Position numbers and translations under genes: made by a program. A stretch of 34,038 nucleotides of DNA from an uncultured Ignavibacteria bacterium (GTDB taxonomy: Bacteria > Bacteroidota > Ignavibacteria > Kapaibacteriales > Kapaibacteriaceae), in the NCBI GenBank assembly GCA_903939735.1, contig CAJAIA010000021.1, forward strand, positions 1 through 34,038, read 5' to 3'. Numbering within the stretch: the first letter of the stretch is position 1; every line of letters begins with the position of its first letter. Of this stretch, positions 1-34,038 are shown piece after piece. The notes under the pieces are model-generated. The model was given only the letters and a program-made list of their open reading frames with translations. It did no database searches and was not told the origin of the DNA.

Positions 1-720
1 CATTGGGCGCACAGCGCCCGCGTGATCGACGAACACACCGTTGGCAGTTTGATACACAAACGCATCGCCCCATCCAATCACACCAGCAAGCACACCTTCG
101 ACATCGCGTCGTGTCCATGATGCAACGGGCATTGTTGCCGAGCCACGAATCACTTCGCATGTTGTGGCACCAGAGCTGCGATCGAGCAAGATCACAGAAT
201 CGCCGCACTGCTTGATCGTAAGTGCGCGTGTGTTCCGTGCCTGCGCCATAGGGATCGATCCGCGCTTATCACCGAACCTGTCGTACACATCAACCACCAT
301 CACGTCGTCTGGTCCGGTGGCCGAGAAGAGCACATAATCCCATGCACCGCACAGCAGACGTCCCTCGGGTTGAAACTGCACACTATCGATCCATTGCAGC
401 GATCCTTCCGCAGAACGGAAGAGCCACCACGACGTATCGCTCGCCGTAGCACGCTGTGCGGCTACCGTCACGCGCTCCCGTGTTGCCGCCACGATCGTTG
501 CAGGTTCGCAGCGATAGAGCATTGGCAATGGCTGCCAGAGGTCAAGGGACTTAGGATCCTGTCGATACACACTTGATTGGTCGACAAGCCACAGCGATCC
601 CTCTGCAGGAACAATCTGAAACCCGCTCGAGAATCCGGTCGTGATCGGCAGACGCTGCGGTGATTGTGCAAACGCATGCATCGATCCAAGCATGAGCACG
701 ATGATCAGCAGATGTCGCAT
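1..720 (-). CDS. Secreted protein of unknown function, 5' part only
   Basis: An open frame runs without a stop from an ATG at 720 to base 1, giving 240 residues, and continues off the left edge. It opens with a Sec signal peptide: MRH, then a hydrophobic stretch LLIIVLMLG, then a likely cleavage after AFA near residue 18. The mature part is rich in short beta-prone segments with recurrent Trp, Tyr and Asp (for example SLWLVDQ, WWLFRSAEG, WDYVLFSA). That suggests a beta-propeller-like or extracellular sensor fold, but I recognise no family. It lies in the same direction as rpoC and starts about 12 bases past the rpoC terminator, with no clear Shine-Dalgarno site. The C-terminus is unseen, so a T9SS sorting domain cannot be judged. 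Confidence 0.7.
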   Translation of the reverse strand, partial: MRHLLIIVLMLGSMHAFAQSPQRLPITTGFSSGFQIVPAEGSLWLVDQSSVYRQDPKSLDLWQPLPMLYRCEPATIVAATRERVTVAAQRATASDTSWWLFRSAEGSLQWIDSVQFQPEGRLLCGAWDYVLFSATGPDDVMVVDVYDRFGDKRGSIPMAQARNTRALTIKQCGDSVILLDRSSGATTCEVIRGSATMPVASWTRRDVEGVLAGVIGWGDAFVYQTANGVFVDHAGAVRPM

Positions 721-732
721 AGTGGATGTCCC

Positions 733-771
733 AGAAAAGAAAAGGGGCCTTCCAATATCGGAAAGCCCCTT
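733..771 (-). terminator. Rho-independent terminator after rpoC
   Basis: On the minus strand a 12-bp stem (arms 760-771 and 742-753, one G-U pair) closes a 6-base loop. It is followed directly by the T-rich run TTCTTTTCT (741-733). It lies 26 bases past the rpoC stop and marks the 3' end of the long operon. The start codon of the next gene at 720 is so close that this gene needs readthrough or a promoter overlapping the terminator. Confidence 0.9.
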
Positions 772-797
772 GAATGATCACATGATTGCGTTACTGC

Positions 798-3700
798 TTA
801 CGCGACAGTTGTACGCGTTGTCTTGCGTGCTGGACGCTTTGGCATCTCAGGCTCTGGCTCGACTGTTGGGATGATTGCTTCCGGACCAAAAATGTTGCCG
901 ACGTCCGACGCGACAAGCATTTCTTGGTAGGCGCGCAAACCAGTACCCGCAGGGATGAGCTGACCAAGAATGATGTTTTCCTTGAGACCAAGAAGACGAT
1001 CAACCTTTGCAGCAGCTGATGCATCAGCAAGCACACGCGTTGTCTCTTGGAACGACGCAGCTGAGAGCCACGATTCCGTTGTGAGCGACGCCTGTGTGAT
1101 ACCGAGGAGCAACGGCTCACCAATCGCAGGTTCGGCATTGCGACTCTTGATCGCAGCCTTTTCCTTCTTCTTGAGTTCGACGTTAATCTCGCGGACAATC
1201 TTCTTGTCGACGATCTGACCAAGCTTCAGCTTTGAATCGCCCTTATCTGTCACGACGACACAGTTGCGAAGACGCTCGTTTTCGTCGAGGAAGCGCAGAC
1301 GATCGACCTGATCGCCTTCGATGAATTGCGCATCACCAGAGTCCATGACACGAATCTTCTGAAGCATCTGACGAACAATCACTTCGATGTGCTTGTCGTT
1401 GATCTTCACACCCTGCATGCGGTACACTTCTTGGATTTCATTCACGAGGTACGCTTGTACTTCTGTGAGACCCTTGATGTGAAGAATGTCGTGCGGATTG
1501 ATTGCGCCTTCAGTGAGACGATCACCAGCGCGTACGAGGTCGCCCTCTTGCACCAGAACGTGACGTCCGATCGGCACACTGTACTCACGACGAAGCTCGC
1601 CGTCGAGCGACGTTGTTGAGATCACGCGTGAACCGCGCTTTGGCTTGTCAATTGCGATGATACCGTCGATCTCTGTAACCGCTGCTGGGGCTTGTGGTGC
1701 ACGTGCTTCGAAGAGTTCCGTAACACGTGGCAGACCGCCCGTAATGTCGCGGAGACGTCCCAGATCGCGTGGCATCTTTACAAGCTTTGCACCGATACCC
1801 ACAACTTCACCGTCGTCCACGACGATCTGTGCACGCGACGGGATGATGTACGACTGAATCGATACGCCATCTTCATCAACGATTTCGATCGCAGGGCTCT
1901 TTGTACGGTCACGTGAGTCGATCACGATCTTCGTTGTGTGACCTGTCTGCTCGTCAATTGCTTCCTTGAAGGTCAAGTTCGAAACGAGGTCGCGGTAGCG
2001 AACACGTCCGGCCTTTTCCGTGATGATCACGGAGTTGTAAGGATCCCAGTCGTAGAGCATGTCGCCCTTCTTCACTGGCTGACCATCAACGACCTTGAGT
2101 TCAGCACCGTACACGACATCGTACTTCGTGACAACGCGATTCGATCCTGGCTCGACGATGTTGATGACGCCAGCGCGAGAGACAACAACGTTGATGTCTT
2201 CTGCATCGCCAGGATACGTTACAACACGAATACCGTCGAACTGCACATTACCATCGAACTTGGCCATCACGGCGCTCTGCGACATCGACAACGACGCCGT
2301 ACCACCCGTGTGGAACGTACGGAGTGTCAGCTGCGTACCAGGCTCACCGATCGACTGCGATGCAATTGTGCCCACGGCTTCACCAGTGTCAACCATCTGG
2401 CCTGTAGCCATGTTACGACCGTAGCAACGGGCGCACACACCACGGCGTGATTCACACGTGAGAACCGAGCGGATCAATACTGCTTCGATTGGGCTGCGTT
2501 CGATATTCTCTGCAATCTCTTCATCAATGATGGTACCCTTAGCGCAGTACATCTCATTGGTGAGAGGATCGATGACGTCAACAAGTGACGTACGACCAAG
2601 AATGCGCTCCTTGAGTGGCTCCTTGACGTCTTCCCCATCCTTCAGTGCCTTCATTTCGACACCACGGATCGTTCCGCAATCATCATCGGAGATCACCACG
2701 TCCTGCGCAACGTCGTGGAGACGACGTGTCAGGTAACCAGCATCAGCCGTCTTGAGAGCTGTATCGGCAAGACCCTTACGAGCACCGTGCGTGGAGATGA
2801 AGTACTCAAGAATTGTCAGACCTTCTTTGAAGTTCGAGATGATCGGGTTTTCGATCAACTCGGCTGACGATGCGGCAGCAGTCTTCTGTGGCTTCGCCAT
2901 CAGACCACGCATACCGGCAAGCTGACGGATCTGTTCTTTCGAACCCCGGGCTTGCGAGTCAAGCATCATGAAGAAGGTATTGAAACCGTCCTTGTTCGCT
3001 GCGAGCTCGTTGTAGAGCTTGTCAGCAACCTTGTTTGTGGCTGTTGACCACGTATCGATGATCTTGTTGTAGCGCTCGCCTTCGGTGATCACACCAGAGT
3101 GGTAGTAATCTTCGATCTTGTCGACTTCTTTTTGCGCCTTGTCGATGATCACTGTCTTCTCATCTGGCACAACAACGTCGGCGATAGAAACCGAGAGACC
3201 ACCGCGCGTAGCTGTCTGGAAGCCGGCTTCCTTGAGCTTGTCGAGGAACTCCACTGTCTTTGCGAGACCTGCCTTGCGGAAACAATCTGCAATCACCTGA
3301 CGCAGACGCTTCTTGCCAAGCATTTCGTTCATGAAGCCCATCTCAACAGGCACGATCAAGTTGAAGATCACGCGACCAGCTGTTGTATCGACATACTGTC
3401 CGTTGAGACGCACCTTGATCTTGGCATGCATATCTACGCGGCCAGTGTTGTAGGCGATCACGACTTCTTCCGTGCTGGAGAAGTACTTGCCATCACCCTT
3501 CAGACCACTGCGTGCCTTCGTGAGATAGTACACACCCAAAACCATGTCCTGCGACGGAACAGCAATAGGCTCGCCGTTCTGCGTGTGCATGATGTTGTGC
3601 GCCGAAAGGATCAGGAGGAGTGCTTCAAGCTGTGCTTCGTGGCTCAGTGGCACGTGAACGGCCATCTGGTCACCGTCGAAGTCAGCATTGAACGCCGTTG

Positions 3701-5081
3701 TTACCAATGGGTGCAGCTGGATAGCCTTACCTTCGATGAGCTTCGGCTGGAACGCTTGGATACCCAGACGGTGGAGTGTCGGAGCACGGTTGAGAAGCAC
3801 CGGATGCCCGTCAATCACCGTGTCGAGAATATCCCACACCTCTGTTGTCTTCTTTTCGACCTGCTTCTTTGCGCTCTTCACTGTCTTGCAGTGACCGCGC
3901 TCGATCAGCTTGCGAATGATAAGGGGCTTGAACAGCTCAACAGCCATGTCCTTTGGAAGACCGCATTCGTAGAGCTTGAGTTCCGGACCCACAACGATAA
4001 CCGAACGGCCAGAGTAATCGACGCGCTTACCGAGAAGGTTCTGACGGAAGCGGCCTGTCTTACCCTTGAGCGTATCTGCAAGCGACTTCAGAGCGCGCTG
4101 CGATTCGCTGCGAACAGCACGACGTGAGTTGTCGAACAATGCGTCGACAGCTTCCTGCAACATGCGCTTCTCGTTGCGCAAGATCACTTCCGGCGCCTTG
4201 ATATCGATCAGGCGCTTGAGGCGATTGTTGCGAATGATCACGCGACGGTACAAGTCGTTCAAGTCGGATGTCGCGAAACGACCACCCTCGAGTGGCACCA
4301 GCGGACGAAGGTCCGGTGGGATCACTGGGATGATGTCGAGCACCATCCACTCGGGACGGTTCGGCTCCTTGGTCTCGTTTGTGCGGAATGCATCAAGGAT
4401 GCGCAGACGCTTCAGGACATCAGCCTTCTTCGCTTGCGACATGTCTTCCTTGGCCACTTCGCGCAGCTTGTAGTACTCTTCGTCAGCATCAACACGACGC
4501 AGGAGTTCCTTCACAGCTTCACCACCGATGAGGGCGATGAACTTGCGAGGATCGTCGTCGTCCATGTTGCGCTCTTCAGGACGCAGGTTGGCAAGCACCT
4601 CAAGGTACTGCTCTTCTGTAAGCAAGTCCTTCGGCTGCAGACCTGTCGAACCTGGTTGAACAACCACGTACGATTCGTAGTACACGATGCGTTCGACATC
4701 CTTTGTAGGCATGCCAATCACACCGGAGATCTTGCTCGGAAGCGAACGAAGGAACCAAATGTGCACAACTGGCACGGCAAGCATGATGTGACCCATGCGC
4801 TCGCGGCGAACGCTCTTTTGCGTTACTTCCACGCCGCAACGGTCGCATACGATGCCCTTGTAGCGAATGCGCTTGTACTTACCACAGGCGCATTCCCAGT
4901 CGCGAATTGGTCCGAAGATCTTTTCGCAGAACAAGCCGTCCTTTTCAGGACGGAACGAACGGTAGTTGATCGTCTCAGGCTTGGTGACCTCACCATGAGA
5001 GCGATTGAGAATGTCATCCGGCGAGGCAATGCGGATCGTAATCTGCGAATAGCCACGCTTTGGGATGTTATGGAACTGCAT
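798..5081 (-). CDS. rpoC: DNA-directed RNA polymerase subunit beta'
   Basis: This is the largest core RNA polymerase subunit and forms the active site with RpoB. The 1427-residue length fits the family in Bacteroidota. The N-terminal zinc site has Cys64, Cys66, Cys79 and Cys82. The catalytic magnesium loop NADFDGD lies at residues 465-471, with Asp467, Asp469 and Asp471 as ligands. The second zinc site uses a Cys near residue 801 (DDDCGTIRG) and the cluster [11 protein letters not shown] near 876. The bridge-helix and trigger-loop region [13 protein letters not shown] is intact. The start ATG at 5081 has GGAG about six bases upstream. It follows rpoB by 52 bases in the same operon and is ended by the terminator at 733-771. 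Confidence 0.99.
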
Positions 5082-5133
5082 CGTAACTCCGACGGTAAAT
5101 TCCTAGTTCAGTTGGACACGGACATCATGCTCG

Positions 5134-8100
5134 TTAGTCGAGCTTGACATCCAGACACAGACCCTGAAGCTCACGAACGAGCACGTTGAACGACTCCGGA
5201 ATACCCGGATTTGGCAGGTTCTCACCCTTAACGAGCGACTCGTACATCTTTGCACGACCCTGCACATCGTCAGACTTCAACGTGAGCATTTCTTGAAGCG
5301 TGTGCGCCGCGCCATAGGCCTCGAGCGCCCACACTTCCATTTCCCCGAGACGCTGACCACCGAATTGGGCCTTACCGCCAAGAGGTTGTTGTGTAATGAG
5401 CGAGTATGGTCCGATCGAACGTGCGTGAATCTTGTCTTCCACAAGGTGGCTCAGCTTCATCATGTAGATGATACCGATCGTCACTTCGTTCTGGAAGGCT
5501 TCACCAGTGCGACCATCGTACAACACCGTCTTACCTGTGCGAGGCAGACCAGCTTGTTCGAGGTAGTCACCAACCTGATTCCACGACGCACCATCGAAGA
5601 TCGGTGTTGCGAAGTGCACGCCAAGCTTGCGAGCAGCCCAACCAAGAGCTGTTTCGTAAAGCTGACCAAGATTCATACGTGAAGGCACGCCCAGCGGGTT
5701 GAGTACGATGTCAACCGGAGCGCCATCAGGCAAGAACGGCATGTCTTCGATCGGAACGATCTTCGACACGATACCCTTGTTACCGTGACGTCCAGCCATC
5801 TTATCACCCACTTGCAGCTTGCGCTTCTTGGCAACATAGACCTTCGCCATCTGCAGGATACCTGGCTGAAGTTCATCACCGGCAGCAATCTTGTTGCGCT
5901 CGATGCGACCATCAGTCATGATCTCGTTGCGGCGTGCTTCGTAGTTGCTCAGGAGCGTGCGAACAAGCTTCATCGTCTTCTTCTCAGCTACCCAGTCGTG
6001 TTCAACGGATACTGATGATGGGATGAATGCGCCTGCTTCAAACTTTGTGAGCATTTCCTTCGCAGACAGCTTCGTGCCGCTGCGGAAGACTGTTGTGTCG
6101 TTTGTTGACTTCACGCCAAGCGATGTTTCGCCTTCGAGAAGCTGTCCAAGACGCTCGATGCAGTCGAGATCCAACGCGCGCAGAGCTTGTTGCTCACGCT
6201 TCGTGATCAGATCTTGACGCTTCTTCTCTTCAAGGCGGAACTCGCTGTCGGATGTGAGAACACGACGCGCAAAGAGCTTCGTGTTGATCACTGTTCCCTT
6301 GAGTCCAGGAGGTGCCTTGAGGGACACATCCTTCACATCGCCGGCCTTGTCGCCGAAGATGGCACGGAGGAGCTTTTCTTCCGGTGTTGGATCTGTTTCG
6401 CCCTTCGGCGTGATCTTACCGATAAGGATGTCGCCTTCGCGAATCTTCGCGCCAACGCGAACGATACCGCGATCGTCGAGATCCTTTGTAGCCTCTTCCG
6501 AGACGTTCGGGATTTCACGAGTGAATTCTTCTTCGCCGCGCTTTGTATCGCGCACTTGAAGCGTGTACTCTTCGATGTGGATCGATGTAAAGACGTCTTC
6601 AGCAACCATGCGCTCGCTGATGACAATAGCATCTTCGAAGTTGTATCCACGCCATGGCATGAAGGCAACCATCACGTTACGGCCGAGCGCGAGCTCGCCC
6701 ATATCGGTTGACGCACCATCGATCAGTGGCTGCCCCTTCTTCACACGCTGTCCAGCGTGCACGATTGGGTGCTGATTGATGCATGTGTCTTGGTTCGTGC
6801 GGTAGAACTTCTGAAGGTTGTACGTCATCGTACGATCGTTGTGGAACGACACAAGCTTCTCGTCGCCGGTACGCTTGTCGTCGTACTTCACACGCACGTA
6901 GTCTGCGCATACGTATTCAACCACACCGTCATCCTCAGCCAGCACGAGTGCACGGGAATCACGCGCAACGCGCGCTTCCATGCCCGTACCAACAACAGGC
7001 GCTTCTGGACGAAGCAATGGAACGCCTTGGCGTTGCATGTTCGAACCCATGAGCGCACGGTTCGCATCATCGTGCTCAAGGAATGGAATCAACGCAGCAG
7101 CGGCTGACGTAATCTGGTCGGTCGACACTTCCATGTAGTGCACTTCTGTTGGGTGCACAACCTTGTAGTCGCCGCTCAAACGCGCCTTGACTGTTTCGCC
7201 GATGATCTTACCCTTCTTATCGACAGCTGTCGATGCAGGGATAATGATCATTCCTTCTTCCTTATCGGCTGGAAGGAACTCTGTTTCTTCTGTTACAACA
7301 CCGTTGACAACCTTGCGGTATGGTGTTTCGATGAAGCCGAACTTGTTCACGCGTGCATGGATAGCAAGCGATGAGATCAGACCGATGTTCGGACCTTCAG
7401 GCGTTTCGATCGGACAAAGACGACCGTAGTGTGTGTAGTGAACGTCACGAACCTCGAAGCCAGCGCGTTCACGCGTCAGACCACCAGGTCCGAGTGCCGA
7501 TGTACGGCGCTTGTGCGTGATTTCCGACAGTGGATTCGTTTGATCCATGAACTGCGACAGCTGATTTGTTCCGAAGAACTGATTGATCACGCTCGTAATT
7601 GTACGTGCGTTTACCAATTCGCTCGGTGTGATGTTCTCGCTGTCACGAACGCTCAAGCGCTCCTTAATCGTACGCGCCATGCGTGTAAGGCCAAGGTTGA
7701 ACGTTGCTTCAAGCTGCTCGCCGACTGTACGCACGCGACGGTTCGACAAGTGGTCGATATCGTCAACAGGGACCTTCGCATCGCGAACGTCGATGAGGTA
7801 CTTCACGATCGATACGATGTCATCCACCGTCAGCGTTGTGACGTCGAGTGGCACCGTCATGTTGAGCTTCTCGTTGATACGATAACGTCCAACAACACCG
7901 AGATCGTAGCGCTTCGGATTGAAGAACAACTTCTCGAGCAAGCCCCATGCTGTGTCGAGATCCGGCGGATCACTTGAACGCAGCTGGCGATAGATCGTCT
8001 CAAGAGCATCTTCGCGTGTACGCGATGTGTCCTTGGCGAGTGTCTTTGCGATGATCGGCTCGTCGTTGGTGCTCTCGTACTTGTAGATACGGATCGAGTC

Positions 8101-8961
8101 TACTTCAGCTGTCTTCAGACGCTTGAGCAGATCTTCGTCAACGATGAGGTCGCGCTGTGCGACGATTTCGCCCGTCGCCATATCCACCGCATCTGCAGCG
8201 ATACGACGTCCGAGGTACTCGTCTGTAAGGTGCACGAGCGGGATGTCGTACGTCAAGTCGAAGAGGTTCAACAAATCTTCGTCGCTGCTATAGCCAAGCG
8301 CGCGCAGAAGCGTTGTTACCGGGAACTTCTTCTTCCGATCGATGTACGCATACATCACATCGTGGATGTCCGTTGTGAACTCCACCCATGATCCCTTGAA
8401 TGGGATGATACGAGCAGAGAAGATCTTCGTGCCGTTCGGGTGCACTGCTTCATCGAAGAAGCAGCCAGGCGAACGGTGAAGCTGCGCAACAACAACGCGT
8501 TCAGCACCGTTGATGATGAACGTGCCGCGTGGCGTCATTGCTGGGATTTGTCCGAGGTAGACCTCTTGGTCGATTGCCTCGATGTAATCCTCCGAACTTG
8601 GGTCGGCCTTTGATGAAAGACGAAGCTTCGCTTTCAGCGTCTTGGCGTACGTGAGTTCGCGTTCGCGACATTCTTCCTCGGAATACTTCGGCTTTTCGAC
8701 GATGTACTCGAGGAAACTCAGTTCGTAGACGCCCGAATTGTCTTCAATCGGGAAGTTGCTTTCGAATGCGCGCTGCAATCCGATAAAGCGGCGTTCCAAA
8801 CCTGGAACGTCTTCCTGATGGAAGTCGTGAAACGAATCGATCTGAATGCCAAGGAGGTCTGGGTACGTGTCTTCCGTCTCGATCTGTCCGAACGAGATAC
8901 GCTCGCGGAGACGAGGAAGCGGAAGCTGGTACAGCGACGTGTCCAGGGTTGATCCATTCAT
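5134..8961 (-). CDS. rpoB: DNA-directed RNA polymerase subunit beta
   Basis: This is the core RNA polymerase subunit that forms the other jaw of the catalytic cleft. I chose the ATG at 8961 (1275 residues) because GGGAG lies eight bases upstream and about 34 residues then precede the conserved YPDLLGIQIDSF. An in-frame TTG at 9042 would add 27 residues but lacks a spaced Shine-Dalgarno site. Family landmarks include GAERVVVAQLHRSPG near the N-terminus and SQFMDQ through ITHKRRTSALGP in the rifampicin pocket. The residues equivalent to E. coli Asp516, His526, Arg529 and Ser531 are Asp473, His483, Arg486 and Ser488, all the sensitive type. A 180-base leader with a strong hairpin separates it from rplL. 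Confidence 0.98.
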   Translation of the reverse strand: MNGSTLDTSLYQLPLPRLRERISFGQIETEDTYPDLLGIQIDSFHDFHQEDVPGLERRFIGLQRAFESNFPIEDNSGVYELSFLEYIVEKPKYSEEECRERELTYAKTLKAKLRLSSKADPSSEDYIEAIDQEVYLGQIPAMTPRGTFIINGAERVVVAQLHRSPGCFFDEAVHPNGTKIFSARIIPFKGSWVEFTTDIHDVMYAYIDRKKKFPVTTLLRALGYSSDEDLLNLFDLTYDIPLVHLTDEYLGRRIAADAVDMATGEIVAQRDLIVDEDLLKRLKTAEVDSIRIYKYESTNDEPIIAKTLAKDTSRTREDALETIYRQLRSSDPPDLDTAWGLLEKLFFNPKRYDLGVVGRYRINEKLNMTVPLDVTTLTVDDIVSIVKYLIDVRDAKVPVDDIDHLSNRRVRTVGEQLEATFNLGLTRMARTIKERLSVRDSENITPSELVNARTITSVINQFFGTNQLSQFMDQTNPLSEITHKRRTSALGPGGLTRERAGFEVRDVHYTHYGRLCPIETPEGPNIGLISSLAIHARVNKFGFIETPYRKVVNGVVTEETEFLPADKEEGMIIIPASTAVDKKGKIIGETVKARLSGDYKVVHPTEVHYMEVSTDQITSAAAALIPFLEHDDANRALMGSNMQRQGVPLLRPEAPVVGTGMEARVARDSRALVLAEDDGVVEYVCADYVRVKYDDKRTGDEKLVSFHNDRTMTYNLQKFYRTNQDTCINQHPIVHAGQRVKKGQPLIDGASTDMGELALGRNVMVAFMPWRGYNFEDAIVISERMVAEDVFTSIHIEEYTLQVRDTKRGEEEFTREIPNVSEEATKDLDDRGIVRVGAKIREGDILIGKITPKGETDPTPEEKLLRAIFGDKAGDVKDVSLKAPPGLKGTVINTKLFARRVLTSDSEFRLEEKKRQDLITKREQQALRALDLDCIERLGQLLEGETSLGVKSTNDTTVFRSGTKLSAKEMLTKFEAGAFIPSSVSVEHDWVAEKKTMKLVRTLLSNYEARRNEIMTDGRIERNKIAAGDELQPGILQMAKVYVAKKRKLQVGDKMAGRHGNKGIVSKIVPIEDMPFLPDGAPVDIVLNPLGVPSRMNLGQLYETALGWAARKLGVHFATPIFDGASWNQVGDYLEQAGLPRTGKTVLYDGRTGEAFQNEVTIGIIYMMKLSHLVEDKIHARSIGPYSLITQQPLGGKAQFGGQRLGEMEVWALEAYGAAHTLQEMLTLKSDDVQGRAKMYESLVKGENLPNPGIPESFNVLVRELQGLCLDVKLD

Positions 8962-9084
8962 GGAGGGAGCTCCCGAATGCTTGAGAAAAGTAGAACCTGT
9001 CGGTCGGCGATTGCCGTAAACAACACGATTGACCAAGGTCAATCACCGTTCGACAGGCCCTTGTGAGGGTAGATGTCTTAAGAC

Positions 9085-9126
9085 AACAACGCCCGAGACG
9101 GCACAGAAGGCCATCTCGGGGCTGTT
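9085..9126 (-). promoter_or_regulatory. rplL-rpoB intergenic hairpin (attenuator or RNase processing site candidate)
   Basis: Within the leader between rplL and rpoB the minus strand can form a 17-bp stem. The arms are 9110-9126 and 9085-9102, with two G-U pairs, one bulged base and a 7-base loop. What follows is T-rich (GTTGTTGTCTT) but not a true poly-T tract. It runs straight into the perfect 12-base palindrome TGTCTTAAGACA at 9074-9085. In E. coli the same gap holds a partial terminator and an RNase III site that set the ratio of L7/L12 to RNA polymerase. An equivalent role here is inference from position and shape. Confidence 0.65.
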
Positions 9127-9141
9127 AAACTGTCTTGCTGA

Positions 9142-9519
9142 TTACTTGAGTGTAACCTTCGCGCCTGCTTCTTCGAGCTTCTTCTTGAGCGCTTCGGCAT
9201 CTGCCTTTGGAGCAGCTTCCTTAACGAGCTTTGGTGCGCCTTCAACGAGATCCTTAGCTTCCTTGAGGCCAAGACCTGTGATTTCGCGAACGACCTTGAT
9301 GACGTTCAGCTTCTGTGCACCACCGTCTGTGAGTTCAACGTCGAACTCTGTCTTTTCTTCAGCTGCTGCACCAGCTGCTGCACCAGGTGCTGCGGCCATC
9401 ATCATTGGAGCTGCTGCTGTTACACCGAACTTGTCTTCGAGCGCCTTCTTGAGGTCAGCTGCTTCGACGAGTGTAAGGTTACCAATCTTTTCTACGAGTT
9501 CTTCTACGATTGCCGACAT
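9142..9519 (-). CDS. rplL: 50S ribosomal protein L7/L12
   Basis: This is the stalk protein that recruits translation factors; dimers bind the L10 C-terminus. The 125 residues show the expected order: an N-terminal dimerisation helix ([16 protein letters not shown]), an Ala/Met/Gly-rich hinge (residues about 36-57) and the globular C-terminal domain with [21 protein letters not shown] chose the ATG at 9519 because GGAG lies seven bases upstream. A GTG four codons earlier (9531) overlaps that site and is less likely. It follows rplJ by about 44 bases. Confidence 0.97.
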
Positions 9520-9563
9520 GTGATTCTCCACGGAAAAATGTTCAATGAATTGTGAGAAGGCGC

Positions 9564-10088
9564 TTATGCAGCCTTCTTCTTGGCGACCTCTTCAACGAGC
9601 GAAGCAACATCGCGCATGACGGCATTGATGCTACCCACGATACCCGAGATTGGGGCGTGGATGCTGCCGATCATACCAGCGATCATGTCTTCACGTGTTG
9701 GGAGCTCGGAAACCTGCTTGAGTTGCGATGCTTCGAACACCATGCCTTCGACAAACGCCAGCTTGAGCTTTGGCTTTTCGCCCTTCTCAAAAAACTGACG
9801 GATGATCTTAGCAGGTGCTACCGGATCGGAACCACCGAAGATGACTGCTGTTTGACCTGCCAGCTTTGATTCCTCGAATTCGTAGCCACCGACTTCTGCA
9901 AGTGCGCGAAGGATGAGGGTGTTCTTTGCCACCTTCATCGTTACGCCCTTTTGACGGAGTTCGTTGCGAAACGCTTGATCCGTTGCAACCGTCATGCCGG
10001 TGAAATCCACGAAGTAGAGGCTCGAAGCGCCCTGGAGGTGTTCTACCAGGTCAGCAACAACGGCCGTCTTTTGCTCTTTCGTGATCAT
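9564..10088 (-). CDS. rplJ: 50S ribosomal protein L10
   Basis: L10 anchors the L7/L12 dimers to 23S rRNA at the base of the stalk. The 174-residue length fits the family. The N-terminal RNA-binding domain shows [24 protein letters not shown] and a Lys/Asn-rich [12 protein letters not shown]. The C-terminal helix that carries L7/L12 follows and ends in a basic KKKAA tail. The start ATG at 10088 has AGGAT about five bases upstream. The leader before it holds a long conserved-looking hairpin typical of L10 autoregulation. Confidence 0.97.
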
Positions 10089-10109
10089 AAATCCTGTTGA
10101 TTAATGGTT

Positions 10110-10161
10110 CGTGGTCGATTCAACATATCCGAAGACATGTTAGAAGCTTGAATCACCCACG
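10110..10161 (-). promoter_or_regulatory. Candidate L10 leader (ribosomal protein autoregulatory hairpin)
   Basis: In the rplA-rplJ gap the minus strand folds into one long hairpin. The outer helix pairs CGTGG (10157-10161) with CCACG (10110-10114). A tandem G-A/T-G step follows, then GATTC pairs with GAATC. An 8-base one-sided internal loop (10142-10149) comes next, then an 8-bp helix capped by a cUUCGg tetraloop (10130-10133). A basal helix, an asymmetric internal loop and an apical helix just before rplJ match the known L10-leader layout, where a kink-turn binds the L10-L12 complex. I derived the pairing by hand; the family assignment is inference. Confidence 0.65.
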
Positions 10162-10181
10162 GTGCGTAATAGTCGTGTGAA

Positions 10182-10880
10182 TTATTGGTCTGCGCCCATT
10201 GAGTGTTCGTCGACACGAACGCTCGGACCCATTGTTGAGCTGAACGAGATGCTCTTGACGTAACGACCCTTCGACGAAGCTGGCTTAGCACGAAGTACTG
10301 TACCAACGAACATCGCGACGTTCTCCGACAACTTTGCAGCGTCGAATGAGCACTTGCCCACCGATGCATGAATGTTGCCAGCCTTGTCAACGCGGAACTC
10401 GATCTTACCAGCCTTGACTTCTGCAACGGCCTTGGCAACGTCAAACGTTACCGTGCCGCTCTTTGGATTCGGCATCAAACCGCGAGGTCCGAGAACGCGA
10501 CCAAGCTTACCGACTTCACCCATCACGTCTGGAGTAGCGATGATGATGTCGATGTCTGCCCAGCCACCTTGCAACTTCTCAATGTAGTCTGCAAAGCCTG
10601 CGTGATCCGCACCTGCATCGAGTGCTTCCTTGTCCTTTGGCGACTTTGCAATCACCAGAACACGAACACTGCGACCTGTACCGTGCGGGAGTGCAACCGT
10701 ACCACGAACAAGCTGATCAGCCTTGCGCGGATCAACACCGAGGTTCATTGCAACTTCGAACGACTCGTCGAACTTGGCTGTGGCGTTTGTCTTAACGAGC
10801 TCGACAGCCTTCTTGAATTCATAGGTCAGCGCGCGATCAAACGACGCGGCTGCCTTCTTGTAACGCTTCCCTTGTGCCAT
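10182..10880 (-). CDS. rplA: 50S ribosomal protein L1
   Basis: L1 forms the mobile L1 stalk on 23S rRNA that helps release deacylated tRNA, and in many bacteria it also represses its own operon. The 232 residues fit the family. The signature region includes [37 protein letters not shown] and NPKSGTVT. The ATG at 10880 ([10 protein letters not shown]) is chosen because AGGA lies eight bases upstream and the family starts here. An upstream in-frame start at 10934 would add 18 non-conserved residues. It follows rplK by 95 bases. Confidence 0.97.
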
Positions 10881-10975
10881 GGAAGTAGTCCTTGTGTGTT
10901 GTGCGAGCGGCCGTTCAGTGCGAACAGCCTCCAACAGTTGAAAGATGAAGTTCTAGGTAATAGAGCGTGGCGGCC

Positions 10976-11401
10976 TTAGCCATCCACAGTGATGCCCATC
11001 GAGCGCGCCGTACCAGCGATCATGCTGATTGCAGCGTCCTCAGACGAACAGTTGAGATCCTGCATCTTGATCTTGGCGATCTCAGCAAGTTGCGCGCGCG
11101 TTACCTTGCCCACCTTGTCACGCTGTGGAACGGCCGAACCGCTCTCGAGGCCTGTTGCCTTGAGAAGAAGAACTGCGGCAGGTGGCGACTTGATTTCGAA
11201 TGTGAAGCTCTTGTCACTGAAGAATGTGACGAGCACTGGCAGGATCATGCCCGGCTGCTTAGCCGACTTAGCATTGAACTGCTTAACGAATTCCATACCT
11301 GCGAGGCCGCGCTGTCCGAATGCCGGACCGACGGGAGGCGCCATCGTTGCTTCACCTGCTTTGAGCTGAAGCTTGAATGTGCCCATGACCTTCTTTGCCA
11401 T
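10976..11401 (-). CDS. rplK: 50S ribosomal protein L11
   Basis: L11 forms the base of the GTPase-associated centre with 23S rRNA. All 141 residues match the family's usual length. The N-terminal domain shows [20 protein letters not shown] and [16 protein letters not shown]. The C-terminal rRNA-binding domain carries [14 protein letters not shown] and ends with [12 protein letters not shown]. The start ATG at 11401 has AGGA eight bases upstream. It lies 58 bases after nusG, and the gap holds a compact hairpin. Confidence 0.97.
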
Positions 11402-11425
11402 GTAAAAAGTCCTTTCGTGGTCTGC

Positions 11426-11443
11426 GGCGGGTGTTCACCCACC
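11426..11443 (-). promoter_or_regulatory. Hairpin in the rplK leader, possible L1 or L11 control site
   Basis: In the 58-base nusG-rplK gap the minus strand has GGTGGGT and ACCCGCC flanking the loop GAAC, a 7-bp stem with one T-G pair. No T-tract follows, so it is not a terminator. Its place upstream of rplK, where many bacteria keep the L1 autoregulatory site, makes a translational control role possible. The match is positional only. Confidence 0.35.
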
Positions 11444-11459
11444 TCCCACTCTTGATGGA

Positions 11460-12023
11460 TTAATGATTTTCCAGTTCTACTTGACCAAAGTCAAGTTCAA
11501 TCGGCGTCTTGCGACCAAGAATGCCGACCTCGACTTTGAGTTTCTGCTTTTCGACGTTGACTTCCTTGACCGTACCGTTGAAGTTGGCAAACGGACCGTC
11601 GATCACCTTCACAGGATCGCCTTCACGGAACGATGTCTCCACCGTCGTGATGTCCTTGCGCTCCTCAACACGTCCGAGAATGCGATCAACCTCGTCACGC
11701 TGCAGCGCCTGTGGCTCTGTCTTTGTTCCAACAAAGCTCACAATTGACGGCAGCGAGAGAATCACATCCTTCACACGACGATCGAGCACACACTCTACGA
11801 GGATGTACCCTGGGAGGAAGTTCTTCACCTTCGTGCGGCGCTTTCCGTTGCGCACCTCATACACCGTTTCCATCGGGATCACGATGCTTCGAACACGGCT
11901 CTCCAGCCCGAGACGTTGCATCTCGAGTTCGATGGATGCCTTCACCTTGGCCTCGTGGCCAGTGAAGGTTCGAAGGGCGTACCACTTCGGATCGATTGTT
12001 TGTGTCGGCGCTCCGTCAAGCAT
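11460..12023 (-). CDS. nusG: Transcription termination/antitermination factor NusG
   Basis: NusG binds the RNA polymerase clamp, reduces pausing and couples transcription to Rho or the ribosome. The 187 residues carry the N-terminal NGN domain (KWYALRTFTGHEAKVKASIE, KNFLPGYILVEC, and SIVSFVGTK near residue 96). The C-terminal KOW domain follows (EGDPVKVIDGPFANFNGTV). An N-terminal tail of about a dozen residues precedes the NGN fold. The ATG at 12023 has AGGA seven bases upstream. It follows secE by 15 bases. Confidence 0.97.
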   Translation of the reverse strand: MLDGAPTQTIDPKWYALRTFTGHEAKVKASIELEMQRLGLESRVRSIVIPMETVYEVRNGKRRTKVKNFLPGYILVECVLDRRVKDVILSLPSIVSFVGTKTEPQALQRDEVDRILGRVEERKDITTVETSFREGDPVKVIDGPFANFNGTVKEVNVEKQKLKVEVGILGRKTPIELDFGQVELENH

Positions 12024-12038
12024 TGCTGTGTCCTATTC

Positions 12039-12221
12039 TCAGAAGATCAGGCTCATGACTTGCGTCATGCCTTGGTCGATCACGAACACGATGCCGGCGA
12101 TGACCAAACATGTGACCACGACCACAATCGTGCTCTCTTGCAATTGCTCACGTGTCGGCCAGGAGACTTTCTTCATCTCCTTGCTTACGTCCGTGAAAAA
12201 ACCGCGGATTGTTTCAACCAT
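12039..12221 (-). CDS. secE: Preprotein translocase subunit SecE
   Basis: This is the small essential subunit that clamps SecY in the inner-membrane translocon. The 60-residue, single-membrane-span form fits Bacteroidota. It starts MVETIRGFFTDVSKEMKKV, carries the conserved SWPTREQL on an amphipathic helix, and ends with one hydrophobic helix (VVVVTCLVIAGIVFVI). I chose the ATG at 12221 because GGAG lies seven bases upstream. A longer frame from 12338 would read through tRNA-Trp and is not credible. It lies 27 bases after tRNA-Trp and 15 before nusG. Confidence 0.95.
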   Translation of the reverse strand: MVETIRGFFTDVSKEMKKVSWPTREQLQESTIVVVVTCLVIAGIVFVIDQGMTQVMSLIF

Positions 12222-12247
12222 GATGCATCTCCGATGCGTGAAAAGTG

Positions 12248-12320
12248 CACGGGCGGCAGGATTCGAACCCGCGGCCTGCGGTTTTGGAGACCGCTGCTCT
12301 ACCAGCTGAGCTACACCCGT
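12248..12320 (-). tRNA. tRNA-Trp (anticodon CCA)
   Basis: The minus strand folds into a 73-base cloverleaf. The acceptor stem pairs ACGGGTG with CGCCCGT and the discriminator is G. The D-arm has AGCTCAGCTGGTAGAGC, the anticodon loop is CTCCAAA, and the T-arm is GCGGG-TTCGAAT-CCTGC. The 3' CCA is not encoded. It sits directly before secE, the usual place in Bacteroidota. Confidence 0.96.
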
Positions 12321-12371
12321 AAACACGTCGATTGTCAAAAGTCGTCGTCATCTTCGTCGTCGTCAAGGCTG

Positions 12372-12444
12372 AGCTGATGACCGGGATTGAACCGGTGACC
12401 TCCACCTTACCAAGGTGGTGCTCTACCAACTGAGCTACATCAGC
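12372..12444 (-). tRNA. tRNA-Thr (anticodon GGT)
   Basis: This is a 73-base minus-strand cloverleaf. The acceptor pairs GCTGATG with CATCAGC and the discriminator is T. The anticodon stem is CCACC/GGTGG around loop TTGGTAA, and the T-arm is ACCGG-TTCAATC-CCGGT. The CCA end is not encoded. Only 51 bases separate it from tRNA-Trp, the slot where tuf usually lies. Confidence 0.96.
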
Positions 12445-12517
12445 ACGTCATCGTCCGGAGACACCAAAGCCCATCAGCAAACGGCATACGCCGTCCGCGT
12501 CAGGGTCTGACGTCGCG

Positions 12518-12590
12518 AGCGGGAGACGGGACTCGAACCCGCGACCAACAGCTTGGAAGGCTGTGACTCTACCAACTGAGTTACTCCCGC
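12518..12590 (-). tRNA. tRNA-Gly (anticodon TCC)
   Basis: This is a 73-base minus-strand cloverleaf. The acceptor pairs GCGGGAG with CTCCCGC and the discriminator is T. The anticodon stem is ACAGC/GCTGT around loop CTTCCAA, and the T-arm is GCGGG-TTCGAGT-CCCGT. The CCA end is not encoded. It is the second of four co-directional tRNAs. Confidence 0.96.
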
Positions 12591-12617
12591 GAGACCAGCC
12601 GAAACTGACCGCTCGTG

Positions 12618-12699
<82 letters not shown>

Positions 12700-12714
12700 G
12701 TAGACCAGAGCCGA

Positions 12715-12746
12715 CAAAGTTAGCAGGTCGGCGGGGTCATTTCCAA
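12715..12746 (-). promoter_or_regulatory. Bacteroidota-type promoter upstream of tRNA-Tyr
   Basis: The minus strand has TTG (12744-12746), a 21-base spacer, and TAACTTTG (12715-12722). This matches the Bacteroidota -33 TTG and -7 TAnnTTTG elements at about the usual spacing. The tRNA 5' end lies only 15 bases past the -7 box, leaving a very short leader. The -33 element sits just upstream (promoter sense) of the -7 box, beside the carA stop codon at 12748. Confidence 0.7.
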
Positions 12747-12747
12747 A

Positions 12748-13875
12748 TCAGGCCATCATTGCCATGAATTGGTCGAAGAGGTAATCGGAGTCGTGCGGAC
12801 CAGGGCTGGCCTCTGGGTGGTATTGCACGGCGAAGGCGGGTACGTCCGTGAGAGCAATCCCGGCACAGGTGTCGTCGTTAAGATTAACGTGCGTCATCTG
12901 GGCATTTGCAGGCAGCGTTGCAGGGTCGACAGCAAATCCGTGATTCTGCGATGTAATCTCGATGCTGCCGGTCTGGAGGTTCTTGACGGGGTGATTGGCG
13001 CCGCGGTGACCGAATTTGAGCTTGTAGGTGGATGCTCCAACGGCCAGCGACAGAATCTGATGTCCGAGACAGATGCCAAACAGGGGGCGAACACCGAGGA
13101 GATCCTTGACGGTCTGAATGCCTATGGTAACGGCCGCAGGGTCGCCTGGACCGTTGCTGAGGAAAACGCCATCAGGGTTGAGCGCGAGGATGTCGGCGGC
13201 GGAAGTCGTTGCAGGCACTACAGTTACGTCGCACCCATGGTGGGCAAGGCGACGTAGAATGTTGCGCTTGACGCCGTAGTCGATGGCAACCACGCGTTTG
13301 CGAGCCCCCTGACCGCGGGTTTCCGGACGATAATCCCATTGATTCTGCTCTTCAGCTTGCCATGCGTAAGGGGCTTGCGTTGTGACGAGCGGCGTGAGGT
13401 CGAGTCCGTTCATCGATGGAATTGCCCGCGCGCGCTCGACGAGTTCACCGTGGTCGAGTCCTTCTCCGTGCGCGATCACGCAGCGCATTGCCCCCTGCGT
13501 GCGTAGGATGCGCACGATCATGCGGGTGTCGACGCCTTCGATACCAGCGGTGCCGTTTTGTTCGAGATAGCTCTGTAGCGAGGCGTGGGAGCGGAAGTTG
13601 GAGACGATCGGTGAGAGTTCGTGCACGACCAAGCCGGAAGCCTGGATGCGGTCTGATTCTGCATCGTCTGGATTTACGCCGTAATTACCGATGTGCGGGT
13701 AGGTAAACGTTACCACCTGGCCCGTGTACGAGGGGTCGGTGAGCACTTCCTGATAGCCCGTCATGGCCGTGTTAAACACGAGCTCGCCGGTACATTCGGC
13801 CCCGATAGCACCAATGGCATCCCCCTCGATTGTCGTTCCATTTTCGAGAGCGAGTACCGCTGTCATGCGTGCCAT
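12748..13875 (-). CDS. carA: Carbamoyl-phosphate synthase small (glutamine amidotransferase) subunit
   Basis: CarA hydrolyses glutamine and passes ammonia to CarB for carbamoyl phosphate, used for pyrimidines and arginine. The 375-residue length fits. The N-terminal domain shows [20 protein letters not shown]. The C-terminal class I amidotransferase domain has the nucleophile Cys269 in GICLGHQ, and His353 and Glu355 in YHPEAS complete the triad. The ATG at 13875 has AGGA five bases upstream; a second ATG three codons in (13866) is less well spaced. carB is not in the window. The gene lies divergent from the HNH gene and about 50 bases upstream of the tRNA cluster. Confidence 0.97.
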
Positions 13876-13894
13876 GGGGTTCCTGAGATTACGG

Positions 13895-14527
13895 GTGCGA
13901 AATACGTGTGCGAAAATACCGCTCTCCTGCTATTTTCCACGCAGGAGAACTGCCTTCAACATTACATCAGCATTACAGCACCACGATTTTGATGGACTCA
14001 ACGAGCCCGGGAAATCGTTTTCGCTGAACGCAAAGGTCCTGATTCTCAACCAGTCGTACGAGCCTATCAGCATCTGCACTACAAAGAAAGCGCTCCTGCT
14101 CCTCTTGCTGATGAAGGCCGACATCGTCGAAGAACGTAGCAACGCTTCGATCCGCTCCGTCCGCGGACGCTATCCATTCCCATCAGTGATTCGCCTCTCG
14201 GCCTACCTGCGAGTACCGTTCAAGAAGATCGAACTCTCACGCAAAAACATCCTGCGTCGCGATGGTATGCGATGCAACTATTGCGGCACAACGCATTCCC
14301 CTCTCACAGTCGACCACATCATCCCCCGCTCTCGTGGTGGTAACGACACATGGGAGAATCTTACTACGGCGTGCGTGAAGTGCAACAACAGAAAAGGTAA
14401 TCGCACACCAGACGAAGCGAACATGCGCTTGCAGACTCCGCCCAAGAAGCCGCACCACGTGCTCTTCCTGAAGCACTACCTAGGCAAGGTCGACGAAGCC
14501 TGGCGTCCGTATTTGTTTATGGATTGA
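13895..14527 (+). CDS. HNH endonuclease
   Basis: This is a stand-alone HNH-fold protein of a family common in Bacteroidota and Cyanobacteria; the cellular role is not settled. The core starts with [14 protein letters not shown] CxxC pair (first Cys codon at 14273), the HNH motif [10 protein letters not shown] (from 14312) and a second CxxC (14372-14383) form the zinc-ribbon HNH fold. The C-terminus [17 protein letters not shown] is typical. The start is uncertain: the in-frame choices are GTG at 13895 or ATG at 13874, both without a Shine-Dalgarno site and giving a long non-conserved N-terminus. An ATG at 13992 is one frame off. The stop abuts that of the convergent protease gene, and its last 93 bases recur at 19464-19556. 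Confidence 0.85.
13923..13948. repeat. Inverted repeat between carA and the HNH gene
   Basis: TCTCCTGC (923-930) and its exact complement GCAGGAGA (941-948) flank ten bases in the divergent upstream region. No T-tract follows on either strand, so it is not a terminator. It could be an operator or a hairpin in the carA leader. If the HNH gene starts at GTG 13895 it would lie inside that coding frame. Confidence 0.5.
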
Positions 14528-14541
14528 TCAGCGGATGACAA
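14435..14541 (+). repeat. Direct repeat, left copy: 3' end of the HNH gene plus end of the convergent gene
   Basis: These 107 bases cover the last 31 codons of the HNH gene (including the stop) and the last 14 bases of the convergent protease gene. The copy at 19464-19570 differs at nine positions in eight codons. Only two codons change an amino acid (Lys to Arg and Ala to Thr). The final 44 bases are identical. Confidence 0.9.
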
Positions 14542-17500
14542 GAAACGTTGCTGATGCGATGCCGTATTCTCCGATGACGGTGACGACGTAAACGCCGGTG
14601 TGCAGCCAGTCGGTCTGCCACGAATCGATTTGTAGAACCTCACCGCTTGAGAAGGACGGGATATCATCACGCATAAGCCGCAGCGTTCCTCGGATATCAT
14701 ACACGCGAAGCTGCCGAATGGCTCCAAGACCCATGCCCCATTCAACACGAATGATATCGGTGCTCGGGTTCGGCGATACAGATACGCTCATCGCACCGCG
14801 CTCAGCCGGTTCGAGAGTTCCGATGCTCGCCATACTTGCCGTCTCACATGTCGCACCTGTGGCCCGGAGCCGGAGTGCTACCATTGCAGCAGGGCCCAGG
14901 CCCTGCACAATGCGAGTACTGTCTTCGCCTGCGAACTCCACGGTGAATGGCGCTGATGTCGAGCCGGCACTTAGTGCTCCGCGAATCTTCCACATTGTCA
15001 TGTCTGCCGAGCGCAGAGGTTCGGAAAACGCTAGTCCGGATGCAAGCGGCAGTTGTACAATTACACTGTCGTGCACCGGATGCTTCACCATCAGCACGCC
15101 CTGCACCGGTGTGATAGCATCACGACTGTTTACAACGTCGAGGCGCATGTCCACAACGTCGTCACGCTCGTGCACTGTGGAAACGCGTGTTGTCAGCGAG
15201 CCACTGCCTACGCGCAGTGCAACTACATGGGTATCTGCTCTCATTGGCGTCGCCATAGGATCATGAAAAGCGACAACGAGATTGCGCTGCGATGCAATTC
15301 CTGCCTGCACAGGCAGGCGCAGCAAAGGCACCTCTACCGTTGATCGTGCAGGGACGGAAATCGATCCCGCTAGTCCTCGCAATGCCTGCTGTCCGCTGAT
15401 GTCAGAGAGCAGATTCCACCGCAGGGTTACATCGCGGTTCTCAAGGTTGGTGACTGTTGCCACGGCTGTTACCGTGTCGCCCACACAGGGCTCGAGCGGG
15501 TATGCGTGGAGATCGATGGTCGTGTGCGCCGCGGTGAGCTCGACATCATCGAAGCAGATTCCCGTGAGCGCTCCCTGACCATACTGCGGATCCGCTTCGA
15601 AGCAGTTCGTCGAGGAAATGTCCACCTCGTACCACCCATCCCTGGGCACCGAAAACGGACTGGTCCAGAGCGGCACCCACGAGTTGACCACCGGCAGCAC
15701 CAGGACTGTATCAAGCACTGTGCCCCCGCGCGCACTGCAGTCGCGCACTTCGCACAGTGCGCTGTCGGCTATCCGCACCAGGAGTCCCGCGTTTCTCGTG
15801 TACTGGTGCGGCGAGTGCACGTACGACCAGAGGGCGACGCGGCTCGGCACAGCTGCCGTGAGATACACTCTCTGTTTGATGCCCTCATGGTAGTCGATCT
15901 TTCCTCCTGTTTTGCCGGAGGTGATCGTACCCACATAGCTTCTGTTGCCTGGGTCGAACTCGAAGCCGCGCGGATAGGGAAATCTGTCGATCATGAGAGG
16001 CGTGATCCGACCCGGGGATTCCCGATCAGACTCTCGATCGAGTGTATCTGCCGCTTCGACTCTAGCGAGATCCGCAGACCCGGCGGCACACCTCCAGTTG
16101 GCTACGTTGGTCGGTAGTCCGCATTCAAACGAGTCAACGAATATCTGCCCGCTTCGCGAAGCAACCTCAAACCCGCCATTACAGATGGTGTTCGGCGGGC
16201 AGGGCAGATCTGCGATATCATACCGCAACCGATCGCCAAGCTGCACAACGCAGGTCACCGCCGAGGTGCGCCCTGCGCTGTCGCGCACAGTGATCCTCAT
16301 CGTCACCCGCGCGCCCGCTACGGCAGAACTCGAGACAACCACACTACTGTCATCGATGGCGATACTATGCTGCGACCTGCCCTCGATCACATCGGCACAG
16401 ACCACAACAAGGGGTCCTGACGTATCAAAACTCAGCGCACGTATCGGCAACCGATACCGTCCGGTGCCGTCCGCGTTTGCGCGCACGTCACGCATACTCG
16501 CAACAGCGCCTCTCGTGAGCGGACTTCGGATATCAAGGCGCACATTCCTCCTTGATCCAAACATTCCGTAGCCCTGCATTACCTGATACCCCAACGCACG
16601 CAGTGCCAGCACATCGAGGCGGTAAAGTTGCCTCTTGGTTTCTCCAAAGCCAATCGACGTCGACATCAGGCTAATCTCCGACGAGCTGCTATGCAGGTGA
16701 CTTAGGTCAACGGCACAACGTGTGCGCTCATCATCAGCCACAAGCTCAAACCACTGGCCTGCAGCTGCACTATCGACCAACTGTACTCGCGACGCGCCCG
16801 TGGTAAGTGACCGGAGATCAACTTCTAAGCCGCCGCATGTAGGCGCCAGAAACGGCTCCTGCTGGCGCACCTGCAGCAGACCATCCCAGCGGCTGGCATA
16901 CGGAACTCGATGCCGGGTTCCTACGTCACGGCACTCGAGTCCGGCAATCGACGCAACACCGAGCACGTGCACCAGTTCGTGCAGAACCACCGAATACAGA
17001 TCGATAGCGTTTGATGGGCAGCCATCGAGTTCTGCGCCAAAGGGCTTGGCCGTGTTCACTACAATGTAGCCGTGCGGTGCATCTCTCGCCAACAGGCGCT
17101 CGCTGGGCAGGAGGCGCCGGCGCAGTATCTGCAATGGTGCGACATCGACCATGGCATCCCGCTCGTATTCGGATGCAACGAACACTGGCTCAGCCCAACC
17201 GGCAGCTTCTTCATCAACGAGGCGTCGCCCCTCGATGTCGATCCGGCACAACACCGTATCAGGCATACTCTCGTTGAACCTGTAAAGGCCAAAGGTCGAT
17301 GTCATATCAACAAAGACCTCTTCGAGCACCTCGCGTCTGCGTTCACCGAGCGTAATCGTTCCCCATGGCTCGGTGCTCGAGAAGAACCCGTCGGTATCAC
17401 GGATGCGCAGCCGGAATGCTCCGGCCGTTACAAGGTATTCCCGCGCGAACTGTACAGATGCCTCCGCCTTTGCACTCTTCAGTGAACCTATCGGACGCAC

Positions 17501-17653
17501 ACAGCCAGCACCACCTATGTGCTGCTCGCCAGCGACGCTTGTGGTAGCACATAACAACAGCAGCAATGCCGAGATCACACCGGCAACGCGTGCCGGTGTG
17601 ATGCTCATGCATTGGTGTGAAATCGTGCTTACATCATTCACGTGAACAGGCAT
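14528..17653 (-). CDS. T9SS-exported metzincin-like (leishmanolysin-type) metalloprotease
   Basis: This is a 1041-residue secreted protein. A hydrophobic signal (VISALLLLLCATTSVAG) follows a longish N-terminus; an internal ATG at 17608 would give a more usual signal peptide. The protease motif HELVHVLG has His225, Glu226 and His229. It lacks the immediate third ligand of GxxH/D metzincins. Instead His319 or His321 lies shortly before a Met-turn, SLMST, at Met330, as in M8 leishmanolysin relatives. Ig-like or PKD-like and Cys-containing beta domains follow (about 380-930). The end is a T9SS type A sorting domain (SVSPNPSTDIIRVEWG to TFLVIR). The ATG overlaps the TAA of the upstream SprB-repeat gene (TAATG). 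Activity and substrate are unknown. Confidence 0.82.
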   Translation of the reverse strand: MPVHVNDVSTISHQCMSITPARVAGVISALLLLLCATTSVAGEQHIGGAGCVRPIGSLKSAKAEASVQFAREYLVTAGAFRLRIRDTDGFFSSTEPWGTITLGERRREVLEEVFVDMTSTFGLYRFNESMPDTVLCRIDIEGRRLVDEEAAGWAEPVFVASEYERDAMVDVAPLQILRRRLLPSERLLARDAPHGYIVVNTAKPFGAELDGCPSNAIDLYSVVLHELVHVLGVASIAGLECRDVGTRHRVPYASRWDGLLQVRQQEPFLAPTCGGLEVDLRSLTTGASRVQLVDSAAAGQWFELVADDERTRCAVDLSHLHSSSSEISLMSTSIGFGETKRQLYRLDVLALRALGYQVMQGYGMFGSRRNVRLDIRSPLTRGAVASMRDVRANADGTGRYRLPIRALSFDTSGPLVVVCADVIEGRSQHSIAIDDSSVVVSSSAVAGARVTMRITVRDSAGRTSAVTCVVQLGDRLRYDIADLPCPPNTICNGGFEVASRSGQIFVDSFECGLPTNVANWRCAAGSADLARVEAADTLDRESDRESPGRITPLMIDRFPYPRGFEFDPGNRSYVGTITSGKTGGKIDYHEGIKQRVYLTAAVPSRVALWSYVHSPHQYTRNAGLLVRIADSALCEVRDCSARGGTVLDTVLVLPVVNSWVPLWTSPFSVPRDGWYEVDISSTNCFEADPQYGQGALTGICFDDVELTAAHTTIDLHAYPLEPCVGDTVTAVATVTNLENRDVTLRWNLLSDISGQQALRGLAGSISVPARSTVEVPLLRLPVQAGIASQRNLVVAFHDPMATPMRADTHVVALRVGSGSLTTRVSTVHERDDVVDMRLDVVNSRDAITPVQGVLMVKHPVHDSVIVQLPLASGLAFSEPLRSADMTMWKIRGALSAGSTSAPFTVEFAGEDSTRIVQGLGPAAMVALRLRATGATCETASMASIGTLEPAERGAMSVSVSPNPSTDIIRVEWGMGLGAIRQLRVYDIRGTLRLMRDDIPSFSSGEVLQIDSWQTDWLHTGVYVVTVIGEYGIASATFLVIR

Positions 17654-19326
17654 TACAGTTTTACAATCAACAGGAGGTCTTCCTGTTCTTCACCATCAAG
17701 TACAAGATTGAGATAGTACGTGCCGGAACTCAACCCCGGAAATGCCAGCGTCTCAGTGTGCGTACCAGCGGACCTCGGTCCAATGTACTGTTCCGCTGCC
17801 GGCTGGAAGCCCCCGTCGAATAGACGGAACGCAACATTGTGCGCGTCTTCGATGTTGAACTCGACACTCACACTTCCGTTAAACGGATTGGGCGAAATGC
17901 CGATAATCCTAGATGCTGTGCACTTAATCTCGATCGACTGTGATACTCTACAGCCATTCGCATCGACAATCTCCGCGGTGTATATCCCTGGTGCGGGGCC
18001 TTCACATACGAGATCGGCGCAGTTACTCGGCGACAACCACGTGATGGCGTACGGTGGCGTGCCACCTTCGATGACGATCGTAGCTCTTCCGCGGCAATCA
18101 TTCTGTGCATTCCGAAAGTTCTTCGACATGAACGAAAACTCAAGTGGCTGCACGGCAGCGATCACCACGGTCTGTTGCCAGGAACACCCATCCTCGTCGG
18201 TAACCGTCACCGTGTAGGTACCAGGCGCGAGATTATCAGCAACCGCACTGTTGCTGACCGAAGGGCTCCATGTGTAGGTGAGCTCTCCCTTTCCACTTGG
18301 GTTGACAACCTCGATTCGGCCGGTGTTCGGTCCTGCGCAGCCCGACTGCCGAACCGCCACAGAGGCACTCACCGCGTTGCGCTGCCGTATAACAAACGGA
18401 ATCGTCTTTGAACATCCCGTGGCAACATCCGTGACGGTGACCGAATATGAACCGGGAGGCATCGAATTCCATGCACTGGCATTGCCGCTAGGTCCGCCCG
18501 GACTCCACGTGATGGTGTAGTTGGTGGTTCCTGTGATGCTGGAGATCGACGCGCTGCCGCTGCCGGTGCCGCTGCACGGTGTGTCCTCTTTCACAAGCGT
18601 GAAATCCACCGGTCCACCCTGCCCGGCAATCGTAAACTCACTGTACACCACGCAGCCACGGCTATCGACAACCTTGACACGGTAGCGACTGTTGACTAAC
18701 CCGGTGGAGTTTGCGCCCTGCTGTGTGCCTTTCCCAAGAAGTTCTGCGTCACGCCAGATCCCCTGCGCCTCATCCCACCACTCAAGAACAAAGCTATTGC
18801 CGCCATTACCACCGTCTGGTGTTGTCACAGCAGTGCCACTGCCAAGGCAGTTGCCGTTCTGTACTTGGGTTGTTGCGGAGAGGTACTTGTCAGGCCCCAG
18901 TACGACGACAGTTACGGTGCCGATGAGGCCCCATAATCGAGACCCATCATTCAGCAGCATGTTCGACCGATACATCGAGAAAGAGTATGTACCAGCACAA
19001 AGACCGGTCAAGTCATGATGTATGGTGTTCGGTCCTCCCATCAGGATCGGAACCTCATACAGCACGTTGCTGAAGCTGCCTGCAGAAAACCGATAGATTC
19101 CGCCTACTTGGCAGCCACTGATCGTCAGCCTTACCTCACCATCACAGTCGCACCATGCTTCCTTCACTACCGTGGCACTTGCCGTAACGTTCTGCGCGTG
19201 AGCCAACACGTTGATTCCAACCGACATGACACTACAGAGGAACACTAGTCGGGTGAGCCCCCCCGCCCCGCCATTCCTAAAGCCTCGCCGCAATGCATGC
19301 ATGAACACACGAATTCCGTAGATCAT
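17653..19326 (-). CDS. T9SS-exported SprB-repeat protein
   Basis: This 557-residue surface or secreted protein has a basic N-terminus, a hydrophobic signal (LVFLCSVMSVGINVLA) and a likely cleavage after AHA. Five repeats of about 70 residues follow, each with a Cys near the start, a central YTITW/YTWSP strand, a turn like PGSYSVTVTD, and a closing GC. This is the SprB/PKD-like pattern of gliding adhesins and related surface proteins. The last 80 or so residues are a T9SS type A sorting domain (GISPNPFNGSVSVEF to LLLIVKL). I chose the ATG at 19326 because GGAG lies six bases upstream; a TTG at 19353 is weaker. It is translationally linked to the protease gene. An adhesin or binding role is inference. 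Confidence 0.82.
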   Translation of the reverse strand: MIYGIRVFMHALRRGFRNGGAGGLTRLVFLCSVMSVGINVLAHAQNVTASATVVKEAWCDCDGEVRLTISGCQVGGIYRFSAGSFSNVLYEVPILMGGPNTIHHDLTGLCAGTYSFSMYRSNMLLNDGSRLWGLIGTVTVVVLGPDKYLSATTQVQNGNCLGSGTAVTTPDGGNGGNSFVLEWWDEAQGIWRDAELLGKGTQQGANSTGLVNSRYRVKVVDSRGCVVYSEFTIAGQGGPVDFTLVKEDTPCSGTGSGSASISSITGTTNYTITWSPGGPSGNASAWNSMPPGSYSVTVTDVATGCSKTIPFVIRQRNAVSASVAVRQSGCAGPNTGRIEVVNPSGKGELTYTWSPSVSNSAVADNLAPGTYTVTVTDEDGCSWQQTVVIAAVQPLEFSFMSKNFRNAQNDCRGRATIVIEGGTPPYAITWLSPSNCADLVCEGPAPGIYTAEIVDANGCRVSQSIEIKCTASRIIGISPNPFNGSVSVEFNIEDAHNVAFRLFDGGFQPAAEQYIGPRSAGTHTETLAFPGLSSGTYYLNLVLDGEEQEDLLLIVKL

Positions 19327-19415
19327 AACCACTCCGAAAAAAATAAAACACAACGCGAACGAAACATGCCGCTCGCCTTTATCATGACATCGTTATCAAC
19401 ACCCCTACCGTTTAC

Positions 19416-19446
19416 CGAACATACACCAATTCACACGGCAACACAA
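19416..19446 (-). promoter_or_regulatory. Possible promoter of the SprB-repeat/protease pair
   Basis: The minus strand has TTG (19444-19446), a 20-base spacer and TATGTTCG (19416-19423), one mismatch from TAnnTTTG. It lies about 90 bases upstream of the start codon at 19326, between the HNH remnant and the gene. The box is imperfect, so the call is tentative. Confidence 0.35.
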
Positions 19447-19463
19447 TACGTCACTACTACGTA

Positions 19464-19556
19464 ACCCCGCCTCGGAAGCCGCACCACGTGCTGTTCTTGA
19501 AGCACTACCTCGGCAAGGTCGACGAGACCTGGCGTCCGTATTTGTTTATGGATTGA
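19464..19556 (+). pseudogene. Remnant of an HNH endonuclease gene (last 31 codons)
   Basis: This stretch encodes the C-terminal tail of the HNH family, from [13 protein letters not shown] to WRPYLFMD and a TGA stop. Nothing upstream encodes the rest and there is no start codon. Compared with the intact gene's end, substitutions are mostly synonymous, as expected if this allele was under selection until recently. The stop abuts the stop of the convergent glycosidase-like gene, just as the intact HNH gene abuts the protease gene. Confidence 0.88.
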
Positions 19557-19570
19557 TCAGCGGATGACAA
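19464..19570 (+). repeat. Direct repeat, right copy
   Basis: This is the right-hand partner of 14435-14541: 107 bases with nine differences, the last 44 bases identical. Together the copies bracket the SprB-repeat and protease genes. They include the codons VIR and stop shared by the two convergent T9SS genes. Confidence 0.9.
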
Positions 19571-22481
19571 CCGCTGTGCGTGTTGCAATTGAGGCGTCGC
19601 GTAGATGCGCACGCACGATGTAGACCCCTGACGCGAGATCTTCAATGCTGACCGATAACACGTCAGGCATAACTGTGATGCGTTCGCGAACGACGGAACC
19701 GTTTATGTCAAGCACGTCAATCGCAACAACCTGCTCACTCGCACCGATGTGAAGCTGTCCATCCGTTGATGGTTGTGGCGCAATGCGGAGCGACGCACCA
19801 ACAATGGCGTCGTTTACGCTCGTCGTTGCACGCGAGAATTCGAGTCGATACCACGGTGTCTGCGCAACGTTTGGCTGCACACTGAACGTGAAGCGTCCGC
19901 CGCTGCGTGGCTCAACAATGGTAGCTGCGCCTTGTGCAACACCCGATGTATTGAGCGGTTGAACTTTGAGTGTGTCGAATAATGGCGCAGTGATACTCAT
20001 GCGCATTCCGACACCTTCCATCAAGAGTGGTGCTTTGCCCCACGTGGTGAACGTGCCATTCCCGTTGGACTCGTCGAATACGGTGCCGGTGTTCAATGCG
20101 CGCGTGCTGACAACAAGCAGGCTACGTGGCGAGGTGGTGATGGGCTCACTGGTCAAGGATGCAACACCAACAACGGGAGGGCTTCCGGCGGTGGTTTGCT
20201 CGATGATCATCGACGGCAATGTCGCGATCCGTCCGACGCCCCCTCCACCAACCATTACAACACGCGGCGACACGATGCGGAACGTTGCGTTTGCTGCATT
20301 CCAATACACTTGCTCATTCTCTGCATCAAGCGCCGATACGTCAACTTGATCACTGAGCGCTGAGATGTCTCGCTGTGGAAGTACCGACTCGGTAGTTGCG
20401 AACGGAAGGTTCATTGCCGTGCGACGGAACAACGGAATACGTCCGTCAGTGCCGATCGACAGTGAAAATGCATTCGTGACATGCAACGATGGTTGATCGA
20501 TCACTTCACGCGTGTTGTCGATGAGGAGTTCCTTCACTGTTGGCGCTACAGCGCCTGTACGAATAAGCGCACTCGCGATGGGAAGCAGCGCGAGAATCTG
20601 CGGCTTGTCGTAGATGTGCCAGTATGAGTTTGAATCGATTTTGTCTGATCCAGCAACCGCATAGTCTGACCATGACGAGAAGAAGACGCCATCCCAATCT
20701 TGCACACCAGCATACGCTGGGAACAGCATTGCAAGGTCGGTTGCATACGGACGTGGGTGCGCGATTGAGGTATGGTGCATCACGAAGGCCTTGCCCTTCG
20801 GACGCACCTGGGCCGCTGCGTAGACTGTACCGCCGTAGGCTTCATTGAGCATGGACGCCGGAGTGTTCCGCCAATCACTCGCACCAAAGACGTCGTACTG
20901 AGGGGCTGCTGTGAGATCCCAGTAGCTCACCATGTTCCTTGACGGACACAACAACACGTTCGAACGCAGCGAGTCGCGCACGAACGAATGAACGCGCGCA
21001 TAAAATGTCGTAAGCTGCTCATGGTTAAACCGCGAGTTGTCGCGCATGCGCACTGGCGACACGCTTGCGTCACTGACGAGCGAACGTCGGATGTTGCCGG
21101 AGGCAAGACTCTCCCCTAGCGCGAGCCCCGGCATCGCGACTTCACGCATTTGGACATCGTCGACAAAGACATCGCCGCTATCAGCACCCATGAAAATCGA
21201 GAAGTTTGCGGTTGTCTCGTCAGATGCACGCGAGGCAAATGTGAACGTGTACTTCTTCCACTCCGACGTAAGCGTAAATGTTTCGTTGAGACCGAACCAA
21301 TCGTATGGGAACGTCCCATTGTAGACATACACTTGCGCCGTCCGTGAACCACGCTGCTTCGTCGTCTTCGCATAGAACGCCACGCTGTACCGGCCCATGC
21401 GGCGGAGCTGTGTAACGCGCTGATACAACTGTATGCCATAGGAAATGCGTCCCTCGTCGAGCGTACCAATGCGCACACGTGCCGACGAAGTGCCTTCGAC
21501 CTTGTCTGCATCGCTGAGTTGCAGGATTGCCTGCGCACCCTGATTCGTGTTTACAGACAGCTGCCATGCAGAGCTAAATGGGTCCTCAAAGCCAGGATTT
21601 CGGAGCACGTTTTCTGTTGATGGCGGCACAACTCTCCAGGCAGCCTCGAGAGCAGCGTCGCTTGCGTAGCCCTTTGTTCGCAGCCATCCATGCCAGAGCG
21701 AATCCACAAGTGCATAGTGCTGTGAGCCAGTATGTATTGCGTTGGTTCCATTCGGTCGCACGATGTCACCGGAATACAACCAGTATGCCATCAGCGACGC
21801 ATCTTCTGCAGCTACGATGTAGGCCAGCGCTGGGTCGTCCTTGTAGGCTAGTCCCGTATGTGGATTCACGTGCGAGAGCAACAGACGCATGATGCCGCGA
21901 TGTTGCTGCTGCACTACGGGATCAAAGATCAGCGGCATGCGTGATCCCCACCCAAGTGAATCAGGTTGGCGCACGCCATCACCGCTGCGAGGTTGCCAAG
22001 CGCTATGGAACGTGAACACGTAGTAAACGCCATGCTGACGTAACTGATGCAAGAACCAATCGAGCTTCTTCATCTGCGAAGCAGAGAGTCCGTTACCAAG
22101 TGTCGTTGGTCCATCAGCAAGGATCGATCCGCCTGCCCACCATGTAATATCGAACGTTGAGAGATTCACGCACGAGATACCGAGAGCTTGGAACCTTGCG
22201 GCCATCGCAATCGCTTGCGCACTATCAGGCCACAACGCACTCCACTGAAGATTCGTCCCGGCAATGCGCAGACGCGATCCATCAGCAAACCCGAGATGTC
22301 CGTCAGGCGTGAGCACAACACGACCGCGTGCACCAGCTACTTCGCGCGGCGTGGCGATGAGGCCTGTATCGAGCTTGGTGCGATCCGTGATGGCAAATGA
22401 GTACGGCTGCTGAAGCACTTGCGCTGTCGCAACGGTTCCGAACGCTATCATGCACAGGACGACGAGGTAGGCATTCTTCAT
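19557..22481 (-). CDS. T9SS-exported glycosidase-like protein with inserted carbohydrate-binding module
   Basis: This 974-residue protein has a Sec signal (MKNAYLVVLCMIAFGTVATA). A TIM-barrel-like region begins with FADGSRLRIAGTNLQW. A CBM4/9-like jelly-roll (about 290-445, NPGFEDPF to GDVFVDDVQM) interrupts it. Barrel segments then resume (MVSYWDLTAAPQYDVFG, QDWDGVFFSSWS), a beta region follows, and a T9SS type A domain closes the protein (RIAPQPSTDGQLHIG to VVIR). At the position where related GH5-like enzymes have Asn-Glu it shows Ala225-Glu226. Where the second Glu is expected it has VMHHTS (His569-His570), so it may not be catalytic. The ATG lies three bases after the DUF1501 stop. Substrate unknown. 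Confidence 0.75.
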   Translation of the reverse strand: MKNAYLVVLCMIAFGTVATAQVLQQPYSFAITDRTKLDTGLIATPREVAGARGRVVLTPDGHLGFADGSRLRIAGTNLQWSALWPDSAQAIAMAARFQALGISCVNLSTFDITWWAGGSILADGPTTLGNGLSASQMKKLDWFLHQLRQHGVYYVFTFHSAWQPRSGDGVRQPDSLGWGSRMPLIFDPVVQQQHRGIMRLLLSHVNPHTGLAYKDDPALAYIVAAEDASLMAYWLYSGDIVRPNGTNAIHTGSQHYALVDSLWHGWLRTKGYASDAALEAAWRVVPPSTENVLRNPGFEDPFSSAWQLSVNTNQGAQAILQLSDADKVEGTSSARVRIGTLDEGRISYGIQLYQRVTQLRRMGRYSVAFYAKTTKQRGSRTAQVYVYNGTFPYDWFGLNETFTLTSEWKKYTFTFASRASDETTANFSIFMGADSGDVFVDDVQMREVAMPGLALGESLASGNIRRSLVSDASVSPVRMRDNSRFNHEQLTTFYARVHSFVRDSLRSNVLLCPSRNMVSYWDLTAAPQYDVFGASDWRNTPASMLNEAYGGTVYAAAQVRPKGKAFVMHHTSIAHPRPYATDLAMLFPAYAGVQDWDGVFFSSWSDYAVAGSDKIDSNSYWHIYDKPQILALLPIASALIRTGAVAPTVKELLIDNTREVIDQPSLHVTNAFSLSIGTDGRIPLFRRTAMNLPFATTESVLPQRDISALSDQVDVSALDAENEQVYWNAANATFRIVSPRVVMVGGGGVGRIATLPSMIIEQTTAGSPPVVGVASLTSEPITTSPRSLLVVSTRALNTGTVFDESNGNGTFTTWGKAPLLMEGVGMRMSITAPLFDTLKVQPLNTSGVAQGAATIVEPRSGGRFTFSVQPNVAQTPWYRLEFSRATTSVNDAIVGASLRIAPQPSTDGQLHIGASEQVVAIDVLDINGSVVRERITVMPDVLSVSIEDLASGVYIVRAHLRDASIATRTAVVIR

Positions 22482-22484
22482 GGT

Positions 22485-24038
22485 CTATCGTTGGATTTGG
22501 ACGATGGTGTGGGTGACGGCGCGGTTCACCGTGAGCGATACAACGTATGCGCCTGCTGGGATAGCACGCACATCAAGCGTGGCCTCTGATGAGAACACGT
22601 TGAGCTCGGCTCCCAGCAATGTGCGTCCGCGCAGATCTGACAGCGTGACTGATGCATTGGCTCCAACCTCAGTGCGTGCGCGAACAGTGAGCACATCGCT
22701 CGCAGGGTTTGGCGATACACGGATAAAGGCAGATTGTGCTGACGACGAATCTTGGATTGACGTTGGTGTCTTGAAGATCTGCGGCGCGTTGGCCGACATA
22801 TCGCGCAACAGCAACTGCTGCGCGAGGGTTGGCGTTGTGCCGAACCATTGGAGCAACACGCTCGCATAGATGTTGCGGTAGTCGTACTCCATCAGCAGAT
22901 CGCCACGGTCGTCGAGATTCGTCAGATTCGGATTAGCTCCATACACACCACCGTTGACGTTTGCACCGAAGACGAACAACGGTGCAGCAGTGCCGTGATC
23001 TGTACCAACGCTGCCGTTCTCAGCGACTCGACGTCCGAACTCGCTGAACGTCATGCCAGCAATACGCTTGTCGTGACCCTGTTGCTTCATGTCTGTCATG
23101 AACGACGACACAGCATCACCAAGCTCTGCAAGGAGCGATGCGTGTGCGCCACGCGTGCTGTCATCAGATGCTGTTTGATTGGCGTGTGTATCGAAGTTGT
23201 TGTTCGCCCACGAGATTAGATACACACGCGATTGCAATCCACCGCGAATCAGCTGCGACACAACACGGAGCTTAGCGCCGATGTCAGTCGATGGATACGA
23301 GCCCGACGGCGCACCTGCTTTGTCGTTGGCCTGCTTCACAACAGCAGCATAGACATCTGCGCTACGCGCCACGCTACGCATGAACGAGATCTCACGACCT
23401 ACCGGTGTATCCGACTGTGCGCTACTTGGCACTTCATCATTGCCGCCGCCTCCATTGACGAGTCGATAAAACTCATCGGGATCGCGGAAGGTAATCCCCA
23501 TGGGACCTGCTGTGCCGAGCATGCCAAGCGATACCGATGTGCCGATCTGGATTGCAAGTGGGTGCGCTGGAAGTTCCGTTGGATACTGTGGCGCAACAGA
23601 TTGCAAGTAGCGTCCGATCCACCCTGTCGCTCCGAACACATCCGCATCTGTCGCTGTCAACCAGATGTCGGTGCCGCGGAAGTGCGAGCGATCCGGATTC
23701 GGATATGTCACGCCTTGAATCACCGCCAAGTTTCCGGCATCAAACGCGTCGCGGAACCCGCGCAGCGCCGGATGCCATCCTAGCGAGTCGTTGATGCGAA
23801 GGGCTTTTGATTTTGAAATCGCAATCGTTGGCCGACGTTGATAGTAAAGAGGATCGGTGTACGGAATCACCGTATTGAGACCATCATTACCACCCTGCAT
23901 CTGAATGAGGATGAGCACACGATCCTGCTCCTCCAGCAACTGATGCAGAATCGGATCACCGCCAGCGAGTGCACGTACAGTGAACGAATTGATCACTGCA
24001 GGCAGTGCGGCAACGCGAAGGAAAGAACGACGTTTCAT
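22485..24038 (-). CDS. DUF1501 family protein with Tat-like signal and T9SS sorting domain
   Basis: This is a 517-residue protein of the DUF1501 family, distantly related to the alkaline phosphatase/sulfatase fold; the biochemical role is unknown. The N-terminus MKRRSFLRVAALPAV has the twin-arginine pattern with a mild hydrophobic core. Family landmarks are QMQGGNDGLNTVIP, SHFRGTDIW, FDTHANQ, FSEFGRRVAEN and GTDHGTAAP. The last 80 or so residues form a T9SS type A domain starting at RVSPNPASDVLTVRA. It follows the DUF1800 gene by 10 bases and precedes the glycosidase-like gene by three. DUF1501 and DUF1800 genes are commonly paired. Confidence 0.9.
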   Translation of the reverse strand: MKRRSFLRVAALPAVINSFTVRALAGGDPILHQLLEEQDRVLILIQMQGGNDGLNTVIPYTDPLYYQRRPTIAISKSKALRINDSLGWHPALRGFRDAFDAGNLAVIQGVTYPNPDRSHFRGTDIWLTATDADVFGATGWIGRYLQSVAPQYPTELPAHPLAIQIGTSVSLGMLGTAGPMGITFRDPDEFYRLVNGGGGNDEVPSSAQSDTPVGREISFMRSVARSADVYAAVVKQANDKAGAPSGSYPSTDIGAKLRVVSQLIRGGLQSRVYLISWANNNFDTHANQTASDDSTRGAHASLLAELGDAVSSFMTDMKQQGHDKRIAGMTFSEFGRRVAENGSVGTDHGTAAPLFVFGANVNGGVYGANPNLTNLDDRGDLLMEYDYRNIYASVLLQWFGTTPTLAQQLLLRDMSANAPQIFKTPTSIQDSSSAQSAFIRVSPNPASDVLTVRARTEVGANASVTLSDLRGRTLLGAELNVFSSEATLDVRAIPAGAYVVSLTVNRAVTHTIVQIQR

Positions 24039-24048
24039 GGCGCTTCGC

Positions 24049-25491
24049 TCACATCAGTTGATATTCGGGCATACGAACAATTGCTTGCATCAAGAACTTG
24101 ATGCGCTGAACAGCAGATGGTGCATTCACATCCCACTCATACACTTGTGCACCGGCGAGCATGATCTCAAGCAAGACATCGCGCTGCTGCTGCGTTGTAG
24201 GCACAGGCAGCATGAGCGCAGCGATCTGCTCGACAACCTTAACAGCGTCCTGCGGATTCGGCAGCGACCGAACAACCGCTACAACGTCAGGCGTGAGTGC
24301 CTTGCCTGCTGTGTCAGCAAGCCGCGTAGCGACGCCCGACTGTTTGCCGTCGATGAAGCTCTCGGCAAATCGCTGACGCAGCGGAAACGTCGATGTCGTG
24401 ATCCATGCATGATGCCCCTGCCAACCTTGCACTGTCGGCGGATAGAACGGCTCTTGTGATAGCCGCGTCATCGACGCAACGATGTAGGCACGGTCGAGCG
24501 TCGTAGCGCCACACATACTAGCGAGGCCAATCACGAGATCAGCCGGACTCTTGATGAGCGATCCGCGAATGGTTGCATCGAAGAAGCCCTTCGACGCGAG
24601 TAGCACGGCGAGAACGCGTGAGAGATCGTAGTTGTTGGTGCGCACAAGTACCGCAACCGCCTCGATGTCTTCTGGCGATGGATAGTACGTGACAAATGTT
24701 CGCAGCAGCTTCGCTGCTACCCAGCGTGCACAGGCGGGATGTTCGAAGGTGATGCGCACAACGTCCGACCATTCCCATGGTCCGGTCTGACCCAGAATGG
24801 TCTTGTCGCCGAGATCTGCGAGCCCCTTGGTATATGTGCCCTTCAATCCGCTGATGCGCCAACCCGTGAAGGCGCGCGATGCCTCGACAATATCCTGTTC
24901 CGTGTAATTACCGACACCGAGCGTAAAGAGTTCGAACCACTCGCGCGCAAAATTCTCGTTCGGATTGCCCTTGATACTCTGATCGCCATTGAGGTACCGA
25001 AGCATCGCTGGGTCGGCAATAATACCCGTTGCTAGCGCCCGGAAATCGTACGCGTTGGCTCGGAGCATGCGACTTTGTCCAACCATCCACTGCGCATAGT
25101 AGGCCGTGATATAGTCTGTGGTGAACGTGTTGTGCCAGAGCATCACCATACGCTCGCGAAGTGACGCGCGGCGCATAGCTGCATCTGCCCACCACTGCTG
25201 GAGCTCCGGCCACAGCTTAGCAGCCATGCCGAAGTCGGTAATCTCTGGTGGGTCGTTTGCCCATGCTGGCTCGCCAGGGGCTGGCTCAGCTACGAGCAGC
25301 TCCGCAACAACGGTCGATGCCGTCTGGCCAACCCGACGCGTGATCGCGTCCCACGTGGGATTGAGTGTCGTACGCCGCAGAAGATGCGCAGCATCCTCAA
25401 ACGTCAGTGGTGAAAGGTGTGGCGATAGATCAATCATGCGCGCCTCGCTGACTTGTGATGCCTGAACATACGTACTTTTGTCACTTGTCAT
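24049..25491 (-). CDS. DUF1800 family protein
   Basis: This 480-residue protein belongs to the DUF1800 family, usually encoded beside DUF1501 and of unknown function. Landmarks are FEDAAHLLRRTTLNP near the N-terminus, RERMVMLWHNTFTTD, NENFAREWFELFTLGVGNYTE, EASRAFTGWR and GWQGHHAWITTSTFPLR. No signal peptide is visible at either start. The ATG at 25437 (MIDLSPHLSPLTF) has GAGG five bases upstream and fits the family start. The ATG at 25491 adds 18 residues with a weaker site. It is the first gene of the minus-strand operon and lies divergent from the YfhO gene. Confidence 0.9.
   Translation of the reverse strand: MTSDKSTYVQASQVSEARMIDLSPHLSPLTFEDAAHLLRRTTLNPTWDAITRRVGQTASTVVAELLVAEPAPGEPAWANDPPEITDFGMAAKLWPELQQWWADAAMRRASLRERMVMLWHNTFTTDYITAYYAQWMVGQSRMLRANAYDFRALATGIIADPAMLRYLNGDQSIKGNPNENFAREWFELFTLGVGNYTEQDIVEASRAFTGWRISGLKGTYTKGLADLGDKTILGQTGPWEWSDVVRITFEHPACARWVAAKLLRTFVTYYPSPEDIEAVAVLVRTNNYDLSRVLAVLLASKGFFDATIRGSLIKSPADLVIGLASMCGATTLDRAYIVASMTRLSQEPFYPPTVQGWQGHHAWITTSTFPLRQRFAESFIDGKQSGVATRLADTAGKALTPDVVAVVRSLPNPQDAVKVVEQIAALMLPVPTTQQQRDVLLEIMLAGAQVYEWDVNAPSAVQRIKFLMQAIVRMPEYQLM
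25453..25480 (+). promoter_or_regulatory. Bacteroidota-type promoter of the YfhO-family gene
   Basis: TTG at 25453-25455, a 17-base spacer and TACTTTTG at 25473-25480 match the -33/-7 pattern. The -7 box is perfect and the spacer a little short. Transcription would begin near 25486, leaving about 30 bases before the ATG at 25516, with GGAG at 25504-25507. The promoter overlaps the first codons of the divergent DUF1800 gene if that gene starts at 25491. Confidence 0.6.
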
Positions 25492-25515
25492 TACTCTTAC
25501 TACGGAGCTGAATTC

Positions 25516-28059
25516 ATGGCATCACCTGCCACGTCTCGCACCACGTCCGGCATGAAGGATCAGTGGAAGAATATTCTCGCCTACGGCGGCATCTTTCTCG
25601 CCGTTGTGGTGTTCTTCGCTGACGCGCTCTTCGGCGGCAAGAACTTCATGAGCGGGGGCGACAACCTTGCCTTCTACTCGTTCATTCCGTACCTCGAGGA
25701 AGCCAAGAACGCTGGAGAGTTCCCTCTCTGGATGCCTTACATTTTCTCGGGCATGCCATCGCTTGCGTCCTTCCTGGCCGCTGGTGAACGCACCTGGGAT
25801 ATGCTGGGCGGACTGTTGTTTTCGATCCCGCGCTCGCTCGGCGAAGCAACGGGGAACGACACGTGGCGACTGGCAATGTGGTACACGATTTACGGTTGGG
25901 GCGTCTACACGCTGATGCGTGTCAAGGGGCATACACGTTTGATCGGTGTGTTCTCATCGCTTGCTGCGATCTTCAGCACGTTTGTGATCGTATGGATCAT
26001 GATCGGTCACAGCACAAAGCCTGTGTCGATGGCAACGCTTCCGTGGATTCTCCTCGCGCTTGAACGTCTCCGCGAGCGCTTTACACTCGCGAACCTCTTC
26101 CTGCTCATCCTACCGCTTGTGGTGCTCGTTACTGCAACGCACCCTCAGATGATGTTCTACATCGGATGCGCAACAGCCCTCTACATGGTCACCGAGCTGG
26201 TTGCTCGTGCGATATCGAAGCAAGGCTGGCTGGATGTGGTAAAGGCAGGGGGCGGACTCGCCCTCGCTGGGGTGATTGCACTAGGCACGCATGCCGACAT
26301 GTTCCTTGCTACACGTGACTACACACCGGAATCAACACGCGGTTCAGCGCCGCTGGTGCAATCACAAACACAGCAGGTTGATCAGACTGGCGGCAACGAC
26401 TACGAGTACGCAACGAACTGGTCGTTCTCACCGGAAGAAACCCTCACATTCCTGATCCCGAACTACTACGGATTCGGCAATCTCGGCGTAACACCGCCGG
26501 GATCGAAGAAGGAACAGCGCGACAACCTGTACTGGGGTCAGATGCCGTTTACAGATGCTGCGAACTACATGGGCATCGGCGTTCTCTTGCTGGCTATCAT
26601 CGGTGCATGGAGCTATCGTCGCGATCCGTTTGTGATCTTCCTGATCGTACTGGGCGTGTTTTCGTTGCTGCTGTCCTTTGGAAAGAACGCACCACTCCTG
26701 TACGACATCTTTTACAACGGCGTACCGGCGTTCAATAAATTCCGCGCGCCATCGATGGCGTTGTGCCTTCTCCAGTTTGCCGCGCCTGTTCTCGCAGGAT
26801 ACGGCCTTGCTTCCATCTTCACATGGAACAGCGCTGCGTCGGCCGACAACAAACGTCGCGTAAAGGTGCTCGGCATTGCAAGCGCTGCGGCACTTGCATT
26901 CGTCCTGTTCATGTCAGTCGGCGAAACATCCTACACGTCGAAGGTCTCGAATGCGCTCGACGAAAAGGTCGACGCGCAAACGCTCTCGAATCCTCAGTAC
27001 GTGAGCTACCGTACCGAACGTGCAAAGCTCACCTACGCAGAGATGAGCAGCGATGCTCGCACAAGCGCCCTGGTACTTGCAGCATTCGCACTCCTGACGA
27101 TCCTAGTCGTCCGTGGAACCGTCAAGCCAAACGTCGCCATGGCGGTATTCCTGTTGCTCCTCATCGTCGACCTCTGGCGCGTCGACAAGCGTCCGTATGA
27201 GCCACAGAAGGGATCGCCGGAAAAGAACGTGTTCGAGTCACGTGCCGATCTCGTGGGCTTTATCACGACGAATACCAAGGGGGCTCGCATTGCCGACCTC
27301 ACACGTCTGCCAACACCGAACTGGTGGGCGTATCACTTCGTTGAACACGTGCATGGATACTCTTCGGCAAAGCTGCGCATCTATCAAGACATGCTTGATG
27401 TGGCCGGACCAGGTCCTGGTCGCGAACCAATGCCCGGCAACTCAATGGTCTACAACCCATTCCTGTGGGATATGCTGAACGTAAAGTTCATCATTGCCGA
27501 TCAACCTCTGTATCAGAACGTTGCTCCGGTATTCCAATCGGCTGACGGACGTACGCTTGTGTACGAGAACCGCTCAATGCTTCCGCGCGCATGGTTCGTC
27601 GATACGCTGCGCGTGGAATCCAACTCGCGTGCAATCCTAGACCACATGCGCGACGGCGACTTCAATGCGCGCACAACAGCGTATGTGGGAGCGCCGCTAT
27701 CAGTGCAGCCGGGCGTCGACTCAACGGCAACGGTTCGCGTTGAACCTCGCACAAGCAATCAAGCAATGAAGATCGCCACGACGTCAGCGACATCACGTCT
27801 GCTCGTTGCAAGCGAAGTGTACTACGACGAATGGCATGCCTATGTCGACGGCGCAGAAGCACCAATGGTGAAGGTCAACAATCTCCTCCGCGGTGTTGTT
27901 GTCCCAGCCGGTTCGCACACGATTGAATTCCGTTACCAAAGCCCATCGTTTGATCAAGGTCGCACGATCAGCATCGCATCGAATCTGGCTGCGGCACTGA
28001 TTGGCCTGGCCGGTCTTGGCATGTGGCTCAAGCGTCGCAAGGAGAACACAACAGCATGA
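25516..28059 (+). CDS. YfhO family integral membrane protein
   Basis: This 847-residue polytopic protein has about a dozen hydrophobic helices in the first 640 residues and a C-terminal soluble beta domain. It resembles the YfhO family, membrane glycosyltransferase-like proteins of the GT-C type. Landmarks are FMSGGDNLAFYSFIPYL and PLWMPYIFSGMPSLASF in the first external loop, GHSTKPVSMATLPW and ATHPQMMFYIG, and later VPAFNKFRAPSMAL. The tail ends with YYDEWHAYVDGAE, HTIEFRYQSPSFDQG and a final membrane helix. The acceptor and sugar are unknown. The start has GGAG at 25504-25507, eight bases upstream. The next gene overlaps by four bases (ATGA). Confidence 0.88.
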   Translation: MASPATSRTTSGMKDQWKNILAYGGIFLAVVVFFADALFGGKNFMSGGDNLAFYSFIPYLEEAKNAGEFPLWMPYIFSGMPSLASFLAAGERTWDMLGGLLFSIPRSLGEATGNDTWRLAMWYTIYGWGVYTLMRVKGHTRLIGVFSSLAAIFSTFVIVWIMIGHSTKPVSMATLPWILLALERLRERFTLANLFLLILPLVVLVTATHPQMMFYIGCATALYMVTELVARAISKQGWLDVVKAGGGLALAGVIALGTHADMFLATRDYTPESTRGSAPLVQSQTQQVDQTGGNDYEYATNWSFSPEETLTFLIPNYYGFGNLGVTPPGSKKEQRDNLYWGQMPFTDAANYMGIGVLLLAIIGAWSYRRDPFVIFLIVLGVFSLLLSFGKNAPLLYDIFYNGVPAFNKFRAPSMALCLLQFAAPVLAGYGLASIFTWNSAASADNKRRVKVLGIASAAALAFVLFMSVGETSYTSKVSNALDEKVDAQTLSNPQYVSYRTERAKLTYAEMSSDARTSALVLAAFALLTILVVRGTVKPNVAMAVFLLLLIVDLWRVDKRPYEPQKGSPEKNVFESRADLVGFITTNTKGARIADLTRLPTPNWWAYHFVEHVHGYSSAKLRIYQDMLDVAGPGPGREPMPGNSMVYNPFLWDMLNVKFIIADQPLYQNVAPVFQSADGRTLVYENRSMLPRAWFVDTLRVESNSRAILDHMRDGDFNARTTAYVGAPLSVQPGVDSTATVRVEPRTSNQAMKIATTSATSRLLVASEVYYDEWHAYVDGAEAPMVKVNNLLRGVVVPAGSHTIEFRYQSPSFDQGRTISIASNLAAALIGLAGLGMWLKRRKENTTA

Positions 28060-28664
28060 CCGATCGCGCAACATTGATCGAACGCATCCAACACGCGACC
28101 GATGCAGGCACTCCGGTGGATTTCACCGACGAAGAGCTCGCATCGATGTCAGCCGAGGACGAAGCGGCAATCATCGAGCAGTTTGGCTCGACTACCTTGA
28201 TGCGACTACCGTCGCATGAGCGCGCGTTTCACGATTGGCTTCGCGAGGCCGACCCAACAGTGTGGAGTGATCTCTGGTCGGAAGCACCCGATTCGCTCTA
28301 CGGTGTATCGTTGGCATTTCTTCCGGAGTTCCGCGGTACAGGTACGGAAGGCTCGTTCCCTATCTGCGACTTGCAGACGGTCGACAACTACTTCTTCACG
28401 CCCGACATGCTGCTGGAACGCGAGTCCACAGATTTCGTCGAGGCCGTGCGGACGCGCTTCCTTGCCGGAGGATCTCTTTCCCCTGAACAGGCGCTTACCG
28501 TCGAAATCTCAACAGGTCCGATGGATGTCTGGCACTTTGCCTACCGACGCGGCGTCGATCTTGCGCGCGCAAAGAAGGCTGTTGCGTCGTTGGTCGAAGA
28601 TCGCATTGTGGTGCACGTACCAAAGGTTGAACATCTCTCGACGTTTTTCTCGATAGAAGAGTAA
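28056..28664 (+). CDS. Conserved-looking protein of unknown function
   Basis: This 202-residue soluble, acidic protein has no signal or membrane span. I do not recognise the family. The first 40 or so residues are helical and acidic (ATLIERIQHATDAG, FTDEELASMSAEDE). The middle has Trp-rich stretches (FHDWLREADPTVWSDLW) and the end is FAYRRGVDLARAKKAVASL. I chose the ATG at 28056 because it forms an ATGA overlap with the YfhO stop and GGAG lies upstream. An in-frame start at 28023 would lie fully inside the YfhO gene. Two bases separate it from lysC, so it is probably co-transcribed with both. Confidence 0.8.
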   Translation: MTDRATLIERIQHATDAGTPVDFTDEELASMSAEDEAAIIEQFGSTTLMRLPSHERAFHDWLREADPTVWSDLWSEAPDSLYGVSLAFLPEFRGTGTEGSFPICDLQTVDNYFFTPDMLLERESTDFVEAVRTRFLAGGSLSPEQALTVEISTGPMDVWHFAYRRGVDLARAKKAVASLVEDRIVVHVPKVEHLSTFFSIEE

Positions 28665-28666
28665 GT

Positions 28667-29965
28667 ATGATCGTTGCGAAGTTCGGTGGAACGTCCGTAC
28701 GCGACGCAAACGCGATGCTGTCGGTAGCAGAGATCCTTCGCGGTCGTATTGCTGCGCATGGCTCTGTGGTTGGCGTTGCCTCTGCAACATCGGGCACCAC
28801 CAACACGCTGCTAGCTCTTGCAAGCATGCGCAACGCCGAGATCGAACAAGGTCTGCGATCACGTCATCACGCAATTCTCACGGATGCTGTATCAGACATC
28901 TGCGAGGCACACGCTAGCATCGACGCGCTATGTGACGAGCTCACAGCGTATCTCGATGCGCTGTCCATCCTGGGCGAATGCACCGACGAATCGCGCGATA
29001 CGGTTGTCTCGTTCGGTGAACGTCTGAGCACAACGATCCTCCACGCTATCTGCGTCCACCAAGGGATCGCGGCAGAGCTCGTTGATGCACGACAGCTCAT
29101 TCGCACCGACGCATCGTATGGCAATGCAGCTGTCGACATGCAAGCAACGCGCGATCAATGCGCTGCGTTGCGCACTGGTCCAGCGGCACTAACCATTACA
29201 CAGGGATTCATCGGAGCGACATCTGATCATCGCACAACAACGCTTGGGCGTGGTGGGTCGGACTACACAGCAGCCCTTCTCGGATGGGCATGCGACGCCT
29301 CGGTGATTGAGATTTGGACAGATGTGAGTGGTATCTACACATGCGATCCACGTGTGATTCCTGATGCGGTGCCAATTGCATCGCTCGGCTTCCAGCATGT
29401 ACGCGAGCTCGCGCTGTACGGCGCAAAAGTGATTCACCCGGAGACGATCATTCCTGCGGTCTCTGCGTCCATTCCTGTACGCATCCTCAACACTTTTGCC
29501 CCACACGAGCCGGGAACAACAATCATCGATAGCGCTGCGCAAGGCGACTCGCACATTGCGGCTTTATCCTTGCTTCGCGAATGCCATCACGTACGCGCGT
29601 CGACAGACGTACTTGCACACATGCGAGCAGCGGATGGACTCCGTGATGCAGTTGCGGTGTGCGCCGATGCGATTGATACCGGATTCCTCGTCGTTCGTTG
29701 CACAACAGCAGAACACGAGCAAGCACTTGCAGCCCTCTGCGAAGCACATCACATCCAACCAGTGCCGTGCGGCGTACTTGCGGTGTGTAGCACAGGTGCG
29801 TGGGACGCGACACTGGTTGCTGCCGTGATGCATGCGTTGCGAGATTGCCACGTGCTAGCAACGTCAGTGGGTTCAACGCAAACGACTCTGCTAACCGTCA
29901 TTGGCGAACACGACGCTGTAACGGCAGCACAGCAGATTCATGCCGAGATTATTCGTCGTCGCTAA
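28667..29965 (+). CDS. lysC: Aspartate kinase
   Basis: This enzyme phosphorylates aspartate with ATP, the first step to lysine, threonine and methionine. The 432 residues open with the kinase signature KFGGTSV (Lys5 to Val11). The catalytic domain continues with GRGGSDYTAALLG, EIWTDVSGIYTCDPR and ELALYGAKVIHPET. After about residue 280 two short ACT-like regulatory segments follow (HIAALSLLREC; TTLLTVIGEHDAV), consistent with a feedback-controlled monofunctional enzyme. No homoserine dehydrogenase domain is attached. It starts two bases after the unknown gene. Its last 17 bases overlap the convergent plsY 3' end. Confidence 0.93.
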   Translation: MIVAKFGGTSVRDANAMLSVAEILRGRIAAHGSVVGVASATSGTTNTLLALASMRNAEIEQGLRSRHHAILTDAVSDICEAHASIDALCDELTAYLDALSILGECTDESRDTVVSFGERLSTTILHAICVHQGIAAELVDARQLIRTDASYGNAAVDMQATRDQCAALRTGPAALTITQGFIGATSDHRTTTLGRGGSDYTAALLGWACDASVIEIWTDVSGIYTCDPRVIPDAVPIASLGFQHVRELALYGAKVIHPETIIPAVSASIPVRILNTFAPHEPGTTIIDSAAQGDSHIAALSLLRECHHVRASTDVLAHMRAADGLRDAVAVCADAIDTGFLVVRCTTAEHEQALAALCEAHHIQPVPCGVLAVCSTGAWDATLVAAVMHALRDCHVLATSVGSTQTTLLTVIGEHDAVTAAQQIHAEIIRRR

Positions 29966-30587
29966 AGCTAGACGTGCGAAGGAACTCGCGCACCGGCTCA
30001 ATCTGCCGCACAAAGAGTAGAAAACACACAGCAGCAATAAGAACACGCATCGATGTTGCGTCCGGCACTGCAATGCGCGTTGTCGCCGTCATGGCATTAT
30101 CAGGTGTACTCCACGCCAACACGGCCGTGCCGATACAGGCAACAACCGTTGCGATGTGGATGTTGCGACGAATAACGTAGTATCCCGTGAGGTAGGCAAC
30201 ACCCCAAATGACGATAAACACTGGATTCAGGACGGCGAATACGCCCAACGCAGTTGCCAGCCCGCGGCCACCCTTACCACCAAGAGCGACATTCCAATTG
30301 TGTCCGATCACGACACACGTCGCAGCTGTTGCGGCCGCAATGAACTGATCAGGATGATGCCACGTAACAGCAGCAACGATTGCTGCACCCTTTACTGCAT
30401 CGATAACCGCGATGAGAATTGCGAGTGGCTTGTTTCCCGTGAGCTCATAGAAGTTGCGCGCACCAACATTACCCGAGCCTTCCGTTCGAATATCCGAACC
30501 GTTGCGCAGCTTCATTACGATCCACGCTGTCGGGATACATCCAACGACGTATGCAACCACGCCAATAGCCAATAGTCCAACAATCAT
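29949..30587 (-). CDS. plsY: Glycerol-3-phosphate acyltransferase PlsY
   Basis: This membrane enzyme transfers acyl groups from acyl-phosphate to glycerol-3-phosphate, the first step of phospholipid synthesis. The 212 residues show several hydrophobic helices and the family motifs GSGNVGARN (37-45) and GHNWNVALGGKGG (95-107). It starts inside the stop of the ABC permease gene (ATGA overlap) and is the last gene of the minus-strand unit. The 17-base convergent overlap with lysC leaves no room for a normal terminator between them. Confidence 0.95.
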   Translation of the reverse strand: MIVGLLAIGVVAYVVGCIPTAWIVMKLRNGSDIRTEGSGNVGARNFYELTGNKPLAILIAVIDAVKGAAIVAAVTWHHPDQFIAAATAATCVVIGHNWNVALGGKGGRGLATALGVFAVLNPVFIVIWGVAYLTGYYVIRRNIHIATVVACIGTAVLAWSTPDNAMTATTRIAVPDATSMRVLIAAVCFLLFVRQIEPVREFLRTSSFSDDE

Positions 30588-31453
30588 GATCGCACCCGGA
30601 GAAGACGCATTTGAACAAACGATACCACAAGCAGGATGACGAAGATCAGATATGCAATGGCACTCGCATAGCCCATTGAGTCGGACTGTTCGAACGCTTG
30701 ATGATAGACTTCGTAGACGAGCGTTGTGGTAGATCCGAGCGGACCACCCTTCGTCATCACATAGACTTCAACAAAGATCTGGAAGGACTTAATGCTGTTG
30801 ATCACCACAACGAAGAGCATTGTTGAGCGAAGCATCGGAAGCGTGATGCGCCAGAACTGTTGCCAAGGCCGCGCACCTGCAAGCTCTGCCGCCTCATAGA
30901 GGTCCTTCGGAATCGCCTCCATCCCGGCCAAAAAGAGCACCATGTAGTATCCTGCCGAGATCCATACATCCATGGCCATTATGGCCGCAAGCGCAGTATG
31001 CTGATCAAGCAACCAACCATTCGCCGGATACGAAACCCCCATCATCCCGCAGATAACGTTGACGTAGCCATCGCGTGCATAGAGGTTTGTGAACACCAGA
31101 GCGATCACCACAAGGGATGTAACAGATGGCAAGAAGAATGACGCACGAAACACACTCGCAAGCTTCGGGTGCTGAGTCCGCACAGCGCTTGCCAGGAGTA
31201 GCGCCAGCGCGGTTGTCACCGGGACTGTTCCCACGGTGAACACTGCAGTATTCCAGAGCGCACGCCAGAACGTATCATCGGCGAACGCCCTCTTGTAGTT
31301 GTCGAAACCAACAAGCGTGATCTCATTTGTTAGTGTGCGGTACTCGGAGAAACTGAGTACGAGTGCGTAGACCAACGGATACACCCAGAACACACCAAGC
31401 GTAACAACCCAGGGTGCAAGCAGCGTCCAGTGATGCAGATCGCGCTTCTTCAC
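30584..31453 (-). CDS. Sugar-type ABC transporter permease (MalF/UgpA-like)
   Basis: This is a 289-residue inner-membrane permease of the CUT1 binding-protein-dependent class. Six hydrophobic helices are visible, from LAPWVVTLGVFWVYPLVYAL to YLIFVILLVVSFVQM. The EAA loop that docks the ATPase is DLYEAAELAGARPWQQFW near residues 185-202. The partner permease, ATPase and binding protein are not in this window, and the substrate cannot be told. It overlaps maf at its start and plsY at its end by four bases each. Confidence 0.92.
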   Translation of the reverse strand: MKKRDLHHWTLLAPWVVTLGVFWVYPLVYALVLSFSEYRTLTNEITLVGFDNYKRAFADDTFWRALWNTAVFTVGTVPVTTALALLLASAVRTQHPKLASVFRASFFLPSVTSLVVIALVFTNLYARDGYVNVICGMMGVSYPANGWLLDQHTALAAIMAMDVWISAGYYMVLFLAGMEAIPKDLYEAAELAGARPWQQFWRITLPMLRSTMLFVVVINSIKSFQIFVEVYVMTKGGPLGSTTTLVYEVYHQAFEQSDSMGYASAIAYLIFVILLVVSFVQMRLLRVRS

Positions 31454-32076
31454 GCACGCTCCTCAGCTACGAACGAACGCAAGGTTGTGTACAAGAGCTC
31501 GAGCGGCAGACCAACGATGGTGTAGTAACAACCATGCACACTCGAAACGAACACAGCGCCAAAGTCGTCCTGGATGCCGTACGCGCCAGCTTTATCTAGT
31601 GGCGATCCTGTTGCAACATACGCTGCGATTTCATCGTCGGATAGTTCGCGGAACGTCACATCGGTCGATCGTGAGGTGCACACGGAACGCGGCGAAGCGC
31701 TTCGCGTTGCGAGTGCAAGTCCGGTGTACACGGTATGTGTGCGTCCGCTCAGCATCCGCAGCATACGGCATGCATCGTCAGCGTCGACTGGTTTGTTCAG
31801 AACCTTGCCGTCGAGCACCACGGTTGTGTCCGACCCAATCACGATTGCATCATGCGCAATCATAGATGTTCCACGTTGTGCCTTAAGCAGAGCGAGGTGC
31901 TCAACATAGGTCGACGGAGCACCATCGGTCGGGACGGCATCTTCATCAACATCTGGAACAACGGTTGAGAACTCGAAGCCCACGTGCTTCAGCAATGCTG
32001 AGCGACGTGGTGATTGCGAAGCAAGCACCAATGGGTATGGCAAATTGAGCAGGGTATTCAGACGGATGGGATTCAC
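31450..32076 (-). CDS. maf: Maf family nucleoside triphosphate pyrophosphatase
   Basis: Maf proteins hydrolyse non-canonical or modified NTPs (for example dTTP/UTP or m7GTP types) and can affect septation. The 208 residues show LASQSPRRSALL at the substrate-binding start, IGSDTTVVLDGKVLNKP with the catalytic Asp, SGRTHTVYTG, and DKAGAYGIQ. The start is a GTG at 32076 with no clear Shine-Dalgarno site. A TTG ten codons in would bring the start closer to the conserved LVLAS. It overlaps the permease gene by four bases and follows the peroxidase gene by 29. A TAGTTTTG box lies just upstream. Confidence 0.93.
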   Translation of the reverse strand: MNPIRLNTLLNLPYPLVLASQSPRRSALLKHVGFEFSTVVPDVDEDAVPTDGAPSTYVEHLALLKAQRGTSMIAHDAIVIGSDTTVVLDGKVLNKPVDADDACRMLRMLSGRTHTVYTGLALATRSASPRSVCTSRSTDVTFRELSDDEIAAYVATGSPLDKAGAYGIQDDFGAVFVSSVHGCYYTIVGLPLELLYTTLRSFVAEERA

Positions 32077-32081
32077 AGTCC

Positions 32082-32089
32082 CAAAACTA
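32082..32089 (-). promoter_or_regulatory. -7 promoter box just before maf
   Basis: TAGTTTTG is a perfect match to TAnnTTTG. The start codon follows only five bases later, and no TTG lies at the usual distance upstream. If used, it would give a leaderless maf transcript or imply a start further in. It may also be chance. Confidence 0.3.
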
Positions 32090-32105
32090 CGACAACCTCA
32101 TACAC

Positions 32106-32648
32106 TTACTTAGCTGCCAATGCAGCTTCAATCGCAGCTGTGAGTTGTGATGACAATGGCTCGACGTTGCTCTTGTAGCGGGAGATAACTGCGCCGTTCT
32201 TGCCAATCAAGAACTTCTCAAAGTTCCAGCCGACTTCACCCGTGAGTTGCGCGTTGCCACCGCCACTTGTGAGCCACGCATACAGCGGTGACTTCTCAGA
32301 ACCCTTCACAACCATCTTGCCGAACATTGGGAAGGTCACGTTGTACTTCGTCGAGCAGAATGCGGCGATCTCGTCGTTTGTGCCTGGCTCTTGCGCTCCG
32401 AAGTCATTCGCAGGAATGCCGAGAATGACGAGTCCTTGCTTGTTGTAGCGTTGGTACAACTCCTCGAGTGTAGCATACTGCTTTGTGTATCCGCAGAACG
32501 ATGCCACATTGACAACAAGGACTACCTTCCCGGAGTATTCCGAGAGGTTGCGCTGCTTACCGTCAATTGTTTCGATCGTGAAGTCATGAAGTGTAGACAT
32601 TGGAATTACCATGAGACATGTGAGGAGAATGCTTGCAACGAAGTTCAT
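32106..32648 (-). CDS. Glutathione peroxidase family protein
   Basis: This is a thiol peroxidase that reduces peroxides using thioredoxin or glutathione. The 180 residues begin with a hydrophobic stretch (MNFVASILLTCLMVIP) that looks like a signal or anchor, suggesting action outside the cytoplasm. The catalytic Cys52 lies in NVASFCGYTKQY, with Phe where Lys is usual. The rest of the active site is NDFGAQEPG (Gln86) and WNFEKFLIG. Cys98 in FCSTKYNVTFP is a plausible resolving residue. It lies 11 bases after the methyltransferase gene and 29 before maf. Confidence 0.92.
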   Translation of the reverse strand: MNFVASILLTCLMVIPMSTLHDFTIETIDGKQRNLSEYSGKVVLVVNVASFCGYTKQYATLEELYQRYNKQGLVILGIPANDFGAQEPGTNDEIAAFCSTKYNVTFPMFGKMVVKGSEKSPLYAWLTSGGGNAQLTGEVGWNFEKFLIGKNGAVISRYKSNVEPLSSQLTAAIEAALAAK

Positions 32649-32659
32649 TGTCGTTCTTT

Positions 32660-33229
32660 CTATAATGGTTGCTTGATAACAACGAATGCCATTGGAGGAT
32701 TCCCCATCTGATTGATGAAGTTGTATTCGAGCACGCTTGCCTGTCGCTGTGGAATCGATTGGAGCACCTCTCGGAGCGCCTCATACTCACACTGTCCATG
32801 ATCATGCTTGTAACATACAACAACCAGCATACCGTCGGGACGTAGGATCGTGAGTGCTTGTTCGACACCGGCGATAGTCGTCTCTGATGTGGTCATAATC
32901 GCCTTGTCGCCGCCGGGGAGGTAGCCGAGATTGAACACGACTGCAGCGACATGGCCGACATCGGCGGGATCAACGTGATCTAGCATCGCATGATGTCCGG
33001 CATGCACCAACCGCACGCGTGCTGCAAGATTCGACGTTGCGATTGCGGTTGCCTGCAACGCTGGCTCTTGAATGTCGAAGGCATAGACCGTTCCCGTGGG
33101 ACCAACGCAGTCGGCAAGGAACACCGTATCACGACCATTCCCCGCCGTTGCATCAATCACAACATCGCCCGGCGTGATTGCGCGCTGCAGGAGCGTGTGA
33201 ACGGTGTAGAGGATTGAGCTTGAAGTCAT
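32660..33229 (-). CDS. MnmM-like (YtqB family) class I methyltransferase
   Basis: This 189-residue SAM-dependent methyltransferase belongs to the YtqB/rRNA-methylase-like family. B. subtilis YtqB (MnmM) methylates nm5(s2)U34 in tRNA to mnm5(s2)U34. The SAM motif is DATAGNGRDTVFLA from Asp26. Further motifs are YAFDIQEPAL, VFNLGYLPGGDK and VCYKHDHG. I chose the ATG at 33229 because it forms an ATGA overlap with the upstream oxidoreductase and begins the conserved fold. The longer frame from 33313 lies inside that gene. The neighbour supports a tRNA U34 role. Confidence 0.85.
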   Translation of the reverse strand: MTSSSILYTVHTLLQRAITPGDVVIDATAGNGRDTVFLADCVGPTGTVYAFDIQEPALQATAIATSNLAARVRLVHAGHHAMLDHVDPADVGHVAAVVFNLGYLPGGDKAIMTTSETTIAGVEQALTILRPDGMLVVVCYKHDHGQCEYEALREVLQSIPQRQASVLEYNFINQMGNPPMAFVVIKQPL

Positions 33230-34038
33230 GGCTTCCACCAACGTGCGATGTCTATCTCGGGATCTAGCGGTGCTGCATTGACGAGATGCTGGACAATCTG
33301 ATGCGCCGCCCAAGGGCCCTGCAGTGCACCCTTTGTACCCAAGCCCGTACAGACTGCATGTGTTGGATGCAGCGGATGACGTCCTACAAGCGGACGTTTG
33401 AATTTCGTTGACGGACGGAGTGCGGCGCGGTGACCGAGAACGGTGATAGTCCCTGCAACGAGCTTTGACGCCTCTTCCAACAATTGCAGACGTGCTGCAT
33501 GCGTTGGCGAGGGATCGCGATCATCCCAATCATGCGTTGCACCGATACGGAACAATGAGTCGCCACATGGGAGAATCCACGTACCATTCGTACGAATGTA
33601 GTCGCAGTAATCACCATCAATGCGCACATCCAGGATCTCACCCTTTGATGGCTCGATGGGTAACCAGGACCAGTTTGGATCTTCAAGCACGGCTGTGCCG
33701 GTACACGTGATGACCACATCGGCATCTTGCGCAGGCGCATCGATGAATGCATCTGCATATCTCGCGCGCATTGCTGCAAGGAGAGCAGTCATATGCACAG
33801 TTGCTACGCCGGCATGTCGAAAGCCACCGTGTTGCATTTCTATCCCGCTATGCGTTCCCGGAGCCAGTGCTTCAACCGCTAGATGATCAAGTTCGCCGCG
33901 ATCGCGGCGTTGCTCGAACCACGTGCGCATCATCTCCGTGCGAAACACACGCACAAGCGACCAGTCCTTCCATAACGGCACACCAAGATCACGTGCGAGT
34001 TCGCCATATGTAGCCTGTGCGTGCGCCGTGAGTTCCTC
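33226..34038 (-). CDS. FAD-dependent oxidoreductase (DAO family, MnmC(o)/ThiO-like), 5' end missing
   Basis: The frame is open to the right edge (270 residues to the stop), so the N-terminal FAD-binding GxGxxG part is outside the window. The visible part has the DAO substrate domain (GIEMQHGGFRHAGV) and VVITCTGTA. It also has EPSKGEILDVR, TNGTWILPCGDSLFRIGATHD and RPLVGRHP. The C-terminal FAD/substrate signature is CTGLGTKGALQGPWAA. This arrangement is shared by glycine oxidase (ThiO) and the oxidase half of MnmC. Overlap with the MnmM-like gene favours the MnmC(o)-type role of turning cmnm5U34 into nm5U34. That choice is inference. Confidence 0.8.
   Translation of the reverse strand, partial: EELTAHAQATYGELARDLGVPLWKDWSLVRVFRTEMMRTWFEQRRDRGELDHLAVEALAPGTHSGIEMQHGGFRHAGVATVHMTALLAAMRARYADAFIDAPAQDADVVITCTGTAVLEDPNWSWLPIEPSKGEILDVRIDGDYCDYIRTNGTWILPCGDSLFRIGATHDWDDRDPSPTHAARLQLLEEASKLVAGTITVLGHRAALRPSTKFKRPLVGRHPLHPTHAVCTGLGTKGALQGPWAAHQIVQHLVNAAPLDPEIDIARWWKP

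Follow-up and report, generated by a model that had tools for sequence, protein, structure and literature searches.

How did a protease-like gene and a SprB-repeat gene come to lie between two copies of the end of a conserved gene? The question is raised by the window, the whole 34,038-nucleotide stretch analysed here, from an uncultured Ignavibacteria bacterium (genome G000). A first-pass annotation had noticed that the 3' end of an HNH gene, together with 14 bases of the convergent gene, recurs at 19464-19570. We confirm a direct repeat of 107 bases, of which 98 are identical (9 mismatches, 91.6%). It starts on a codon boundary, at HNH codon 161, and holds the last 30 codons, the stop and the 14 bases. 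Six of the nine substitutions are synonymous, in agreement with their earlier description as mostly so, and the other three fall in two codons, changing K to R and A to T. The identical terminal run counts 43 bases (14499-14541), not the 44 first given. As also noted before, the right copy has no HNH gene body, and both copies meet a minus-strand gene ending in V-I-R-stop at equal offset. Searching the whole genome with the repeat (2,468,427 bases, 45 contigs; E <= 0.001) returns these two places alone (E 1e-50 and 2e-38). The HNH-tail repeat is beyond chance: in about 400 kb of G000 (window included) it is the sole direct repeat found that reaches 50 bases and 80% identity with its copies spaced by more than 300 bases. 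No notable microhomology was seen by eye at the joint 19463/19464.

The genes of the locus

The bracketed segment carries the two genes first described, one protease-like with a HEXXH motif and one with SprB repeats (Table 1). The protease has no Pfam match at 0.001 and scores 34.9 bits against NF038122, under that family's cut-off of 80; the HEXXH motif is present, and H225, E226, H229 and G232 are invariant across five aligned homologues. The SprB protein matches PF13573 (31.6 bits, cut-off 28) and the T9SS C-terminal sorting domain TIGR04183 (33.8 bits, cut-off 23). The CBM protein exceeds the PF02018 cut-off (35.4 bits against 25.9) and falls under both sorting-domain cut-offs (22.7 bits against 27 for PF18962). 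For the protease, no sorting-domain match was found in G000, and the homologue in the congener G001 reaches 25.5 bits against 27. Pfam scans of 19 window genes found neither integrase nor transposase, as the annotation had reported, and no recombinase was found among the window and cargo genes scanned, including the short gene described below, the G004 cargo, the gene upstream of the protease in G413 and two further genes.

The HNH gene is present in 58 of the 60 genomes searched (own included) and in all 23 of the family. Among the 22 other family loci it lies at most 160 bp from carA everywhere but in G011, where the distance is 3.4 kb. Given this constancy, a role as a homing endonuclease was judged unlikely. 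Its start codon is uncertain; an ATG frame opens at 13763.

Table 1. Coordinates of genes, repeat copies and divergent patches at the locus
Feature	Position	Strand	Basis or remark
carA, conserved left neighbour	12748..13875	-	Pfam CPSase_sm_chain + GATase
HNH endonuclease-family conserved core gene	13955..14527	+	PF14279/PF01844
Left repeat copy: HNH 3' end + 14 bases of convergent gene	14435..14541	+	
Metalloprotease-like, probably exported protein, 1041 aa	14528..17653	-	HEXXH
Inserted segment between repeat copies	14542..19463	.	Missing from site in 22 other family genomes
SprB-repeat protein with T9SS sorting domain, 566 aa	17653..19353	-	PF13573, TIGR04183
Right repeat copy: HNH tail without gene body	19464..19570	+	
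Resident convergent CBM_4_9 (carbohydrate-binding) gene, weak T9SS sorting domain	19557..22481	-	PF02018; follows HNH in relatives
Diverged CBM gene 3' end	19571..19982	.	17.7% from G005, sharp end
Second sharply bounded divergent CBM patch	21591..21756	.	30% from G005

The same junction in relatives

In 16 of the 22 other family genomes HNH adjoins CBM directly, and in 5 more one short gene, with no tail copy, separates the two, which makes them neighbours in 21. The remaining genome, G019, has other cargo at the site, with HNH and CBM on two contigs and near contig ends. Compared across species, the junction thus holds nothing, one short gene, the protease-SprB pair or the G019 cargo. The protease-SprB segment is absent from the site in all 22 relatives, which makes the pair a gain here, and none of the 22 has a second HNH tail (E <= 0.001). 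The annotation had proposed aligning sister genomes, and had said that a remnant common to all of them would count against its reading; no relative examined shares the arrangement with the remnant.

Divergence from the sister genome G005 changes abruptly along the locus. HNH differs by 0% over 13792-14070, by 3.8% over 14071-14434 and by 6.5% over its tail, and carA by 6.1%. The right tail differs by 13.1%, the adjoining CBM 3' end (about 410 bases) by 17.7%, and CBM from 19983 to 21590 by 1.0%, with a sharp edge after 19982. The lack of any difference over 13792-14070 makes a recent exchange to the left of the segment probable, and the sharp edges within CBM support recombination with a related lineage. 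Within the tail, positions 14435-14475 of the left copy are identical to G005, and the right copy differs there at 6 sites; the private G005 cluster in the left tail counts 4 sites.

These patterns bear on the earlier proposal that an HNH-protease-SprB segment from a related lineage replaced the resident HNH gene and left its tail behind. Its two-gene gain and its recombination with a related lineage stand. Its polarity is not supported: with synteny kept and a background-level distance from G005, HNH has the look of a resident orthologue, and it is the right tail, with the CBM 3' end after it, that is more distant. To judge from these alignments, a resident HNH gene with an extra imported tail fits better than a replaced HNH gene, the polarity being unsettled with three genomes compared.

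Two further gene ends in the genus

The annotation had also suggested that the HNH 3' end would be a recombination point for swapping surface proteins. We do not find it to be a dedicated one: a methyltransferase gene in G001 and selD in G000 show this architecture as well. In G001, copies of the methyltransferase 3' end bracket a homologue of the protease together with a SprB gene that is truncated (44% identity over 59 residues). The right methyltransferase copy measures 566 bp, of which the final 127 bp match the contig start, and the left tail is interrupted where a contig breaks; where both are readable, the tails are 98-100% alike (2 of 91 and 0 of 127 positions differ). The insert is placed by two contigs that flank the methyltransferase-glycosyltransferase junction of congeners. 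That junction has no protease in the 8 other congeners examined (G009 left out), with a gap of -3 to 294 bp in 7 of them and 897 bp in G004. In G009, considered as a second carrier of the insert, the methyltransferase contig stops at the merged 127-mer and the glycosyltransferase lies beside other genes. In G000 the joint between cargo and tail lies 110 bp upstream of sprB; in G001 it falls within the SprB gene.

At the selD site of G000, two partial selD 3' ends divide three groups of cargo genes. These ends were found by targeted search, outside the 400-kb repeat sample. The cargo genes are missing there in G005, where, as in six other congeners, selD lies within about 100 bases of a TolB-like gene. 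The repeats span about 240-310 bp, and a spacer, S, is confined to the selD array among the DNA examined. Over 236 bases the rightmost copy has 5 differences from G005 and the full gene 8, which places the copy slightly nearer, the opposite of what is seen at HNH. In G004, selD is followed by an M12B-like metallopeptidase of 1028 aa that has a T9SS sorting domain, with no tail copy. Comparison by eye of the starts of the three tails found no convincing common motif. Such scars around other genes of this kind suggest a recurring addition of surface genes in the genus without a recognisable mobile element.

How the gene pair may have been added

We tentatively read the HNH-CBM junction as an integrase-free hotspot for genes of exported proteins, similar to a minimal mobile element, at which insertions can duplicate the end of a flanking gene, Campbell-type integration being the easiest route; we rate this reading as somewhat short of probable. 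The SprB-protease operon would have been added in the G000 lineage by an insertion of this type. The incoming DNA may have been a circle or a tandem of [gene 3' tail + cargo], and a single homologous crossover within the shared tail would integrate tail and cargo. The outcome would be a complete resident gene on the cargo side and a truncated donor-type tail beyond, with cargo and tail joined at an arbitrary point. The adjoining CBM sequence may have been replaced afterwards by homologous exchange with congeners, a process that would also spread the block. The empty site, the two tails, the background distance of the HNH body from G005, the recurrence at two other genes of the genus and the mosaic divergence beside the insert speak for the hotspot reading, and the order predicted from a circular or tandem intermediate matches that observed: cargo then tail in the arrays, and spacer then tail at selD. 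Against Campbell integration, circle, donor and intermediate are all unseen, the diverged CBM end calls for a second exchange beyond a plain crossover, and insertions without a tail occur at the same junctions (the short gene in 5 congeners, and G004 after selD). The G005-like rightmost selD copy also counts against it, as do seven protease loci outside the genus at which the bracketing repeat is missing (the G318 locus is cut by a contig end).

Other routes to the same layout can be envisioned. In one form of the annotation's reading, linear donor DNA with HNH-protease-SprB was held by homology in carA/HNH, and an illegitimate joint formed within the resident HNH gene; the left HNH would then be donor DNA and the right tail resident. 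Such homology-facilitated illegitimate recombination has been described for three transformable species (PMC2884548), and the probable recent exchange over 13792-14070 and the rightmost selD tail are in its favour. We consider it unlikely, since HNH over 14071-14434 is at background distance from G005 while the right tail is more distant, and since the G001 tails are near-identical where about 20% divergence would be expected for a resident and a donor as distant as G001 and G009. Alternatively, [gene tail + cargo] could have been duplicated in tandem after an ordinary insertion, and the second cargo lost by exchange with a cargo-less congener that left the tail. One exchange would then account for both the diverged right tail and the diverged CBM 3' end, and the spacer-tail units at selD are tandem-like. 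This scenario requires two steps and loss of a cargo copy each time, at three loci, and none of the bracketed loci seen has two intact copies of the cargo; we regard it as improbable.

Prophage e14 at icd, where the icd' duplicate is 163 bp (PMC6379469), likewise lies between a complete gene and a displaced 3' end, and the layout could mark decayed site-specific integrative elements that target the 3' ends of conserved genes and bring a substitute end. This too we regard as improbable: scanned cargo genes include no recombinase, the three target genes are unrelated and their repeats differ in length (107, 566 and about 240-310 bp), and the native-like copy joins the HNH gene body, where integration of the e14 type predicts the element's version. 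Finally, the close relatives are metagenome assemblies, and the exact 127-base end common to G001 and G009 contigs is a sign of a merged assembly graph, so an assembly chimera of co-occurring strains or species could be envisioned. We think it very unlikely to explain the locus, as the pattern occurs at two loci of this genome and one in another assembly, and gene order runs on at both sides.

We know of no natural transformation in the window's organism. A minimal mobile element (Saunders and Snyder 2002, defined in PMC3898611) is a region between two conserved genes in which the whole-gene cassettes vary and are taken in through homologous recombination. The junction resembles one in its variable whole-gene cassettes between HNH and CBM and in the lack of mobility genes among those scanned; unlike the element as described there, it has a partial flanking-gene end beyond the cassette. 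Viewed as purely homologous incorporation, the locus shows the sharp CBM divergence edges, but the tail duplication is not predicted by homologous recombination. The hotspots of PMC5635113 are likewise sites of gene turnover flanked by core genes, with recombination at those genes and no recognisable mobile element, but the double homologous recombination of that model alone yields no tail duplication. Homology-facilitated illegitimate recombination (PMC2884548) could leave a tail through one homologous and one illegitimate joint; in its simple form it is at odds with the HNH polarity and the near-identical G001 tails. Prophage e14, in the account cited above, is likewise flanked by a duplicated gene 3' end, but it integrates site-specifically into one gene and brings a substitute end, whereas here the complete HNH gene has a native-like end and the scanned genes include no integrase. 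In pneumococcus, DNA taken up in transformation pairs with a repeat and yields merodiploids (PMC3784515). These are similar in that duplication arises through homology-paired incoming DNA, and different in scale and form, as tandem duplications that run from about 100 to 900 kb rather than a few-gene insert with a gene tail. Our literature search found no publication joining Campbell-type integration, natural transformation, gene acquisition and partial duplication; we do not claim unpublished status beyond its scope.

The truncated flanking-gene end is a scar by which integrase-free acquisitions could be recognised and counted, and, for a lineage that is known here from metagenomes alone, it would tie a definable route of recombination to the turnover of secreted proteins of the T9SS type. 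A bolder idea, which we put forward as speculation and think improbable, is that exported-protein genes of the genus move as integrase-free circular cassettes in which a piece of the 3' end of a conserved gene is an address tag, landing by homology and building arrays such as selD-cargo-tail-cargo-tail. If the tails are address tags, homologous recombination and not mobile elements would shape the surface of this bacterium.

The annotation had proposed comparing GC content and codon usage. The two cargo genes have GC and GC3 values (0.58 and 0.55; 0.62 and 0.61) inside the range of the 12 other window genes tested. Their codon preference scores, -0.01 and -0.06, are under those of all 12 (0.08 to 0.26). 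The low codon preference is mild support for import and does not name a source. Among the 60 genomes (own included), the nearest protease is that of G001, at 37% amino acid identity, and the sole DNA match to the segment besides the tail is 179 bases at 68%, also in G001. The protease has no match in viral contigs. Of 391 genomes from the class, each scored on 2 candidates, 3 (own included) reach E 1e-15. With 5 candidates scored per genome, 30 of the order's 123 genomes match the protease profile, and 9 of the 123 (own included) match its catalytic part, as judged from profile ranges.

Repeated gene end at the HNH-CBM junction

The window is an entire contig (C21, 34,038 bases; the genome is 2.47 Mb in 45 contigs), and it carries a direct repeat of 107 bases that runs from codon 161 of the HNH endonuclease-family gene to its stop and includes 14 bases of a convergent gene. 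A search of the window's own genome returns matches at two places only. The copies differ by nine substitutions, six of them synonymous. The recurring HNH tail reported in the first-pass annotation is real; the copies do end in an identical run, as was also claimed, but its length is 43 bases rather than 44.

HNH is present in all 23 genomes of our family sample, and we compared the locus in the 22 others. In 16 of these, HNH and the CBM gene converge with no gene between them, and the gap is estimated at about -30 to 130 bases. Five congeners (G002, G010, G007, G004 and G009) have a gene of ~240 codons at the junction; by eye it begins like a lipoprotein, and a Pfam scan of the G002 copy gives no match. 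In G019, other genes occupy at least 5.5 kb from HNH to the contig end, including thioredoxin-like and BNR/sortilin-like genes (Pfam), and CBM lies near the end of a different contig. No second HNH tail was found at E <= 0.001 in the 22 genomes. A tree of HNH and its left neighbor, carA, pairs the window's genome (G000) with the sister genome G005 (support 0.997), with G003 next. Because the segment between the tails has no counterpart at this site in relatives, including G005 and G003, it is a gain in the lineage of the window. Aligning the locus in sister genomes had been proposed as a check, and segment plus remnant occur in none of the 22.

We also compared 11 neighboring junctions, with many cells empty where contigs or stretches ended. 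Among those measurable, other gaps above 1 kb occur only at rpoB-carA (3.7 to 4.9 kb in all nine genomes measured, G000 included), at carA-HNH in G011 (3.4 kb, locus L045; here the insertion flanks HNH on its opposite side) and at c212-c289 in G012 (2.1 kb). By HNH protein, the close relatives are metagenome genomes labelled Candidatus Kapaibacterium, Ignavibacteria and Bacteroidetes, and one Melioribacter. The closest (L092) is labelled Melioribacter roseus, which may be wrong, and the next ones carry Kapaibacterium or Ignavibacteria labels.

Similar arrays at methyltransferase and selD genes

In the congener G001, a protease with 37% identity lies on contig C16, which starts with 127 bases of the 3' end of a methyltransferase gene (named by eye from sequence, without a domain scan). 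The protease, a truncated SprB gene, a 566-base copy of the methyltransferase 3' end and the next gene follow. This right copy contains the 127 bases exactly, and the 5' part of the methyltransferase ends contig C83. In eight other congeners (G006, G008, G004, G002, G000, G010, G005 and G003; the comparison leaves out G009 and G007), the methyltransferase adjoins the C16 glycosyltransferase, with no protease between them; the gap is 897 bp in G004 and does not exceed 294 bp in the other seven. Like the HNH repeat, the methyltransferase repeat extends 14 bases beyond the stop, which may be coincidence. C83 (L141) and a contig of another species, G009 (C123, L142), are 79% identical overall and have exactly the same last 127 bases. 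This suggests that the assembly graphs were merged, perhaps because the 3' half of the methyltransferase was transferred recently, and the left copy in G001 is therefore inferred over a break between contigs. Identity of the right copy to G006 is 82%, which equals the G001-G006 level upstream (81.3%; G009-G006, 77.2%) and exceeds the level downstream (71.3%); a tail native to G001 would be compatible with this, and no more than compatible.

We searched selD after seeing a copy of its 5' end in the G001 sample, where it precedes an extra frame and the full gene, the mirror image of a tail scar (a scar being a partial copy of a flanking gene's end beyond inserted cargo). The window's own genome has two selD 3' ends downstream of the full gene (see table). 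The distance from selD to the TolB-like gene is within about 100 bases in G005, G003, G010, G009, G006, G008 and G001, about 0.5 kb in G007 and 3.2 kb in G004; selD has no match in G002. The thioredoxin-like cargo at selD has a homologue among the G019 HNH-site cargo genes, with 29-34% identity over the C-terminal 110-155 residues, and both junctions have therefore been used by one kind of gene. In G004 this junction holds another cargo, a metallopeptidase of M12B-like type that carries a T9SS sorting domain, and no selD tail copy accompanies it.

Features and their locations
Feature	Location	Positions	Description
tRNA-like repeats	window	12250-12589	three direct repeats between nusG and carA (repeat scan)
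Interval A	window	13792-14070	
HNH, interval B	window	14071-14434	
Left tail	window	14435-14541	
Segment	window	14542-19463	protease-like and SprB-repeat genes
Right tail	window	19464-19570	
Low-divergence tract	window	19983-25491	
CBM patch	window	21591-21756	166 bases, sharp bounds, just before carbohydrate-binding domain
Repeated 3' end	L211 (G001:C6)	1-2613	273-base direct repeat (97%) of 3' end of 545-codon frame; contig begins inside first copy
selD 5'-end copy	L212 (G001:C7)	378-2679	158 bases (96%), then 367-codon frame (marginal Peptidase_S9 match), then full selD
selD array 1	L233 (G000:C20), minus strand		full selD
selD array 2	L233		203-codon frame and thioredoxin-like protein (25.9 bits vs 27)
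selD array 3	L233		tail copy 1: internally deleted; 93% over 275 bases, counting a spacer after the stop
selD array 4	L233		BNR/sortilin-like protein; weak sorting domain (16.6 bits vs 27)
selD array 5	L233		spacer, then tail copy 2 (96% over 237 bases); 3' end unlike full gene's
selD array 6	L233		protein with T9SS sorting domain (above cut-off)
selD array 7	L233		TolB-like gene (named by eye)
Metallopeptidase cargo	L238 (G004)	6677-9763	
Run of 13 G or C	L124 (G019:C61)	start	near cargo genes
Run of 13 G or C	L130 (G019:C28)	about 130 bases from end	near cargo genes
Tandem proteases	L120 (G029:C63)	3580-14668	

As a control, we scanned a list of 67 loci (1.12 Mb in total; loci shorter than 5 kb were passed over, and some genomes appear twice) for direct repeats that reach 60 bases and 85% identity and whose copies lie more than 500 bases apart. 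Six loci qualify: the window, the G001 locus, L051, L111, a self-similar array in L153 and a tandem protease array. In a 400-kb sample of G000, only the window pair was found; a 258-kb sample of G001 gave repeats at three loci. Against the pattern, tail copies are absent around the short HNH-CBM gene in the five congeners, around the metallopeptidase after selD in G004 and, outside the genus, at the protease loci of seven genomes, one of which is truncated by the end of its contig. Three arrays thus carry the scar and these insertions lack it, in a small sample partly guided by earlier matches. The repeat in L211 could be either tandem genes or another scar. The G/C runs at or near G019 contig ends might represent phase variation or a point where sequencing stopped.

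Native tail and route of entry

Divergence between G000 and G005 is 6.1% in carA, 0% in interval A and 3.8% in interval B. The left tail differs from G005 by 6.5% (seven sites, four of which form a single G005-private cluster) and the right tail by 13.1%; the 412 CBM bases after the right tail differ by 17.7%, followed by a drop to 1.0%. The first-pass annotation had an incoming HNH replacing the resident one. These values lean the other way: in the simplest reading, HNH would be resident, and the right tail and CBM end would come from another lineage. This polarity is a leaning and is not settled. CBM looks mosaic in any case, with another patch at 30% divergence; G003 is too distant in the CBM region to polarize the change; and DNA exchange between G000 and G005 is probable on either side. 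Right of the segment, the low-divergence tract is 1-2.6% from G005 by gene, one patch excepted, against 6.1% in carA, and is a probable recent exchange tract.

The architecture recurs and is absent from the relatives examined: all three arrays read complete gene, cargo, partial gene end. We infer a donor, a circle and a route of DNA entry as follows. Incoming DNA might have joined gene end and cargo in circular or tandem form, and one crossover within the gene end would yield a complete gene, cargo and a partial end with arbitrary joints. Such entry would explain the observed order and joints: in G000 the joint lies 110 bp upstream of sprB, and in G001 it falls within the SprB gene. Three rival explanations each fit part of these data: homology-facilitated illegitimate recombination, a tandem duplication with later exchange, and site-specific elements that have decayed. 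The gene-tail duplication is similar to the e14/icd arrangement as outlined in an extract of PMC6379469; no integrase was found among the genes scanned here. The HNH-CBM junction also fits the descriptions, in extracts of the respective papers, of a minimal mobile element (PMC3898611) and of hotspots without mobile elements (PMC5635113).

Cargo genes

The upstream cargo gene of the window encodes a SprB-repeat protein and the downstream one a protease-like protein, in which HEXXH..G is invariant across five aligned homologues. A SprB-repeat gene also lies directly upstream of a related protease in G031, G029 and G413 (in G413 the score is 28.5 bits, the cut-off 28), and also in G001, where the SprB gene is truncated. 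The protease-SprB unit is rare, occurring in 3 of 391 class genomes (the window's own included) at E 1e-15. In G029, the protease gene is present in three tandem copies beside one SprB-repeat gene.
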